Below are positions 1 to 64,000 of a stretch of 64,000 bases of DNA, piece after piece. A program made the position numbers and the translations under genes. The notes below the pieces were generated by a model that worked only from the letters and a program-made list of their open reading frames with translations, searched no databases and was not told where the DNA came from. Positions within the stretch are counted from its first letter, which is position 1; each line of letters starts with the position of its first letter. The stretch is from positions 186,001 through 250,000 of the forward strand of contig NZ_FNIE01000012.1 of the NCBI RefSeq assembly GCF_900103985.1, written 5' to 3'. Origin of the DNA: Actinacidiphila guanduensis. GTDB taxonomy: Bacteria; Actinomycetota; Actinomycetes; Streptomycetales; Streptomycetaceae.

Positions 1-4
1 CGGC

Positions 5-3000
5 TCACGCCCGGCGCAGCCGCAGCGTGAGGATCTGGAAGGGCCGCAGCTCCAGCGGCAGCCCGCCGTCCGGGTCCGCGGTCAGCGGCCGGGCCGGCTC
101 GTAGGGGTTCTCCAGCAGGTCCACCTCCTGGACGGAGGCGACGGGGAAGCCGGTGCGCAGCAGGCCGCGGGCGGTGCCGCCGCGCGACTCGTACAGCCGC
201 ACCACCACGTCACCGGACCGGTCGTCGGCGAGCTTGACCGCCTCCACCACCAGGTCCGGGTTGCCGGTGTCCACCAGCGCCGGGCCGCCCGCGGGGGCCG
301 AACCGCCCGGCCGCAGCGGCAGGTTGAAGGCGTATCCGGCGGCGACGGCGCCGCCGACGTCCACTCCGACCGCGAGCCCGTAGGAGAAGCCGTGCCGGCC
401 GCGGTCGGCCTGCGGGTCGGGGCTGTGCGGGGAGCGCAGCAGGGACAGCCGCACCGTCGTGGTGGTGCCGCCGTCGGCGCGGACCTGGCGGGAGACGTCG
501 TGGCCGTAGGTCGAGTCGTTGACCAGGGCCGCGCCCCAGCCGTGCTCGCCGACGTGCACCCAGCGGTGCGCCCACAGCTCGAAGCGGGCCGCGTCCCAGC
601 TGGTGTTCTCGTGGGTGGGCCGCTGGACGTGGCCGAACTGGATCTCGGCGCTCTCCCGTTCGGCGTGCACCCGCAGCGGCCAGGCGGCCTTGAGCAGGGT
701 GTCGCGCTCCTGCCAGTCGATGTCGGTGCGCACGGTCACCACGTGGGAGCCGGCGGCCAGTTCGAGGTGCTGCACCAGGTGGGAGGCGCCGAAGGAGCGC
801 TCGACACGGACCGAGGCGAGCAGCGGCCCCGCGTCCACCACCGCCACCGAGTCGGCCTCCACCAGATCGGTGACGGTGTCGCGGTAGTAGCCGTCGATGT
901 TCCAGGCGCTCCACAGGTTGGGGTCGTCGGGGTGGAGCTGGAGCAGGTTGCCGGGCCGCTCGGGGTCGATCGCCTCACGGCGGGCCCGGTGGTCGTAGAC
1001 GGAGCGCACCAGGCCGCGGGCGTCGACCACCACCCGCAGGACGCCGTTGTCCAGGACGGTGCCGCTGCCGTCCTCGACCACCCGCACCGGCGGCAGCGTG
1101 GAGGGCACCGCGGCGCCCGAGCCGAGCGCCGGGGCCTCCACCAGCACCGCGTGCCCGCCGTCGGAGAGCGTCTGGACGTCCACGGTGGCCGCGTCGGGCA
1201 CGATGAGGGCGCCGGGCACCCGGGCCACCTCGCGGCGCGGATACGGCCCGGCGTTGAAGAAGGACAGGCCCTGGCCGCCGGCGAGCGCGGTGCCGATGAC
1301 GTCGGCGAGTTCGGCCTGCAGCGAGGCGTGCACCGCCTCGGCCTCCTGGTGCACCCAGGCGATCGAGGAGCCGGGCAGGATGTCGTGGAACTGGTGCAGC
1401 AGCACCCGCCGCCAGATCGACTCCAGCCGCTCGTACGGGTAGGGGGCGCCGGCCCGCACGGCGGCGGCGGTCGCCCACAGCTCGGCCTCGCGCAGCAGCG
1501 CCTCGGCCCGGCGGTTGCCGTGTTTGGTGCGGGCCTGGCTGGTGAAGGTGCCCCGGTGGTTCTCCAGGTAGAGCTCGCCGCGCCAGACCGGCGGGTCGGG
1601 GTACTCGGCGCGGGCGGCGGCGAAGAAGGAGTCGGGGTCGCCCACCTCGACCCGTACCGAGCCCTCCAGGTCGCGCAGCCGGCGGGCCCGTTCCATCATC
1701 TCGCGGGTGGGGCCGCCGCCGCCGTCGCCGAAGCCGAAGGGGGCCAGCGACCGGGTGGCCCGCCCCTTGTCGGCGAAGTTCCGCTCGGCGTGGGCGAGTT
1801 CGGCGCCAGTCAGGCTCGCGTTGTAGGTGTCGACGGGCGGGAAGTGGGTGAAGATCCGGGTGCCGTCGATGCCCTCCCAGGCGAAGCTGTGGTGCGGCAG
1901 CCGGTTGGTCTCGTTCCACGACAGCTTCTGGGTGAGGAACCACGAGGCGCCCGCCAGCGCGGCCAGTTGCGGGTAGGCGGCGGTGTAGCCGAAGGAGTCC
2001 GGCAGCCACACCCCCTGCTGGGCGATGCCGAACTCCTCGGCGAAGAACCGCCGCCCGTGGACGAGCTGGCGGGCCAGCGCCTCGCCGCCGGGCAGGTTGC
2101 CGTCGGCCTCCACCCACATGCCGCCGACCGGCGCCCAGGTGCCCTCGCCGACCGCCTTCCTGATCCGCTCGAAGACCTCCGGGCGCTGCTCCTTCATCCA
2201 GGCGTACTGCTGGGCGGAGGAGCAGGCGAAGACCAGCTCGGGGTACTCCTGCGCGAGGGTGGTCATGTTGGTGAAGGTGCGGGCGCACTTGCGCACGGTC
2301 TCGCGGATCGGCCACAGCCAGGCGGAGTCGATGTGGGCGTGGCCGACCGCGGTCACGGTGTGCGCGGAGGCGTGCGCGGGCCTGGCCAGCACCTCCGCGA
2401 GCCGGTCCCGGCCGGCCTGCGCGGTGCCGGGCACGTCGTGGGGGTCCACGGCGTCCATGGCCTGCTGGAGGGCCCGCATGATCTCGTGCCGCCTGCTGCT
2501 GCCCGCGGGCAGCTCGCGCATCAGGGAGTCGAGCACCTCCATGTCGTGCATGAGGTGCCAGACGGCCTCCTCGCGCACGGCGATGCCCACCTCCACCAGG
2601 CGGTACAGGTGCTCGGTGCCCGCGGTCTCCTTCGACCCGAAGCGGGTGCCGACCGCCTTGGCGCCCTCGATCATCGGGTTGGCGGCCAGCTCCACGTACA
2701 GGTCCACCGGCTCGCCGCCCGCCGCCGGCTGCGCGAGCAGCACGCTGCGGTGGTGCGGGTGCAGGCCCTGCAGCGGCGAGCCGGACGCGTCGTGGACGAG
2801 GCCCTCCGCCTGGCCGCCGGGTCCCTTGGAGGCGTCGAAGCCGAGGTCGAAGACGGCCTCCACCCGGCGCCCCGCCCACTCCCGCGGGATCTGCCCGCTG
2901 ACCCGCAGCCAGCTGGTCGACCACGGCCCGCCCCAGGTGTCGCCGATCCGCACCGGCGTGTACGGCGCCGCCAGCGCCTCGGCGACCGGCACCGGTTCGC

Positions 3001-3118
3001 CGGGGACGTGCCAGGCGGCCAGGTCCGGCGTCAGCAGCGGGCCGTGGACGGCCGGCCGGACGACGTGGGAGAGGAACTTGGTGATCCGGGGTTCGACGAT
3101 GTGACGGTCGTCATGCAC
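5..3118 (-). CDS. GH38 alpha-mannosidase, catalytically intact
   Basis: This 1037-residue protein has no signal peptide and is likely a cytoplasmic alpha-mannosidase that trims imported mannosides. The family-defining residues are visible: a GHAHIDSAWLWP motif (H262 and D264, zinc ligands), WLPDSFGY (D374, zinc ligand and nucleophile), and HQFHDILPG (H578, zinc ligand). The length is normal for bacterial GH38 enzymes. It lies 144 bases downstream of the epimerase gene and is probably the last gene of the ABC-transporter operon on this strand. ATG 3118 is chosen because MHDDRHIVEPRI aligns with the start of the second GH38 gene; its ribosome binding site is weak. Substrate linkage cannot be read from sequence. 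Confidence 0.93.
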   Translation of the reverse strand: MHDDRHIVEPRITKFLSHVVRPAVHGPLLTPDLAAWHVPGEPVPVAEALAAPYTPVRIGDTWGGPWSTSWLRVSGQIPREWAGRRVEAVFDLGFDASKGPGGQAEGLVHDASGSPLQGLHPHHRSVLLAQPAAGGEPVDLYVELAANPMIEGAKAVGTRFGSKETAGTEHLYRLVEVGIAVREEAVWHLMHDMEVLDSLMRELPAGSSRRHEIMRALQQAMDAVDPHDVPGTAQAGRDRLAEVLARPAHASAHTVTAVGHAHIDSAWLWPIRETVRKCARTFTNMTTLAQEYPELVFACSSAQQYAWMKEQRPEVFERIRKAVGEGTWAPVGGMWVEADGNLPGGEALARQLVHGRRFFAEEFGIAQQGVWLPDSFGYTAAYPQLAALAGASWFLTQKLSWNETNRLPHHSFAWEGIDGTRIFTHFPPVDTYNASLTGAELAHAERNFADKGRATRSLAPFGFGDGGGGPTREMMERARRLRDLEGSVRVEVGDPDSFFAAARAEYPDPPVWRGELYLENHRGTFTSQARTKHGNRRAEALLREAELWATAAAVRAGAPYPYERLESIWRRVLLHQFHDILPGSSIAWVHQEAEAVHASLQAELADVIGTALAGGQGLSFFNAGPYPRREVARVPGALIVPDAATVDVQTLSDGGHAVLVEAPALGSGAAVPSTLPPVRVVEDGSGTVLDNGVLRVVVDARGLVRSVYDHRARREAIDPERPGNLLQLHPDDPNLWSAWNIDGYYRDTVTDLVEADSVAVVDAGPLLASVRVERSFGASHLVQHLELAAGSHVVTVRTDIDWQERDTLLKAAWPLRVHAERESAEIQFGHVQRPTHENTSWDAARFELWAHRWVHVGEHGWGAALVNDSTYGHDVSRQVRADGGTTTTVRLSLLRSPHSPDPQADRGRHGFSYGLAVGVDVGGAVAAGYAFNLPLRPGGSAPAGGPALVDTGNPDLVVEAVKLADDRSGDVVVRLYESRGGTARGLLRTGFPVASVQEVDLLENPYEPARPLTADPDGGLPLELRPFQILTLRLRRA

Positions 3119-3262
3119 AGGGGTGCTCTTTCTGCTGGGGTTCGGCAGGGAGTCGGTCGTGCGGCGGGCGTCGGGCCGGGCGGGGGACGTGAGCGGTCAG
3201 CGGTGGCGGCCGGGACGGCGCGGCGCGAGGGGTGCGCGCGGGGCATCGGCTCTCCTTCGGTC

Positions 3263-4096
3263 TCAACGCCAGGTGCGGGCGGGGGTGAAGCCCAGCAGGT
3301 CGGTGCAGACGGTCCTGTCGAAGAGCGTGGCGTGTCCGGTGACGCCGGGGCGCAGGGGCACGCCGGGATGGTGCGCCGCCATCAGTTCGGCGGAGGGCAG
3401 CGTCGAGGTGGTGTCGGGTGCGGTGACGCCCACGACGTGGGCGCCGGACAGGTCGCGCTCCAGGGCGTGGCGGATTGCCGCCGCCGCGTCCAGGGTGTGC
3501 AGCCAGCCCCACAGGTCGTGCCGCTGGGCGGCGGGGTCGGCGGCGCAGGCGGCCAGGAAGCGCGCCAGGCGCTCGCCGTTGCCGGTGAAGGGGAAGCGCA
3601 GGCAGACGGTGTCCGTGCCGAAGCGGCGGTGAGCGGCGCGGGCGGTCTCCTCCAGCACCAGTTTGGACAGCCCGTACGGGTCGCGGACCAGCACCGGGTG
3701 CGCCTCGTCCAGCGGCACATAGGCCGGTGAGAGCGGCACCGGCGACCAGGCCAGACCCACCGCGGCCATGCTGGAGGCGGCCACCACCCGGCGCACCCCG
3801 GCCCGCCCGGCCTCCTCCAGCACCCGGTGCGCGGTGTGGCAGTTGTGCGCGAACAGGGCGCTCGGGTCGGGCACGTTGGGGTGCGGGATCGCCCCGAGGT
3901 GGACCACCGCGTCCACGCCCGCCATGGCGGCGCGGACCAGCTCGGGGTCCTGGAGGTCGCCGGTGTGCACCCGCAGCGCCTGCGGCTCGTCGGCCGGCAG
4001 GAGGTCGGTGAGCACCACCTCGTGGCCGGCGGCGAGCAGTTCGGCGGCGGTGTGCCGGCCGATGTGCCCGGCGGCGCCGGTGACGAGTACCCGCAT
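3263..4096 (-). CDS. NAD-dependent epimerase/dehydratase (extended SDR)
   Basis: This 277-residue Rossmann-fold enzyme begins MRVLVTGAAGHIGRH, which contains the GxxGxxG nucleotide-binding loop of extended short-chain dehydrogenases. A catalytic YGLSK (YxxxK) motif follows an ASSMAAVG segment holding the active-site serine. It probably oxidises, reduces or epimerises a sugar or nucleotide sugar released by the neighbouring mannosidase, but the substrate is not determinable. The ATG at 4096 shares its A with the TGA stop of the upstream permease (TGATG), implying translational coupling. The open frame extends upstream into the permease gene, but that extension is only an overlapping-frame artefact. 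Confidence 0.9.
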   Translation of the reverse strand: MRVLVTGAAGHIGRHTAAELLAAGHEVVLTDLLPADEPQALRVHTGDLQDPELVRAAMAGVDAVVHLGAIPHPNVPDPSALFAHNCHTAHRVLEEAGRAGVRRVVAASSMAAVGLAWSPVPLSPAYVPLDEAHPVLVRDPYGLSKLVLEETARAAHRRFGTDTVCLRFPFTGNGERLARFLAACAADPAAQRHDLWGWLHTLDAAAAIRHALERDLSGAHVVGVTAPDTTSTLPSAELMAAHHPGVPLRPGVTGHATLFDRTVCTDLLGFTPARTWR

Positions 4097-4992
4097 CAGC
4101 CCTTCACCGCCCCGACCAGGCCGCCGACGAAGTACCGCTGGAGGCAGACGAAGAGCAGCACCACGGGGACGACGACGATGAGCGCGCCGGCCATCAGCTC
4201 GTTGTAGTGCGGCACGTTCTCCGAGGCGAGCGTCTGCAGGCCGAGCGGCAGGGTGAAGGTGTGCGGGTCGTTGAGGGAGACCCGGGTGAGCAGGTACTCG
4301 TTCCAGGTCGGGATCGCGGTCAGCAGCGCCACCGTGATCAGGGCGGGCCGGGCCAGCGGCAGGTAGATCCGGCTGAAGACGGCGAACTCGTTGGCCCCGT
4401 CCACCCGCGCGGAGTCCCGCAGTTCCCTGGGGATCGCGGCGAATGCGCCGGTCATCAGCAGTACCGACATCGGTGCGCCGCCGTTGACGAAGGGCAGCAC
4501 CAGGCCGATGTGGGTGCCCAGCACGTGCAGCTTGTCCTCCAGCAGCACGATCGGCAGCATCACGGTGACGCCGGGTACGAACAGCAGCGCGATGAAGAGC
4601 TTCTGCAGCGCGCCGCGGCCGGGGAAGTCCAGCACCGCGAAGGCGTAGCCGGCCGCCGCGTAGACCGCGAGCGTGAGCACCACCGTCATCGCGGTCACTT
4701 CGAGGCTGTTGACGAAGTAGCGGAAGAAGTGCAGCTGGTTCCAGGTGGTGGTCAGGGTGTGCAGGGTCGGGTGGTGGGGGATGAGGTGGCCGCCGCGGAC
4801 CACCTCGACCTGGTCCTTGAAGGCGGCCGAGATCATCCACAGGAACGGGTAGACGCTCACCAGCCCGTACAGCGCGAGCAGCACCGCGACGACGGTCCTG
4901 GCGCCGGCCTTGCGGACCAGGGCGCCGCCGGAGCCGGGTGGGGCGGTGCGGCCGCGCGGCTTCGCGGCCCGGTCGAGGGGGATCGTGGTCAT
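4096..4992 (-). CDS. Sugar ABC transporter permease (MalG-type, CUT1 family)
   Basis: This 298-residue inner-membrane protein has about six hydrophobic segments and a C-terminal EAA-type loop (around SARVDGANEFAVFSRIYLP) that docks onto the ATPase. It matches the second permease of carbohydrate-uptake systems of the MalG class. It starts at ATG 4992, overlapping the upstream permease stop by four bases (ATGA), and its own stop overlaps the epimerase start. No ATP-binding gene is present in the operon; in Streptomyces a shared MsiK-type ATPase encoded elsewhere commonly serves such transporters, so that is inferred here. Confidence 0.92.
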   Translation of the reverse strand: MTTIPLDRAAKPRGRTAPPGSGGALVRKAGARTVVAVLLALYGLVSVYPFLWMISAAFKDQVEVVRGGHLIPHHPTLHTLTTTWNQLHFFRYFVNSLEVTAMTVVLTLAVYAAAGYAFAVLDFPGRGALQKLFIALLFVPGVTVMLPIVLLEDKLHVLGTHIGLVLPFVNGGAPMSVLLMTGAFAAIPRELRDSARVDGANEFAVFSRIYLPLARPALITVALLTAIPTWNEYLLTRVSLNDPHTFTLPLGLQTLASENVPHYNELMAGALIVVVPVVLLFVCLQRYFVGGLVGAVKG

Positions 4993-6020
4993 GTCCTGCT
5001 CCGCAGCAGTCGGAGGTTGACCAGGGCGAGCACCAGGGCGGCGGCGAAGAGCAGCCAGCCGAGCGCGCTGGCCACGCCCAGGGTCGGGGCGAGGTCCTTC
5101 AGGAAGGCCAGCCGGTAGGCCTCAAGGCCGAGCACGTTGGTGTGGTCGCCGGGGCCGCCGTTGGTCATCACCAGGAAGGTCTGGAAGCCCTGCAGCGAGT
5201 CGCGCAGGTTGAGCAGCACCACGACCAGCGTGATCGGCCGCAGCAGCGGCCACACCACGGAGGCGTTGGTGCGCCACCAGCCGGCGCCGTCCAGCTGCGC
5301 GGCCTCCAGCACACTGCGGTCGATGCCCTGCAGCCCCGTCAGGTACAGCAGCATCGCCACCGGCACGGCCAGCCACACCGTCACCACGATCATGGTGGGC
5401 AGCGCGGTGTGCGGGTTGCCCAGCCAGCCCTGCGGCTGGGCGAGCGAGCCGAGACCCAGGGACTTCAGCAGCGTGTTGACCGCGCCGTCCGGCTGCAGGA
5501 TGTACTGCCAGGCGAAGAAGACGGCGATGCCGCTGGTCACGTAGGGCACGAAGTACACCGAACGCAGCAGGGACTGCATCCGCCGGGCGGAGTTGAGCAG
5601 CACCGCGAGCGGGAAGGAGACGGCGACGGTCAGCAGCGGCACGGCGACCATGACGTAGAGGGTGTGGGCGGCCGCGTTGCGCACCCGGGGCGCGTACAGC
5701 GGGTTGGCCCACAGCAGGTCCTTGTAGTTCTGGACGCCGACCCAGGTCCAGTGCGGGGCGAAGCCGTTCCACTGGGCGAAGCTGAGCAGGAAGCCGTAGC
5801 CGACGGTGTAGAGGCCCATCAGGAGGAAGAGGGCCAGCGCGGGGGCGACGAACAGCCAGCCGGACAGGGCCTCGCGGCCGCGGCGCGGGGAGCGGCGCGG
5901 TGGGGGCGCCGCCGTGGCGGCGGGGCGGGCCTTCGGGCCGGAGCCGGCGGGGTCCCGGCCGGCCGGGACCGGGCCCGTCGTGGCGGCGGGGCGGGGGAGC
6001 CCGTGGGAGAGGGGGGTCAC
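4989..6020 (-). CDS. Sugar ABC transporter permease (MalF-type, CUT1 family)
   Basis: This 343-residue membrane protein has a Pro/Arg-rich cytoplasmic N-terminus of about 50 residues and then six predicted membrane segments beginning at GWLFVAPALALFLLMGLYTV. An EAA-like loop (AAQLDGAGWWRTNASVVWP) supports its role as the first permease of a sugar ABC importer. The start is taken as GTG 6020, which overlaps the TGA stop of the binding-protein gene by four bases (GTGA). The open frame runs further upstream, but that part lies antisense-free inside the binding-protein gene in another frame and is not real. It forms a heterodimer with the downstream permease. Confidence 0.9.
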   Translation of the reverse strand: MTPLSHGLPRPAATTGPVPAGRDPAGSGPKARPAATAAPPPRRSPRRGREALSGWLFVAPALALFLLMGLYTVGYGFLLSFAQWNGFAPHWTWVGVQNYKDLLWANPLYAPRVRNAAAHTLYVMVAVPLLTVAVSFPLAVLLNSARRMQSLLRSVYFVPYVTSGIAVFFAWQYILQPDGAVNTLLKSLGLGSLAQPQGWLGNPHTALPTMIVVTVWLAVPVAMLLYLTGLQGIDRSVLEAAQLDGAGWWRTNASVVWPLLRPITLVVVLLNLRDSLQGFQTFLVMTNGGPGDHTNVLGLEAYRLAFLKDLAPTLGVASALGWLLFAAALVLALVNLRLLRSRT

Positions 6021-7447
6021 TTCTTCGCGTTCTTCCAGAAGGAGTCGTTGAGCTCGGCCATCGCCTTGGCGGTCGGGGCCACGCCCTTCTGGGCCAGCGG
6101 GGTGAGGTCGGCGAGGATGTCGCTCATGGAGTCCTGGTCGTAGCCGGGGGCGCGGAAGGAGCTGTCGCTCGGGTCGTAGGTGGTCTGCGGCGTGCCCTCG
6201 AACGTCTTGGTCATGCCGGCGAGGGTGGGGCCCATCACCTGGGTGGCGTCCGGGCCGAGTTCGGTGGCCGGCACCTCGGTGGCTGCCTTGGCGAAGGCGG
6301 AGGCGACCGACGGCTGGGACAGGAAGCGCATCCACTTCTCCGCCTCGGCGCGGTGCGAGCTGGTGGAGGCGACGGTCAGCCCGGTCAGTGCCAGCGGGCC
6401 GAGCGCCGGCTTCGGCACGGCGCCCGCGGCCGGGCCGGGGATGCCGAAGGCCATGACGTCGTCGGGGTTCATGCCGTTCTGCTGGAGGAAGGCCAGGGTG
6501 AAGGTGCCGCCGATGTCCCAGTCGGACTTGCCCTGGGCGAACGCCTGGTCGGCCGCGTCGATGTCGAGCACCTGGGTGCCGGGCATCCAGTAGGGCTGGA
6601 GGCGGTCGTAGAGCGAGAGCACCTCGCGGCCGGCTGCGGAGGCGAAGTCGGTGGCGGGGTCCTGGCCGAACAGGGCGTGGTAGCCGTCCGTGCCGAGCAG
6701 GGAGAAGGCGAGCGGCTGGAGCACCCAGGTCAGGCCGGTGGCGCGGACCTTCAGGCCGAGGCTCACCCCGCCCGAGGCGCCGTCCTTGGCCTTGGTGGCC
6801 TTCAGGTCGGCGAGCCACTGCTCGTAGCTGGCCGGCGGCCGGGTGATCCCGGCGGCGGCGAGCTTGGCCTTGTTGCCGAAGACGATGCCGAAGGTGCCCG
6901 AGGTGAAGGGCACGCTGAAGCGCTGGCCCTGTTTGACGCCGTGGGACTTGGAGTCGCTGGGCAGGGACTCCTTGTAGCGCTCGGCGGTGACGGTCCCGGA
7001 GGACTGCACACCCTTCTGGAACAGGCCGCTCCAGTCGCTGCCGACGTCGCCCGAGATGTCCGTGGCGATCCCGGCGGCGCCCAGGGCGAGGTCCTCGCCG
7101 TCGGAGTGCACCTCCAGCACGTCGGGGAGGTTGTGGGTCTTGGCGGCGGCCTGGACCTTGGTGGTGTAGGCGTCGTCCGGCCCGTACGCCTGGATCTTCA
7201 CGGTGATGCCGGTCTGCTTGGCGAACTGCGCGGCCGCGGCCCGCAGTCCGGCGACGTGGGACTGCTTGAAGGTCCACATCTCCAGCGTTTTGCCGCCGCC
7301 CGAGGAACCGGAGGAGCCGCCGCAGGCCACGATCGGCGCCAGCGACAAAGCGGTGACGACCGCCGCCGCGGCGAACCCGGTCCTGCGCCGCCGGCCGGTG
7401 CTTCTTGGGAGAGTTCGTGCAGAAGGTGCCGCAAAAGGTATACGCAT
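6017..7447 (-). CDS. Extracellular sugar-binding lipoprotein of ABC importer
   Basis: This 476-residue protein belongs to the family-1 extracellular solute-binding proteins. It has a basic N-terminus (about 25 residues), a hydrophobic stretch and a lipobox-like IVAC sequence followed by a Gly/Ser-rich linker, so it should be lipid-anchored outside the membrane. It would capture oligosaccharides or mannosides and deliver them to the two permeases encoded next. It is the first gene of the operon and diverges from the IclR regulator gene. The ligand cannot be assigned from sequence; the neighbouring GH38 enzymes make a mannose-containing ligand the best guess. Confidence 0.92.
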   Translation of the reverse strand: MRIPFAAPSARTLPRSTGRRRRTGFAAAAVVTALSLAPIVACGGSSGSSGGGKTLEMWTFKQSHVAGLRAAAAQFAKQTGITVKIQAYGPDDAYTTKVQAAAKTHNLPDVLEVHSDGEDLALGAAGIATDISGDVGSDWSGLFQKGVQSSGTVTAERYKESLPSDSKSHGVKQGQRFSVPFTSGTFGIVFGNKAKLAAAGITRPPASYEQWLADLKATKAKDGASGGVSLGLKVRATGLTWVLQPLAFSLLGTDGYHALFGQDPATDFASAAGREVLSLYDRLQPYWMPGTQVLDIDAADQAFAQGKSDWDIGGTFTLAFLQQNGMNPDDVMAFGIPGPAAGAVPKPALGPLALTGLTVASTSSHRAEAEKWMRFLSQPSVASAFAKAATEVPATELGPDATQVMGPTLAGMTKTFEGTPQTTYDPSDSSFRAPGYDQDSMSDILADLTPLAQKGVAPTAKAMAELNDSFWKNAKK

Positions 7448-7501
7448 AGCCCCTGCCTCGCGATCGAACGTTCAGAAGGCCGAATGGCGTTGGAGTACCT
7501 G

Positions 7502-7531
7502 AACTTACGGCGGGGTTTGATATAGCGTCAA
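7502..7531 (-). promoter_or_regulatory. Candidate promoter of the sugar-transport operon
   Basis: Read on the minus strand, TTGACG (7531-7526) is followed after 18 bases by TAAGTT (7507-7502). The same stretch contains a short dyad, TTGA (7517-7520) and TCAA (7528-7531). It sits in the 126-base gap between the binding-protein gene and the IclR gene. The -35 match is good and the -10 match is poor, so this is only a candidate. Confidence 0.4.
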
Positions 7532-7573
7532 GGCGCGTGCCGCGACGAGAGATTCGGGCACCGCGGAGCCGGC

Positions 7574-8413
7574 ATGGGGCCGGTGCCGGCGGGTGCGGGG
7601 AGCGCGGGGAGTGGAGGAGCAGTGGAACCGGTGGCTGACACGGGGCGCGGGCGCAGGCCGGAAGAGGTCAAGTCCGCGGCACGGGTGCTGGAGGTGCTGG
7701 AACTGCTGGGCGCCGACGGCGCGCGGCTGTCGCTGGCCGAGATGGCGGCCGCGATGGCCGTCCCCAAGAGCAGCCTGCACGCGATCCTGCGGACGATGCA
7801 GGCGCGCGGCTGGGTGGACCTCGACCCGTCGGGCACCCGCTACGGTCTGGGTCTCAAGGCCCTGCTGACCGGTACCGCCTACCTGGAGGGCGACGACGTC
7901 ACGAGTCTGGCCGGCCCCGTGCTCGACGCGCTCGCCGAGGAGACCGGCGAGGCGGTGCACCTGGGCAGGCTGGACGGCACGCACGTCGTCTACCTGGCCA
8001 AACGCGAGTCGCGGCACGCCCTGCGGATGTACTCCGCGGTCGGCCGCCGGCTGCCGGCGCACGCCACGGCGCTGGGCAAGGCGGTGCTCTCGCAGTACGA
8101 CCCGGCCGAGGTGCAGCGGCGGCTGGACTGGCCGCTGGAGCGGCTGACGCCCGACACGGTGGTCGATCCCAAGGAGTTCCTGGCCCAGCTCGCCGAGAGC
8201 CGGCTGCGCGGCTGGGCGGTGGACGACGGGGAGAACTCGGTGGACATCCGCTGCGTCGCGGTGCCGCTCGGCGACGGCCAGGGGGCCGACGCGATCAGCT
8301 GCTCGGCGCCCAAGAGCCGGATGGACGACGACCGGGTGGAGGAGGTCGCGCAGGCCGTCACCGAAGCGGCGCACTCGCTGAGCACCCTGCTGAAGCGGCT
8401 GGGCCGGCACTGA
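7574..8413 (+). CDS. IclR-family transcriptional regulator
   Basis: This protein of up to 279 residues has an N-terminal winged helix-turn-helix (AARVLEVLELLG to GWVDLDPSGTRYGLGLK) and a C-terminal IclR effector-binding domain, including the typical LPAHATALGKAVLS stretch. It probably senses a sugar or sugar acid and controls the divergent transporter operon and the downstream dehydratase gene. Two starts are possible. ATG 7574 has a modest GGAG upstream. GTG 7622 has a strong GGAGG only four bases away and would give 263 residues, closer to family length. A 12-base-pair perfect inverted repeat just after the gene is a candidate operator. Confidence 0.92.
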   Translation: MGPVPAGAGSAGSGGAVEPVADTGRGRRPEEVKSAARVLEVLELLGADGARLSLAEMAAAMAVPKSSLHAILRTMQARGWVDLDPSGTRYGLGLKALLTGTAYLEGDDVTSLAGPVLDALAEETGEAVHLGRLDGTHVVYLAKRESRHALRMYSAVGRRLPAHATALGKAVLSQYDPAEVQRRLDWPLERLTPDTVVDPKEFLAQLAESRLRGWAVDDGENSVDIRCVAVPLGDGQGADAISCSAPKSRMDDDRVEEVAQAVTEAAHSLSTLLKRLGRH

Positions 8414-8491
8414 CGGAGCACCTGATGGGCCGTCAGTGAAAGGCCCCGGAAACCCCTTTCGTCTCTCCTGGCCCCAGGGGGCATCGGCCGA

Positions 8492-8524
8492 CCGGAGTTC
8501 GTCAGACCCGTTGACGAACTCCGG
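8492..8524. promoter_or_regulatory. 12-bp inverted repeat, candidate IclR operator
   Basis: CCGGAGTTCGTC (8492-8503) and its exact reverse complement (8513-8524) flank a 9-base spacer. The right arm overlaps a TTGACG -35 box at 8511-8516. The position between the IclR gene and the dehydratase gene suits repressor binding. Termination of the IclR transcript is a less likely role because no T-run follows. Confidence 0.55.
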
Positions 8525-8540
8525 CCGGCCTCCTTACGTT
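8511..8540 (+). promoter_or_regulatory. Candidate promoter of the dehydratase gene
   Basis: TTGACG (8511-8516), an 18-base spacer and TACGTT (8535-8540) form a plausible promoter 46 bases before the start codon. The 12-mer AGACCCGTTGAC covering the -35 box is repeated exactly at 10036-10047 before the second GH38 gene. Confidence 0.45.
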
Positions 8541-8585
8541 CGGGATTCGGTACGGCATCCTGCAATCTGTATGTGGGGGTTCCGC

Positions 8586-9869
8586 ATGGCACTGGCCGAC
8601 ACCGGCCCCGCCCCGCTCGCCCCGGCCCCCTGGGTCGAGCAGCGCGGCGCGAGGATTCGCATCACGGCCGTCCGCACCTTCCTGACCGCCCCGCACGGCT
8701 GCCCCCACCTGGTGGTCCGGGTGGAGACCAACGAGCCCGGGCTCTACGGGCTCGGCTGCGCGAGCGACCCGCAGCGCACCCTGGCGGTGCGCTCGGTGCT
8801 GGACGACTACGCCGCCCCCATGCTGCGCGGCCGCGACCCCGACGACATCGAGGACATCCACCGGCTGCTGCTCAACAGCGCCTACTGGCGCGGTGGTTCG
8901 GTCACCGGCAACGCGCTCGGCGGGATCGACGTGGCGCTGTGGGACCTGAAGGCCAAGCGCCTGGGCGCCCCGCTGCACTCGCTCCTCGGCGGCCGGGTCC
9001 GCACCTTCGCCGAGGCATACACCCATGTCGACGGCGCCGACGCGGCCGAACTCGCCGACAAGGTGGCCGCCGCCCGCGAGCGCGGCTACCGGCATGTGCG
9101 CATCCAGGCCGCCGTGCCCGGCGCCGACACCTACGGCACCCACGGCGCCGGCACCGACCCCGCAGCCGTGCGGGCGCGCAAGGCGCCTTGGGACAGCGCC
9201 GGCTATCTGCGGTATGTGCCGGGCGTGCTCACCCGGGTTCGCGAACTCGTCGGCGACGACGTCGAGTTGCTGCACGACGTGCACGAGCGGCTGGACCCGC
9301 GGCAGGCCCGGGAGTTCCTGCGCCGGGTGGAGGACGCCCGGCTGTACTTCGTGGAGGACCTGCTCGCACCCGAGGACGCCGGGCACTTCAAGCGGCTGCA
9401 CGACGCCTCCCCGGTGCCGCTCGCGGTGGGCGAACTCTTCCACGACCCGGCGCAGTTCACCGCCCTGCTGCTCGCCCCCGACATCGACTTCGCCCGCGTC
9501 CGCGTGCCCACCCTGGGCGGCCTGACCCCCGCCCGCAAGATCGCCGCGCTCTGCGAGCTGCGCGGGGTGCGGCTCGCCCCGCACGGCCCCGCCGATGTCA
9601 GCCCGATCGCCCAGGCGGCCACCTTGGCCCTGGACATCTCCAGCCACGCCTTCGGTGTGCAGGAGGCCGCGGTCTTCCGGCCGCCGGTGCACGAGGTCTA
9701 CCCCGGCACCCCCACCGCCCGCGACGGCGGCCTGGTGCCCTCCGAACTCCCCGGCCACGGCGTCGACTTCGACGAGGCGGCGGCCGCGCGGTACCCGGTG
9801 CCCGACCCTCTGGAGCACGACCGCTGGGCGCTGCTGCGCGCCACCGACGGCAGCGTGCATCGGCCCTGA
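8586..9869 (+). CDS. ManD/RspA-like sugar-acid dehydratase (enolase superfamily)
   Basis: This 427-residue enzyme belongs to the mandelate racemase/enolase superfamily, closest in motif pattern to mannonate dehydratase and RspA. Metal ligands are visible as D231 (in LLHDVHERL), E257 (in YFVEDL) and E283 (in AVGELF), with H233 and H333 (APHGPADVSP) as likely catalytic bases. It would convert a hexonate such as mannonate to a 2-keto-3-deoxy sugar acid, fitting a mannose-derived pathway. ATG 8586 is chosen because the GGGGG at 8575-8579 is suitably spaced; ATG 8571 in frame is an alternative. The gene carries its own promoter candidate and is followed by a strong terminator. Confidence 0.88.
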   Translation: MALADTGPAPLAPAPWVEQRGARIRITAVRTFLTAPHGCPHLVVRVETNEPGLYGLGCASDPQRTLAVRSVLDDYAAPMLRGRDPDDIEDIHRLLLNSAYWRGGSVTGNALGGIDVALWDLKAKRLGAPLHSLLGGRVRTFAEAYTHVDGADAAELADKVAAARERGYRHVRIQAAVPGADTYGTHGAGTDPAAVRARKAPWDSAGYLRYVPGVLTRVRELVGDDVELLHDVHERLDPRQAREFLRRVEDARLYFVEDLLAPEDAGHFKRLHDASPVPLAVGELFHDPAQFTALLLAPDIDFARVRVPTLGGLTPARKIAALCELRGVRLAPHGPADVSPIAQAATLALDISSHAFGVQEAAVFRPPVHEVYPGTPTARDGGLVPSELPGHGVDFDEAAAARYPVPDPLEHDRWALLRATDGSVHRP

Positions 9870-9881
9870 CCGGAACGCGGC

Positions 9882-9918
9882 CCGGCGGGTGCGACAGGCG
9901 AGCTGCCGCACCCGCCGG
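9882..9918 (+). terminator. Rho-independent terminator after the dehydratase gene
   Basis: CCGGCGGGTGCG (9882-9893) pairs perfectly with CGCACCCGCCGG (9907-9918) across a 13-base loop and is followed by a T-rich tail. It begins 13 bases after the stop codon. Confidence 0.75.
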
Positions 9919-10042
9919 TTTCGTGTTTTCCCTGTGTCAGGCGAATTATCGTCCACCGTATTCCGCGGATGTCCCGGAAATGGCCTGACGTGAATGTTTC
10001 CGCAGGTCACAGTGGTCATGAAAGCAGGAATGGAAAGACCCG

Positions 10043-10071
10043 TTGACTTGATAACACACAGGGTTTTACAT
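10043..10071 (+). promoter_or_regulatory. Candidate promoter of the second GH38 gene
   Basis: TTGACT (10043-10048), a 17-base spacer and TTACAT (10066-10071) lie 33 bases before the start codon. The AGACCCGTTGAC sequence around the -35 box matches that of the dehydratase promoter, suggesting shared control. Confidence 0.5.
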
Positions 10072-10103
10072 GGCGGGAACCAGCTGGACAGGAAGGGCTG
10101 CCC

Positions 10104-13100
10104 ATGCATGACCGGATTGCGTCGAGCGAGCAGCGCATAGCCGCGTTCCTCACCGAGAAGCTGCGCCCCGCCATCCACCCGCAGCGCCTGCCCCTGGACA
10201 TCGGCGCCTGGCACATCCCGGGCGAGCCGGTCCCCGCCGCGGTCGCGCTGCGCGCCGAGTACACGCCCTTCGCCCCCGGCGAGGCGTGGGGCAGACCGTG
10301 GGCCACCACCTGGTTCGCCGTCAGCGGCACCGTGCCCGAGCGGTGGGCGGGCCGCCGGGTCGAGGCGCTGATCGACCTCGGCTCCGGACCGTCCGGCAGC
10401 GCCGAAGGTCTCGTCCACGACGCGCACGGCATCCCGCTGCAGGGCCTGCACCCGCACCTGCCCGCCGTGCCCGTCGCCCTGTCCGCCACCGGCGGCCGCG
10501 CGGTCCGCCTGCTGGTCGAGGCGGCCGCCAACCCGCGGATCGAGGACGGCGCGGCACGGCGCTACGGCGACCCCGCCACCGCCGGCGACACCCCGCTCTT
10601 CCGGCTGGGCCGCGCCGATCTCGCGGTGCGCGACGAGGAGGTGTGGCAGCTCGTCCACGACGTCGAGGCCCTGCACGCGCTGATGCTCGCCCTGCCCGAC
10701 ACCCTGCCCCGGCGGCACGAGATCCGCACCGCGCTGGAGCGGGCGGTGGACGCGGTCGATCCGCGGTCGGTGGCCCGCACCGCCGCCGAGGCGCGCGCCC
10801 TGCTCGCCCCCGTGCTCGCCCGCCGGGCCCACGACAGCGCGCACACCTTCGCCGCGGTCGGCCACGCCCCCGCAGGTCCCGCCCCGCTGTGGCCGGTGCG
10901 CGAGAGCGTGCGCAGGAGCGCGCGCGCCTTCAGCACCATGGCCCAACTCACCGAGGAGTACCCGGGCCTGGTGGTCGCGGCCGGCTCCGCCCAGCACTAC
11001 GCCTGGACCCAGGAGCACCACCCGCACGTCTTCGAGCGGGTCCGCAAGGCGGTCGCCGACGGGGCCTGGGCGCCGGTGGGCGGGATGTGGGTCGAGGCCG
11101 ACACCGAACTGGCCGGCGGCGAGGCGCTGGTCCGCCAACTCGTCCTCGGCCGCCGCTACTTCCGCGACGAGCTGGGCACCGAACCGGACGGCCTCTGGCT
11201 GCCGGGCGACACCGGCGCCTCCGCCGCCCTCCCGCAGCTCGCCGCCCTGGCCGGCGCCCGCTGGCTGCTCGCCCGGCGGCCGGAGGAAGCCCGCGCTGCC
11301 GCGCCACCGCACCACACCTTCCGCTGGGAGGGCCTGGACGGCACCTCGCTCCTCGCCCATCTCGCCCCGGACGCAAGCGATCTGACGGCACATCACCTCA
11401 TCGGTGCCGTGGCCGGATTCGCCGACAAGGGCACCGCCACCGCCTCGCTGCTGCCCTTCGGCCGCGAGGGATCCGGCCCCGATCGGGCGATGCTGGAGCG
11501 CGCCCGGCGCTACGCCGACCTCGACGGCGCCCCCCGCGTCGCCCTGCGCACCCCCTCGGCGTTCTTCCGCGCCGCCGGCGAGCAGCGCCCGCAAGCCCCC
11601 GTCTGGCGCGGCGGGTTGGACCTCGCCGCCCGCGCCGGGGGCTACACCGGCCAGCTCCGCACCAAGCAGGGCAACCGGCGCTGCGAGGCGCTGCTGCACG
11701 AGGCGGAGCTGTGGTCGGCGGCCGCCGCTGTACGGCACGGCATTCCGTACCCCTACGAGGAGTTGGAACGGCTGTGGAAGCTGGTGCTGCTCCAGCAGAG
11801 CCGCGGCATCCTGTCCGGTGCCTCGATCGCCTGGGTGCACGAGGAGGCCGAGCAGACCCACCGCGTGGTGCGGCGCCGGCTGGAGAAGCTGGTGCGGCGG
11901 GCCGTCGGCGACGCCGAGGGCGCCCAGGTGCTCAACGCGGCCCCCTTCGCCCGGCGCGAGGTCGTCGTCCGCGGGCCCGAGGCGCGCCCGCTGCCCGGCG
12001 CGCAGTTGCTCGCCGACGGCCGCAGCGCCGTCCTCGCGCAGGCACCCGCCCTCGGCGCCGGCCCCGCCGGCCTCCCGCTCGGCCCGCTGCCGCCCGTCAC
12101 CCTCACCGCGGAACCGGACGGCGGCCACGTGCTGGACAACGGGCTGCTGCGGGTGCGCGTCGACGCCGACGGGCTGGTCCGCTCGGCGGTCCACCTGCCC
12201 TCCGGCCGCGAGGCCATCGCCCCCGGCGGCGCGGGCAACCTGCTGCAGCTCCACCGCGACGAGCCCGCGGGCCCCAGCGCCCTGCACCTCGACCCCCGCG
12301 GCGGCCGCGACCTCACCGCCGCCCAGCGGGTCGAGGCGCGCGAGCACGGCCCGCTGCTGGCCGCCGTGCGCGTGGTGCGCGGCACCGGCCGCTCCACCGT
12401 CGTCCAGGACCTCGTGCTGACCGCGGGGGCCCACGCCCTGGCGATCGACACCGAAGTCGACTGGCGGGAGCGGGACATGCTGCTCAAGGCCGCCTGGGAG
12501 CTGGACGTGCACGCCGAACACACCAGCGCCGAGACGCAGTTCGGCCACGTGCGGCGGCCCACCCACGACAACGCGGACACCGGCCCGGCCGGCCGCGAGG
12601 CCGCCGCCCACCGCTGGGTGCACGTCGGCGAGCACGGCTTCGGCGTGGCCTTGGCCGGCGACGGCGGCTACGGCTACGACGCCGCCCGGCACACCCGCGG
12701 CGACGGCGGCACCACCACGGTGCTGCGCGCCACCCTGCTGCGCGCTCCCCACCACCCCGACCCGCACGCCGACCGCGGCCCGCACTGCGTCCGGCACACC
12801 CTGCGGCCGGGTGCGGACATCGGCGACGCCCTCGCCGAGGGCTACGCGCTCGGCCTCCCGCTGCGCCCCGGCCCCGACGCCCCCGCGCAGCCCCCGCTGG
12901 TGGCCGTGGACCACCCGGACGTCGTGGTGGAGACCGTCAAGCTCGCCGACGACCGCAGCGGCGACGTCGTCGTCCGCCTCTACGAGTCCCGCGGCGGCCG
13001 GGCCTGCGCCGCGCTCACCGCGGGCTTCCCCGTCGCCGCCGTCCACGAGACCGACCTGCTGGAGAGCCCGATCGCCCGCCACCCCGGCGGCGCGCCCCTC

Positions 13101-13160
13101 ACCCTGCGGCCCTTCCAGATCCTCACCCTCCGCCTCACCCCCGGGGAGTCCCGTGCCTGA
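10104..13160 (+). CDS. GH38 alpha-mannosidase paralog lacking active-site residues (predicted pseudoenzyme)
   Basis: This 1018-residue protein aligns end to end with the mannosidase at 5-3118, and the C-terminal beta domains are especially alike (KLADDRSGDVVVRLYESRGG is shared). However, every expected zinc or catalytic position is altered. The HAHID motif is HAPAG (P256 and G258 replace His and Asp), the nucleophile motif WLPD is WLPG (G368), and QFHDILPG is QSRGILSG (R567 and G568). The reading frame is intact and codon use is normal, so it is not simply decaying. It may bind carbohydrate or act as a regulatory partner; hydrolysis by the classical GH38 mechanism is unlikely. ATG 10104 has GGAAGG at 10089-10094. 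The stop overlaps the next regulator gene. Confidence 0.88.
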   Translation: MHDRIASSEQRIAAFLTEKLRPAIHPQRLPLDIGAWHIPGEPVPAAVALRAEYTPFAPGEAWGRPWATTWFAVSGTVPERWAGRRVEALIDLGSGPSGSAEGLVHDAHGIPLQGLHPHLPAVPVALSATGGRAVRLLVEAAANPRIEDGAARRYGDPATAGDTPLFRLGRADLAVRDEEVWQLVHDVEALHALMLALPDTLPRRHEIRTALERAVDAVDPRSVARTAAEARALLAPVLARRAHDSAHTFAAVGHAPAGPAPLWPVRESVRRSARAFSTMAQLTEEYPGLVVAAGSAQHYAWTQEHHPHVFERVRKAVADGAWAPVGGMWVEADTELAGGEALVRQLVLGRRYFRDELGTEPDGLWLPGDTGASAALPQLAALAGARWLLARRPEEARAAAPPHHTFRWEGLDGTSLLAHLAPDASDLTAHHLIGAVAGFADKGTATASLLPFGREGSGPDRAMLERARRYADLDGAPRVALRTPSAFFRAAGEQRPQAPVWRGGLDLAARAGGYTGQLRTKQGNRRCEALLHEAELWSAAAAVRHGIPYPYEELERLWKLVLLQQSRGILSGASIAWVHEEAEQTHRVVRRRLEKLVRRAVGDAEGAQVLNAAPFARREVVVRGPEARPLPGAQLLADGRSAVLAQAPALGAGPAGLPLGPLPPVTLTAEPDGGHVLDNGLLRVRVDADGLVRSAVHLPSGREAIAPGGAGNLLQLHRDEPAGPSALHLDPRGGRDLTAAQRVEAREHGPLLAAVRVVRGTGRSTVVQDLVLTAGAHALAIDTEVDWRERDMLLKAAWELDVHAEHTSAETQFGHVRRPTHDNADTGPAGREAAAHRWVHVGEHGFGVALAGDGGYGYDAARHTRGDGGTTTVLRATLLRAPHHPDPHADRGPHCVRHTLRPGADIGDALAEGYALGLPLRPGPDAPAQPPLVAVDHPDVVVETVKLADDRSGDVVVRLYESRGGRACAALTAGFPVAAVHETDLLESPIARHPGGAPLTLRPFQILTLRLTPGESRA

Positions 13161-15423
13161 CCGCGTGCCCGAACCCGCCCGCACCACCGGCCGCCCGCCC
13201 GCTGCGACCGGAAGCGAGGGCACCGCACGGCCGGGCGAGGGCTCCCCGCAGGAGGCGGCGCTGCGCGAATGGGCCCGCGGGGGAGGGCCGCTGGCCGTGC
13301 GGGCGCGGGTGGTGCTGCTCGCCGGGGCAGGGCTGCGCGACGCCGAGATCGCCCGCCGGCTCGGGGTGTCCCGGCAGACCGTGGGCACCTGGCGGCACCG
13401 CTGGCAGAGCGCGGGCCTGGCCGGCCTGGAGCAGCGGCCGCGCACCGGGCGGCCGGTCACCGTGGACGAGGCCGAGGTCGTCACCCGCGCGCTGCTCGCG
13501 CCCGGCGGCTCGGGCGCCAGCCGCGCCATCGCCCGCGAACTGGGCCTGTCCCACGCCACGGTGGCCGCCGTCCGCCGCCGCTGGAACCTCGCCGACGGGC
13601 CCCGCGTGCCCACCCGGCCGCCACTGCCCGGCGCCGACGTGTGGGTGATGGGCGTGTACGCCGACGCCGACCGGGCCGTGCTGCTCGCCGGCACCCGCGG
13701 CGCCGCTTCGCCGGACACCGCCGCACCGGCGGCGGCCGCCATCGTGATCGGCGAGGACGTGCTCGCCGGGCTCTCCCGCGCGCTGGAAGGGCTGCGCCCG
13801 GCCGCCGCCGACCGCCCGCCCCGCGCCTCCAGCGCGGACCTGGCCGCCTTCCTCGCCGAGGCCGCGGCCCGCCACCCGGACATCGCCCTGCACGCGGTCA
13901 CCCTGTGGGACACCGCGGCCGGCGGGGCGGCGGGCCGGGACCCGGCGCCGTACACCGTCGGCCCCGGCCGCACCGTCACCGCGCACCTGCTGCCCGCGGG
14001 CGCGGCCTGGCGCAGCTTCGTGACGGCCATGGCCGCCCTGGACTCCACTCGCCACCCCGAGTCCTCGCGGCGGGTCTACCTGGACCTGGTGGCCGCCCTC
14101 GGCCGGGACGGCGGGCCGGTGCGCTGGCTGCGCGAGAGCGTGGCCGGGCACCTGCGGCCCGCGCCCCAGCCGGCCGCCGAGGCCGCCGGGCCCGCGCCCG
14201 CCGCGGCCAGCGGAGTCAACCAGATCGACCTCGGCTCGTTCAACGAGTGCGTGGTGATCGAGTCGGTGCGGCTGTCGGGCACCATCACCCGCGGCGAGAT
14301 CGCCCACCGCACCGGGCTCACCCAGCAGTCCGTCTCGCGCATCGCCCGCTCGCTGATCGACCGAGGCATCCTCGTGGAGGACGCCCAGCGCCGGGCCACC
14401 TCCGGCAAGCCGCGCACCCCGGTGCGGCTGCGCGGCACCGCGGCCCACGCGCTCGGCCTGCACATCGACCCCGAGGTGCTCACCGCCACCGTGATCGACC
14501 TGGACGGCGCGATCGTGTGCACCTGCACCCGGCCGGTCGACGCGGCCGCCGCCCCGGGGGAGTTCGTGGCGCAGGTGGTGGCCCTCGGCCGCGAGGCGCT
14601 GGCCAAGGCCCAGGGCTCGGTGCCCGAGGAGGGGTTCCTCGGGATCGGGGTCGCCGTGCCGGGCCCGGTGGACATCGCCTCGGGCACGGTGCTCGGCCCG
14701 CCGCTGCTGTCGGCGTGGAACGACCTGCCGCTGCTCTACCTCCTCAAGGACCACTTCCCCTGCCCGGTGATCATCGAGAAGGACTCGCTGGCCGCGGCCG
14801 CCGGCGAGCGCTGGATCGGCCGCGACCGCAGGGCCCGCGACTTCGCCTACCTCTACCTGGGCACCGGCGTCGGCTCCGGGCTCTACCTCAACGGCGACCT
14901 GTACCGCGGGGTGAGCGCCAACGCGGGGGAGTTCGGCCAGCTGTGCGCGATCGCGCTGGGCCGCACCGGGCCCGACGGGCGGCCGCAGATGGTCCCCGAG
15001 TGCAACCCGCCGGTCTCCGTACCGGAGTTCGCCGCCAGGCGCGGCCTGCCGGCCTCGGCCCCGGTGCGCGGCAGCACCGCCGCCTACCGCGAGGTGGGGC
15101 GGGCGGCCGCGGCCGGCGACGGCGCGGCGCGGGCGGCACTGCGGGAGGTGGCCGGCGCGGTCGGGCGCGGCGCGCTCGGCCTGGTGGACCTCCTCGACAT
15201 CGACCTCATCGTGCTCGGCGGGCCGTTCTTCACCGAGGACACCGCGGACTACTACCTGGCCGAGATCCGCCGGGTGGTCAACGACTTCCCCACCGCGCGC
15301 CGGCTGCGCCGGGTGGAGGTCGAGCCCTCGGTGCTCAGCGCGGAGGCGGCCGCGGTCGGCGCGGCGTCGACCATCTTCCACGCCACGTTCACCCCCCGGT
15401 TGCGCACCCGCGACCGCATCTGA
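13153..15423 (+). CDS. Regulator fusing an IS630-transposase-like N-terminus to a ROK repressor
   Basis: This 756-residue protein starts at GTG 13153, preceded by GGGGAG and overlapping the GH38 stop by eight bases. Residues about 49-115 form a homeodomain-like helix-turn-helix (IARRLGVSRQTVGTWRHRW) plus a GRPVT linker, as in IS630 transposases. Residues about 160-335 retain the outline of the IS630 DDE domain (VMGVY, an FLAEAAARHP segment, LLPAGAAW), but only the middle acidic residue (D253) survives and the third position is T291. From about 363 there is a second winged helix (GEIAHRTGLTQQSVSRIARS) and then a ROK domain. The usual ROK CxCGxxGC zinc motif is absent. It probably represses nearby sugar genes. 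Confidence 0.85.
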   Translation: MPDRVPEPARTTGRPPAATGSEGTARPGEGSPQEAALREWARGGGPLAVRARVVLLAGAGLRDAEIARRLGVSRQTVGTWRHRWQSAGLAGLEQRPRTGRPVTVDEAEVVTRALLAPGGSGASRAIARELGLSHATVAAVRRRWNLADGPRVPTRPPLPGADVWVMGVYADADRAVLLAGTRGAASPDTAAPAAAAIVIGEDVLAGLSRALEGLRPAAADRPPRASSADLAAFLAEAAARHPDIALHAVTLWDTAAGGAAGRDPAPYTVGPGRTVTAHLLPAGAAWRSFVTAMAALDSTRHPESSRRVYLDLVAALGRDGGPVRWLRESVAGHLRPAPQPAAEAAGPAPAAASGVNQIDLGSFNECVVIESVRLSGTITRGEIAHRTGLTQQSVSRIARSLIDRGILVEDAQRRATSGKPRTPVRLRGTAAHALGLHIDPEVLTATVIDLDGAIVCTCTRPVDAAAAPGEFVAQVVALGREALAKAQGSVPEEGFLGIGVAVPGPVDIASGTVLGPPLLSAWNDLPLLYLLKDHFPCPVIIEKDSLAAAAGERWIGRDRRARDFAYLYLGTGVGSGLYLNGDLYRGVSANAGEFGQLCAIALGRTGPDGRPQMVPECNPPVSVPEFAARRGLPASAPVRGSTAAYREVGRAAAAGDGAARAALREVAGAVGRGALGLVDLLDIDLIVLGGPFFTEDTADYYLAEIRRVVNDFPTARRLRRVEVEPSVLSAEAAAVGAASTIFHATFTPRLRTRDRI

Positions 15424-15447
15424 CGCCGTTTCGCGGCCGCGTGGGGA

Positions 15448-15468
15448 TTTTGCCGTCATCCGGCAAAA
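15448..15468 (+). terminator. Hairpin after the ROK-fusion gene
   Basis: TTTTGCCG (15448-15455) and CGGCAAAA (15461-15468) form a perfect 8-bp stem with a 5-base loop, 25 bases after the stop codon. The A/T-rich ends resemble a bidirectional terminator, though no T-run follows. An operator for the GH3 gene is also possible; a TTGACG box lies at 15496-15501. Confidence 0.5.
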
Positions 15469-15645
15469 CCTGGGAAGCCGATCGCGTCCCGGCTCTTGAC
15501 GTTGAGTCAAAACTGACCACAAACTGCCGAACTGAAGAACCCGGGCCGCTTGGTTTCTTCGGACTTGCACCAAACTTCATGGCGCTACCTGCACCTCGCA
15601 GCACCTTGCAGCACCTCACGGCACTCCCCGGACGACGGAGGCAGC

Positions 15646-18600
15646 ATGGACAGCAGCATGGACAAGCGAAAGCGCAGGCGGGCAGGGCTCGCCGCGGCAT
15701 GCGCGCTGGTGTGCGCGGTGGGGCTGAGCGCCGCGTCGGGCGGCGCGGCCCTGGCCCAGGCGCCGCGCGCCACCGCGGCGACGCCGATCTACCTGGATAC
15801 CGATTACTCCTTCCAGGAGCGGGCCGCGGACCTCGTCTCCCGGATGACGCTCCAGGAGAAGGTGCAGCAGCTCAGCACCAACAGCGGACCGGCCATCCCC
15901 CGGCTCGGCGTGCAGCAGTACACGTACTGGAGCGAGGGCCAGCACGGCGTCAACAGCCTGGGCGCCGACCAAAACAACGGCGGCGTGCAGGGCGGGGTGC
16001 ACTCCACGAGCTTCCCCACCAACTTCGCCTCGTCCATGTCCTGGGACAAGGACCTGATGTACCAGGAGAGCACCGCGATCTCCGACGAGGCCCGCGGCTT
16101 CGTCGACAAGTCGCTCTTCGGCACCGGGCAGAACAACCTTGGCCCCTCCGCCGACGACTACGGCTCCCTCACCTACTGGGCGCCCACCGTCAACCTCGAC
16201 CGCGACCCGCGCTGGGGCCGCACCGACGAGGCGTTCGGCGAGGACCCGTACTTCGTGGGCCAGATGGCCGGCCAGTTCATCGACGGCTACGAGGGCAACA
16301 CCCAGGACGGCACCTCGCAGACCGGCTACCTGAAGGTCGCCGCGACCGCCAAGCACTACGCGCTCAACAACGTCGAGGACAACCGCACCGGCATCAGCTC
16401 CGACGTCAACGACACCGACCTGCGCGACTACTACACCGCGCAGTTCCGCGACCTGATCGAACAGGCCCACGTGGCGGGCCTGATGACGTCGTACAACGCG
16501 ATCAACGGCACGCCGTCCACCTCGGACACCTACACCACCAACGAACTCGCCCAGCGCACCTACGGGTTCGGCGGCTACATCACCTCCGACTGCGGTGCCG
16601 TCGGCACCAACTGGCGGCAGTTCCCCGGCGGCCACGACTGGGCGCCGCCCGGCTGGACCACCGACCACGACCCGGACAACCCGACCTGGACCGAGACCGC
16701 GACCGGCACCACCGTGCCCGGCCAGGCCGGCGCCGAGGCGTACTCGCTGCGGGCCGGCACCGACCTGAACTGCACCGGCGACGAGGCCACCACCGCCAAC
16801 ATCGAGGCCGCGATCAAGGCCGGCGTGCTCAGCGAGGGCGTGATCGACAACGCCCTGGTGAAGGTCTTCACCATCCGCATGGAGACCGGCGAGTTCGACC
16901 CGGCGGGCAAGGTCCCGTACACCAAGATCACCAAGGACCAGATCGAGAGCCCCGCCCACCAGGCGCTGGCCGCCAAGGTCGCCGACAACTCGCTCGTGCT
17001 GCTGAAGAACGACAAGCTGCCCTCCGGCGGCGGCCGGCTGCTGCCGGCGGACCCGGCGAAGGCGAAGAAGGTCGTCATCCTCGGCGACATGGCGAACACC
17101 ACCTCGCTGGGCCTGTACTCCGGCCAGCCGGACCACACCACGAGCCCGGTGCAGGGCATCGAGGACGAGGTGCACGCCGCCGACCCGACCGCCTCGGTGG
17201 TCTTCGACGCCGCCGGCACCTCCTCCACCGCCACCTCGCCCGCCGTGCTCAGCGACAAGACCAAGGCGGACATCGCCTCGGCCGACCTGGTCGTCCTGTT
17301 CGTCGGCACCAGCCAGGCCAACGCCGACGAGGGCAAGGACCGCACCAGCCTGGCGATGCCCGGCAACTACGACTCGCTGGTCGACCAGACCGCCGCCCTC
17401 GGCAACGACAAGCTCGCCCTGGTCATCCAGTCCGACGGCCCGGTCGATCTCGGCGACGTCCAGGCCAAGGTGCCCGCCATCGTCTTCAGCGGCTACAACG
17501 GCCAGGCCCAGGGCACCGCGCTGGCCGACGTGCTCTTCGGGAAGCAGAACCCCTCGGGGCACCTGAACTTCACCTGGTACAAGGACGACTCGCAGCTGCC
17601 CGACAAGCAGAACTACGGCCTGACCCCCGCCGAGACCGACGGGCTCGGCCGCACCTACCAGTACTTCACCGGCACGCCGACCTACCCCTTCGGCTACGGC
17701 CTGAGCTACAGCACCTTCTCCTTCACCGGCATCACGGCGAACAAGACCCAGATCACCGCGAACGGCCAGGTCAAGGTGCACGTCGACGTCACCAACACCG
17801 GGAAGACGGCCGGCGCCACCGTCGCCGAGCTGTACGCGGCCACCCCGTTCACCGTCCAGGGCGTGGAACTGCCCAAGGAGCGGCTGGCGGGCTTCGCGAA
17901 GACCAAGGTGCTGGGGCCGGGGCAGACGCAGCACCTCACCTTGACGGTGAAGGCCGCCGACCTGTCCTTCTGGGACGCCGGCTCCTCCCGGCAGGTGGTC
18001 TACGACGGCCGCTACCGCTTCCAGGTCGGCCCGGACTCCGCCCACCCGGCCGGCCACGCCGACGTGAGGATCACCGGCAGCCTGAAGCCGAAGGTCCAGT
18101 ACGTCACCGTGCAGCCGGAGAACGTCGTGTACAACGCCGGCGACACCTTCAGCCTCACCGCGAAGAACAAGTGGATCAAGGACGACACCGACCACGCCAA
18201 GGAACAGCGCGACACCTCGCTGACCGCGGACGGCGTGGTGGAGGCGGTGAACAACGACCAGTCCTTCGTGGACCTGAAGACCACCAAGGCCACCTACAGG
18301 AGCAGCAACCCGGCCGTGGCCACCGTGGACCGCAACGGCACCGTGCACGCCGTCGCCGACGGCGTTGCCACCATCTCGGCCACCGTCGGCGGGGTCACCG
18401 GCTCCGCGCCCGTCGTCGTCCGCAACACCGCGGGCCTGGACGCGCCGCCCATCGCCGACGCCGGCACCACCCTGACCGCCACCACCAGCTACACCAACGG
18501 CAGCGCCCAGGCGGCGACCGGCGTCACGGCCGACCTCAAGGCGCCCGACGGCTGGACCGTGACGGCCACCACCCCGGCCTCCTTCGACCAGGTCGGCCCC

Positions 18601-19302
18601 GGCCAGAAGGTCACCACCACCTGGCACGTCACCATCCCCGCGGGCACCGACCCGGCCTCCTTCACCCTGAACGCCACCGTCACCGCCCCGACCGGCAGCT
18701 ACACCGCCGACGCGCCGGTCACCGTGCCCTACGCCTCGCTGACCGCCGCCTTCACCAACTCCGGTATCAGCGACGACAGCAACACCAAGACCGGCAACCT
18801 CGACGGCGAAGGCGCCAGCTTCTCCGCCCAGGCGCTCCAGGCGGCCGGCTGGACACCCGGGAAGACCACCGTGCACGACGGGATCCCCTTCGCCTGGCCG
18901 GCCACGGCCGGCACCGGCGACCCCGACAACGCGGTGGCCACCGGCGAGGCGGTCAAGATCAGCGGCTCCGGCGCGAAGCTCGGCTTCGTGGGCGCCAGCG
19001 CCTTCGGCGCCACCTCCGGCAGCGGCACCATCCTCTACACCGACGGCACCACGCAGACCTACGCGCTGGCGCTCGCCGACTGGTGGTCCACCACGCCCTC
19101 CCAGGGCAGCGACATCGCCGCCACCACGCCCTACCTCAACAACGGCGGCGGGCAGCAGAACCAGAACGTCCACATCTACGCCGCCACCGTCGACCTGCAA
19201 CCCGGCAAGACCGTGCAGGCCCTCACGCTGCCGCACGTGAGCGACGGCGTGGTCGACCACCAGGTCGCCATGCACATCTTCTCGGTGGGCATCGGCGGCT
19301 GA
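15646..19302 (+). CDS. Secreted multidomain GH3 glycosidase
   Basis: This 1218-residue protein has a Sec-type signal (basic MDKRKRRR, hydrophobic core, ALAQA cleavage region). The GH3 N-terminal barrel follows, with the catalytic nucleophile D315 in ITSDCGAVG, then the GH3 C-terminal domain and a fibronectin-III-like domain near residues 690-790. The early YWSEGQHGVNS motif resembles beta-xylosidase-type GH3 enzymes. After that come a group-2 bacterial Ig-like domain (SSNPAVATVD), a NEW3/NPCBM-associated-like domain and an unassigned C-terminal module of about 180 residues. It probably releases sugars from plant polysaccharide outside the cell. ATG 15646 is chosen for the GGAGG at 15637-15641; ATG 15658 is an alternative. 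Confidence 0.9.
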   Translation: MDSSMDKRKRRRAGLAAACALVCAVGLSAASGGAALAQAPRATAATPIYLDTDYSFQERAADLVSRMTLQEKVQQLSTNSGPAIPRLGVQQYTYWSEGQHGVNSLGADQNNGGVQGGVHSTSFPTNFASSMSWDKDLMYQESTAISDEARGFVDKSLFGTGQNNLGPSADDYGSLTYWAPTVNLDRDPRWGRTDEAFGEDPYFVGQMAGQFIDGYEGNTQDGTSQTGYLKVAATAKHYALNNVEDNRTGISSDVNDTDLRDYYTAQFRDLIEQAHVAGLMTSYNAINGTPSTSDTYTTNELAQRTYGFGGYITSDCGAVGTNWRQFPGGHDWAPPGWTTDHDPDNPTWTETATGTTVPGQAGAEAYSLRAGTDLNCTGDEATTANIEAAIKAGVLSEGVIDNALVKVFTIRMETGEFDPAGKVPYTKITKDQIESPAHQALAAKVADNSLVLLKNDKLPSGGGRLLPADPAKAKKVVILGDMANTTSLGLYSGQPDHTTSPVQGIEDEVHAADPTASVVFDAAGTSSTATSPAVLSDKTKADIASADLVVLFVGTSQANADEGKDRTSLAMPGNYDSLVDQTAALGNDKLALVIQSDGPVDLGDVQAKVPAIVFSGYNGQAQGTALADVLFGKQNPSGHLNFTWYKDDSQLPDKQNYGLTPAETDGLGRTYQYFTGTPTYPFGYGLSYSTFSFTGITANKTQITANGQVKVHVDVTNTGKTAGATVAELYAATPFTVQGVELPKERLAGFAKTKVLGPGQTQHLTLTVKAADLSFWDAGSSRQVVYDGRYRFQVGPDSAHPAGHADVRITGSLKPKVQYVTVQPENVVYNAGDTFSLTAKNKWIKDDTDHAKEQRDTSLTADGVVEAVNNDQSFVDLKTTKATYRSSNPAVATVDRNGTVHAVADGVATISATVGGVTGSAPVVVRNTAGLDAPPIADAGTTLTATTSYTNGSAQAATGVTADLKAPDGWTVTATTPASFDQVGPGQKVTTTWHVTIPAGTDPASFTLNATVTAPTGSYTADAPVTVPYASLTAAFTNSGISDDSNTKTGNLDGEGASFSAQALQAAGWTPGKTTVHDGIPFAWPATAGTGDPDNAVATGEAVKISGSGAKLGFVGASAFGATSGSGTILYTDGTTQTYALALADWWSTTPSQGSDIAATTPYLNNGGGQQNQNVHIYAATVDLQPGKTVQALTLPHVSDGVVDHQVAMHIFSVGIGG

Positions 19303-19325
19303 CCGCACCACCGCCACCGAACCCC

Positions 19326-19355
19326 GGGGCCGGCCGCAGCGCCGCGACCGGCCCC
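19326..19355 (+). terminator. Candidate terminator after the GH3 gene
   Basis: GGGGCCGG (19326-19333) pairs with CCGGCCCC (19348-19355), with further CGC/GCG pairing inside the loop. It begins 23 bases after the GH3 stop codon. The T-run is short. Confidence 0.5.
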
Positions 19356-19476
19356 CTTCGGCGTGCCCCCACCCTCGGAAACACCCGCGGAACGCGCCGG
19401 AACACCCCTTGCCCGCACGACCCCGGGCCGCCCCCTGTCCGGAATCCGCCGGACGGGCACGCACACGGAAGGAACC

Positions 19477-22400
19477 ATGGACACCCCGCACGAGAACCCC
19501 AGCTCCGCCCTGGTCCCGACGCGCCGCCACCTCCTCGGCATCGGCGCCGCCACCGCGGCCGCCCTCGCCCTGCAACCGCTCGGCAGCGCCCGCGCTGTCG
19601 CCGCTCCCGGAACCGCCCCCGCCTCGGCCCCGAGAACCGGCGGTGCCAGGGTCCTGCGCTCGCTCAACGGCACCTGGGACTTCCAGCCCGCGGCCGCCGG
19701 CGCCGCCTACCCGCCGCCGCAGGACGGCTGGGCCGCCATTCCGGTGCCGGCCGAGTGGAACATGGACTCCGGCCCCTTCGCCACCGCCTGGCACGCCTAC
19801 GACCTCTTCGGGACGCCCGCCGAGTGGACCACCGCCGACACCGCCTGGTACCGGCGCAGCGTCACCGTGCCGGCCTCGGCGAAGGGGCAGCGGATCGTGC
19901 TGCGCTTCGAGGCGGTCAACTTCGAGACCACCGTCTTCGTCAACGGCACGCAGGTCGCCCACCACCTGGAAGGGCTGCTGCCCTTCGAGGCCGACATCAC
20001 CGACCAGACCGTCTTCGGCGGCGCCAACACCGTCCACCTGCTGGTGCGTTCGCCCGGCGCCGCCGCCCGGCAGTCCGACGGCTACCACCACCCCGCGGGC
20101 TCCTGGTGGGGCCAGGAGGCGGCCGGCATCTGGCAGGACGTCTGGCTGCTGGCCCGCAACCCCGTCTCGGTGGCCGGCACCGCGGTCACCACCTCCGTCA
20201 CCGACCGCACCTTCGGCGCCACCACCGGCCTGCGCAACGACTCGGCCGCCGACACCGCCGTGCGGGTGGACCACACCGTCTGGGACGGCGCCCGCCAGGT
20301 GATGCGGCTCAGCCGCGTGGTGACCGTGCCCGCCGGCGGCACCGCCACCGTGGAGGAGTCGGCCGGCTGGCGCAGCCCGCGGCTGTGGAGCCCGGCCGAC
20401 CCGCACCTGTACGAGCTGCGGATCGACGTCCGCGCCGCCCGCGGCGGCCCCGTGCTGGACTCCACCGTGGAGCGGTTCGGCTTCCGCGAGGTCACCGTGG
20501 ACGGCCCGGCCCTGCTGCTCAACGGCGAGCCCCAGCTCCTGCGCGGCGACTCCTGGCACTACATGGGCTCGATCCAGAACAGCCGGGCCTACGCCGAGCT
20601 GTGGATGACGATGGCGATGGCCGCCGGCGTCAACTACATGCGGCTGCACGCCATGCCCTACCCGCCGGTCTACTACGACGTGGCCGACGAGCTGGGCATG
20701 ATGATCGTCGGCGAGTCCGGCATCTACGGCTCGTCGGGCAACTACGCCATGAACGCCGCCGACTTCTGGGACAACTGCGCCACCCATCTCCGCGCGCGGG
20801 TGGTGCGCGACCGCAACCACCCCTCGATCATCGCCTGGAGCGCGGAGAACGAGATGCTGGCCGCCTTCGGCCAGAGCTGGGCCCCGCAGGTGGCCGCCCT
20901 CAAGCCCGCCGTGCTCGCCGAGGACACCACCCGCCCGGTCTACTTCGAGGGCGACGGCGACCCGCAGGGCGCGGGCGACCTGCGCAGCACCCACTACCCC
21001 CTGGAGATCACCACCGGCAGCACCGCGATCCCCGAGTCGGCCCGCGCGCTGGCCCCCGGCCAGTCCCGCGGTGACGAATGGGACCGCAAGAAGCCCTTCC
21101 TCATCAGCGAGTTCAGCTCCATGTACTACGCCAACCCCTCCGACGTCAGCACCCTCGGCGGCTCGGCGGCCTACGCCGACCTGGACGGGCTGTGGTCGGC
21201 CCACGCGCTGACCGTCCGGGCCCAGATCGAGGGCTTCCGCTACGCCGGGATCACCGCCATCTCGCCCTGGAACACCGTCTGGTACGGCATGCAGCCGCTG
21301 CCCTTCGACGGCACCTCGGTGCCCCAGGCGGACAAGAGCGGCTCCGGGCCGCGCCTGAAGCGCGTCGGGCCGTTCGCCGCCACCCTCAACCCCGGCTTCC
21401 AGCGCGGCCTGCCCGACTACCGGCCCAACCCCATCCACGACGCGGTGGTCCGCGTCTTCCAGCCGGTCGCCGCGCTCGCCCTGGACTACCGCACCCACTA
21501 CTTCGGCGGCACCACCCTCGCCAAGGACCTGATGGTCTGCAACGACACCGCCGCCGCCCAGAAGCTCACCGTCGCCTGGAGCCTTTCCGGCAAGGGCATC
21601 CCCACCCGCAGGGGTTCGGCGAAAACCACGGTGCCGGCCACCGGGCGCACCACGGTGACAGCGAAGCTGGCGCTGCCCACCGTGCGCCAGGACACCGCCG
21701 CCACGTTGAAGATCACCGTCTCCGGCGGCGGCTCCTTCACCGACGAGATCGCGCTGAGCCTGCACCCGGCGCCCGCCGCGCGCCTCGCAGCCCCGCTCAA
21801 GGCCGCCGTCCTGGAGGGCGGTTCGGGCGCCGCCACCACGCAGGCGCTGTCCGCCCTGGGTGCCACCGCCCGCACCCTGCCCGACCTGTCCGCGCTGCCC
21901 GACCCGGCCTCCGGCGAGGTGCTGGTCGTCGCCGAGGGGGCCGGGCCGACGGTGAGCGAGGACGACCGCACCGCGGTGGCCGCGTTCGCCGCGGCCGGCG
22001 GCCAGGTGCTGGTGCTCGCGCAGAGCGCCTTCCCGCAGCTGCTGCCCTGGCCGCAGTTCACCATCGGCAGCCGGCAGACCGTCACGCACGTGGCCGCCCC
22101 GCACCACCCGGTGCTGGCCGGCATCGGCGCCGACGACCTGCGCTGGTGGCACACCGACGACGAGTCGGTCGTGTCCACCCTGCTGCTCAAGCCGCGCTTC
22201 GGCAGCCTGCTCTCGCTCGCCGACGCGGGCCCCGCGCTGGCCGCCGGCGCGCTCGCCGAGGCCCGCTTCGACAAGGGCCGCTACGTGCTGTGCCAGTACC
22301 CGGTGGTGGCCGCCCAGGCCGCCGAGCCGGTCGCGGCCCGCCTCCTGCGCAACCTGCTCGGCTACGTGGCCGCCCCGGCGCAGCCGACCGGCCGTCTCGG

Positions 22401-23487
22401 CGTCCTGACCTCCGACGCCAAGGGCGCGGCCGCCCTCACCCTGAAGGCGGCGGGCGCCGACGTCACCGTCATAGCGGCCGTGGACGACGCCGCCCTGCAG
22501 GCCGCCGACATCCTGCTGGTGGACGCCTCGGCGGGCAACGACACGCAACTGGCCTCGCTGAAGGCGGCCGCCGGCGCGGTCGGCACCTGGCTGGAGGCCG
22601 GCGGCACGCTGTGGATCAACGGAGCCACCCCGGACACGCTGCCCGCCGTGGCCGGCTTCCTGCCCTCGGGCGCCGCACTCACCGCCCTGGACGCCGACCA
22701 CCAGCACGGCGCGGTGGTCACCGGCCGCTCCCCGCTCACCGGCGGCATCAGCAACGCCGACCTTGACTGGCCCGGCGCCGGCAGCGCGCTCGCCGGCTAC
22801 GGCCTGACCGCGCGCGGCGGCACCAGCGCGGCCGACGCCAGGGCCGTGTCCTGGAGCCAGTTCAGCTCCGGCAACGAGCAGACGAAGTACGGCAAGGCGG
22901 CCCACAGCACGGTCGGCTTCACCGCCTCCAGCGTGCTGTGGCACACCAGCCGGGGCAAGGGCCGGGTGGTGGTCGACCAGCTGCAGTGGCCGACGCGCAA
23001 CGCCCTGCCGACCCAGGTGGGCCTGGCCGCGGTGCTGGCCGCGAGCCTGGGCGCCGCCTTCGCGGCGGGCTCCGGCTCCGGCGAACTGCCCACCACCGGC
23101 TGGAAGGGCTTCACCAACCCGGCGAGCGGCAACCCCGCCGACGCCTTCGACCGCAACCCCAGCACCCGCTGGAGCAGCGACGCCCTGCGGCAGCCGGGCA
23201 TGTACTACGGGCTCGACCTCGGCGCGCCGCACACCATCGACAAGATCGTCTGGGACGCCTCCGCCTCCAGCGGCGACGTACCCGGTGCGGCCGATCTGAT
23301 GGTCTCCACCGACAACGCGGCCTGGACCACGGTGCTGAGCCTGTCCGACACCGCGCCCTACACCGCGGGCGGCGTCATGACGCTCACCTTCGACCCGGTG
23401 GACGCGCGCTACCTGAAGGTCGTCAACACCAAGGCCGCCGGGCTGTACCTGTCGGTGCACGAGATCTACGTGTACGCGGTCCAGTAG
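19477..23487 (+). CDS. Tat-exported GH2 glycosidase with C-terminal discoidin (CBM32-like) domain
   Basis: This 1336-residue protein has a twin-arginine signal (TRRHLLGIGAATAAALA), so it is probably exported folded. A GH2 sugar-binding jelly roll, Ig-like domain and TIM barrel follow. The acid/base is E459 in WSAENEM and the nucleophile is E545 in LISEFSSM. The middle of the protein has a beta-sandwich and a glutamine-amidotransferase-like Rossmann segment (residues about 770-1200). The last 140 residues form an F5/8-type-C carbohydrate-binding domain (DRNPSTRWSSD). Beta-galactosidase, mannosidase or glucuronidase activity are all possible. ATG 19477 is preceded by GGAAGGA. It follows the GH3 gene and probably acts on the same polymer. 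Confidence 0.9.
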   Translation: MDTPHENPSSALVPTRRHLLGIGAATAAALALQPLGSARAVAAPGTAPASAPRTGGARVLRSLNGTWDFQPAAAGAAYPPPQDGWAAIPVPAEWNMDSGPFATAWHAYDLFGTPAEWTTADTAWYRRSVTVPASAKGQRIVLRFEAVNFETTVFVNGTQVAHHLEGLLPFEADITDQTVFGGANTVHLLVRSPGAAARQSDGYHHPAGSWWGQEAAGIWQDVWLLARNPVSVAGTAVTTSVTDRTFGATTGLRNDSAADTAVRVDHTVWDGARQVMRLSRVVTVPAGGTATVEESAGWRSPRLWSPADPHLYELRIDVRAARGGPVLDSTVERFGFREVTVDGPALLLNGEPQLLRGDSWHYMGSIQNSRAYAELWMTMAMAAGVNYMRLHAMPYPPVYYDVADELGMMIVGESGIYGSSGNYAMNAADFWDNCATHLRARVVRDRNHPSIIAWSAENEMLAAFGQSWAPQVAALKPAVLAEDTTRPVYFEGDGDPQGAGDLRSTHYPLEITTGSTAIPESARALAPGQSRGDEWDRKKPFLISEFSSMYYANPSDVSTLGGSAAYADLDGLWSAHALTVRAQIEGFRYAGITAISPWNTVWYGMQPLPFDGTSVPQADKSGSGPRLKRVGPFAATLNPGFQRGLPDYRPNPIHDAVVRVFQPVAALALDYRTHYFGGTTLAKDLMVCNDTAAAQKLTVAWSLSGKGIPTRRGSAKTTVPATGRTTVTAKLALPTVRQDTAATLKITVSGGGSFTDEIALSLHPAPAARLAAPLKAAVLEGGSGAATTQALSALGATARTLPDLSALPDPASGEVLVVAEGAGPTVSEDDRTAVAAFAAAGGQVLVLAQSAFPQLLPWPQFTIGSRQTVTHVAAPHHPVLAGIGADDLRWWHTDDESVVSTLLLKPRFGSLLSLADAGPALAAGALAEARFDKGRYVLCQYPVVAAQAAEPVAARLLRNLLGYVAAPAQPTGRLGVLTSDAKGAAALTLKAAGADVTVIAAVDDAALQAADILLVDASAGNDTQLASLKAAAGAVGTWLEAGGTLWINGATPDTLPAVAGFLPSGAALTALDADHQHGAVVTGRSPLTGGISNADLDWPGAGSALAGYGLTARGGTSAADARAVSWSQFSSGNEQTKYGKAAHSTVGFTASSVLWHTSRGKGRVVVDQLQWPTRNALPTQVGLAAVLAASLGAAFAAGSGSGELPTTGWKGFTNPASGNPADAFDRNPSTRWSSDALRQPGMYYGLDLGAPHTIDKIVWDASASSGDVPGAADLMVSTDNAAWTTVLSLSDTAPYTAGGVMTLTFDPVDARYLKVVNTKAAGLYLSVHEIYVYAVQ

Positions 23488-23503
23488 CCGGCCGCCGACG
23501 AGC

Positions 23504-23539
23504 CTGCCGGCGGCGGTGGTCAGGACCCGCCGCCGGCAG
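23504..23539. terminator. Hairpin between convergent GH2 and isomerase genes
   Basis: CTGCCGGCGGCGG (23504-23516) and its exact complement (23527-23539) form a 13-bp stem with a 10-base loop, 16 bases after the GH2 stop. It lies in a convergent gap of about 280 bases and could stop transcription from the plus strand. Nothing else is visible in the gap. Confidence 0.55.
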
Positions 23540-23766
23540 CGGCACCCGGGGCGCGCCGGGCGGGGGCGGTGCGGGGCCATGGGGGTCCGCCCGGCCCGCC
23601 CCACCGCGCACAAGGGCGCTCCGGCGCGTAACCCCCTGACCCGGGCGGCGCGCCGGAGCGCCGGTCTTCGTGCGGGCGGCCGCGCGCGGTGCTGCGGCGG
23701 CCCGGTGCCCGCGGACCCCGGAAGCCGGGGGCCTCGGGCAGTCAGGACATCGGGGGCCTCAGGGCG

Positions 23767-24774
23767 TCAGGAGGACGAGCTGAAGGCGGAGTCGAAGGAA
23801 GCCGCGGGCGGCTCGATCGCCGCCAGGGCGCGCACGTGCGCCAGGGCCTGCGGGGCGCCCAGGGCGCGGTCCATCCCCGCGTCCTCCCACTCCACCGAGA
23901 TCGGCCCGTCGTAGCCGATGCTGTTGAGCATGCGGAAGACCGGCTCCCAGGGCACGTCGCCGTGGCCGGTGGACACGAAATCCCATCCGCGGCGCGGATC
24001 GCCCCACGGCAGATGGGAGCCCAGCCGGCCGTTTCGCCCGTTCAGCTGCTTGACGGACTCCTTGCAGTCCACGTGGTAGATGCGGTCCTTGAAGTCCCAC
24101 AGGAAGCCGACCGGGTCGAGGTCCTGCCAGACGAAGTGGCTCGGGTCGAAGTTCAGGCCGAAGGCGGGCCGGTGGCCGATGGCCTCCAGGGTGCGCACCG
24201 TCGTCCAGTAGTCGTAGGCGATCTCGCTGGGGTGCACCTCGTGCGCGAAGCGCACCCCGACCTCGTCGAAGACGTCCAGGATCGGGTTCCACCGGTCGGC
24301 GAAGTCCTGGTATCCGCGCTCGATCATCTCCGGCGGCACCGGCGGGAACATCGCCACGGTGTGCCAGATCGACGACCCGGTGAAGCCGACGACCGTGTCG
24401 ACCCCGAAAGCCGCCGCGGCCCGCGCGGTGTTGCGGATCTCCTCCGCGGCGCGCTGCCGCACCCCTTCCGGCTCCCCGTCGCCCCAGATCCTGGCCGGCA
24501 GGATGCCCTTGTGGCGCTCGTCGATCGGGTGGTCGCACACCGCCTGGCCGGTCAGGTGGCAGGAGATGGTCCAGCAGCGCAGCCTGTGGCGCTCCAGGGT
24601 CTCGCGCAGCCGCGGCAGATAGGCGTCGTCGGACAGCGCCGCCTCGATGTCGAAGTGGTCGCCCCAGCAGGCGATCTCCAGGCCGTCGTAGCCCCACTGC
24701 GAGGCGAGCCGGCACACCTCGGTGAACGGCAGGTCGGCGAACTGGCCGGTGAACAGGGTGACGGGTCGGGCCAT
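23767..24774 (-). CDS. Sugar phosphate isomerase/epimerase-like TIM-barrel protein
   Basis: This 335-residue protein belongs to the xylose-isomerase-like/AP-endonuclease-2 TIM-barrel superfamily. Characteristic metal-binding patches are visible, including [15 protein letters not shown] near the N-terminus, a [10 protein letters not shown] segment, [20 protein letters not shown] and PISVEWED near the C-terminus. It probably isomerises or epimerises a sugar or cyclitol. It lies 42 bases downstream of the Gfo/Idh/MocA gene on the same strand, a pairing typical of inositol or sugar oxidation routes. ATG 24774 has GGAGGA just upstream on the minus strand. The exact substrate is unknown. Confidence 0.88.
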
Positions 24775-24816
24775 GGCGTCCTCCAGGCGTCGGGCCGGTC
24801 GGTGGGGGTGGGGCGC

Positions 24817-26070
24817 TCAGCGCGTCCCGGGGGCGTCCACGGGGATGTGGACGCCCAGCGCCGCCGCGCTCGCCTCCACCGCCGCCAGCACCCGCTGGAC
24901 CTGCAGGCCCTCGGCGAAGGACGGGTGCGGGTCCTCGCCCGCGGCCACCGCGGTGACGAAGTCGCGCACCTGGTGGGTGAAGGTGTGCTCGTAGCCGAGC
25001 AGATGCCCGGGCGGCCACCAGGCACCGGCGTAGGGGTGCTCGGGCTCGGTGGCCAGGATGCGGCGGAAGCCGGCCGTGGCGGAGTCCTCGGTGCGGTCGT
25101 GGAAGGCCAGCTCGTTCATCGCCTCGGCGTCGAAGGCGATGCTGCCCAGCGAGCCGCTGACCTCGATCCGCATCGCGTTCTTGTGCCCGGTGGCGAACCT
25201 GGTCGCCTCGAACACCCCGATCGCGCCGCCCTCGAAGCGCGCGGTGAACACCGCGGCGTCGTCCACCGTGACCGCGCCGCGCTCCGCCGAGGCGGTGCCG
25301 GACAGGCCGCTGGCGCTGGCGGGCAGGGGCCGCTCGGTGACGAAGGTCTCCAGCAGGGCGCCCACCGAGGAGATGGCCTGCCCGGTCAGGTACTGGGCCG
25401 CGTCGATGCTGTGCGCGCCCAGGTCGCCCAGGGCGCCGGAGCCGGCCTGCTCCTTGCGCAGCCGCCAGGCGAGCGGGAACTGCGGGTCCACCAGCCAGTC
25501 CTGGAGGTACTGCGCGCGTACCTGGTGGATGCGGCCGAGCCGGCCGTCGGCGATGAGCCGGCGGGCGAGCGCGAGCGCGGGCACCCGGCGGTAGTTGAAG
25601 CCCACCATCGAGCGGACGCCGCCGGCCCGGGCCGTCTCGGCGGCCTGCGCCATCCGCGCCGCCTCCGCCACGGAGTTGGCCAGCGGCTTCTCGCACAGCA
25701 CGTGCTTGCCCGCCGCCAGGGCAGCCAGGGCGATCTCGGCGTGGCTGTCGCCGGGCGTGCAGACGTCCACCACGTCGATGTCGCTCCGCTCGACCAGCGC
25801 CCGCCAGTCGGTCTCGAAGGAGGCCCAGCCGTAGCGTTCGGCGGACTTCGCGACCGCCGCGGCGTCGCGGCCGCAGACCGCGGTCAGCTCGACCGGGCGC
25901 GGCAGGTCGAAGAAGCGGCCGGCGGTGCGCCAGGCGTGGGAGTGGGCGGCGCCCATGAAGGCGTGGCCGACCATGCCGACCCGCAGGGGCGGCGCGCCGA
26001 CGCCGGCAGGGGAGGGCGGGGGCGGCGGGGGCGGCGGGGGTGGCGTGGATGGCGCGGGATGCGTGGGCAA
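24817..26070 (-). CDS. Gfo/Idh/MocA-family NAD(P)-dependent sugar dehydrogenase
   Basis: This protein of about 417 residues has the Rossmann start RVGMVGHAFMGAAHSHAW, the family's CEKPLAN motif, and the C-terminal beta-sheet domain. It probably oxidises a sugar or cyclitol using NAD(P). The start is assigned to TTG 26070 because an AGGAGGA lies exactly six bases upstream of it. ATG 26109 in frame has no ribosome binding site and would add 13 residues. The N-terminus before the Rossmann fold is odd, with a run of ten prolines encoded by a GGC/GGG-type microsatellite at 26012-26043. It diverges from a ROK regulator, which probably controls it together with the isomerase gene. Confidence 0.88.
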   Translation of the reverse strand: MPTHPAPSTPPPPPPPPPPSPAGVGAPPLRVGMVGHAFMGAAHSHAWRTAGRFFDLPRPVELTAVCGRDAAAVAKSAERYGWASFETDWRALVERSDIDVVDVCTPGDSHAEIALAALAAGKHVLCEKPLANSVAEAARMAQAAETARAGGVRSMVGFNYRRVPALALARRLIADGRLGRIHQVRAQYLQDWLVDPQFPLAWRLRKEQAGSGALGDLGAHSIDAAQYLTGQAISSVGALLETFVTERPLPASASGLSGTASAERGAVTVDDAAVFTARFEGGAIGVFEATRFATGHKNAMRIEVSGSLGSIAFDAEAMNELAFHDRTEDSATAGFRRILATEPEHPYAGAWWPPGHLLGYEHTFTHQVRDFVTAVAAGEDPHPSFAEGLQVQRVLAAVEASAAALGVHIPVDAPGTR

Positions 26071-26179
26071 GGTGGCTCCTCCTGGCGGCCCGTCCCAATC
26101 GTTATTCATCCGGCATCGACTGAAACTCTTCGTGTTGGATAGAACAGTTCGTGAGTTTCTGCCTGAACTTTGTCATAAG

Positions 26180-26194
26180 TCAAGGCTCTTGACG
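26180..26194. promoter_or_regulatory. Palindromic candidate ROK operator
   Basis: GTCAAG-GCT-CTTGAC is a perfect 6-bp dyad with a 3-base centre. It lies in the divergent gap between the Gfo/Idh/MocA gene and the ROK gene. An adjoining TTGTCATAAGTCAA forms an imperfect second dyad, and TTGACT on the minus strand can serve as a -35 box. No other element is visible in this 262-base gap. Confidence 0.5.
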
Positions 26195-26332
26195 GGACGA
26201 ACGCCAACTCGGCACGGTGCTGTCGGCGATATCGACGGTATCCACGGTGCCGCCGGTCTCGGGACGCCGGTGGCGCCCTCGGCACCGGCGCCGCCACCGG
26301 TGCCGGCGGCACACGTACACACCCCGGGGGTC

Positions 26333-27556
26333 ATGATCGAAACGCCAGTCAACCTGCGTGAGGTAGGAAGGCTACGGGTCCTGGAGGCCCTGCACACCAC
26401 GGCGCGCAGCAGCCGCCCGGAGCTGGTCCGCGTCACCGGCCTGTCCCGGGCCACCGTCTCCTCGCTCATCGCCGACCTGATCGCGATCGGCCTGGTCACC
26501 GAGGACGAGGGCCCGGAGGACCCCGAGCCGCGCCGCACCGGCCGCCCCGCCCAGTCCCTGTCGCTGGTGCCGACCGCGGGGTACGCCATCGGCGCCGACA
26601 TCGGCCACCAGCACGTCCGGGTGATCCTGTGCGACCTGTTCGGCGCCGTGCTGTGGGAGCACTGGGTGGCCAAGGAGGTGGACCGGGCGCCCGAGGAGAC
26701 GCTCGACCTGGTCGCCGTCCTGGTCAACCGCGCCCTGCAGGAGACCGGCGTGGACCGCGACCGGGTGCTGGGCATCGGCGCGGGCATCGCCTCCCCGGTG
26801 GAGAAGGGCAGCGGCGCCCTGGGCGCGGAGGGCATCATGCCCGGCTGGGTCGGCATGCGGCTCACCCACGAGCTCCAGCTGCGCACCGCCCTCCCCGTGC
26901 GGGTCACCAACGACGCGAACGCCGGGGCGCTGGCCGAGCGGATGTACGGCGCCGGCCGCCACACGGGCGACATGGTCTACGTACGGCTGTCGGCCGGCAT
27001 CGGCGCCGGCATCGTCAGCAACGGCCGGCTGCTGCTGGGCGCGCGCGGCCTGGCCGGCGAGATCGGCCACCTGCCGCTGATCGCCGACGGGCTGATCTGC
27101 CGCTGCGGCAACCGCGGCTGCCTGGAGACCGTGGCCAGCCCCGTCGCCATCGCCCGCCTGCTGTCCGACAGCTGGGGCCAGCCGGTCGCCCCGCGCGACC
27201 TGCCCGCGCTGATCGAGCAGCGCAACACCGGGGCGCTGCGCGCCGTCCGGGACGCCGGCGACGCCGTGGGCCGGGCGCTGTCCACCCTGGTGACGCTGCT
27301 CAACCCGCGGCTGATCGTGGTCGGCGGCGACCTCGCGGGCGCCGGCGAGGACATCCTGGAGCCGATGTGGGCGGGGGTGCGGCGGCACACCCTGCCATCG
27401 GCGATGGAGAGCGTGGAGATCGTCACCGGCGGCCTCGGCGACGGGGCGGAGGTGCGCGGCGCCGCGGGCCTGGTGCTCGCCGACGCCCCCCAACTGCTCT
27501 CCGCGGCACCGGCCGAGCAGCCTGCGGCGGCGGGTGAGCGGGCCGAGCCCGCCTGA
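26333..27556 (+). CDS. ROK-family transcriptional regulator/sugar-binding protein
   Basis: This 407-residue protein has an N-terminal winged helix (PELVRVTGLSRATVSSLIADL) and a ROK sugar-kinase-like domain beginning AIGADIGHQHVRVILCDL. The structural zinc motif CRCGNRGC is intact at C256, C258 and C263, preceded by GEIGHLPL. It is therefore a NagC/XylR-type repressor that probably senses a sugar and controls the divergent Gfo/Idh/MocA and isomerase genes through the dyad at 26180-26194. ATG 26333 is chosen because the helix-turn-helix starts soon after it and GGGGG precedes it. The open frame extends about 136 codons upstream, but that part is non-coding. Confidence 0.9.
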   Translation: MIETPVNLREVGRLRVLEALHTTARSSRPELVRVTGLSRATVSSLIADLIAIGLVTEDEGPEDPEPRRTGRPAQSLSLVPTAGYAIGADIGHQHVRVILCDLFGAVLWEHWVAKEVDRAPEETLDLVAVLVNRALQETGVDRDRVLGIGAGIASPVEKGSGALGAEGIMPGWVGMRLTHELQLRTALPVRVTNDANAGALAERMYGAGRHTGDMVYVRLSAGIGAGIVSNGRLLLGARGLAGEIGHLPLIADGLICRCGNRGCLETVASPVAIARLLSDSWGQPVAPRDLPALIEQRNTGALRAVRDAGDAVGRALSTLVTLLNPRLIVVGGDLAGAGEDILEPMWAGVRRHTLPSAMESVEIVTGGLGDGAEVRGAAGLVLADAPQLLSAAPAEQPAAAGERAEPA

Positions 27557-27647
27557 ACCGCCGCCGTACCGGGGGCCCGTACGGACCGTCCGCGCGAGGG
27601 GGCCGTACGGCTCCGGCGGTGCCTTCCCGGCGGCCACAATGGGACCC

Positions 27648-28508
27648 ATGGAACCGATCATCTCCGCTGCCGAACTGGCTGCACTGGTCGAGCGGGCCGC
27701 GCCGGGCGGGGCCGGCGCCGCGGACCTCGCCCTCCTCGACGTCCGTTACCGCATGGGCGGCCCGACCGGGCACGGCGAGTACGCGGGCGGCCACATCTCC
27801 GGCGCCCGCTACGTCGACCTGGACACCGCGCTCGCCGCGCCGCCCGGCTCCCGCGGCCGCCACCCGCTGCCCGACCCCGCGGTGTTCGGCGCCGCGATGC
27901 GCGCGGCGGGCGTCGGCGCGGGGAGCGAGGTCGTCCTCTACGACGACTGGAACGGCTGGGGCCCCGCGCGTGCCTGGTGGCTGCTGCGCTGGGCGGGCCA
28001 CGAGCGGGTCCGCGTGCTCGACGGCGGCCTGGCCGCATGGAAGGCGGCGGGCGGCGTGCTGAGCACCGAGGAACCGCCGCCTGGCGACGGGGACTTCGAG
28101 CCGCGCCCAGGGGCGCTGCCCGTGCTCGACGCCCAGGGCGCGGCCGAACTCGCCCGCCGCGGCCTGCTCCTGGACGCCCGCGCCGGCGAGCGCTACCGCG
28201 GTGAGACCGAGCCGATCGACCCCGTCGCGGGCCACATCCCCGGCGCCGTCAACGCCCCCACCACCGAGAACACCGGCCCCGACGGGCGCTTCCTGCCCGC
28301 GCCCGAACTCGCCGCCCGCTTCGCCGCCCTGGGCGCGAAGCCGGACGCCGAGGTCGGCGTGTACTGCGGCTCGGGCGTCTCGGCCGCCCACGAACTGCTC
28401 GCCATGGCGGTCGCCGGACTGCCCACCCCCGCGCTCTACGTGGGTTCCTGGAGCGAATGGGGCGCCGACCCCGCCCGCCCGGTCGCCACGGGCCCCCAGC
28501 CGGGCTGA
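27648..28508 (+). CDS. Rhodanese-type sulfurtransferase (two-domain, SseA-like)
   Basis: This 286-residue protein has two rhodanese domains. The first is inactive and the second carries the catalytic loop CGSGVSA with C240. That loop is closer to 3-mercaptopyruvate sulfurtransferases (CGSGVT) than to thiosulfate sulfurtransferases. It would transfer sulfane sulfur to a thiophilic acceptor in the cytoplasm. Other two-domain family landmarks are DVRYRMGG, YDDWNGWGPARAWW and GHIPGAVNAPT. ATG 27639, three codons earlier, is an alternative start; neither has a clear ribosome binding site. Confidence 0.9.
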   Translation: MEPIISAAELAALVERAAPGGAGAADLALLDVRYRMGGPTGHGEYAGGHISGARYVDLDTALAAPPGSRGRHPLPDPAVFGAAMRAAGVGAGSEVVLYDDWNGWGPARAWWLLRWAGHERVRVLDGGLAAWKAAGGVLSTEEPPPGDGDFEPRPGALPVLDAQGAAELARRGLLLDARAGERYRGETEPIDPVAGHIPGAVNAPTTENTGPDGRFLPAPELAARFAALGAKPDAEVGVYCGSGVSAAHELLAMAVAGLPTPALYVGSWSEWGADPARPVATGPQPG

Positions 28509-28571
28509 GCCGCGTCCGCAAGGGGCCCCGCGCCCAAGGGCGCCGAAGTCCTCCCCCGTGGGGGCGGGGTC

Positions 28572-28747
28572 AGCGCCCATGGTGTGCCGGCCCCGCGTCC
28601 CTGGCGTCCAGGCACCGCACCCATGGCGCCGGGCCCTGACATCCAAGGGGTCCGGGCATCGCACCCATGGCGCCGGGCCCTGACATCCAGGGTGCCCAGG
28701 TCCCGCGCCCATCGCCGTGGCTCCCGGTCCTCTCGACACGCTGGGCG
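28572..28747. repeat. Four tandem 44-bp degenerate repeats
   Basis: A CCCAT(G/C)G-centred block recurs at exactly 44-base spacing (core positions 28576, 28620, 28664 and 28708). Copies two and three are identical over their first 30 bases, and the outer copies are more diverged. The period is not a multiple of three, so the array is not a coding repeat. It lies between the sulfurtransferase gene and the sepH terminator. Confidence 0.7.
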
Positions 28748-28770
28748 CGCGCAAAGCGTTCCCGGGCACG

Positions 28771-28806
28771 CGTAAGGGGCAGCTTCCAAAGAAGCTGCCC
28801 CTTACG
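28771..28806. terminator. Strong bidirectional terminator of sepH
   Basis: CGTAAGGGGCAGCTTC (28771-28786) and its exact complement (28791-28806) form a 16-bp perfect stem with a CAAA tetraloop. It lies 48 bases beyond the sepH stop in the convergent interval with the sulfurtransferase gene. Confidence 0.85.
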
Positions 28807-28853
28807 GCCGTCGGCTCCCGGTTCGAGGGCGGCCCGTCCTGCCAGGCCCCGGC

Positions 28854-29891
28854 CTACTCCTGCTTCTTACGGCGGCTGCCGAAGACGATCTCGTCCCAAC
28901 TCGGCACCGTGGCGCGGCGGCCCGGGCGCACCCCGTCGGCCTCGGCCTGCCGGTCCGTGGTGCCGACCAGCCGGTCGCGGTGGCCGGCCACCGCCCGCGG
29001 CATCAGGACGTCCGCGTACGCCGACCCGGCGCTGGCCGCGGGGGCGGCCTCCTCGCCGCTCTCCTCGGCCTCCTCCGCCGCGGGGGCGGTCTCCTGCGGG
29101 CCGGGCGGGGGAGCGGGCACGACCATGTCGCCGCGGAAGCTCGGCACCGCCTCCAGCAGGCTGGTCAGCGAGTCGCGCTCCTCGGGCGGCTCCTCAGCCC
29201 TGGCCTCGCGGTCCTGGCGGTCGCCGCCGGTGCGCTCCATGGCGCGGTCCAGCGGCCGGTCCCGGGGCAGCCGGGCGATCCGCGGCACGAAGGGGAAGCT
29301 GGGCTCCTGGGCCTGTGCCTGCGTGGTCTCGCCGATCAGCGAGCGGGCCTCGTCGTCCACCGCCTGCACCAGGCGGCGCGGCGGGTCGTAGGTCCAGCTC
29401 GCCGAGTGCGGCTCGCCGGCCACCCGGTAGACCAGCAGCACCTCCCAGGTGCCGTCGTCACGCCGCCAGGAGTCCCACAGGACGGTGTCCTTCTCGGCAC
29501 CGCGCAGCAGCAGCCGCTCGGCCACCGCCTCGCCGAGCTGCGGGCCGGTGGTCTCACCCTGGCGCCGTACGGGGGTCTTGCGGGCCCGCTCGGCCATGAA
29601 CGCCCGCTCGGCCAGCACCGGCCCCTCGAACCGGCGCACCCGCTCCACCGGGATGCCGGCGAGCTGGGCGACCTCCTCCGCGGAGGCACCCGCCCGTATC
29701 CGGGCCTGGATGTCGCGGGGCCGCAGATGGCTCTCGACCTCGATCTCGATCTGGCCGAGGCGGGCCCGGTCGTTGCGCACGGCAGCGCGCAGCCGCTCGT
29801 CGATCGGGAGGGTGTACTCCGTGCTGTCGGCAGCCTTGAGCACCAGTCGTGTGCCGTCGTTGCTGACGGCCACGACGCGCAGTTCGGGCAC
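28854..29891 (-). CDS. sepH: Septation protein SepH (DUF3071 family)
   Basis: This 345-residue protein matches SepH, the actinobacterial activator of FtsZ assembly. The N-terminal DUF3071 domain starts VPELRVVAVSNDGTRLVLKA and includes a helix-turn-helix-like SAEEVAQLAGIPVERVRRFE segment. A disordered acidic middle and a basic conserved tail (PSWDEIVFGSRRKK) follow, as in SepH. GTG 29891 is chosen because GGGAGG lies upstream on the minus strand and the family sequence begins there. The longer open frame upstream is not supported. Its length agrees with known SepH proteins. Confidence 0.93.
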   Translation of the reverse strand: MPELRVVAVSNDGTRLVLKAADSTEYTLPIDERLRAAVRNDRARLGQIEIEVESHLRPRDIQARIRAGASAEEVAQLAGIPVERVRRFEGPVLAERAFMAERARKTPVRRQGETTGPQLGEAVAERLLLRGAEKDTVLWDSWRRDDGTWEVLLVYRVAGEPHSASWTYDPPRRLVQAVDDEARSLIGETTQAQAQEPSFPFVPRIARLPRDRPLDRAMERTGGDRQDREARAEEPPEERDSLTSLLEAVPSFRGDMVVPAPPPGPQETAPAAEEAEESGEEAAPAASAGSAYADVLMPRAVAGHRDRLVGTTDRQAEADGVRPGRRATVPSWDEIVFGSRRKKQE

Positions 29892-30289
29892 GGTTACCTC
29901 CCGGGTGGTGCCTGCCGACGTCACGTGCGTCGCTGCTCCCGTTGTCACGAGTGTGGCCTGCCCGGGTGCAGCGTGCCACAACCTTACGGAGTTGCCCGGC
30001 GTGTCGGGCCCGCATGGTGACACGCCGTTATGGGAAGGTCGTCGATTGGCCACCCAGCGTGACCGTGGTGCGGCACCCCGGGACGAGCGCTGCCGACTCC
30101 CTACCCGACTGTCTTCCGGACGACCGGCCGGGCGCCGGAAGCCAGGATTCGTCACGGTACTCCATTCGGGCCACCGGGGGGTGGGTGCCACACCGTCGAA
30201 TCTCCTTCGGGGGGCGGGAGTTGGGGTGACCCGGCTCACAAAGGACGGCCGCGCGCCCCGGGCAAATACGGACGTACGGCCCGAATCAC
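29892..30289. other. Intergenic region upstream of sepH, no gene seen
   Basis: These 398 bases separate sepH from the lactone-oxidase gene on the same strand. They presumably hold the sepH promoter, but I see no convincing -35/-10 pair, RNA or small gene. Confidence 0.5.
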
Positions 30290-31579
30290 CTAGTCGCCCA
30301 GGACGCGACGGAGGTAGTCGTTCCGGAACAGCCGTCCGGGGTCCAGGCGTTGCCGCAGCTCGGCGAACTCCTCGAACCGCGGATAGGCCGAACGGAGGTA
30401 TTCCGCGTCACGGGTGTGCATCTTGCCCCAGTGCGGCCGCCCGCCGTGCGCGACCATGATGCGCTCCACCGCGGTGAAGTACTCCTGGTAGCGGCTGCCG
30501 CGGTACATGTGGACGGCGATGTAGGCGCTGTCCCGGCCCGAGGCGGTGGACAGCGCGATGTCGTCGGCCGGCGCCACCCGCACCTCCACCGGGAAGCTCA
30601 CCCGCAGCCCGGAGCGCTCCACCACCGACTTCAGCTCGCGCACCGCCGCCACCGCGGCCTCGCGCGGGACCGCGTACTCCATCTCCACGAACCGCACCCG
30701 GCGCGGGCTGGTGAAGACCTTGTAGGGGATGTCGGTGTAGGTGCGGGCCGACAGCGCCCGGCTGGAGATCCGCGCGATGCCGGGGATCGCCGCCGGCGCG
30801 GCCCTGCCCAGCGCGCAGGCGGCGCGGAAGGCGCCGTTGGAGAGCAACTCGTCGTCGATCCAGCCGCGTACCGCGGGGACCGGGGTGCGCGGGCCCGCGC
30901 TGCGGTTGTTCCGCTTGGTGGTGCAGCCCTCGGTGTGCGGGAACCAGTAGAACTCGAAGTGCTCGTTCTCGGCGACCAGTTGGTCGAACTCCGCGGTCAC
31001 CCGGGCGAAGGACATCGGCTCCTCACGGGCGGTGAGAAGGAAGATCGGCTCCACCGCGAAGGTGATCGCGCTGACCACGCCGAGCGCGCCGAGCCCGATC
31101 CGCGCGGCGGCGAACACCTCGGGGTGCTCCTCGGCGGAGCAGGTGAGCACCGAGCCGTCGGCGGTGACCAGTTCGAGCCGGGCGATCTGCGCGGCGATGG
31201 AGCCCGAGTCGCGCCCGGTGCCGTGGGTGCCGGTGCTGGTGGCGCCCGCGACGGTCTGCTCCATGATGTCGCCCATGTTCGTCAGCGACAGGCCCTCGGC
31301 GGCCAGCAGGGCGTTCAAGTGGCGCAGCTGGACGCCCGCTTCGGCGGTGACGGTCCCCGCGGCGCGGTCGACGGACCTGATCGCGGTCAGCCCCTCGGGG
31401 AGCACCAGCACCCCGTCGGTGGCCGCCGCGGCGGTGAAGGAGTGGCCCGAGCCGACCGCCTTGACGCTCAGCCCGTCCTCGGCCGCCTTGCGCACCACGG
31501 CGGCGAGTTCGTCCACCGACGCCGGCGCGGCCACCCGCCGCGGGCGGGCCGTGACGTTCCCCGCCCAGTTACGCCACAC
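30290..31579 (-). CDS. FAD-dependent sugar-1,4-lactone/polyol oxidase (ALO family)
   Basis: This 429-residue flavoprotein has an N-terminal PCMH-type FAD domain, with GSGHSFT as the covalent-flavin histidine context and GTHGTG. The C-terminal ALO domain ends with HWGKMHT and a DPGRLFRNDYLRR-type tail, typical of D-arabinono-lactone oxidases and Streptomyces alditol oxidases. It would oxidise a sugar lactone or polyol with O2. The start is set at GTG 31579 (VWRNWAGN), with GAGG six bases upstream, giving an 11-base overlap with the MFS gene. The open frame extends farther upstream inside that gene. Alditol versus lactone specificity is undecided. Confidence 0.88.
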   Translation of the reverse strand: MWRNWAGNVTARPRRVAAPASVDELAAVVRKAAEDGLSVKAVGSGHSFTAAAATDGVLVLPEGLTAIRSVDRAAGTVTAEAGVQLRHLNALLAAEGLSLTNMGDIMEQTVAGATSTGTHGTGRDSGSIAAQIARLELVTADGSVLTCSAEEHPEVFAAARIGLGALGVVSAITFAVEPIFLLTAREEPMSFARVTAEFDQLVAENEHFEFYWFPHTEGCTTKRNNRSAGPRTPVPAVRGWIDDELLSNGAFRAACALGRAAPAAIPGIARISSRALSARTYTDIPYKVFTSPRRVRFVEMEYAVPREAAVAAVRELKSVVERSGLRVSFPVEVRVAPADDIALSTASGRDSAYIAVHMYRGSRYQEYFTAVERIMVAHGGRPHWGKMHTRDAEYLRSAYPRFEEFAELRQRLDPGRLFRNDYLRRVLGD

Positions 31580-32891
31580 TCTCGTCCTCGCGGGACCCCG
31601 CGCCCCGCGCCTGCCCGGCAGTGCCGCCGCGCCCGCCGTCCTGCCGGCCCCGCCCGCCGTCCCGCCCGCGCCGCTCGTCCCGCCCATCGCCGTACGTCTC
31701 CTCCCGATCCGGTGCCGGCCGCAGCCGGCGGTACCCGAGGAACGCCACCGCCGCGGCGGCGGCAGCCGCCACGGCGGGCACCGCGAAGGCCGCCGAGGCG
31801 CCGCGCGCGTCGATCAGCCGACCGGCGAGCGCGGCACCGGCGGCGACGCCCACCGCGAGCCCCGTGGAGGTCCACGTGATGCCCTCGGTCAGCCGCCCCC
31901 GCGGTACCAGCTGCTCGACGAGCCCCATGGCCGTCACCATGGTCGGGGCGATCGTGGTGCCCGAGACGAACAGCGCCAGTGCCAGGAACACAAGGTTCCC
32001 CGCAAGCAGGGGGAGGATCATACTCACCGCCATGGCGGTGATCCCCCACCGGAACCGCCCGGCCACGGTGCCGCGGGGCCGGACCAGCCCGAAGACCAGG
32101 CCGGCCAGGCACGAGCCGAGCGCGTAGGAAGCGAGCACCAGGCTCGCGAGCGCCTTGTGGCCCCGCTCGTCGGCGAAGGCCACAGTGGTGACGTCGATCG
32201 CGCCGAAGATCGTGCCCGTGCCCACGAACACCCCGGCCAGCACCGGCATCCCGCGGGCCCGCAGCGCCGAGCCGCCGGTCAGGTGGGCATGCGGGTGCGG
32301 GGCCGGCTCGGTGGCGCGCTGCGCGGTGAGCAGCAGCACGCCGATCCCCAGGAAGCAGGCCGCGAGCAGTGGCCCGGCCTCGGCGAACCACACCGTGCAC
32401 AGCCCGATGGACAGGATCGGCCCGACGATGAAGACGATCTCGTCCACCACCGACTCCACCGAGTAGGCGGTGTGCAGCAGCTCGGGGGAGCCGCGGTGGA
32501 TCTCCGACCAGCGGGCCCGCACCATCGCGCCCATGCTCGGGGTCAGCCCGGCGCCGACGACGCAGGCGAAGAGCGTCCAGTCCGGCGCCCCGGACCGTAC
32601 GCACAGCAGCAGCCCGGCGACCGCCGCGACCGTCACCGCGGTGACCGGGCGCAGCACCCTGCGCTGCCCGTACCGGTCCACCAGGCGCGAGACCTGGGGC
32701 CCGCACGCGGCACCCGACAGGGCCAGCGCGGCCGACAGCGCGCCGGCCAGCCCGTACCGGCCGGTGACCTGCGAGACCATCGTCACGATCCCGATGCCCA
32801 GCATCGACAGCGGCATCCGCCCCACCAGCCCGGCGGCGCTGAACGCCTTGGCGCCAGGGGTCGTGAAAACGGCGCGGTAAGGGCTGGTCAC
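31569..32891 (-). CDS. MFS transporter (12-TM, probable exporter)
   Basis: This 440-residue protein shows the hydrophobic periodicity of a 12-helix major facilitator transporter and an intracellular-loop motif (VSRLVDRYGQRRVLRP) between helices 2 and 3. The C-terminal tail is charged and Gly/Arg-rich. The substrate is not evident. Its stop overlaps the start of the oxidase gene, so the two are probably co-transcribed. It diverges from hemH. Confidence 0.85.
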   Translation of the reverse strand: MTSPYRAVFTTPGAKAFSAAGLVGRMPLSMLGIGIVTMVSQVTGRYGLAGALSAALALSGAACGPQVSRLVDRYGQRRVLRPVTAVTVAAVAGLLLCVRSGAPDWTLFACVVGAGLTPSMGAMVRARWSEIHRGSPELLHTAYSVESVVDEIVFIVGPILSIGLCTVWFAEAGPLLAACFLGIGVLLLTAQRATEPAPHPHAHLTGGSALRARGMPVLAGVFVGTGTIFGAIDVTTVAFADERGHKALASLVLASYALGSCLAGLVFGLVRPRGTVAGRFRWGITAMAVSMILPLLAGNLVFLALALFVSGTTIAPTMVTAMGLVEQLVPRGRLTEGITWTSTGLAVGVAAGAALAGRLIDARGASAAFAVPAVAAAAAAAVAFLGYRRLRPAPDREETYGDGRDERRGRDGGRGRQDGGRGGTAGQARGAGSREDESVA

Positions 32892-33243
32892 GTGAGGCTC
32901 CCCGGCGGCGGCTCCGCCGTGTCGGCAGGGCCGCGAAGGGCCCCGCGCACAGGACGAGATCGGTGGTGGTTACAGATTACGGGGCGGTGGCAACCGGTTT
33001 TCGACCACGGCCGACGGCTGCGGGCGCGCTCCCACGGCCCGCCTCCGCGGCGCCCCCGGCCGCCGGCTCGACCCCTGCCCGCTCACTGTCCGTCCACCGT
33101 CCGACCACTGCCCGGCCACTGCCCTTCCAGCGCCGGGGCTGCCGCCGCGGTCGCCGTCCCGCCCACCGGCCCGGCCGCCGTTTTCCGCCGCGCGACCCCG
33201 GGGCGCGTCGGCGCGTTCACCGGTCAGTGGCAGGATCGGGGAC
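32892..33243. other. Divergent intergenic region between MFS gene and hemH
   Basis: These 352 bases must contain two divergent promoters. The sequence is Pro/Arg-codon-like GC-rich DNA with several loosely repeated CCACTGCC/GTCCG motifs around 33090-33130. I see no definite promoter, RNA or small gene. Confidence 0.45.
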
Positions 33244-34431
33244 ATGTCCGATCAGCCCGCCCCCTCCCACCCGGCCCCCGCCGCGGAGCACACCGCCGTC
33301 CGCGGCGGCGCCGGCCCCGCCGCACTGCCCGACGCCGGCCCGTACGACGCCCTGCTGCTGCTCTCCTTCGGCGGTCCCGAGGGGCCCGACGACGTCGTGC
33401 CCTTCCTGGAGAACGTCACCCGCGGCCGCGGCATCCCCCGCGAGCGGCTGAAGGAGGTGGGCCGGCACTACTTCCTGTTCGGCGGCGTCAGCCCGATCAA
33501 CGCGCAGAACCGCGAGCTGCTGCACGCGCTGCGCAAGGACTTCGCCGAGGCGGGCCTGGACCTGCCGGTGTACTGGGGCAACCGCAACTGGGCGCCCTAC
33601 CTCACCGACACCCTGCGCGAGATCTCCGCGGCCGGGCACCGCCGGGTGCTGGTCCTGGCCACCAGCGCCTACGCCTCGTACTCCGGCTGCCGCCAGTACC
33701 GCGAGAACCTGGCCGCCGCGATGTCCGCGCTGGCCGACGAGGGCCGCCCGGTGCCCCGGGTGGACAAGCTGCGCCACTACTTCAACCACCCCGGCTTCGT
33801 GCAGCCCATGGTGGACGCGACCCTGACCGCGCTCGCGGAACTGCCCGCCGGTGTGCGCGAGGGCGCGCGGCTCGCCTTCACCACGCACTCCATCCCGGTC
33901 TCCGCCGCCGACACCTCGGGGCCGGTCGCGGGGCACGGCAGCGGCGGCGCCTATGTCGCCCAGCACATGGACGTCGCCCGGGTGGTGGCCGAGGCCGTCA
34001 GGCAGGCCACCGGTGTCGAGCGCCCCTGGGAGCTGGTCTACCAGTCCCGCAGCGGCGCCCCGCACATCCCCTGGCTGGAGCCCGACATCTGCGACCACCT
34101 GGAGGAGGTGCACGCGGCCGGCGCGCAGGCGGTGGTGATGGTCCCCATCGGCTTCGTCTCCGACCACATGGAGGTCAAGTACGACCTCGACACCGAGGCC
34201 GCCGCCAAGGCGGCCGAACTCGGCCTGCCCGTCTCCCGCGCCGCCACCGTGGGGGCCGACCCGCGGTTCGCCGCCGCCGTGCGCGACCTGGTGCTGGAGC
34301 GCGCCGCCGCCGAGCGCGGCCGCACCCCCGAGCGCTGCGCCCTGGGCGCCCTGGGGCCCAGCCACGACGTCTGCCCGGCCGGCTGCTGCCCGGCCAGGAC
34401 CCCCGCGCCCGCCGCCGCGGGCACCGACTGA
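33244..34431 (+). CDS. hemH: Ferrochelatase (coproporphyrin-type, [2Fe-2S])
   Basis: This 395-residue enzyme inserts iron into a porphyrin in heme synthesis. Family blocks are clear: [20 protein letters not shown] at the start, the catalytic histidine in FTTHSIPVS, and [21 protein letters not shown] cluster at the C-terminus, together with an internal cysteine, matches the iron-sulfur-binding actinobacterial ferrochelatases that act on coproporphyrin III. The N-terminus carries an extra 30 or so Pro/Ala-rich residues. It is followed after 14 bases by the inositol-phosphatase-like gene and is probably co-transcribed with it. Confidence 0.96.
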
Positions 34432-34445
34432 GGAGCCATTCGCAG

Positions 34446-35282
34446 ATGACCGCACCCGCCACCGGAGAGCCCGGCCGGCCCACCGCCGCAGGCGAGGACG
34501 CCGAACTGCTGGAGATCGCGCTGGAGGCCGCCCGCAAGGCCGGCGCCCTGCTGCGCGACGGCCGCCCCGCCGACCTCGGCGTCGCCGCCACCAAGTCCAG
34601 CCCGATCGACGTCGTCACCGAGATGGACATCGCCGCCGAGAAGCTGATCACCTCCTTCATCGGACGGCTGCGCCCCCAGGACGGCTTCCTCGGCGAGGAG
34701 GGCGCCAGCAGCGAGGGCACCAGCGGCATCCGCTGGGTGATCGACCCGCTGGACGGCACCGTGAACTACCTCTACGGCCTGCCGTCCTGGTCGGTCAGCA
34801 TCGCCGCCGAGCGCGACGGAGAGGCCGTCGTGGGCGTCGTGGAGGCCCCCATGCGCCGGGAGACCTACCAGGCCGTCAAGGGCGGCGGCGCCTACGTCGA
34901 AGGGGTGCGGGCGCACTGCAGGCCCGCGCCCGACATGGAGCACGCCCTGATCGCCACCGGCTTCAGCTACCTGCGCGAGCGCCGGGTGGCGATGGCCGAG
35001 GTGGTCAAGGTGCTGCTGCCGCAGGTGCGCGACATCCGGCGCGGCGGCTCGGCGGCGATCGACCTCGCCGACGTCGGCTGCGGCCGGCTGGACGCCTACT
35101 ACGAGCGCGGCCTGCACCCCTGGGACATGGCCGCCGGCGCCCTCTTCGCCCGCGAGGCGGGTGCGCTGACCGGCGGCCGCCCGGGCCTGGCCCCGGCCGA
35201 GGAGCTGACGGTGGCCGCCCCGCCCGGCCTGTTCGAGCCGCTCCAGCAGATGCTGGAGGACCTGGGCGCCTGGCACGACTAG
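34446..35282 (+). CDS. Inositol monophosphatase-family phosphatase
   Basis: This 278-residue Mg-dependent phosphatase has the family motifs in order: FLGEEGAS, WVIDPLDGTVNY (metal-binding aspartates), GGSAAIDLADVGCGRLD, and HPWDMAAG. The substrate may be inositol-1-phosphate or another phosphorylated small molecule such as histidinol phosphate or PAP. The ATG at 34446 has GAGGAG upstream. A strong hairpin follows the gene. Confidence 0.92.
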   Translation: MTAPATGEPGRPTAAGEDAELLEIALEAARKAGALLRDGRPADLGVAATKSSPIDVVTEMDIAAEKLITSFIGRLRPQDGFLGEEGASSEGTSGIRWVIDPLDGTVNYLYGLPSWSVSIAAERDGEAVVGVVEAPMRRETYQAVKGGGAYVEGVRAHCRPAPDMEHALIATGFSYLRERRVAMAEVVKVLLPQVRDIRRGGSAAIDLADVGCGRLDAYYERGLHPWDMAAGALFAREAGALTGGRPGLAPAEELTVAAPPGLFEPLQQMLEDLGAWHD

Positions 35283-35317
35283 CGGCGCCCAGCAGTGGGC
35301 CCCGTGCGGGCATGCGA

Positions 35318-35349
35318 ACGCCCCGGCACCTCGCAGGTGGCCGGGGCGT
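35318..35349. terminator. Terminator between the phosphatase gene and the small reverse gene
   Basis: ACGCCCCGGCACCT (35318-35331) pairs with 35335-35349, with a single bulged G and a 3-base loop. The genes converge here, so the hairpin probably serves both strands. Confidence 0.7.
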
Positions 35350-35373
35350 GCGGCGTGCGGGCCGACCGCGCGG

Positions 35374-35547
35374 TCAGGCGACCTTTTGCCGTACGTCCAC
35401 GCCGTGCTCGGCCGCGAGGCGGCGCAGGTCGTCCAGCTCGCTCTCCTCGACGTCGGCGAGGAATTCGTCACCTGTCTCCCGGGCCCGGCGCAGGTCGGAC
35501 TCCGCGGTGTGAATGCGCTGCAGGATTCCGGTCGTGAACGCGTCCAT
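35374..35547 (-). CDS. Small conserved acidic helical protein (57 aa)
   Basis: This short gene encodes 57 residues beginning MDAFTTGILQRIHTAESDLR and ending with EHGVDVRQKVA. It is rich in Glu, Asp, Leu and Arg with heptad-like spacing, suggesting one or two amphipathic helices or a coiled coil. Third codon positions are almost all G or C, which supports real coding. I recall similar short proteins next to response-regulator genes in Streptomyces, but no function is known to me. It is divergent from the two-component regulator and backs onto a terminator. Confidence 0.75.
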   Translation of the reverse strand: MDAFTTGILQRIHTAESDLRRARETGDEFLADVEESELDDLRRLAAEHGVDVRQKVA

Positions 35548-35810
35548 GGCGCCCCCTCGTCGTCTTCGTTGACACGGGGTGTGTCAAGCCGCATGCCACG
35601 CGTGGGACACGCGGGGCACAGCATGGTGGGTGGGTTACAGCCGTCCTCCCCACCCCGTCCGCCGTGGAAACCTCACCGACCGCAGGGAAATTTCCGCGAC
35701 TGCGGCGCGGATCGCCGCATACACCGTGCGCAGCCGCCCCTTACCGCCGATTTACGGGCCCGCGGTGCAGGATGGAGAAGAATCCCCACAGCTCACGGAA
35801 GGACAGCGCC

Positions 35811-36464
35811 TTGCGCGTACTGGTCGTCGAGGACGAGCAACTGCTCGCGGACGCGGTTGCCACCGGCCTGCGCCGCGAGGCCATGGCCGTCGACGTCGTA
35901 TACGACGGCGGTGCCGCGTTGGAGCGCATCGGCGTCAACGACTACGACGTGGTCGTCCTCGACCGGGACCTGCCCGTCGTCCACGGCGACGACGTCTGCC
36001 GCCAGGTGGTCGGCCTCGGCCTGCCCACCAGGGTGCTCATGCTCACCGCGGCCGGCGACGTCAGCGACCGGGTCGAGGGACTGGAGCTCGGCGCCGACGA
36101 CTACCTGCCCAAGCCGTTCGCCTTCACCGAGCTGACCGCCCGGGTGCGCGCCCTGGGCCGCCGGACGACCACCGCGCTGCCGCCCGTGCTGGAGCGTGCC
36201 GGCATCCGGCTGGACCCCAACCGCCGGGAGGTCTTCCGGGACGGCCGCGAGGTGCACCTGGCGCCCAAGGAGTTCGCCGTCCTGGAGGTCCTGATGCGCA
36301 GCGAGGGCTCGGTGGTCTCCGCCGAGCAGCTGCTGGAGAAGGCGTGGGACGAGAACACCGACCCGTTCACCAACGTCGTGCGGGTCACCGTGATGACCCT
36401 GCGGCGCAAGCTCGGCGAGCCCGCGGTGATCGTCACCGTGCCCGGCTCCGGCTACCGGATCTGA
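35811..36464 (+). CDS. OmpR/PhoB-family response regulator
   Basis: This 217-residue protein has a receiver domain (RVLVVEDEQ, phosphoacceptor D51 in VVVLDRDLP, switch residues TAAGD and the conserved Lys in LPKPFAF) and a C-terminal winged helix ending VTVMTLRRKLGEP and GSGYRI. It would bind DNA when phosphorylated by the adjacent kinase. TTG 35811 is the preferred start because GGAAGGA lies seven bases upstream and the family begins at RVLVVEDE. ATG 35772 would add 13 unconserved residues. Confidence 0.92.
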   Translation: MRVLVVEDEQLLADAVATGLRREAMAVDVVYDGGAALERIGVNDYDVVVLDRDLPVVHGDDVCRQVVGLGLPTRVLMLTAAGDVSDRVEGLELGADDYLPKPFAFTELTARVRALGRRTTTALPPVLERAGIRLDPNRREVFRDGREVHLAPKEFAVLEVLMRSEGSVVSAEQLLEKAWDENTDPFTNVVRVTVMTLRRKLGEPAVIVTVPGSGYRI

Positions 36465-36470
36465 TCGCCC

Positions 36471-37808
36471 ATGTCGCACCCCGCCTCCCCCGGCCCCCAC
36501 ACGCCCCGCACCCCGCCCCCCGGGCCGCCGGCCCGTCCCGCCGGACCGCCCGGCGGCGCCACCGCGGCCGACCCGCCCGCGCGGCCCACCACGCCGCCCG
36601 GCGCCCCGCCCCGCCCCGCCTGGGACCCGCACCCGCACGGGACCCCGCCGCCCTGGCTGCGCCCGACCATCCGGATACGCCTGACCGTCCTGTACGGCGG
36701 CATGTTCCTGATCGCCGGCGTGGTGCTGCTGTGGATCATCTACCTGCTGGCCGCCCAGGCGATCAACGAGGGCAGCTCCCTGCCGTTCCGGGTGACGTCC
36801 GCCCCGCTCACCATCGTGCCCAACTACTGCGTGGCCACCAGCAAGAGCAACGACATCGCCACCGCGGTCGCCACCTGCATGCAGCACCAGCGGGACATCG
36901 CGCTCAACACCCTGCTCAAGCGCTCGCTGCTGGCGCTGATCGGCCTTGCGGTGGTCGCCTTCGCCTTCGGCTACGTGATGGCCGGCCGCGTGCTCGCCCC
37001 GCTCGGCCGGATCACCCGCACCGCCCGCGGCGTCGTCAGCTCCGACCTCAAGCGCCGTATCGAGCTGGACGGCCCGGACGACGAGCTGAAGGAGCTCGCC
37101 GACACCTTCGACGGGATGCTGGACCGCCTGGAGCGCTCCTTCGACGCCCAGCGCCGCTTCGTGGCCAACGCCTCGCACGAGCTGCGCACCCCGCTGGCGA
37201 TCAACCGCACCCTGCTGGAGGTCCAGCTCGCCGATCCGGAGGTCTCGCCCGACCTCCAGCAGCTCGGCCGGACCCTGCTGGCCACCAACGAGCGCAGCGA
37301 GCAGCTGGTGGAGGGCCTGCTGCTGCTCGCCCGCAGCGAGAACGAGATCGTGGACCGCAAGCCCGTGGATCTCGCCGAGGCGGCCTCCAGAGCGCTGGAG
37401 CAGACCCGCGCGGAGGCCGACGGGCGGCATGTGGAGCTGCGCGAGGCGCTGGCCCCCGCGGTCGTCCAGGGCAACGGCGTGCTGCTGGAGCGCATCGCGC
37501 TCAACCTGGTGCAGAACGCCGTGCGCTACAACGAACCCGAGAACGGCTGGGTGGCGGTGACCACCAGTGCCGAGCCGGGGCACGCGCTGCTGGTGGTGGA
37601 GAACACCGGGCCCGTGGTGCCGGCGTACGAGGTGGACACCATGTTCGAGCCCTTCCGGCGGCTGCGCTCCCAGCGCACCGGCAGCGACAAGGGCGTGGGC
37701 CTCGGCCTGTCCATCGCGCGTTCGGTGGCGCGGGCGCACGGCGGCGTGATCACGGCGGAGCCGCGCGAGGGCGGTGGCCTGGTGATGCGCGTGGCGATCC
37801 CGCTGTGA
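36471..37808 (+). CDS. Membrane sensor histidine kinase
   Basis: This 445-residue kinase has a Pro-rich cytoplasmic N-terminus (about 65 residues), one membrane helix (LTVLYGGMFLIAGVVLLWII), a short extracytoplasmic loop of about 60 residues, a second helix, a HAMP linker, a HisKA domain with H236 in NASHELRTP, and an HATPase domain (LNLVQNAVRYN, GVGLGLSIA). The extracytoplasmic loop contains two cysteines (NYCVAT and VATCMQ) that might form a disulfide or sense redox state. It is encoded six bases after its regulator. Confidence 0.92.
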   Translation: MSHPASPGPHTPRTPPPGPPARPAGPPGGATAADPPARPTTPPGAPPRPAWDPHPHGTPPPWLRPTIRIRLTVLYGGMFLIAGVVLLWIIYLLAAQAINEGSSLPFRVTSAPLTIVPNYCVATSKSNDIATAVATCMQHQRDIALNTLLKRSLLALIGLAVVAFAFGYVMAGRVLAPLGRITRTARGVVSSDLKRRIELDGPDDELKELADTFDGMLDRLERSFDAQRRFVANASHELRTPLAINRTLLEVQLADPEVSPDLQQLGRTLLATNERSEQLVEGLLLLARSENEIVDRKPVDLAEAASRALEQTRAEADGRHVELREALAPAVVQGNGVLLERIALNLVQNAVRYNEPENGWVAVTTSAEPGHALLVVENTGPVVPAYEVDTMFEPFRRLRSQRTGSDKGVGLGLSIARSVARAHGGVITAEPREGGGLVMRVAIPL

Positions 37809-38456
37809 GCGGGCCCGCGCGTGATGCTCCCGGTGGGAGCCGGGCCGCGGGCGCGCCACCGGCGCGGTGGGGGCGGGGTGCGGGCGAGGCATGGGCGACG
37901 CGAGGTGTGGGCAGCCGAGGTATGGGCAACTCCGCAGGAACCGCCCCGCAGACCGTCTGCGGCCCCGCCGGCAAGCCCGCGCAGGGCCCGTGAGCTGTCA
38001 CGATGTCCCGCCGGGCGGGCCGTACGGGCGACTGTGAAGCGTGTCACTCCGCGAATGCGGGCTGCGACCGGCGACGCGCCGGGGGCTGTTCGCTTTGCGA
38101 GTAATCGCGGCATTCGTGCCGGGCGGCGAATCACTGTGACGCATTGCACACATCCCTCGCCCCGCCTGTACGCTCGGTGATCGCAGATCTGGGAGAAACG
38201 GCGGTAAATCCAATGTTTCCGCAGGTCATGATCACGGGAAGTACACGTGAAGGCAGTCGGGGCGGACGGGTTTCGGACCGCCACGGATCATGATCGGCCA
38301 CCCGTGCGATCACCCCTTCAGGGGCGTTCTCGGGTGTCGATTGAGTAACGGGCCTTGATGTGAGGCAAAATCTCCGCCTCGGGTCGGGCACAAGTCCGGC
38401 CTCCCGCGCGTTACGTGCGCTGGAGACACCACAGACACCCACAGGGGGAGAGCGAA
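37809..38456. other. 648-base intergenic region with no clear gene
   Basis: The region between the kinase and DUF4193 genes is less GC-rich from about 38150 onward. It contains the 17-base sequence AATGTTTCCGCAGGTCA (38212-38228), repeated at 9993-10009, and a GATCATGATC palindrome near 38287. This is presumably the DUF4193 gene's promoter region. No supported small gene or RNA was found. Confidence 0.45.
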
Positions 38457-38756
38457 ATGGCTACGGATTACGACACCCCACGCAAGACCGACGACGATGT
38501 CAACGAGGACAGCATCGAGGAACTGAAGGCCCGGCGGAACGAGAAGTCCACCTCCGCCGTCGACGTCGACGAGTTCGACCAGGCCGAGTCCCTCGAGCTG
38601 CCCGGCGCCGACCTGTCCAACGAGGAGCTCTCGGTCCGCGTGCTGCCCCGGCAGGCGGACGAGTTCACCTGCATGAGCTGCTTCCTGGTGCACCACAGGA
38701 GCCAGCTCGCCTCGGAGAAGAACGGCAACCCGATCTGCCGCGACTGCGCGGCCTGA
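38457..38756 (+). CDS. DUF4193-family protein with zinc-ribbon-like cysteines
   Basis: This 99-residue acidic protein belongs to the small actinobacterial DUF4193 family. The N-terminal two thirds are rich in Asp and Glu. The C-terminal third carries CMSC followed 26 residues later by CRDC, a four-cysteine arrangement likely to bind zinc. ATG 38457 has GGGGAG upstream. Function is unknown; similar proteins are highly conserved in Streptomyces and near dut. Confidence 0.88.
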   Translation: MATDYDTPRKTDDDVNEDSIEELKARRNEKSTSAVDVDEFDQAESLELPGADLSNEELSVRVLPRQADEFTCMSCFLVHHRSQLASEKNGNPICRDCAA

Positions 38757-38767
38757 CCAGCCGCGCC

Positions 38768-39547
38768 GTGACCGGGAACCGGGAAGGCCACGGGGACACC
38801 GAGCGGGGCCGGGCGGCCTCGCTCGCGGTGGCGGGCGCCCGCGGGATCGGCCGCGGGTTCGCCCGCGGCGCACGGGCCGGCGGCCGCATCGCCAGGGTCG
38901 GCACCGGGTCCGTCGCCGAGCGGCTGATCGAGCTCGCCCCGCGCATCCCGGTGCGGGACCTGAGCACCCTGCAGAAGCAGTTCCCCGGGCTCGGGCCCGA
39001 GGACATCGCGGACCGGCTGGTCGCCGCCGCGGTGAAGGGCACGATGTCGGTGGGCGCGGGTGTGGGCGCCACCGCCATGCTGCCGACCCCGCCGGTGATG
39101 CCGGCCGAGATCGCCGCCGAGACCCTGGGCGTGGCCGCGATCGAGTACAAGCTCATCGCCGAGCTGCACGAGGTCTACGGCCGTCGCGTCCCCGGCAGCG
39201 CCAGGAAGCGCGCCACCGCCTATCTGTGGGCGTGGACCGAGCAGCGCGGCGTCGACGTCCTGCGGCTGTCCACCCTGGGTGCCGCCGTCGGCAGCGGCAT
39301 GAAGAAGGAGATGCGCCAGCGGCTGCTGCGGCGCACCGTCCGGCACGCCCCCTCGCTGACCCCGTTCATGGTCGGTGCGGCCGTCGGCGCCGCGATGAAC
39401 CGGCGCGACACCCGCAAGGTCGCCGCGCGCGTGCGCCGCGACCTGCGGGCCCAGCAGATCCCCTGGTCGCTGCTCCCGAAGTCCGCGCTCAGCCCGCTGC
39501 CTTCGGCTCCGCCGGGGCCGCCGGCGCCGCCCCTCCCGCCGGCCTGA
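38768..39547 (+). CDS. Conserved actinobacterial protein of unknown function
   Basis: This 259-residue protein begins at GTG 38768, 11 bases after the DUF4193 stop. Its middle is hydrophobic and Gly/Ala-rich (VGAGVGATAMLPTPPVMPAE followed by a long helical region), suggesting membrane association. The C-terminus is Pro-rich. I recognise it as a conserved neighbour of DUF4193 and DUF3093 genes but know no function. Its 3' end overlaps the convergent DUF3093 gene by 59 bases. The start is uncertain because no good ribosome binding site is seen. Confidence 0.75.
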   Translation: MTGNREGHGDTERGRAASLAVAGARGIGRGFARGARAGGRIARVGTGSVAERLIELAPRIPVRDLSTLQKQFPGLGPEDIADRLVAAAVKGTMSVGAGVGATAMLPTPPVMPAEIAAETLGVAAIEYKLIAELHEVYGRRVPGSARKRATAYLWAWTEQRGVDVLRLSTLGAAVGSGMKKEMRQRLLRRTVRHAPSLTPFMVGAAVGAAMNRRDTRKVAARVRRDLRAQQIPWSLLPKSALSPLPSAPPGPPAPPLPPA

Positions 39548-39992
39548 CCGCGCCGAGCGCGGCCGCGAGCCGCTTGGGCGAGCGCGTCGAGAGGTAGAGG
39601 TAGGGCGTCGGGTCGGCCGGGTCCGTCACCTCCACCCGCACCGCCGTGCGGACGTAGGAGCGCAGCAGCATGAAGGCCCGCGGATCCGCCTTGTAGGAGC
39701 GCCAGGCCACCGCCTCGGCCTCGTCCAGCACCACCGCCCCGCCCAGCGCCGACAGCGGGATGCGCGCCTTGCCGGCCACCAGGTAACCGGAGACCACCCG
39801 GACCCGCGCGGAGCCGTAGGAGCTGATGCCGATCATCGAGGCGGCCGCGCCGGCCACCAGGCCGCCGAGCATGGCCGGCAGGCCGAAGGGGAAGAAGACG
39901 AGTGCCAGGCCCACCCCGGCCCCGATGGCCATCAGCCACCAGGAGCGCGGCACGGTGAGGCGTTCGTCGTAGGGCTGCGTCGCACCAGGCAT
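39489..39992 (-). CDS. DUF3093-family membrane protein
   Basis: This 167-residue protein has two adjacent hydrophobic segments near the N-terminus (WWLMAIGAGVGLALVFFPFG and the following Gly/Ala-rich helix), then a soluble beta-rich domain (ARVRVVSGYLVAGKARIPL, PYLYLSTRSPKRLAAAL). That matches DUF3093, a family of unknown function. ATG 39992 is preferred; the open frame continues upstream without a signal. The gene converges on, and overlaps, the preceding plus-strand gene. Confidence 0.85.
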   Translation of the reverse strand: MPGATQPYDERLTVPRSWWLMAIGAGVGLALVFFPFGLPAMLGGLVAGAAASMIGISSYGSARVRVVSGYLVAGKARIPLSALGGAVVLDEAEAVAWRSYKADPRAFMLLRSYVRTAVRVEVTDPADPTPYLYLSTRSPKRLAAALGAVRPAGGAAPAAPAEPKAAG

Positions 39993-40072
39993 GCCACAAG
40001 ACTGCCATGCCCCGCTGTGCCCGCCGCCACGGACTGCCGGTGGGCAAAGGTTCCCGCGATAAGGTCTGCGGC

Positions 40073-40678
40073 GTGAGTGCAGCCACGACACCTCCGAGCC
40101 CGGGGCGGCAGGGACTTGCCCCGCCGCCGGACGCCGCCGCGCCCGTCCGGCATCCCGACGCCCCCGCGCCCGGTGAGCCGCTCGGCTCGCACTACGACGG
40201 CTGCTTCGGCTGCGGCACCGGGCAGCCGCACGGGCTGCACATGGCGATCACCGCCGGCGAGGGCGTCTGCGTCACGGCGGAGTTCACCGTCCGGCCCGAG
40301 CACCAGGGCGCCCCCGGCCTCGCCCACGGCGGCGTGCTCGCCGCGGCGCTGGACGAGACGCTGGGCTCGCTGAGCTGGATGCTGCGGGTGATCGCCGTGA
40401 CCGGCCGGCTGGAGTCGGACTTCGTACGCCCGGTGCCGGTGGGCACCACACTGCACCTGACCGCCCGCTGCACCGGCGTGGCCGGGCGCAAGATCCACAG
40501 CACCGCCGAGGGCCGCATCGGCGGCCCCGACGGCCCGCTCGCGGTGCGCGCCGACGCCCTGTTCATCAAGGTCGAGCTGGACCACTTCACCCGCAACGGC
40601 CGCGCCGAGGAGATCAAGGCCGCCCTGGCCGACCCGGACCAGGTCAAGGTCGCCCGCGCCTTCGAGGTGAACCCGTGA
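40073..40678 (+). CDS. PaaI-family hotdog-fold thioesterase
   Basis: This 201-residue protein has the hotdog-fold signature HQGAPGLAHGGVLAAALDET, in which the HGG loop and following Asp/Glu are active-site positions in PaaI-type acyl-CoA thioesterases. The first 50 residues are Pro-rich and disordered. GTG 40073 is preferred over the farther upstream ATG because the upstream residues are unconserved; AAGG lies eight bases before it. Its stop overlaps the dut start by four bases, so the two are coupled. Confidence 0.85.
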   Translation: MSAATTPPSPGRQGLAPPPDAAAPVRHPDAPAPGEPLGSHYDGCFGCGTGQPHGLHMAITAGEGVCVTAEFTVRPEHQGAPGLAHGGVLAAALDETLGSLSWMLRVIAVTGRLESDFVRPVPVGTTLHLTARCTGVAGRKIHSTAEGRIGGPDGPLAVRADALFIKVELDHFTRNGRAEEIKAALADPDQVKVARAFEVNP

Positions 40679-41199
40679 CCCGGCCGCCCGTGGACGTGCT
40701 GCTGCGCCGGCTCGACGACTCCGTGCCGGTGCCCTCCTACGCGCACCCCGGCGACGCGGGCCTGGACCTGACCACCACCGAGGGCGCCGAACTCGCGCCC
40801 GGTGAGCGGGCCGTACTGCCCACCGGGATCGCCATGGCACTGCCCGACGGCTACGCGGCCTTCGTGCACCCGCGCTCGGGCCTGGCGGCCCGCTGCGGGG
40901 TGGCGATGGTGAATGCCCCGGGAACGGTGGATGCCGGGTACCGTGGAGAGATCAAGGTGATCGTGGTCAATCTCGACCCGCGCGAGACCGTCAGGTTCGA
41001 GCCGGGTGACCGGGTCGCCCAACTGGTCGTCCAGCAGGTCGAGCGGGTCCGCTTCCATGAAGTGGCGGAGCTGCCCGGCTCTGCCAGGGCCGCGGGGGGC
41101 TTCGGCTCCACGGGGGGTCACGCCGCGGTGCAGACACCGTCGGCGGGCACGTCCAGCAACGGATACGCATCGGTCGTCAGCGACCGGGAAGGACAGTGA
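40675..41199 (+). CDS. dut: dUTP diphosphatase (dUTPase)
   Basis: This 174-residue enzyme hydrolyses dUTP to dUMP and keeps uracil out of DNA. All five trimeric dUTPase motifs are present, including the GDAGLDL start, HPRSGLAAR, NAPGTVDAGYRGEI (with the substrate-binding Tyr), GDRVAQLVV and the C-terminal glycine-rich GGFGSTGG loop. The C-terminal tail is about 25 residues longer than usual. GTG 40675 overlaps the previous stop (GTGA). Confidence 0.95.
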   Translation: MTRPPVDVLLRRLDDSVPVPSYAHPGDAGLDLTTTEGAELAPGERAVLPTGIAMALPDGYAAFVHPRSGLAARCGVAMVNAPGTVDAGYRGEIKVIVVNLDPRETVRFEPGDRVAQLVVQQVERVRFHEVAELPGSARAAGGFGSTGGHAAVQTPSAGTSSNGYASVVSDREGQ

Positions 41200-41201
41200 C
41201 C

Positions 41202-41972
41202 GTGTTCCGTCGTCGCAAGGAGCGCGAAGACGCCATCGACGAGCTCGACGAGGCCGAGGGCCCCGACGAGCAGGTCGAGGACACCCAGGAGCCGGACGAC
41301 TCCGGCCAGCCGTCCGGGTACAGCCTTCCGCCCGCCCCGCGGCCCGACGGGCCCTGGGACGTCAGCGAGACCAAGGAGCCGGGCCAGGGCCGGGTCGACC
41401 TCGGCGGACTGTTCGTGCCCGGCGTGGACGGCATGGAGCTGCGGGTCGAGGTGGCCGGCGAGTCCATCGTGGCCGCCACCGTGGTGCTGCGCGACAGCGC
41501 CATCCAGCTGCAGGCGTTCGCCGCACCGAAGTCCGAGGGCATCTGGGGCGAGGTGCGCGAGGAGATCGCCTCGGGCATCACCCAGCAGGGCGGCGTGGTG
41601 GACGAGGTGGAGGGCCCGCTCGGCTGGGAGCTGCGCGCGCAGGTCCCCGTCCAGCTGCCCGACGGCACCAACGGGGTGCAGCTGGTGCGCTTCGTCGGCT
41701 GCGACGGTCCGCGCTGGTTCCTGCGCGGGGTCATCTCCGGCCAGGGTGCGGTGCAGCCGGCCGCGGCCGGGGTGCTGGAGGCGATCTTCCGCGACACCGT
41801 CGTAGTCCGCGGCGAGGCCCCCATGGCCCCGCGCGACCCGATCGTCCTGAAGCTGCCCAACGACGCGCAGATGGTGCCGGACGGCGCCGCAGCCGAGCAG
41901 GCCGAGCCCTCGAAGTTCGGCGACGGCATCGACCCGATGCGGCGCGGCCCGGAGATCACCGAACTGCGCTGA
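41202..41972 (+). CDS. DUF3710-family protein
   Basis: This 256-residue protein has a basic start (VFRRRKE), an acidic linker of about 50 residues, and the DUF3710 domain (RVDLGGLFVPGVDGMELRVE to RGEAPMAPRDPIVLKLP). It is a standard neighbour of dut in actinobacteria, with unknown function. GTG 41202 is preferred because GGAAGGA is eight bases upstream; GTG 41196, which overlaps the dut stop, is an alternative. Confidence 0.9.
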   Translation: MFRRRKEREDAIDELDEAEGPDEQVEDTQEPDDSGQPSGYSLPPAPRPDGPWDVSETKEPGQGRVDLGGLFVPGVDGMELRVEVAGESIVAATVVLRDSAIQLQAFAAPKSEGIWGEVREEIASGITQQGGVVDEVEGPLGWELRAQVPVQLPDGTNGVQLVRFVGCDGPRWFLRGVISGQGAVQPAAAGVLEAIFRDTVVVRGEAPMAPRDPIVLKLPNDAQMVPDGAAAEQAEPSKFGDGIDPMRRGPEITELR

Positions 41973-42120
41973 GCCGCGGGGGAGTCCGCATCCCCGCTCC
42001 GCACGACTTCACGGCCCGCTGCCCACGGCAGCGGGCCGCGGCGTACCGTACGGGTACGCTGCGGCCGGGCCTGTGAGCGGCAGGGCGGGCGCCAGCGGGG
42101 CTCAGGGGGAGGAGCAGCAG

Positions 42121-42879
<759 letters not shown>

Positions 42880-42973
42880 CCCGAGGCGGCCGCCGCGGAC
42901 GGGCCCGTCCGGCGCCCTTCGCGGGTCCGCCGGGACCCTGGTGCTCCGGGAACCGGCCGGTACCCTTGAGGAT

Positions 42974-43372
42974 ATGAGTGGTGCCATCCGTTCCGACCGG
43001 CCAGCGGGCCGCTTCCGCCGCATGCTCGACCGTCTCTCCTCCTCCCCGGAAGAGCTGGACTCCGAGGAGCTGCAGCAGGACGCCCTCGCGACCGGCTGCA
43101 CGCGGATCTGCGACTGCTCCGACCGCCAGATCGTCTCCGTGACCGGTACGCTGCGTACGGTCACGCTCCGTCCTCGGGCCGGCGTGCCGGCACTGGAGGC
43201 GGAGCTGTTCGACGGTTCGGCCGCACTGGACGTGGTGTGGCTGGGGCGCCGCAGCATCGTCGGCATAGAACCCGGGCGCATGATCCTCGCGTCCGGCCGG
43301 ATCTCCATGAACCGGGGCCGTCCGGTGCTGTTCAACCCCAAGTACGAGCTGCGTCCGGTCGGACAGGAGTAA
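42974..43372 (+). CDS. OB-fold nucleic-acid-binding domain protein
   Basis: This 132-residue protein has an OB fold: beta-rich RQIVSVTGTLRTVTLRP, then LEAELFDGSAALDVVWLGRR and a GRIS motif, as in tRNA-binding or RecG-wedge-type domains. It probably binds DNA or RNA. Conserved next to DUF3710 and DUF3159 genes in Streptomyces, its role is unknown. The ATG at 42974 is close to its GAGG, giving short spacing. Confidence 0.85.
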   Translation: MSGAIRSDRPAGRFRRMLDRLSSSPEELDSEELQQDALATGCTRICDCSDRQIVSVTGTLRTVTLRPRAGVPALEAELFDGSAALDVVWLGRRSIVGIEPGRMILASGRISMNRGRPVLFNPKYELRPVGQE

Positions 43373-43375
43373 CAG

Positions 43376-44164
43376 GTGACGTCGATCCACGATGCGGGTC
43401 AGCCCCAGGGCGCCGATCCGTCGGAGCAGGGCGCCCACGTGGCCCCGGACGGGTCCGAGCAGGACCAGGAGGCCCGCGCGGTCACCGAGGCGGCGCTCTT
43501 CGAGGCGTTCGGCGGGGTGCGCGGCATGGTGGAGACCACCGTGCCCGGGCTGGTCTTCGTCGCGATCTACACGGTCGACCACGACATCAAGACCTCCGCG
43601 ATCGCCTCGCTGGCGCTCTCGGTGGTGATGGGCGTGGCCCGGCTCGCCCGCAAGGACACCCTCAAGCACGCCTTCGGCGGGGTCTTCGGGGTCGCCTTCG
43701 GCGCGGTGTTCGCGATGATCTCGGGCAACGCCAAGAACTTCTACCTGCCCGGCATGCTCTACACGCTCGGCCTGGCGCTCGCCTACATCATCACCGCCGC
43801 GGCCCGTGTGCCGCTGCTCGGCCTGATCCTCGGGCCGATCTTCAAGGAGAACCTGTCCTGGCGGAAGCGCAACCCGGGCCGGCTGCGCGCGTACACCAAG
43901 GCCAGCTGGGCCTGGGGCCTGATCCTGCTGGCGAAGTCGGCGATCCTCTTCCCGCTGTACTGGTGGGGCAACGCCACGCAGCTGGGCTGGGTCAAGGTCG
44001 CCCTCGGCATCCCGCCCTTCCTGCTGTCGGTCTACCTCACCTGGATCTTCCTGGTGAAGGCGCCGCCGCCGATCGATGTGATCGCGGAGATGGAGGAGGC
44101 CGAGCGGGCCGAGAAGGCGGAGCGGGCCGAGAAGGAGCGGCAGGCGGGCTCGCTCTCCGGCTGA
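43376..44164 (+). CDS. DUF3159-family integral membrane protein
   Basis: This 262-residue protein has a 35-residue acidic N-terminus, about five or six hydrophobic helices (from VPGLVFVAIYTVDHDI onward) and a charged tail rich in Ala, Glu and Arg (EEAERAEKAERAEKER). It belongs to the DUF3159 membrane family, function unknown. GTG 43376 has AGGAG upstream and comes four bases after the OB-fold stop, so the pair is probably an operon. Confidence 0.88.
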   Translation: MTSIHDAGQPQGADPSEQGAHVAPDGSEQDQEARAVTEAALFEAFGGVRGMVETTVPGLVFVAIYTVDHDIKTSAIASLALSVVMGVARLARKDTLKHAFGGVFGVAFGAVFAMISGNAKNFYLPGMLYTLGLALAYIITAAARVPLLGLILGPIFKENLSWRKRNPGRLRAYTKASWAWGLILLAKSAILFPLYWWGNATQLGWVKVALGIPPFLLSVYLTWIFLVKAPPPIDVIAEMEEAERAEKAERAEKERQAGSLSG

Positions 44165-44220
44165 GCCGGGGCCCCTGCGGTTCTCCCGGCTTCCCGCTCT
44201 CCCGCGCGAGCACCCACGGC

Positions 44221-44255
44221 GGTGGCCCCGGACCTCTTCCAGGTCCGGGGCCACC
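44221..44255. terminator. Bidirectional terminator between DUF3159 and TrkA genes
   Basis: GGTGGCCCCGGACCT (44221-44235) and its exact complement (44241-44255) form a 15-bp stem with a 5-base loop. Flanking ACGG and CCGT can extend it imperfectly. The flanking genes converge. Confidence 0.8.
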
Positions 44256-44296
44256 TCCGTCGTGCACGCCCGTCGCGGGTGCGGTCTCCTGCGCGC

Positions 44297-44974
44297 TCAG
44301 TCCTCCGCGTCCGCCTCCTGCACCGACAACAGGTCCTCCAGCTGCTCCTCGCGGTGCGGCGCCGCGACGAACAGCAGCTCGTCGCCGGCCTCCAGCGAGT
44401 CGTCCTTGGCCGGGGTCAGCACCCGGTTGCCGCGGATGATGGTGACCAGCGAAGTGTCCGTCGGCCACTCCACGTCGCCGACCCGGGTGCCGACCAGCGC
44501 GGCCTCCTCCGGCAGGGTCAGCTCCACGAGGTTCGCGTCGCCCTGGCTGAAGCGCAGCAGCCGCACCAGGTCGCCGACGCTCACCGCCTCCTCCACCAGC
44601 GCCGACATCAGCCGCGGGGTGGACACGGCCACGTCCACGCCCCAGGACTCGTTGAACAGCCACTCGTTCTTGGGGTTGTTCACGCGGGCGACCACCCGCG
44701 GGACCCCGTACTCGGTCTTGGCGAGCAGCGAGACCACCAGGTTGACCTTGTCGTCGCCGGTCGCCGCGATCACCACGTTGCACCGCTGGAGGGCGGCCTC
44801 GTCCAGCGAGGTGATCTCGCAGGCGTCGGCGAGCAGCCACTCGGCCTGCGGCACCCGCTCCACCGAGATCGAGGTCGGGTTCTTGTCGACGAGCAGCACC
44901 TCGTGCCCGTTCTCCAGCAGCTCGCCCGCGATGGAGCGGCCCACCGCGCCGGCCCCGGCGATCGCCACCCTCAT
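44297..44974 (-). CDS. TrkA/RCK-type potassium channel or transporter regulator (second copy)
   Basis: This 225-residue cytoplasmic protein has a TrkA-N Rossmann domain (MRVAIAGAGAVGRSIAGELL, GxGxxG motif) and a C-terminal RCK_C domain (SLEAGDELLFVAAP). Such subunits bind NAD(H), nucleotides or c-di-AMP and gate potassium transporters. It starts at ATG 44974, overlapping the upstream TrkA stop by four bases. It is likely to form a complex with the paralog encoded upstream. Confidence 0.92.
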   Translation of the reverse strand: MRVAIAGAGAVGRSIAGELLENGHEVLLVDKNPTSISVERVPQAEWLLADACEITSLDEAALQRCNVVIAATGDDKVNLVVSLLAKTEYGVPRVVARVNNPKNEWLFNESWGVDVAVSTPRLMSALVEEAVSVGDLVRLLRFSQGDANLVELTLPEEAALVGTRVGDVEWPTDTSLVTIIRGNRVLTPAKDDSLEAGDELLFVAAPHREEQLEDLLSVQEADAED

Positions 44975-45639
44975 GAGTGCGCCTCCTCGGGCCCCTTGGC
45001 GAACGCGGCCTCGACCTCGGCCACGCCGTCCGTGCGCATCATCACGTGCACGAGGTCGCCCTCCTGCAGCACGGTCTGCGAGGTCGGCAGCATGGCCTCG
45101 CCGAGCCGGGTGATGAACGCCACCCGCACCCCGGTCTCCTCCTGCAGCCGGCTCACCTTGTGGCCGATCCAGGCGGTGGAGGTGTGCACCTCGGCGAGCT
45201 GCACCCCGCCGCTGGGGTCGCGCCACAGCGGCTCGGCACCCGAGGGCAGCAGCCGGCGCAGCATCTGGTCGGCGGTCCAGCGCACCGTGGCCACCGTGGG
45301 GATGCCCAGCCGCTGGTAGACCTCGGCGCGCCTGGGGTCGTAGATCCGTGCCGCGACGTTCTCCACGGCGAACATCTCGCGCGCCACCCGGGCCGCGATG
45401 ATGTTGGAATTGTCACCGCTGCTGACGGCGGCGAAAGCGCCCGCCTCCTCGATGCCGGCCTCACGCAGCGTGTCCTGGTCGAACCCGACTCCGGTCACCC
45501 GGCGGCCACCGAACCCGGAGCCCAGGCGGCGGAAGGCCGTCGGGTCCTGGTCGATCACCGCGACCGTATGACCATGCTGTTCGAGGGAGTGCGCGAGTGC
45601 GGAACCCACTCTGCCGCATCCCATAATCACGACGTGCAC
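44971..45639 (-). CDS. TrkA/RCK-type potassium channel or transporter regulator (first copy)
   Basis: This 222-residue paralog begins MHVVIMGCGRVGSALAHSLE, with the GxGxxG loop of a TrkA-N domain, and ends with an RCK_C domain (QEGDLVHVMM). It is the first gene of the pair and diverges from the APC transporter it probably regulates. Sequence between the two copies is diverged, so they are not a recent duplication. Confidence 0.92.
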   Translation of the reverse strand: MHVVIMGCGRVGSALAHSLEQHGHTVAVIDQDPTAFRRLGSGFGGRRVTGVGFDQDTLREAGIEEAGAFAAVSSGDNSNIIAARVAREMFAVENVAARIYDPRRAEVYQRLGIPTVATVRWTADQMLRRLLPSGAEPLWRDPSGGVQLAEVHTSTAWIGHKVSRLQEETGVRVAFITRLGEAMLPTSQTVLQEGDLVHVMMRTDGVAEVEAAFAKGPEEAHS

Positions 45640-45859
45640 GACCGTCCTTCCGGCTGTCAGCGTTCGTTCATCCGACCCTCGCCGACTGCAAAGTGCGCGT
45701 CAGCCGGCGTAAAGGTTGGTCCAAGCGTCTCAGACCGGGGCCCAAGCTACACACGCGCGGCAGGGCCCAGTAGGTTGCACGCCGCCGGTGCGGAAGTCCG
45801 CCACACTCCATCCGGCACCGGGGGACCCGGGGCCCGGGGACATCCCTTAACATCGCGGG

Positions 45860-47920
45860 GTGTCCAAACTGACCGACCTGCCGAAACGGATCCTGATCGG
45901 CCGGGCGCTGCGCAGCGACAGGCTGGGCGAGACGCTGCTCCCCAAGCGGCTCGCACTGCCGGTGTTCGCTTCCGACCCGCTCTCCTCGGTGGCCTACGCG
46001 CCGGGAGAGGTGCTGCTGGTCCTGTCCATCGCGGGGGTGTCGGCCTACCACTTCAGCCCGTGGATCGCGGTCGCGGTCGTGGTGCTGATGTTCACCGTCG
46101 TCGCCTCCTACCGGCAGAACGTCCACGCCTACCCCTCCGGCGGCGGCGACTACGAGGTGGCCACCACCAACCTCGGGCCGAAGGCGGGCCTGACGGTGGC
46201 CAGCGCCCTGCTGGTGGACTACGTGCTCACCGTGGCGGTGTCGGTCGCCTCCGGCATCGAGAACCTCGGCTCGGCGGTGCCGTTCTTCGTCACCCACAAG
46301 GTGCTGGGCGCGGTCGGCATGATCGTGCTGCTGATGCTGATGAACCTGCGCGGGGTGCGCGAGTCGGGCACGATCTTCGCGATCCCGACCTACGCCTTCG
46401 TCTTCGGCGTCTTCTGCATGATCGCCTGGGGCATCTTCAAGATCGCCACGGGGCATGACATGAACGCGCCGACGGCGCACTACACCATCCACGCCGAGTC
46501 CTCCGGGATCGGCGGCTTCGCCTTGGTCTTCCTGCTGCTGAGAGCTTTCTCCTCCGGGTGTGCGGCGCTCACCGGGGTGGAGGCGATCAGCAACGGCGTG
46601 CCCGCGTTCAAGAAGCCGAAGTCGAAGAACGCTGCCACCACGCTGGCCGCGATGGGCCTGCTCGCCGTCACCATGTTCTGCGGCATCATCGCGCTGGCGA
46701 TGGACACCCACGTCCGGATGGCCGAGAACCCGGCGACCGACCTGCTCAACCACGGCCGGCCGCTCGGCTCCGGCTACACCCAGGACCCGGTGATCGCCCA
46801 GGTCGCCGAGGCGGTCTTCGGGCACAACTCGATCCCGTTCGTCTTCCTGGCCACGGTCACCGCGCTGGTGCTCTTCCTGGCCGCCAACACCGCGTACAAC
46901 GGCTTCCCGGTGCTCGGCTCGATCCTCGCCCAGGACCGCTACCTGCCCCGGCAGCTGCACACCCGCGGCGACCGGCTGGCCTTCTCCAACGGCATCGTGC
47001 TGCTGGCCGGCTTCGCCGCGGTGCTCGTCTACATCTACGGCGCGAACTCCACCCGGCTGATCCAGCTCTACATCGTGGGCGTCTTCGTCTCCTTCACCCT
47101 CAGCCAGACCGGCATGGTGCGGCACTGGAACCGCCACCTGCGCACCGAGACCGACCCGGCCAAGCGCCGCCACATGCACCGCTCCCGGGCGATCAACGCC
47201 TTCGGCGCCTGCCTGACCGGCCTGGTGCTGGTGATCGTGCTGCTGACGAAGTTCACCCACGGCGCCTGGGTGGCCGTGCTCGGCATGGTGGTGTTCTTCG
47301 CCACCATGACCGCGATCCGCCGCCACTACACCCGGGTCGCCGAGGAGATCGCCGCCGACGACGGGCTCGCCGACGAGTACGCCCGCCCCGCCCGGGTCCA
47401 CTCCATCGTGCTGGTCTCCAAGCTGCACAAGCCGACCCTGCGCGCCCTCGCCTACGCCAAGCTGATGCGCTCGGACACCCTGGAGGCGCTCAGCATCAAC
47501 GTCGACCCCGACGACACCAAAGCCCTGCAGGCCGAGTGGCAGCGCCTCGGCATAGATGTCCCGCTGAAGATCCTCGACTCGCCCTACCGCGAGATCACCC
47601 GGCCGATCATCGACTACGTCAAGGGCCTGCGCCGCGACAGCCCGCGCGACGTGGTCAGCGTCTACATCCCCGAGTACGTCGTCGGCCACTGGTACGAGCA
47701 CCTGCTGCACAACCAGAGCGCGCTGCGGCTGAAGGGGCGGCTGCTCTTCAGCCCGGGTGTCATGGTCACCTCGGTGCCGTGGCAGCTGGACTCCTCCGAG
47801 GCGGCCCGCGCCCGCGCCCGGCGCCGCGCCGATTGGAGCGCGCCCGGTTCCATCCGCCGCGGTCCGGTCGCCCCGCCGCGCAGCGAGCACACGACGGCGC
47901 CGGGACCGGCGAAGAAGTAG
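45860..47920 (+). CDS. APC-superfamily transporter, KimA-like potassium importer
   Basis: This 686-residue protein has about 12 membrane helices and starts with the KimA/YdaO-like block FASDPLSSVAYAPGEVLLVL. SGGGDYEVATTNLG and DYVLTVAVSVASG are typical of this APC subgroup. The C-terminal third is a soluble domain (from VHSIVLVSKLHKPTLRALAY) like the USP-type domain of KimA. Next to two divergent RCK proteins, potassium uptake is the best inference; amino-acid transport is not excluded. GTG 45860 is chosen. The 220-base divergent gap upstream shows no clear promoter or riboswitch. Confidence 0.85.
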   Translation: MSKLTDLPKRILIGRALRSDRLGETLLPKRLALPVFASDPLSSVAYAPGEVLLVLSIAGVSAYHFSPWIAVAVVVLMFTVVASYRQNVHAYPSGGGDYEVATTNLGPKAGLTVASALLVDYVLTVAVSVASGIENLGSAVPFFVTHKVLGAVGMIVLLMLMNLRGVRESGTIFAIPTYAFVFGVFCMIAWGIFKIATGHDMNAPTAHYTIHAESSGIGGFALVFLLLRAFSSGCAALTGVEAISNGVPAFKKPKSKNAATTLAAMGLLAVTMFCGIIALAMDTHVRMAENPATDLLNHGRPLGSGYTQDPVIAQVAEAVFGHNSIPFVFLATVTALVLFLAANTAYNGFPVLGSILAQDRYLPRQLHTRGDRLAFSNGIVLLAGFAAVLVYIYGANSTRLIQLYIVGVFVSFTLSQTGMVRHWNRHLRTETDPAKRRHMHRSRAINAFGACLTGLVLVIVLLTKFTHGAWVAVLGMVVFFATMTAIRRHYTRVAEEIAADDGLADEYARPARVHSIVLVSKLHKPTLRALAYAKLMRSDTLEALSINVDPDDTKALQAEWQRLGIDVPLKILDSPYREITRPIIDYVKGLRRDSPRDVVSVYIPEYVVGHWYEHLLHNQSALRLKGRLLFSPGVMVTSVPWQLDSSEAARARARRRADWSAPGSIRRGPVAPPRSEHTTAPGPAKK

Positions 47921-47952
47921 CCTCGCCGGGGCGCCTGCGGTCGGGGTTCCGG

Positions 47953-48203
47953 GGTTCGAGGCGCGCTGTGGGCCGGGGCGTTCGGGGTTCGAGGCGCGCT
48001 GTCGCTCGGGGGTTCTGGGTTCGAGGCGCTGCGGCTCGGGGTCTGGCTTGGGGGGCGTTGCCGCTCGGGGGTTCTGGGTTCGAGGCGCTGCGGCTCGGGA
48101 GAGCTGTCGCCTTGGGGGATACGGGCTCGGGTGCTGCGCAAGGGACGATGCCGGGCCGGCGTGACTCGAGCCCTCGGGTCCTCGGGTCCTCGGGTCCTCG
48201 GGT
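47953..48203. repeat. Intergenic direct-repeat cluster
   Basis: GGTTCGAGGCGC appears four times (47953, 47986, 48018, 48077). A 38-base block is repeated exactly at 48003-48040 and 48062-48099. An 8-bp unit, CCTCGGGT, is tandemly repeated four times at 48172-48203. The repeats lie in the 461-base gap between the APC and methyltransferase genes and look non-coding. Confidence 0.75.
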
Positions 48204-48381
48204 CCTGCGGTGCTTCCGGGTGGGCGGTCGGCTGCCCGACGGGCCGTAGACTGGCGAGTCGGCGCCGCGCGGCCCCGCACGTACCCCGCCGCTCCCGCGG
48301 TCCGGTGCCCGTGCGGTCCTCCGGCCCCGCGACGCCTGCGTCCACCTCGTACCCTCCCTCGTCCTAGGAGCAAGACCCTTC

Positions 48382-49710
48382 ATGCCGAGCGATTCCACCC
48401 CCTCCCTGGTCGGCCGCGAGTTCGAGGTCGAGGTGGGCCCGGTGGCGCACGGCGGCCACTGCGTCGCGCGCACGGAGGCGGGGCAGGTGCTCTTCGTCCG
48501 GCACACGCTGCCCGGCGAGCGGGTGGTGGCCCGTGTCACCGAGGGCGAGGAGGGCGCCCGCTTCCTGCGGGCCGACGCCGTGGAGATCCTGGAGCCGTCC
48601 AAAGACCGCGTCGAGGCGCCCTGCCCCTTTTCCGGCCCCGGCCGTTGCGGCGGGTGCGACTGGCAGCACGCCGCTCCGGGCGCCCAGCGCCGGCTGAAGG
48701 CCGCCGTCCTCACCGAGCAGCTGGCCCGGCTGGCCGGCCTCACACCGCAGGAGGCGGGCTGGGACGGCACGGTCGCCCCCGCGCCCGGCGACAAGGTGGC
48801 CAAGGGCGAGGTCCCCGCGTGGCGTACCCGCGTGCAGTACGCCGTGGACGCCGAGGGCCGGGCCGGGCTGCGCCGGCACCGCTCGCACGACGTCGAGGTG
48901 ATCGATCACTGCATGATCGCGGCACCCGAGGTGAGCGAACTCGGCGTGGAGGCCCGCGCCTGGCCGCAGATCGCGACGGTGGAGGCCATCGCCGCCACCG
49001 GATCCAGTGACCGGCAGGTCATCCTCACCCCGCGGCCCGGCGGCCGGCTGCCCGTCGTCGAGCTGGACCGGCCGGTGTCGGTGCAGCGGATCGGCGAGCG
49101 GGACAAGGCGGTGCACCGCGTGCACGGCCGGCCCTTCGTCCGCGAGCGGGCGGCGGGGCGGACCTGGCGGGTCGGCGAGGGCGGCTTCTGGCAGGTGCAC
49201 CCGCAGGCGGCGGACATCCTGGTCGAGGCGGTCATGCAGGGCCTGATGCCGCGCAAGGGCGACACCGCGATCGACCTGTACTGCGGGGTCGGCCTGTTCG
49301 CCGGGGCGCTCGGCGAGCGGGTCGGCGAGCGCGGCGCGGTCCTCGGCATCGAGTCGGCCCGGCGGGCGGTGGAGGACGCCCGGCACAACCTCGCGGACCT
49401 GGAGCGGGTGCGGATCGAACTGGGCAAGGTGGAGCAGGTGCTGCCGCGCACCGGCATCACCGAGGCGGACCTCGTCGTCCTCGACCCGCCGCGCACCGGC
49501 GCCGACCACGCCACCGTCCGGCACATCGCCGGGCTCCGCCCCCGCCGTATCGCCTACGTGGCCTGCGACCCGGCCGCCCTCGCTCGCGACCTCGGCCGCT
49601 TCGCCAAGGAGGGCTACACGCCGGTCACCCTGCGGGCCTTCGACCTGTTCCCCTTCACCCACCACATGGAGTGCGTGGCGATCCTGGTGCCGGCCGCCAA
49701 GGGCGCCTGA
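48382..49710 (+). CDS. TRAM-domain 23S rRNA/tRNA uracil-C5 methyltransferase (TrmA/RumA family)
   Basis: This 442-residue enzyme has a TRAM RNA-binding domain (residues about 10-70), an iron-sulfur cysteine cluster (C81, C89 and C92 in CPFSGPGRCGGC) and a SAM-dependent methyltransferase domain. DLYCGVGLFAG binds SAM, and YVACDP supplies the catalytic C395. It methylates uracil at C5 in rRNA or tRNA, but which RNA cannot be told. It starts at ATG 48382. Its usual gene order next to the potassium-transport genes is conserved in Streptomyces. Confidence 0.92.
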   Translation: MPSDSTPSLVGREFEVEVGPVAHGGHCVARTEAGQVLFVRHTLPGERVVARVTEGEEGARFLRADAVEILEPSKDRVEAPCPFSGPGRCGGCDWQHAAPGAQRRLKAAVLTEQLARLAGLTPQEAGWDGTVAPAPGDKVAKGEVPAWRTRVQYAVDAEGRAGLRRHRSHDVEVIDHCMIAAPEVSELGVEARAWPQIATVEAIAATGSSDRQVILTPRPGGRLPVVELDRPVSVQRIGERDKAVHRVHGRPFVRERAAGRTWRVGEGGFWQVHPQAADILVEAVMQGLMPRKGDTAIDLYCGVGLFAGALGERVGERGAVLGIESARRAVEDARHNLADLERVRIELGKVEQVLPRTGITEADLVVLDPPRTGADHATVRHIAGLRPRRIAYVACDPAALARDLGRFAKEGYTPVTLRAFDLFPFTHHMECVAILVPAAKGA

Positions 49711-49781
49711 CCTGAGGGTTTGTCGATGCGCATTACCAGGGCGCGGTTGAGGGTCTTCTCGGTGGGGGTGAGCCGGCCGAT

Positions 49782-50036
49782 CACCAAGCTGGAGCTTCGT
49801 CACCGGCTCCGGGCCCGGGCCGAGGACCGCATCCGGGCCGCCCGGGCCACCGGACTGCGCAACCTGCCCCTGCGCCACACCGCACAGAACAAGGTGTGGC
49901 TGGAGATTGTCCAGATCGCGCTCGACCTGCTGGCCTGGATGCCCATGCTCGCCCTGACCGGCCTGGCCAGGCTCTGGGAGCCCCGCCGGCTGCGGTTCCG
50001 CTGTTCTCCGCAGCCGCCCAGCTCGTCACGTCCGCG
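49782..50036 (+). pseudogene. IS1380-family transposase C-terminal fragment
   Basis: The frame encodes AEDRIRAARATGLRNLPLRH, then NKVWLEIVQIALDLLAWMPM and ARLWEPRRLRFR, a good match in pattern to the C-terminal half of IS1380-type transposases. No N-terminal or catalytic part is present. A frameshift near 50005 moves the continuing homology (LFSAAAQLVTSAAR) to another frame. It has no start codon of its own and is a remnant of an insertion sequence. Confidence 0.7.
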
Positions 50037-50274
50037 GCGCGATCGGCTTCTCCCCCTTCGGTGTGCTGGCCTACTACGCCATCACCAACGCCTCCGCCTG
50101 GATCCTGACCCCCGCCGAAGGGCGGCCCCCCAGGTTCGTGCCGGTCCTCGGCGCCGCAGGATGCCTCGTCCTGGCCTTCGCCCTGCCACTGACCTCGGTG
50201 GTGTGGGGGGCCGGGCGGTGATCGCGCTGGGCGCCGCGGCCTACGGCCTGCGCAAGGCACTGACCCGCACGTGA
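50036..50274 (+). pseudogene. C-terminal remnant of an APC amino-acid permease
   Basis: The sequence reads IGFSPFGVLAYYAITNASAW and then LTPAEGRPPRFVPVLG in one frame. After a frameshift near 50215 it continues as VIALGAAAYGLRKALTRT and ends at 50274. This resembles the last two helices of an APC amino-acid permease. The remainder of the gene is missing, and the fragment abuts the IS1380 remnant, so a deletion or recombination joined them. Confidence 0.65.
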
Positions 50275-50617
50275 CGCATGTGTGTCGGGTGATTACGGGT
50301 GGGATCAGCCGAATAGACGGTTGCGGGGCGGCCCCGCCGGTGCTGCGCCCGCTCCGAAATGGCGGTGCGCCACCCCCCCGTTCACGCGGCCGGAGGCGAG
50401 GAATGCATGCTCTACCTCCGTACAACGGAGATAAAAGGAGGGCATTCCACTTCTTTTACGGAATTGGCCGAACTCCGAGTCTGTCCGTTTTGTCGACCGA
50501 GGCGACAGGGCGGCAAAGTCGCAGCAACTGTTCAGCTGTCAGGGCATTCGAGGCGGGCAGCGCTGGTGCTGTGCACGGCTCCTGGCCCGAGGCGAGATGC
50601 GGGACCGCGGTGGACGG
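50275..50617. other. Lower-GC intergenic stretch, no supported gene
   Basis: This stretch is visibly less GC-rich than its surroundings. It contains a short hairpin CTCCGT-ACA-ACGGAG region (50415-50429) and a GGAGG. Short open frames exist but show no coding bias or recognised domain. It is probably transferred or degraded DNA. Confidence 0.4.
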
Positions 50618-50764
50618 CTACTTCGCCTGCACCTCTTTCACCGTGCCCTCCTTGGATTCCCGCCACCTGACCCACATGTAGACGAGCCAGCCCCTGCCGT
50701 TCCAGGCCAGACCGGCGGCAGCCACCGCCACCGCCGCAGCCGTCATCTTCCGCGTTCGCGACAT
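50618..50764 (-). CDS. Small putative membrane protein (48 aa)
   Basis: This short frame encodes a basic start (MSRTRKMT), an Ala/Val-rich hydrophobic helix, a Trp-containing segment (WNGRGWLVYMWVRW) and a Lys/Glu-rich tail (KEGTVKEVQAK). About 90 percent of third codon positions are G or C, unlike the flanking debris. An AAAGGGG sequence lies five bases before ATG 50764. It is probably a single-pass membrane protein. No homolog is recognised, and the context gives no functional hint. Confidence 0.45.
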   Translation of the reverse strand: MSRTRKMTAAAVAVAAAGLAWNGRGWLVYMWVRWRESKEGTVKEVQAK

Positions 50765-50937
50765 GGTCGCCCCTTTCTTTCCAGGACAGGCTAGAGGAGG
50801 CGGTCACCGCACGCACTGAGCCGAGCTTCTTGCGGGACTGCGCTGCCGGCCCGTGTATGGTCCGGACCTTGTGACCCGGAGGGTGGGGTGCCCTCGGGGG
50901 CTGAGCGGGATTTCCAGCAGAGACATCGGTGCCACTC

Positions 50938-51613
50938 ATGGGGGCCCCGCACGGTAACGCGATCAACCGCCACGACCTGATGGTCGGCACCCTGAACGAC
51001 AACACCGGCAAGACCGCCGCCTTCAGCTACCGGATCGGCGCCGCACGCGCGAAGATCCTGCCCGGCGGTACCTACGCCGACGACGTCAACGACAGCGGCC
51101 GGATGGTGGGCGGCGGCCCCTTCCCGGACAACCACCTCTACATCTGGCACGGCACCACCGTCGAACGCGAACTCACCGTCGGAAGCGGCTTCGGCCTGGG
51201 ACGACGGCTCCCACGAGATTTACTGGGACGCCCCCCACACCGCGGACGGCACCGAAGTCCCGGGCCTGCATGGCTACTTCACCAACGGCTACTTCCACGT
51301 CATCAGCCCCACCACCGGACTCGTCGCCGGCGAGGGACCGATGGACTACACCTCGGAACCCCCGCCGGGAACCGCCGAAATCTGGACCGGCACGGGCCCG
51401 ATCCGCGCTCTGCCGCCGCTGGTCCCGGACGGCGAATCCGGCGCCTCAGCCACCGCTGACAACGGCGACGTGGGCGGCGACAGCACCAACGCGGAGGGGA
51501 GCCCCGCCCCGGTCATCTGGACCTGCGGCGCAGTACAGCAGGCGCTGCAACCGGCGTCTCGCGGCAGTGTCGCCATTCGGGCGGCGAACACCGCAAACTG
51601 CCGTACTGGCTGA
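50938..51613 (+). pseudogene. Frameshifted HAF-repeat-like secreted protein remnant
   Basis: Two consecutive frames together encode HAF-type repeats. The first has INRHDLMVGTLNDNTGKTAA and VNDSGRMVGGGPFPDNHLYIW. After a frameshift near 51195 the second continues AWDDGSHEIYWDAPHTADGT and VISPTTGLVAGEG, ending at 51613. There is no signal peptide and no intact full-length frame. The codon bias is normal in both halves, so inactivation looks recent. Function of the parent protein is unknown. Confidence 0.55.
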
Positions 51614-51809
51614 CGAACCTGCCTCCCGACACCGCGCTGCGGCCGCGCTGTCCCTGGGCTCGGTCGAGCGGCACTTCCGGCTGCGGCTGCCGTGCGGGCT
51701 CGTGGAGGGGGCGGGGCTGCGGGCCGTGGTGGGTGAGCGGTGGCCCGGGCCCGGGCGGGTCTGACCGGGCGTTGCGTGGCGCGTTCGCCTTTCCGGTGCG
51801 CCCGCCGGG
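51614..51809. other. Fragment of unknown gene and LAL 3' flank
   Basis: A frame ending at 51764 contains LSLGSVERHFRLRLPCGLVE and then AVVGERWPGPGRV, with normal codon bias but no start. It could be the tail of another broken gene. The remaining bases up to the LAL gene show nothing. Confidence 0.3.
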
Positions 51810-54806
51810 TCAGCCGGGTTGGGCGATCAGCTCGGTCGCGTAGTCGCACAGGGCCGACCGGTGCGGCTGGCCGGTCTTGGCGAGCAGCTTGGCCACGTGC
51901 TTCTCGACCGTCCGCGGGGAGATGTACAGCCGCTCGGCGATCTCCTGGTTTCCCAGGCGCGGCGCGAGCAGCAAGAACACCTCGTACTCACGTGCGGTCA
52001 GGCCCTGTAGACGCAGCCGGGCCGGAACGCCCGGAGTCCCGTGGCGCCGCTGCCGGACGGTCGCGCCCGCCCGGCGCAGCAGGTCGCGGCAGCTGTTGGC
52101 CACGACCGGCACGCCCGCCCCGTGGAAGTACTCCTCGGCGTCGCGCAGCCATTCCACCGGATCACCCCAGCCGTCGGCCAGGGCCACCGGCGCCACCAGC
52201 CGCTGGCCGAGCCGGCGGGCCATCAGGAACGGTTCGCCTGCCTCTTGTGCCTGCGCCACCGCGGCCTCGGCCTGCGCTCTGCGTCCGGCCCTGCCCTCGT
52301 GCACCGCGAACGCGAGTCGTTCGAACTGCCGGTTCCACGGCAGCGCCGCGGAGGGGTCGGCGACGGTCGCCGCGTGCTCCTCGGGGTCCGCTTGCCCGGT
52401 CAGCGCCCGCAGCAGCGGACGCAGCCCGTAGCGGCCGTTGAGGAAATGGACGGAAGGGTTCCCCTGCTCCCAGGCGAAAGCCTCGTCCAGCTCGCGCAGC
52501 GCCTGCTCACAGTCCTCCTCCAGCAGCGCGCAGATGGCGCGGCTGCCGAAAGCCTGCGGGGACTGCAGCGACCGCTCGCCTCCCCAGCGGCGGAACTCGG
52601 CCAGCTCCCTTTCCATCTGCCGGCGCTGCCCCTGGTGCGCGGCCAGCGCCACGCGGATGAGCAGGACGAACTGGTGGTTGTCGGCGTCCCTGAGCCGCGC
52701 GGTGCCCTCGGCACAACGATCGGCCAGCTCCCGGGCCGCGGCGTAGTCGCCGCGCAGCACCTGTTGCATGGCCATGGTGGCCTCGGCCCGGTACATCAGC
52801 GCCAGGGCGCCGTGGCCCAGGGCCGCTCGGTGGGCCCGTTCCAGCCGGGTGGAGCTGCCGGTGCACATGAAGTCGTTGACGCCCAGCCACATGAGGGTGT
52901 CGAGCTGCCACGTGGTGAGCCGGTGCTCGTTGGCGAGCACGAGGCACTTCTCCAGGTACGAGTCGGCCTGCTCGAAGCCGTGCCGCCGGGCCAGCACGGC
53001 GAGCAACTGCCATGCCTGGCAAGCGATCTCGGGGAGTCCGGCGCGCTCCGCGCCGTCCGCGGCCTGGCGGGCCAGCCGCTCCGCCTCGTCGGTCCGGTCG
53101 CCGTCGCTGTCCTGCACCCCGGCGAGGATCAGATGGGCCTCGACCATCTGCACCGCCGGTCCGAGCGCCGCCACGGCGGACGGCCGCGCGCCGTCGGGCA
53201 CGAGCCGCAGCAGTTGGCGGACCTGGCGCACCCGCCCCGCGGCGTCCTCGAACCGCGCGGCCGTCACGGCGGCCCAAGCAATACGGGCCTGCAAGGTGGC
53301 TGCCCGGACCGCGTCCAGTGCGCCGGGACCGGCTTCGGGCAACTCGTCGGCAAGCGCGCACGCCCGGTCGAGCTGGCCGTTCTCGGTCAGGGTGTACACC
53401 AACTGCTCCACCAGCGGCGCCCGTTCGGCGGCCTGGTCCGCACCCGGCAGCAGGTCGAGGGCCCGTTCGAGCAGTGACACGGCGGAGTTGACGGCGCCGC
53501 CGGCCAGCGCGGACCGGCCGGCCTGCGCGAAGCGCAGTGCTGCGGCGCTCGGGTCGCCGGCCGTCTGCCGCAGGGCGGCGACGAGCACACACCACTCGCC
53601 GGGCAGCCCGGGGTGCGCGCGTTCGATCGCGTCGGCACCCCTGGCGGCGATGGCGGCGCGTTCCGCGGGCAGGATCGCGGCGACCAGGGCCTCCGCGGTC
53701 AGCGCGTGCCGGAACTCGTACCAGTCACCCACCGGACGGCTGGGCGAGATGAGGTGGGCGTCCATGCCGGCCCGCAGGTGCACCAGCAGGTCGCGGTCCG
53801 GCAGCCCGCTGACCGCCTGCAAGACGGCCAGCGAGAAGCGCCGGCCGAGAACGGCGGCGCTGGTGAGCAGCGCCCGTCCGTCCGGGCTGAGCCGGGCGGC
53901 GCGCTGGGTGACGCTGTGCACCACCGTGCGCGGGACATCGATGTCCAGGTCGCCGGTGACGTGCCAGGCGCCGTCGGGCCCGCGGCGCAGTACATCGGCG
54001 GCGATCATGCCGCTGAGCAGTTCCTCGACGACGAACGGATTGCCGTCGGCGTCCCTGGCCAGCCGGTCGGTCACCTCCTGGGGCAGCAGGACGGCTGTGC
54101 CGTGGGGCGGCGGTCCGGCGGCCGCCAGCGCCGCTTCGGCCATCATCCGGACCTCCTCGCCGGTCAGCGGGCGCGGTTCGCTGAGGACCGCGGACCGGCG
54201 CTGGGCGAGCTGCCGGGCCAATTGCTCGGCCGGCCCGTGCTCCGGGCGGAGGGTGGCCAGCAGGACGATCGGCTGGCCCCGGATGTTGTCGCACAGGTAC
54301 TCGATGGCGGCGAGCGTCTCGGTGTCGGTGTCGTGCAGGTCCTCAAGAAGCAGCAGACAGCCGGGGTGCCGGTGCTGTGTCAGGTCGCGGCCGATGGTGG
54401 CCAGCAGCCGCAGCGTCGCCTCGGCCGTCTCCACGGGCGAGGCCGGCGCGCCCGTGTACCCGGCGGTGCGCCACTCGGGCAGCAGGCCGCCCAGCGCCGA
54501 GCGGTACGGGGCGAGTCCGGGGTCCTCGGGGAGACCTCCGAGCCGGACGAACGACAGCAGTGCCTCCGCGATCGGGCGGAACGGCGCTGCGCCGCCGCCG
54601 GTGGCGCCCGGCCTGCCGCGCAGCACCGCCAGGCCGCTGGTGAACGCGCGGAACGCGCACTCCGCGGCCAGCCGCGACTTGCCGATCCCCGCCTCGCCGA
54701 GCAGGAACACCGCCCGGCCGTCCCCTTCACGAACACCGGCGAGACTCGCGTCGAGCACGGCGAGTTCGGCGCCGCGCCCGATCACCGTTGGTGATGTTAT
54801 GAGCAC
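51810..54806 (-). CDS. LuxR-family ATPase regulator (LAL type)
   Basis: This protein of about 998 residues has an N-terminal AAA-type ATPase domain with Walker A GEAGIGKSR and Walker B LLLLEDLHD, a long tetratricopeptide-like middle, and a C-terminal LuxR helix-turn-helix (LTAREYEVFLLLAPRLGNQE, YISPRTVEKHVAKLLAKTGQ). LAL proteins commonly activate antibiotic clusters. It lies 52 bases downstream of the cysteine-free precursor gene in the same direction as lanM and is the likely pathway regulator. The start is uncertain: GTG 54806 is chosen, with GTG 54785 possible; neither has a ribosome binding site. Confidence 0.88.
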   Translation of the reverse strand: MLITSPTVIGRGAELAVLDASLAGVREGDGRAVFLLGEAGIGKSRLAAECAFRAFTSGLAVLRGRPGATGGGAAPFRPIAEALLSFVRLGGLPEDPGLAPYRSALGGLLPEWRTAGYTGAPASPVETAEATLRLLATIGRDLTQHRHPGCLLLLEDLHDTDTETLAAIEYLCDNIRGQPIVLLATLRPEHGPAEQLARQLAQRRSAVLSEPRPLTGEEVRMMAEAALAAAGPPPHGTAVLLPQEVTDRLARDADGNPFVVEELLSGMIAADVLRRGPDGAWHVTGDLDIDVPRTVVHSVTQRAARLSPDGRALLTSAAVLGRRFSLAVLQAVSGLPDRDLLVHLRAGMDAHLISPSRPVGDWYEFRHALTAEALVAAILPAERAAIAARGADAIERAHPGLPGEWCVLVAALRQTAGDPSAAALRFAQAGRSALAGGAVNSAVSLLERALDLLPGADQAAERAPLVEQLVYTLTENGQLDRACALADELPEAGPGALDAVRAATLQARIAWAAVTAARFEDAAGRVRQVRQLLRLVPDGARPSAVAALGPAVQMVEAHLILAGVQDSDGDRTDEAERLARQAADGAERAGLPEIACQAWQLLAVLARRHGFEQADSYLEKCLVLANEHRLTTWQLDTLMWLGVNDFMCTGSSTRLERAHRAALGHGALALMYRAEATMAMQQVLRGDYAAARELADRCAEGTARLRDADNHQFVLLIRVALAAHQGQRRQMERELAEFRRWGGERSLQSPQAFGSRAICALLEEDCEQALRELDEAFAWEQGNPSVHFLNGRYGLRPLLRALTGQADPEEHAATVADPSAALPWNRQFERLAFAVHEGRAGRRAQAEAAVAQAQEAGEPFLMARRLGQRLVAPVALADGWGDPVEWLRDAEEYFHGAGVPVVANSCRDLLRRAGATVRQRRHGTPGVPARLRLQGLTAREYEVFLLLAPRLGNQEIAERLYISPRTVEKHVAKLLAKTGQPHRSALCDYATELIAQPG

Positions 54807-54858
54807 CAGCGGAGGATAGCTCCGGTTCTGACTATCTACCAGGGGTGAGGAGAGTTCG

Positions 54859-55077
54859 TCAGTATGCGCCCGCTTGGCCCCAGGAGGTGAATGTAAAGGA
54901 GTAAGTAGGGAATTGGTCGGGGTCCTCTCCCGTCGTGGCCAGGCCGGCCAGCAGCTGGGCACGACGGCCGACGACCGCACCGGTGCCCAGCCGGATGCTT
55001 CCGGCAGGGTGGTCAGAGGCGGCCCCGTCGCGGGCGGCCGGGTTCTTCCAGGCGTTGACGAGGGGGTTGTCGCTCAT
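54859..55077 (-). CDS. Lanthipeptide precursor with mersacidin/lichenicidin-type leader and cysteine-free core
   Basis: This 72-residue peptide begins MSDNPLVNAWKNPAARDG and contains DHPAGSI, the WKNP..HPAG pattern of the mersacidin/lichenicidin leader family. The C-terminal part (ATTGEDPDQF, then TYSFTFTSWGQAGAY) holds several Ser and Thr residues but no cysteine, so no lanthionine ring can form within it. No double-glycine site is obvious. An AAGGAGAA eight bases upstream of ATG 55077 is a strong ribosome binding site. The gene overlaps the lanM 3' end by 65 bases. It may be dehydrated only, or be a regulatory or decoy peptide. Confidence 0.75.
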   Translation of the reverse strand: MSDNPLVNAWKNPAARDGAASDHPAGSIRLGTGAVVGRRAQLLAGLATTGEDPDQFPTYSFTFTSWGQAGAY

Positions 55078-58000
55078 CGGACGTTCTCCTTCTCGGGGTC
55101 GGGGTGGGCGGATGCGGGGCCGGCGACTGCAACAGCAGTACCGAGGGGACACGGGGCCCGAAGCCGAGCCGCAGCAACTCGTGCCCGATGCCGGCCAGAC
55201 CGGTCAGCAGCCCCGGGCTGCTGACCGAGTCGGGCGTCCCGCAGCGCGGACCGAACCGGTCCAGTGCGGACAGTAGCGCGGCAGCGCGGGGCAGGGCCGC
55301 GCCGGGGCCCGCGCTGCCCGGGCCGGTCGCGGCGAGAAGCAGGTCGAGGGCGCCGGCCTCTCCGTGGCACAGGCTGTGGTCGCCCGCGGTCGGAGCGGCG
55401 GACCGCTCGACCACGTCATTCAGCAGCCCGGTCAACTCGGGGACGTCCGCCGCGGGCCCGCTGTCGGCGATCGCCAGCGCGGCGCCTGACGCTTCGTCGC
55501 ACCAGCCGGTCCCGACCGGGGCCGTCGCGCACCGGGCCGCCGCGGTGCGCAGCGTCGCCAGGCCGGCTGAAGCGTGCCCGGGGCCGCCGCCGGCCGCGGC
55601 GAACCGCAGCAGCGCCCACCCCACGCCGGCGGCCCCGGTGCTGAAGCCGCCGGCAGGCAGGCCCCCGGGTGCCTGGGCGGCGAGCCGGTCGGCGCAGGCC
55701 CGGGCGGTGCGGGCGGCCGTCGCCGACCCCGTGGCCTGCTGTACGGCGAGCATCGCCGCCAGGCAGCCGGCGTCGCCGTCGAGGACCCCGGGCTGCGCGT
55801 CGGCGCCGGCCGCGGCCGTGGCCGCGGCGGCCAGGTCCACGGCCGTGGCGGCCCAGCCGGCCACCTCCGTGTCGTCCAGCAGGCCGGCGAGCAGGGTGAG
55901 CGCGTAGGCGATGCCGCCCAGGCCCGCGAAGCCCGCGCCGACGGCGTGCAGGTCGGCCGGCCGGCCGGCCAGCGAGGCGAGCAGATCCGGCAGCGGGGCC
56001 AGCGCGCGTCGCGCGACCGAGGTGTACCGCTCGGTGCCGGTGAGGTCGGCGAGCTGCGCCAGGAAGAGCGCCGTGCCGCAGTAGCCGTGGGGCAGCCCCG
56101 CGCCCTGTGGCCGGACCGCCCAGATCCGGTCGTCCAGGGGCTCCAGGCACAGCCAGTTGACGCGTCGGCCGTCGTCCTGCGCGCGGGCCAGGATGCGGTC
56201 GGCGATGCCGCAGGCGGCGAAGAGCATCCGTTCGGCGTCGGGCACGGTGGCGGCAGGCTGGCCGGGCGGCGCGGCGGAGGTGCGCGGTCCGTTGCCGCGG
56301 CGGCGGGTCGCAAGTGTCGCGCGGATCACCCACTCCTGGTCGAAGCGATCCGTGTCGCCCATCATGGCGACGCGGTGCTCGGCACGGGCCAGGCCGCACT
56401 CGGCGACCAGGCCGTCGACCGTCAACGGGCCGATCGCCAGGTCCGTCGCCCCGGGGGAGCAGACGGCCACGGGTACGTCACCCGCCCACAGTTCGGCCAG
56501 TTCGGCGCCCGACAGGGTGCGCAGCCCCTGGCCGCCGGCCGAGTCGCGCCACAGCACGTCGAAGAGCCGCTCCCGGTCCAGGGCTTCGCGCAGTACGTCC
56601 GGATGGGTGGACTCGTCCAGCAGGTTCGCGTACCAGCGGGTGGGGCGTAGTACCGCCCGCGTCACGTCCCGCGTGAAGCGGGCGAGCAGGCCGCCGGGGC
56701 CGATCAGTTCCGTACGGTGTCCGGCGATCGCGTCGTAGCCCGCCCGGAAGCCGGCGACCAGCGGCTCCACGTGGAGCGAGGGATCGGCTTCCGCGTCGCG
56801 CAGCCGGGGCCGGTTCGCCGAGCCGCGGAACATCCCGACGGTCCTGACCAGGCGCATGGTGTCCGTTCCCGGTGCCGACCAGCCGGTCACCTCCTCAGGC
56901 AGCGGGGTGTCCCGGTCGCCGCCGAGGCCGGAGATGTCCAACGCGCCGTGTTCGCCGACCAGGAAGAGCGGCAGGAGCGCGGTCCGCGCGACCGACGCCG
57001 TCAGCGCCGCCTGCGCCGGGTCCGCGCAGGCGTGCCGGTGCAGTTCGGGATGGAAGAGCGTCTCCAGGTCCACCAGGACGGGCTGGTCCGCGCTGGCGAC
57101 CAGGTTCTCGAAGTGCATGTCGGTGGCGCCGAGCGCGTGGATCAGCGCCAGCAACGCGCCGAGCCGCCAGTAGAAGCGCTGCACGTCGGCCGGGCCCGCG
57201 CACGGTGCGGCTGGGGCGTACTCCACCCAGCCGTAGCCCGGTCGGCCGAGAACGGCCAGACGGCGCAGGTCCAGGCCGGCCAGGTGGGAGTTGAGCCAGC
57301 CGCAGGCGTCGTTGAAGTGCTCGTGCACGCTCAGCGGGCGGGGCTTGAACACGACTTTGGCGCCGTGCTCGAAGGACAGTACGGCGACCGCCCGGCCGCC
57401 TTGGTGCCGGTCGCCGGCGCTTGTGTCCACCTGGACCAGCCGGCCGGGGTCGACGCCGGCGAGGAGCTTTTCGACCACGTCGGCCCGGTCGTCGGCGAAA
57501 CGCCCGAGCAACTCGTTCCACGCGTTCACGGCCTGGTCGCAGCACTGCGCCAGCAGCCTGGCCAGGACCGGGTACTCGGTGACCAGGGCGCGCAGCGCGG
57601 ACCGCGCGGAAGCCTGTCGGACGAAGTCGCAGAACCGCAGTTCCGCAGTGTCGCCGCGCAACTGCCCGCGTTCCCGGAGGACGTTGAGTTCCAGCACCAG
57701 GGTCCGGCGGGCGAGCTGCACCAGCGCCCTGCCCAACCGGTCGGTGAAACAGTCCCTGACCGCCGCCAGGTCGGCCGGCCCGTCGGTACCGCGCCGGCCG
57801 ATGGTCATCAGCAGCCGCTCGGCCGCCGCCTCGGTGAACGGCGCGAGCACCGCGGCGAAGCCCGCCGACCAGGAGCCGACGGCAGGCAACGGCGGGTCGA
57901 GCGGAGCCCGCGCCAGCGCGTCCTCGACCGTGGCGACCCACGCGGGCCTGCCGATCCTGCCGGCCAGGGCCGCGGGCTCCTCGGCGAGCAGGGCGCTCAG

Positions 58001-58171
58001 CCCCTCCTCGTCCAGCCCGGTGTCCGCCAGCCGGGTCCGCAGCAGCGCGGGCGAGGAGTACGCGGACTGCCACGTCCGGGCCGGGTCGGCGGTGCCGGCG
58101 GGCGTCGGAGGTGGCGGCAGACGCTCGGCGAGAGCCACGCCGCCGACCCACCAGGTCTGCGGATCCATCAT
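55013..58171 (-). CDS. lanM: Class II lanthipeptide synthetase LanM
   Basis: This 1052-residue bifunctional enzyme dehydrates Ser/Thr in a precursor and then adds cysteine thiols to form (methyl)lanthionines. The DUF4135 dehydratase domain is marked by FEHGAKVVFKPRPLSV, GATDMHFENLV and VLVDLETLFHPE. The C-terminal LanC domain has the zinc ligands C891 (GWCDEASG), C935 and H936 (LCHGEAG), so cyclisation should be competent. The last 30 residues are a Pro/Arg-rich extension that reads over the start of the next gene. It diverges from the two Cys-rich precursor genes across a palindromic region. ATG 58171 is chosen; ATG 58168 is equivalent. Confidence 0.93.
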   Translation of the reverse strand: MMDPQTWWVGGVALAERLPPPPTPAGTADPARTWQSAYSSPALLRTRLADTGLDEEGLSALLAEEPAALAGRIGRPAWVATVEDALARAPLDPPLPAVGSWSAGFAAVLAPFTEAAAERLLMTIGRRGTDGPADLAAVRDCFTDRLGRALVQLARRTLVLELNVLRERGQLRGDTAELRFCDFVRQASARSALRALVTEYPVLARLLAQCCDQAVNAWNELLGRFADDRADVVEKLLAGVDPGRLVQVDTSAGDRHQGGRAVAVLSFEHGAKVVFKPRPLSVHEHFNDACGWLNSHLAGLDLRRLAVLGRPGYGWVEYAPAAPCAGPADVQRFYWRLGALLALIHALGATDMHFENLVASADQPVLVDLETLFHPELHRHACADPAQAALTASVARTALLPLFLVGEHGALDISGLGGDRDTPLPEEVTGWSAPGTDTMRLVRTVGMFRGSANRPRLRDAEADPSLHVEPLVAGFRAGYDAIAGHRTELIGPGGLLARFTRDVTRAVLRPTRWYANLLDESTHPDVLREALDRERLFDVLWRDSAGGQGLRTLSGAELAELWAGDVPVAVCSPGATDLAIGPLTVDGLVAECGLARAEHRVAMMGDTDRFDQEWVIRATLATRRRGNGPRTSAAPPGQPAATVPDAERMLFAACGIADRILARAQDDGRRVNWLCLEPLDDRIWAVRPQGAGLPHGYCGTALFLAQLADLTGTERYTSVARRALAPLPDLLASLAGRPADLHAVGAGFAGLGGIAYALTLLAGLLDDTEVAGWAATAVDLAAAATAAAGADAQPGVLDGDAGCLAAMLAVQQATGSATAARTARACADRLAAQAPGGLPAGGFSTGAAGVGWALLRFAAAGGGPGHASAGLATLRTAAARCATAPVGTGWCDEASGAALAIADSGPAADVPELTGLLNDVVERSAAPTAGDHSLCHGEAGALDLLLAATGPGSAGPGAALPRAAALLSALDRFGPRCGTPDSVSSPGLLTGLAGIGHELLRLGFGPRVPSVLLLQSPAPHPPTPTPRRRTSDERQPPRQRLEEPGRPRRGRL

Positions 58172-58198
58172 GCCCGCGATCGTGCCACTGGCGGCCCG

Positions 58199-58293
58199 CG
58201 CTTCCTATGGGGGCCGGCCCCCATATTCCGGCGGGAGCGGGGCCCGCGGCCGGCCGGCGCGGCGGAATACGGGGGCCGGTCCCCATAGGAAGC
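58199..58293. promoter_or_regulatory. Nested inverted-repeat array in the lanM/precursor divergent region
   Basis: TATGGGGGCCGGCCCCCATA (58206-58225) is a perfect 20-bp palindrome. A near-copy, TACGGGGGCCGGTCCCCATA (58268-58287), lies 62 bases away. Around both, GCTTCCTATGGGG (58199-58211) and its exact complement (58281-58293) form an outer 13-bp inverted repeat, and inner arms pair 15 of 16. It lies between two divergent transcription units and is the best candidate site for LAL or other regulator binding. Confidence 0.6.
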
Positions 58294-58452
58294 CGGTGCG
58301 CGGCGGCCGATGCTCGGAGCACCCCGACGACGGTCTCGGTGCGGCCGAGCACGGAGGCGGTCGGCCGGAGCCCGGCGCCGCCCCGGAACGCCCTGCCGAG
58401 GACGGCGCGGGCACGCCCCGGGGGATGGGCGCGCGGGAGACCGTTTTCCCCG

Positions 58453-58472
58453 CTCGGACCATGCGGTCCGGG
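58453..58472 (+). promoter_or_regulatory. Conserved stem-loop before the first Cys-rich precursor
   Basis: CTCGGACC-ATGC-GGTCCGGG forms an 8-bp stem (one G-U pair) with a 4-base loop, about 27 bases before ATG 58500. The equivalent position before the second precursor carries a matching stem, so it may be an mRNA leader element. Confidence 0.5.
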
Positions 58473-58499
58473 CTCCTCTTGTCACAGATGGGATGTGCG

Positions 58500-58802
58500 A
58501 TGAGCGAGGTTCAACTGAGTTCGGAGGAACGGCGCCGGTTCGGTGCCCTGGTGGCGCAGGTGTGGAGCGACAGCGACCTCGCGGCGCGCTACGCCTCCGA
58601 GCCGCTGGTCGTCCTGGCCGAGCACGGCATCGTGTCGGCGGAGCCGCTGGAGGTGCCGGCTGCGCCGGTGGAGGAGATCGACGACGAGGCGCTGGGCCTG
58701 CTCAGCGCGGTCGGCGGTCTCGCGCCCGCCTGCTGCGGGTCGGCGAGCTCCGTCTCGTGCCCCGGCTGCACGGCGAGCACTTTCGGCTGCGGCAACTGCT
58801 GA
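58500..58802 (+). CDS. Lanthipeptide precursor 1 (NHLP-like leader, 27-residue core with six Cys)
   Basis: This 100-residue peptide has a 73-residue leader resembling nitrile-hydratase-type leader peptides (FGALVAQVW, DLAARYASEPLVVLAEHGI). The leader ends at a double glycine (SAVGG), suited to C39-peptidase cleavage. The 27-residue core contains vicinal C78-C79, then C87, C90, C97 and C100, with seven Ser/Thr after C79, enough for several (methyl)lanthionine rings. It is divergent from lanM and lies in an operon-like series with the exporter genes. ATG 58500 is chosen; ATG 58488 in frame is conserved in position in both copies and cannot be excluded. Confidence 0.88.
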   Translation: MSEVQLSSEERRRFGALVAQVWSDSDLAARYASEPLVVLAEHGIVSAEPLEVPAAPVEEIDDEALGLLSAVGGLAPACCGSASSVSCPGCTASTFGCGNC

Positions 58803-58816
58803 GTCACATCGCTGCG

Positions 58817-58862
58817 CCGGGGGTCGGACGGGGAGCCCCTGTGCTCCCCGTCCGACCCCCGG
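58817..58862 (+). terminator. 20-bp perfect-stem terminator between the two precursor genes
   Basis: The sequence 58817-58836 pairs perfectly with 58843-58862 around a 6-base loop, giving a 20-bp G/C-rich stem that starts 15 bases after the precursor-1 stop. No T-run follows, as is common in Streptomyces. It would stop or attenuate transcription, or stabilise the precursor-1 mRNA. Confidence 0.75.
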
Positions 58863-58944
58863 GCCCCGGAACCCCGACGCCCAGGGCGGCACGGGTTCGT
58901 AGGACACGGATCACCGCTCGCTGTGTGTGCCGGTCCTCCCCCTG

Positions 58945-58966
58945 CCCGGACCGAGCGCGGTCCGGG
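58945..58966 (+). promoter_or_regulatory. Conserved stem-loop before the second precursor
   Basis: CCCGGACC-GAGCGC-GGTCCGGG is a perfect 8-bp stem with a 6-base loop, 27 bases before ATG 58993. It corresponds to the stem at 58453-58472 and is followed by the same ACAGATGGGATG-type leader sequence in both copies. Confidence 0.5.
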
Positions 58967-58992
58967 CGTCCCCGCCACAGATGGGATGCGCG

Positions 58993-59280
58993 ATGAGCGA
59001 AGTCCGACTCACTTCCGAGGAACGGCGCCGGTTCGGCGCACTGGTGGCCGATGTGTGGAACGACGGCGACCTCGCGGCGCGCTACGCGGCCGAGCCGCTG
59101 GCGGTGCTCGCTGAGCGCGGCATCGTGTCGGCGGAGCCGCTGGAGGTGCCGGCTGCTCCGGTGGAGGAGATCGACGACGAGGCGCTGGGCCTGCTCAGCG
59201 CGGTCGGCGGTCTCGCGCCCGCCTGCTGCAGCTCGGCGACGACCATCGCCTGCATCGGCTGTGTCATGACGGCCTGCTGA
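58993..59280 (+). CDS. Lanthipeptide precursor 2 (NHLP-like leader, 22-residue core with five Cys)
   Basis: This 95-residue peptide shares 65 of the 73 leader residues with precursor 1, including RRRFGALVA, VLAE and SAVGG. The 22-residue core begins LAPACC like precursor 1, then diverges: C78, C79, C87, C90 and C95, with five Ser/Thr after C79. Cys positions 78, 79, 87 and 90 are identical in both peptides, so the first rings may be conserved. The two genes arose by tandem duplication with a repeat distance of 493 bases between start codons. ATG 58981, four codons upstream, is an alternative start. Confidence 0.88.
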   Translation: MSEVRLTSEERRRFGALVADVWNDGDLAARYAAEPLAVLAERGIVSAEPLEVPAAPVEEIDDEALGLLSAVGGLAPACCSSATTIACIGCVMTAC

Positions 59281-59295
59281 CCGGCGGCACATCAC

Positions 59296-59325
59296 GGTCG
59301 GACGTGGGCCGCCCCGCGTCCGACC
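59296..59325 (+). terminator. Stem-loop after precursor 2
   Basis: GGTCGGACG (59296-59304) pairs with CGTCCGACC (59317-59325) across a 12-base loop, 15 bases after the stop. The arm sequence recurs in the longer stem after precursor 1, consistent with duplication of gene plus terminator. Read-through to the P450 gene, 27 bases on, is possible. Confidence 0.5.
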
Positions 59326-59351
59326 ACCTCACGCGCAGTTAGGAGTGATCG

Positions 59352-60827
59352 ATGGCGGGCACGGCGAACACCGAAGGCAGCCGGGCGAGTTCGAGGGACG
59401 GGGCGGGTACGGACGGTGGTGCGGGTGCGGCTGTCGGCCCTGCCGCCGCGGCCAACACGGTCGTTCCGGGTGACGACGCCGAACGGCGGCACGCGGTCGG
59501 CGAGATCATGGCACGGTTGCGGGGAGACCGCGCCCCGGTGGGCGGGACCTTCCACCGCACGCCCGCCGAACTGGCCCGCATCGCACCGGTGGTGGCCGTC
59601 GCGCCCGGTCTGACCGTGGTCACCGCAGCGCGCGAGGCGCGGGCGCTGCTCGCGGACCCGCGGCTGCTCGTCGGCTCCGACGAACCCGCCGTGCCCGCCG
59701 TACGGGTCAGCCCCGTCGGCGAGATCGACGCGCTCTACCACGCCATGTTCAGCCTTCAGGACGGCGCGTCGCACGCGCGGCTGCGCCAGGTGGTCGCGCC
59801 GTACTTCTCACTTGGAGCGGCGCAGGCGACGGAACCCGCGATCACCGCGCTTGTCGAGCGGACCTGGGACGAGGCCGTGTCGGCGGGCTCCGGCTCCGTT
59901 TCCGCGGCGGGCGCGACCGAATCCGGATCCGAAGGCGCGTCCGGCCCTGTGGCCGCCGAACACGAGCCGGCACCGGCCGGGTTCGACCTCGTCGCGGCCT
60001 TCGCGGACCCGCTGCCGATCCGGCTGGCCCGCACGACGATGGGGCTGCCCGTCGAGGACGAGCCGCAACTCATGTCGTGGGCGCGGCTGTTGCGCGACCA
60101 GCTCAGCCCACAGCAGACCGGCGGCGTGGCACCCGACGTCGAGCGGGCCGCCGTGGCCGGGACGGCCCGACTGCGCGGGTACGCCGAGCGCGCTATCGCC
60201 GAGGCGGCCGACGGCCCGCTCCATGCGATCGCGGCGGCCTCGCGCGCGGGAAACATCCGACCGCACGAAGCCGTGGGGCTGTTCGTGCTGCTCCTCGTCA
60301 ATGGTCTGGAGACGCTGAGCCAGGCCCTGGTGCAGGCCGTACGTGTGGTCGCCGCGGACCCGGCGTGGCTCGCGGCCGTGCGCGCGCGACCGGCCACCGC
60401 CCTCGACGCGTTCCGCGCCGCCCTGCGCACAGAACCGCCGCTGCGCATGCTGGCCCGGCGGGCCGGCTGCCCCGTCACCATCGGCGGCAGCCGACTGGCC
60501 CTCGGCGGGACCGCCGTCGTCCTGCTGGCCGCCGCGGTCGCCGAGGACGCCGAGCGCGCCCCGGGCCCGCCCGGAGCACCGGGCCCCCGGGCCCGGCAGG
60601 ACGGCGCGCTGGCCTACGGGCACGGCAAGCACGTCTGCCTCGGCCGCCATCACGCAGATCTCGTCGGGGCGGCTGTGTTGCGCCATCTTGCCGCCCGCTG
60701 CGCCCGGGTGGACCTGCTCCCTGGAGCGAGGCCGCACCGGCACGTCCCTGTGAACGGCTACGCGTACCTCCCCGTACGCCCGGTCCCGCACGCCGCTGAC
60801 CCCTTTACCCGCGAACGGAGTGCCTGA
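59352..60827 (+). CDS. Cytochrome P450, atypical
   Basis: This 491-residue protein has the heme-ligand loop YGHGKHVCLGRHHA (C429) and an I-helix-like LLLVNGLETLS, so it is a P450, probably a tailoring oxygenase for the lanthipeptide. It is unusual: the ExxR position reads AALR (A356 to R359) instead of ExxR, and the segment between it and the heme loop is shortened. It also has a 40-residue Ser/Gly/Ala-rich insertion (about residues 178-212) and a Gly/Ala-rich N-terminus. AGGAG lies six bases before ATG 59352. It is the third gene of the precursor operon. Confidence 0.85.
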   Translation: MAGTANTEGSRASSRDGAGTDGGAGAAVGPAAAANTVVPGDDAERRHAVGEIMARLRGDRAPVGGTFHRTPAELARIAPVVAVAPGLTVVTAAREARALLADPRLLVGSDEPAVPAVRVSPVGEIDALYHAMFSLQDGASHARLRQVVAPYFSLGAAQATEPAITALVERTWDEAVSAGSGSVSAAGATESGSEGASGPVAAEHEPAPAGFDLVAAFADPLPIRLARTTMGLPVEDEPQLMSWARLLRDQLSPQQTGGVAPDVERAAVAGTARLRGYAERAIAEAADGPLHAIAAASRAGNIRPHEAVGLFVLLLVNGLETLSQALVQAVRVVAADPAWLAAVRARPATALDAFRAALRTEPPLRMLARRAGCPVTIGGSRLALGGTAVVLLAAAVAEDAERAPGPPGAPGPRARQDGALAYGHGKHVCLGRHHADLVGAAVLRHLAARCARVDLLPGARPHRHVPVNGYAYLPVRPVPHAADPFTRERSA

Positions 60828-60828
60828 T

Positions 60829-61884
60829 ATGGCCGATACGGCCGATACGGCCGAGAAGGGGCTGCCCGTCCTCCCACCCGCGCCGGACGATGCCCGGTCC
60901 GGGCGGGTCCTGGCGCCCGGACGACCGGCAGGACGGGCGGAGCCGCCGCCCCGCCGCTCCGACGCGACCGACGGTGCCGAGCGCCCCGTAACCGCCGCGG
61001 ACGGGGTCGACGGCGCCCTCCGTTCCGAACCGGACCCGCACACAGGCCAGGACCTCGCCGGCGACCCGGACGAAGACCTGGACGACGACACCGACGCCGC
61101 GGCGGACAGACGCCTCGCCCTCGCCGCCCGCACCGCCGGGGAACGGATCCGGCTGGTGCCGAGCGGCTACGCCCTGGCCCTGAGCATGATCCTGGTCGCG
61201 CTGTTCGGCCTGGTGAGCTGGTCGGTGTTCGGAACCGTGCCCAGCTCCGTGCACCTCACCGGCGTCCTCGTGCACGGCGACGGCCCGAGCCCGGTGCCCG
61301 CGCCCGCCGCCGGAACCGTTGTCAGTGTCGCGGTGCGGCCCGGACAGGCGGTGCGGCGCGGCGAGAAGGTCGCCGTCGTGCAGACCGCGTCCGGGCGCCG
61401 CAGCCCCGTCACGGCGACCGCCGAGGGCACAGTGCTCGGCGTGGTGTCCGCGCCCGGCACGGCGGTGGCGCCGGGGACGCCGGTCGTGTCGGTCGACCTC
61501 AGCGACGGCGGCCTCACCGGCTGGCTCTTCGTCAGGGCCGACCGGGGCTACCCGGCTGCCGCCGGTTCCTCCGTGACCGCGCGGCTGTCCTCGGGCGACT
61601 CCGTGGTCACCGTGGACGGCACGGTCCGCGGCATCGGGAGCTATCCGATGACCGGGAGCGAGATCAGCCGCATGCTCGGCGGCCTGCCCGCTCGGCTCGC
61701 CGTGTCCGGTGACGGACCGTACCGGCTGGTCACCGTGTCGATGCGGGCCCTCGGCGTGACCGGCTCCGCGCACCTGGCGCTGAGCGGTCAGGAGTCCTCC
61801 GAGGTCCCCGCGCTCATCCCGCTGGTCGCCGACGTGCGCACCGGGTCCGTACGGCCGATCGACGCGCTGGTGGGGGGCCACTGA
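60829..61884 (+). CDS. HlyD-like membrane-fusion protein of peptide export system
   Basis: This 351-residue protein has a 110-residue disordered, acidic N-terminus and one membrane helix (ALALSMILVALFGLVSW). An extracytoplasmic part follows with a lipoyl/biotinyl-like hairpin (VPAPAAGTVVSVAVRPGQAV). That layout fits HlyD/NHLP-type secretion accessory proteins that partner C39-peptidase ABC exporters. It starts at ATG 60829, one base after the P450 stop, with GGAG eight bases upstream, and its stop overlaps the next start by one base (TGATG). It probably assists export of the two Cys-rich peptides. Confidence 0.85.
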   Translation: MADTADTAEKGLPVLPPAPDDARSGRVLAPGRPAGRAEPPPRRSDATDGAERPVTAADGVDGALRSEPDPHTGQDLAGDPDEDLDDDTDAAADRRLALAARTAGERIRLVPSGYALALSMILVALFGLVSWSVFGTVPSSVHLTGVLVHGDGPSPVPAPAAGTVVSVAVRPGQAVRRGEKVAVVQTASGRRSPVTATAEGTVLGVVSAPGTAVAPGTPVVSVDLSDGGLTGWLFVRADRGYPAAAGSSVTARLSSGDSVVTVDGTVRGIGSYPMTGSEISRMLGGLPARLAVSGDGPYRLVTVSMRALGVTGSAHLALSGQESSEVPALIPLVADVRTGSVRPIDALVGGH

Positions 61885-64000
61885 TGCGCTCTGCGCCCCT
61901 CGCGCTCGGCCGCCGCGTCCGCCGTGTGCCGTACGTGCCGCAGACCGAGGAGACGGACTGCGCTCCCGCGTGCCTGGCGTCCGTGCTCGCCTGCCACGGC
62001 CGCCGGGTCCCGCTGCGTGAACTGCGGGAGGCGACCGGCGCGTCACGGGACGGCGTGGACGCGCTCACGCTGGTGCGCGCCGCGCGCGGATACGGTCTCG
62101 CCGCACGGGCCGTGCGGGTGACCACCACGTGGCGCGACGGCCGTGCGGAGGTCACCGGCCTTGCCGACCTCCCGCTGCCGGTCATCGTTCACCTGAGGGA
62201 CCGTCATTTCATGGTGCTGGAGCGCGTGTCCGGCGGCACGGCGACCCTGGTCGACCCCGCGCTCGGCCGGCACCGCCGACCGGTCGCCGACCTCGCCCCC
62301 GACCTGAGCGGCATCGTGCTGGTCGCCGAACCGGGCCCGCACTTCCGGCCCGGCGGCGCGCGGGCCGGCACACTGCGCCGGATCGCCGGGCTGCTCGCCG
62401 GGCAGTGGACCGGGGTGCTCGTCGCGGTCCTGCTCAGCCTGGTGGCGTGCGCGGCCGGACTGGCGCTCGCGATGGTGCTGAAGCTGCTGGCCGGCGCGCT
62501 GCTGGCCGGCGGCTCGGCCGGACAACTGCAATTCGGCGCGGCGCTGTTGGCGACGGGCGTGCTGGCCGGGGGAGTGGCCGCCGCGCTCAACCAGATACTC
62601 GGCAGGTTCCAGATCCGGCAGTCGCTGACGCTGTCGGTCGACTTGGTGTGGCGGCTGCTGCACATCGAGGGTGCCGCGCTGCTGCGCCGCGAGCCGGGGG
62701 CGATGGCCAGTCGTGTGCAGTCCGCGGACGCCTTCGCGCAGGGCCTGATCTACCAGGTCGTGCCGGGACTCGCCGCCGTGGTCAACGCGGCCCTGATCGG
62801 CGTGGTGATGGTGCACGAGGACCGGGTGGTCGGTCTGACCGCGGTCGGCCTGGGCCTGCTCGCCGTCGCGATCCCGGTGTTCAGCTGGCACCGGCAGGCG
62901 GCCGCAGCCGTGATCGAACAGCGGCTCACCATGCGCCGCGACGCCGTCGGCTTCGCCGTGATGCGGTCGATCGACGCGGTCAAGGGAAGTGGCGGGGAGG
63001 CCGAGGTGGCCGGCTACTGGACCTCGCGGCACGCCGTCGCGGTCCGCGCGAGCGCGCTGCACACCCGGCAGCAGCAGGGCATCAACAGCGCCGCCGCGGT
63101 CCTCGCGGTCGGTGCAGCGGGCGCGGTGGCCCTCGTCTCCGCGCCCCGGATCCTGGCGACGCACATGACCTTCGGCTCCCTCTTCGCCATCCAGAGCCTG
63201 ACCGGGTCCTTCGTCGCCGCGGCGTCCGCGGTCGTGCTCGGACTGCTCCAGATCCCGGGGCTACGTACCCAACTCGATGTCCTGGATGACCTGTTGGGTG
63301 AACGGAGCGACGTGGGCGCGGTCCGTGAGGTGGGTGAGGACACCGGGGAACGGCTCGCTGGACACCTGCGGCTGGAGGGTGTGACGGCCGGGTACACCCC
63401 CGCCCGGCCCGCCCTGCGCGACGTGGACCTGACCGTCCGCGCGGGGGAGTGGCTGGCCGTGACCGGCCCGACCGGCGCGGGCAAGACGAGTCTGGCCCGG
63501 CTGCTGGCGGGCGTGCTCCAACCCCAGGACGGACAGGTGCTGTTGGACGGCCGGCCGGCGCGCAGCTGGCCGCGCGGCGTGCTCGTGCGCAGCGTCGCCT
63601 GGGTCGACCAGAACATCGAGCTGTTCGCGGGCACCGTCGCCGACAACCTCACGCTGTGGGACGACGACACCGCCCCCGGGGCCCTCGACCGCGCGCTGCA
63701 CGACGCCTGCCTCGACGAGGTGATCGCCCGCCGTGGCGGTCCGCACGCCGCCGTCGTGACCGAGGGCGGGGACAACTTCAGCGGCGGTGAGCGGCAGCGG
63801 CTGGAGGTCGCCCGCGCCCTCCTCACCGACCCTTCGATCTTGATCCTCGACGAGGCCACCGGCGCTCTCGACCGCGCGGTGGAGCGGGAGTTGTTCGCCC
63901 GGCTGCGCCGCCGCGGGGTGACGGTGATCATGCTCGCGCACCGCCGCTCGGCGGTGGACGTCTGCGACAGGGAGGTGGTCGTGCGCGGTGGCACGCTGAG
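61884..64000 (+). CDS. lanT: C39-peptidase ABC exporter (LanT/NHLP-type), partial at window edge
   Basis: At least 705 codons are present, running off the right edge without a stop. An N-terminal C39 peptidase domain has catalytic C26 (ETDCAPACLAS), H108 (RDRHFMVLE) and D124 (LVDPALG), so it can cleave after a double glycine as in the two precursors. A membrane domain with about six helices follows. The ATPase has Walker A GPTGAGKTS, signature FSGGERQRL, Walker B ILILDEATGALD and an AHRRS switch. It therefore probably removes leaders and exports the mature peptides. ATG 61884 overlaps the preceding stop. Confidence 0.9.
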   Translation, partial: MRSAPLALGRRVRRVPYVPQTEETDCAPACLASVLACHGRRVPLRELREATGASRDGVDALTLVRAARGYGLAARAVRVTTTWRDGRAEVTGLADLPLPVIVHLRDRHFMVLERVSGGTATLVDPALGRHRRPVADLAPDLSGIVLVAEPGPHFRPGGARAGTLRRIAGLLAGQWTGVLVAVLLSLVACAAGLALAMVLKLLAGALLAGGSAGQLQFGAALLATGVLAGGVAAALNQILGRFQIRQSLTLSVDLVWRLLHIEGAALLRREPGAMASRVQSADAFAQGLIYQVVPGLAAVVNAALIGVVMVHEDRVVGLTAVGLGLLAVAIPVFSWHRQAAAAVIEQRLTMRRDAVGFAVMRSIDAVKGSGGEAEVAGYWTSRHAVAVRASALHTRQQQGINSAAAVLAVGAAGAVALVSAPRILATHMTFGSLFAIQSLTGSFVAAASAVVLGLLQIPGLRTQLDVLDDLLGERSDVGAVREVGEDTGERLAGHLRLEGVTAGYTPARPALRDVDLTVRAGEWLAVTGPTGAGKTSLARLLAGVLQPQDGQVLLDGRPARSWPRGVLVRSVAWVDQNIELFAGTVADNLTLWDDDTAPGALDRALHDACLDEVIARRGGPHAAVVTEGGDNFSGGERQRLEVARALLTDPSILILDEATGALDRAVERELFARLRRRGVTVIMLAHRRSAVDVCDREVVVRGGTL

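Follow-up and report, generated by a model that had tools for sequence, protein, structure and literature searches.

Gene content of the locus

The window, the whole stretch of DNA analysed here, comprises 64,000 nt of Actinacidiphila guanduensis (GCF_900103985.1, contig NZ_FNIE01000012.1, 186,001-250,000 of the forward strand); coordinates above 64000 continue the window numbering along the contig, and the genome itself is called G000. Three genes run leftward on the minus strand: LanM1 (55013..58171), a class II lanthipeptide-type synthetase with DUF4135 and LANC_like domains (TIGR03897, 656 bits), PreC (54859..55077), a 72-aa precursor with an HPAG-type leader, and, as the last gene of this triad, a LAL regulator (51810..54806) with an AAA_16 ATPase and a C-terminal LuxR HTH (Pfam AAA_16 2.2e-21, GerE 2.5e-10). 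A previous sequence-only reading had identified the LanM and the LAL correctly, and had assigned PreC to the mersacidin/lichenicidin type. Similar to that type, PreC has an HPAG-containing leader and is paired with a LanM synthetase; however, it scores 18.7 bits against the TIGR03898 cut-off of 23.5, the whole peptide has zero Cys in G000, and no separate exporter was seen adjoining. LanM1 retains intact WC / LCHG and DxHxEN motifs, which we take to be its zinc ligands and kinase/lyase residues, respectively. Measured against class II lanthipeptides, then, the pair has the zinc-type cyclase but not the core Cys for thioether rings. In the relative G031 the PreC core carries one terminal Cys, and a Cys-free product is therefore not a fixed property.

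On the plus strand lie two tandem NHLP-type precursors, PreA (58500..58802, core LAPACCGSASSVSCPGCTASTFGCGNC) and PreB (58993..59280, core LAPACCSSATTIACIGCVMTAC), with nitrile-hydratase-type leaders on Cys/Ser/Thr-rich cores, as had been read before; both matches to TIGR04351 (E 1.3e-11, 43.8 bits and E 3.3e-9, 36.2 bits) fall under its naming cut-off of 65 bits. If cleavage follows GG, the cores have the 27 and 22 residues foreseen earlier, with computed unmodified masses of 2452.9 and 2088.9 Da and six and five Cys. Across nine NHLP cores, Ser before Cys/Ser/Thr, the expectation for a CcaM-like substrate, was not enriched (21 observed vs 21.6 shuffled). Next come a P450 (59352..60827, plus strand), identified by family match and with relatives at the same position in 14 other loci, an HlyD-type membrane-fusion protein of the NHLP system (60820..61884, plus strand; TIGR03794 E 6.4e-17, 61.6 bits, cut-off 156) and NHLP exporter 1 with a C39 peptidase (61884..64000, plus strand, the gene running to 64280). 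The P450 has the heme-ligand motif YGHGKHVCLG, whose Cys is kept in 15/15 aligned sequences; the Glu of ExxR is Ala in G000 and G031, Ser in the further genome G002 and retained in 12/12 others.

The P450, fusion protein and C39 exporter had been thought to complete the set. The genes are as described, although the exporter does not finish the set, since the island continues for ~9.5 kb past the window with NHLP exporter 2 (64277-66490), a second LanM-like dehydratase, LanM2 (66487-69327; DUF4135, 254 bits), a YcaO cyclodehydratase (69324-71771; TIGR03604 263 bits, cut-off 219; TIGR03882 113 bits, cut-off 36.9) and a SagB oxidase (71881-73506; TIGR03605 135 bits, cut-off 78.4). Similar to NHLP export clusters (TIGR03794/03796/03797), the exporters and fusion protein match these models best (exporter profile scores of 509 bits for TIGR03796 and 477 bits for TIGR03797); unlike in those clusters, all three proteins score under the curated cut-offs.

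The single LanM that had been described is thus one of two. At 946 aa, LanM2 falls short of its relatives in length, and Pfam does not recognise its cyclase domain; neither its C-terminal part nor that of five aligned relatives shows a zinc-ligand WC / CHG motif. As to the fused zinc-independent (class III-like) cyclase domain of dehydrazole pathways, LANC_like gives no match to LanM2 and matches 3/6 aligned members at E <=1 (best 0.00046). The model of one LanM2 relative (L043), at a mean pLDDT of only 62.8, has a LanC-type C-terminal fold, with CuvL (Z 22.6, rmsd 3.8, 322 aligned) and LicM2 (Z 25.2, rmsd 11.9, 668 aligned) as neighbours in a comparison that covers Foldseek matches only.

A block shared with one relative

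Positions 51645-73535 (21.9 kb) are 97% identical to a block in G031, and the DNA compared shows no similarity beyond either end of the block; in contrast, the chromosome flanking the block is 84-90% identical to G031 and situated ~740 kb away there. On this sequence comparison the block is an acquired, horizontally moved island, as had been proposed, and it abuts gene debris on its left, also as proposed. This debris includes a stretch at ~49720-50040 whose translation, read by eye, is presumably a transposase fragment. The host of the island is a soil actinomycete. A scan of six loci gave no tRNA at the island ends, and a search for a repeat common to both sides gave two differing transposase-like stretches instead. 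The right flank has no continuous match to the backbone of G031 or G002 that would represent an empty site, and the insertion site is thus not definable. On plasmids, copies of either LanM were distant only, at <60% identity. Between G000 and G031 the nine proteins other than precursors have dN/dS values of 0.23-0.45 (with the G031 frame of exporter 1 trimmed where a stop occurs close to the 3' end), with LanM1 at 0.40, and their family scores together with this conservation make chance protein genes unlikely.

The rightward genes recur elsewhere. A genome scan gave at least 20 YcaO-linked loci; among the matches listed, 12 of the 16 named loci (L036-L051) have the order P450-HlyD-ABC1-ABC2-LanM2-YcaO-SagB, and a LanM1-type gene is absent from 16/16 within flanks of up to 10 kb. 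Relatives of PreA and PreB occur in such loci, including three (G002, L036 and L046) that lack LanM1 in the DNA covered. The NHLP precursors, P450, exporters, LanM2, YcaO and SagB are a module of the "dehydrazole" type, known from carnazolamide and its cca cluster (Pei, Zhu and Nair 2023, PMC10676384). As far as the passages of that paper describe them, dehydrazoles and the island have in common NHLP-type precursors, a YcaO with a dehydrogenase, and a dehydratase of the DUF4135 type that lacks zinc ligands. Unlike the cca cluster as given there, the island includes a P450 and NHLP exporters, the island proteins scanned showed neither an epimerase nor a methyltransferase, and LanM2 has a reduced C-terminal domain. 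The same passages point out a P450-like gene in a cluster of Streptomyces sp. SN-593; they make no mention there of a joined zinc-type LanM, Cys-free peptide and LAL as found here.

A single class II lanthipeptide pathway, with one LanM serving three precursors, had been the previous interpretation of the locus. This pairing went wrong because the window cuts the island: the NHLP precursors go with the zinc-less LanM2, YcaO and SagB. The nearest surviving version would be one hybrid pathway in which LanM1 also acts on PreA and PreB, forming lanthionine rings with Cys left over from azole formation and yielding a lanthionine-containing dehydrazole. The zinc ligands of LanM1, the Cys-rich cores and the inclusion of both modules in one block would suit such a pathway. 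We nevertheless consider it improbable, given the precursor relatives in loci without LanM1, an NHLP leader unlike the HPAG type, and the small gene of its own that adjoins the LanM1 type throughout the family described below.

The LanM1-PreC-LAL triad in other genomes

A LAL adjoins the LanM1-type gene in 27/32 loci, and in 26 of 27 triad loci a small ORF lies between LanM and LAL (the best ORF per locus, chosen by start codon and ribosome-binding-like sequence; L123 has none). These small peptides lack Cys near the C-terminus in 23/28. The loci are partly non-independent: L077 and L078 are two copies from a single plasmid lineage (98%), the pairs L034/L112, L110/L120 and G000/G031 are >90% alike, and L029, L030 and L035 come from the same genomes as L037, L040 and L043. 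G000 itself carries a further LanM-LAL pair (L105), a triad with open frames and without the palindrome described below. In a tree with six LAL-less LanMs and 12 LanM2 relatives, all 29 LanMs linked to a LAL group in one clade with support 1.0; an earlier tree that included some badly cut rows (L018 and L024, of doubtful frame) gave the same clade 0.95. LanM and LAL divergence correlate across 28 triads (Mantel r 0.97, reached by 0/2000 permutations), with LanM frames that overrun a stop masked there, a frame break in L113, L055 partial and L054 omitted. LanM-LAL co-divergence partly tracks species relatedness. By these sequence comparisons, LanM1 goes with the downstream small gene and the LAL, not with the NHLP precursors.

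Is this triad still functional? One could argue that it is decaying, with PreC having lost its role as substrate and LanM1 persisting only as a passenger of the LAL: zinc ligands are missing in 9/28 triad LanMs, and PreC, at a dN/dS of 0.58 over 72 codons, has a higher G000-G031 divergence than the other genes. The DxHxEN motif is however retained in 28/28 triad LanMs, and together with the dN/dS of LanM1 itself and the near-constant small ORF this makes decay the least probable account that we weighed.

The genes next to the triads are of the LanKC, NRPS or, at this locus, dehydrazole type. Actinobacterial clusters with LanM and LanKC, whose LanM precursors lack Cys, were reported by Zhang et al. 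2015, as cited in Walker et al. 2020 (PMC7268733). One set of triads, Group A, likewise has Cys-less peptides adjoining LanM, and its triads share a flank, which holds RamC-type kinases or a BTAD regulator in the members scanned; these are probably the same clusters, so far as passages of PMC7268733 describe them. A constant LAL, a shared palindrome and attachment to NRPS or dehydrazole genes are features of the triads that those passages do not state. The sequence-only reading had regarded the combination of genes at this locus as undescribed. Each half in fact has precedent; in the open-access literature searched we found nothing that describes the two modules together, treats LanM, peptide and LAL as one unit, or reports the palindrome of this triad.

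A rare palindrome between the modules

The divergent LanM1/PreA promoter region contains a repeated palindrome, ATGGGGG-N4-6-CCCCCAT, as two candidate operator copies, TATGGGGGCCGGCCCCCATA (58206..58225) and, with one mismatch, TACGGGGGCCGGTCCCCATA (58268..58287). Their distance is 35-116 nt to the start of LanM1 and 213-294 nt to PreA; no sigma-70-type promoter was recognised in 58100-58560. The 64-kb window has two sites vs 0.02 expected, and copy 1, between the two modules, is the single exact site in the 8.2-Mb genome. With one mismatch allowed, 20/27 triads carry the palindrome in the 700 nt upstream of LanM vs 0.36 expected (maximum 2 across 200 Markov sets). Some of the loci counted had also served to define the pattern, and two were set aside: L117, whose contig stops at LanM, and G031, a repeat of G000. 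Genome-wide scans are the fairer test: in 119 genomes from the same kind of draw as the LanM1 survey, the exact palindrome is present in 15/25 LanM1-positive vs 8/94 LanM1-negative genomes (Fisher 1.8e-7), and a control pattern read backward in 10/119. In those eight LanM1-negative genomes no LAL or LanM1 was found within ~1.5 kb of the palindromes. Seven divergent triads lack it, including the closest relatives of this LanM (L105, L031, L032, L106 and L107), and a relaxed search of the seven gave nothing convincing. In G002, whose dehydrazole module has no adjoining triad, no palindrome was found upstream of PreA.

The position of these sites bears on whether the two modules are connected at all. 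Among the genomes examined they adjoin in two only, G000 and G031, probably through one event, and functional coupling is thus without independent replication. They might be merely adjacent and co-travelling pathways, the LAL of a self-contained LanM-PreC-LAL pathway controlling its own operon only. Each module does exist without the other elsewhere, and the palindrome precedes LanM itself in triads and is here nearer LanM1 than PreA. Yet G000 and G031 share the block as a unit, the genome's sole exact palindrome falls in the shared promoter region, and in one triad locus (L109) a second palindrome ends ~40 nt ahead of a BTAD regulator ORF, away from LanM. On balance we find mere adjacency unlikely, though less so than the other two alternatives.

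Discussion

Taken together, gene content, family matches, conserved triads, the palindrome with its placement and the block common to one relative are what the sequence offers, and we favour, at a probability of roughly 0.66, a 21.9-kb moved island in which two RiPP modules share a divergent promoter and the LanM/LAL cassette governs the dehydrazole pathway or, at the least, moves along with it. As predicted from the protein families, the leader-binding domain of the YcaO protein would bind PreA and PreB, their Cys/Ser/Thr would be cyclised to azolines and then oxidised by SagB, and the zinc-less LanM2 would dehydrate Ser adjoining the azoles. The P450 would add an oxidative step, and the C39/NHLP exporters would cleave after the GG site and export a peptide expected to be of the dehydrazole type, with azoles and azole-dependent Dha. 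LanM1 would phosphorylate and dehydrate Ser/Thr of the Cys-free PreC. We further infer that the LAL binds the palindromes, driving its own operon as well as the dehydrazole operon that diverges from it, with modified PreC as its likely signal. The presence of a rare palindrome where both modules begin suggests the cassette as the on-switch of the island.

More tentatively, and beyond this locus, it is possible that LanM-PreC-LAL is a portable signalling cassette, in which a dehydrated, mostly Cys-free peptide is sensed by a LAL that acts through one palindrome on whichever cluster lies adjacent, be it class III lanthipeptide, NRPS or, here, dehydrazole. PreC-type peptides would then be ring-free, or might receive a small-molecule thiol through the LanC domain, and loss of zinc ligands in the NRPS-linked branch could be the end point of a change in synthetase function away from the making of ring-closed antibiotics.

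According to the passages of PMC10676384, its authors saw no product in native-strain cultures and made carnazolamide by expression in E. coli; a native regulator would thus be useful. The island provides a cluster of the dehydrazole type that includes a P450 and a candidate for its on-switch. If the portable-cassette idea is true, one palindrome, one regulator and one small peptide would form a readable code for activating silent actinomycete clusters, and LanM1 and its relatives would represent a natural lanthipeptide synthetase acting on Cys-less peptides.

An island common to two genomes

The window (G000:C25:186001-250000 of the 8.22-Mb source genome, G000) and the DNA past its right end hold a 21.9-kb island (51645-73535, numbering continued past 64000) in which two stretches, 51645-64059 and 64241-73535, match G031:C1 about 1723600-1745300 in a relative's genome at 97% identity. 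In the DNA compared this similarity stops at both island ends, and window 44.3-49.7 kb is 84-90% identical to another place in that genome, G031:C1:2487269-2492302. The two islands differ at synonymous sites by 0.05-0.12, both in the dehydrazole-type genes (module 1) and in the triad of LanM1, the small peptide gene PreC and a LAL regulator (module 2). Transposase-like stretches, read by eye, flank the island on the same contig (left, window 49720-50040; right, L009 7582-7831); they resemble several places in relatives' genomes, and by their look we take them to be of two different IS families.

Module 1 resembles the dehydrazoles

Past the right edge, the C39 exporter gene ends at 64280 and is followed by a second NHLP exporter (64277-66490), the DUF4135 protein LanM2 (66487-69327; dehydratase domain 254 bits), a YcaO with a TOMM leader-binding domain (69324-71771) and a SagB-type oxidase (71881-73506). 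Profile search and alignment gave no LANC_like match and no zinc motif in LanM2; in the relative from locus L043 a LanC-type toroid is predicted at the C-terminus by a structural model, the G000 protein being shorter. Module 1 matches the published dehydrazoles; their dehydratase CcaM has no need of the leader and acts on Ser solely where an azole follows, and the product is without lanthionine rings (PMC10676384).

Searching relatives by tblastn with the island proteins, we found the order P450-HlyD-ABC1-ABC2-LanM2-YcaO-SagB in G031, G002, G047, G016 and G025, the last of the same genus as G000. Among the matches listed, the P450-to-SagB order recurs in 12/16 named loci (L036-L051, drawn from at least 20 loci), three of the twelve being G047, G016 and G025 again, and LanM1 occurs in none of the 16, with flanks of at most 10 kb covered. 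The P450 match is absent from the Nonomuraea maritima locus (L046), and three myxobacterial loci (L047, L049, L051) depart from the order. Precursors of the same leader family as PreA and PreB are found in G031, G002, Micromonospora gifhornensis (L036) and N. maritima, and more weakly in L047 and L051. A GSASSxS stretch is common to the cores of PreA, G002, L036 and two of L046, most of them with TAST too; the PreB core does not share it. We recognised no NHLP precursor within the fetched DNA of the 11 other Streptomycetaceae loci (L037-L045, L048, L050), and the precursors of these operons may carry another leader. Among 35 genus genomes examined, PreA-type genes are present only in G000, G031 and G002 (E <= 1e-8). 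In these three closest clusters the P450 has lost the Glu of its ExxR motif and may or may not be active. The island P450 (59352-60827) has its heme Cys and lacks this Glu, as in G031 and G002, with 12 others keeping it, and a Pfam search admitting E values up to 1 did not match it to the P450 family.

A LanM-peptide-LAL triad

With a 270-aa piece as query, LanM1 was detected in 25/119 genomes of the order (E <= 1e-50). A LAL adjoins the LanM1 match in 27/32 loci examined, on the same strand in 26 of those 27, and the gap between them holds a small ORF, again in 26 of the 27; the five loci without an adjacent LAL are L033, L108 (contig ends), L111, L126 and L127. In 28 triads the distances among LanM1 proteins are correlated with those among the LALs (r 0.97, and 0.90 when the pairs are distant), and 29 LAL-linked LanMs form one clade apart from six LAL-less LanMs tested (tree support 1.0). 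Cys is wholly absent from 16/28 triad peptides, counting G000 and G031, and from the last 25 residues of 23/28 (exceptions L031, L054, L055, L105 and G031); two tails recur, DLPWTT(M/F) and LTSGIVITL. The dehydratase motif DxHxEN is retained in all 28 triad LanMs, and the zinc ligands in 18, with L113 unreadable and nine losses, namely eight NRPS-linked group loci and L105.

This L105 (G000:C19:362001-382000) is a second triad in G000, with LanM at about 7977-12299 and LAL at 12733-16101; in the tree LanM1 is most closely related to this LanM (support 0.998), zinc ligands and palindrome are absent, and the peptide has one Cys.

A downstream flank is common to twelve triad loci (group A and L031), and in the three scanned it carries a BTAD regulator with a RamC-type kinase (L114), a LanKC-like protein (L031) and a BTAD regulator (L109). 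Group A probably represents the LanM + LanKC clusters whose LanM-associated precursors are without Cys, as described by Walker et al. 2020 (PMC7268733). Group B comprises eight loci with common flanks or plasmid lineage, two of them annotated plasmid loci by NRPS, P450 and MFS genes. Elsewhere the triad adjoins an NRPS C-A protein (L107), an AMP-binding and a TauD-type enzyme (L032) or a TauD-type enzyme (L055); in the two flanking proteins scanned per locus at L105 and L106 no biosynthetic cluster was recognised.

A palindrome upstream of LanM

The LanM1/PreA intergenic region holds two copies of the palindrome ATGGGGG-N4-6-CCCCCAT (58206-58225 and, with one mismatch, 58268-58287), the only sites in the window (0.02 expected), and the exact form has one site in the whole G000 genome. 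Allowing one mismatch, it lies within 700 nt upstream of LanM in 20/27 triads (Markov control: mean 0.36, maximum 2 in 200 sets), and it is absent at the LAL-less L033, L126 and L127 and was not found upstream of PreA in G002, which has module 1 with no adjoining triad. The exact form occurs in 23/119 genomes of the order, 15/25 LanM1-positive and 8/94 LanM1-negative (Fisher 1.8e-7), and the pattern read backwards in 10/119. In 13/25 LanM1-positive genomes at most 1 kb separates it from the LanM match; in G187 the distance is 40 kb, and in G129 the site is on a different contig. We infer that the LuxR-type HTH of the LAL binds the palindrome, a putative operator.

At L109 a second operator-like site (15814-15833) ends ~40 nt before a BTAD-type regulator ORF, which suggests a possible cascade from LAL to pathway regulator. 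Five genomes without LanM1 matches (G130, G139, G145, G151, G155) carry one and the same 20-nt palindrome, ATGGGGGCCGCCACCCCCAT (on either strand); neither a LAL nor a LanM lies within about 1.5 kb of it, and it is perhaps the site of another regulator.

Proposed mechanism and what is new

Gene content, order, motifs, the placement of the palindrome and a block common as a unit are what we observe; the scheme we propose is that PreA and PreB would acquire azoles, be dehydrated in an azole-dependent manner and be oxidised by the P450, that LanM1 would dehydrate PreC, and that the LAL would control both operons. Since dehydroamino acids can receive an external thiol through LanC-type enzymes, as with human LanCL1 and glutathione (PMC9934072), and since zinc ligands are retained beside a Cys-free peptide, we speculate that the LanC-type domain could place a small-thiol adduct on such a peptide. 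The coupling of modules 1 and 2 is a candidate reading that rests on two genomes with one common island. Taken singly, the parts of this island are of known kinds; what is new is that LanM, peptide and LAL form a triad with a single operator, and that in a transferred island this triad is joined to a dehydrazole-type module.
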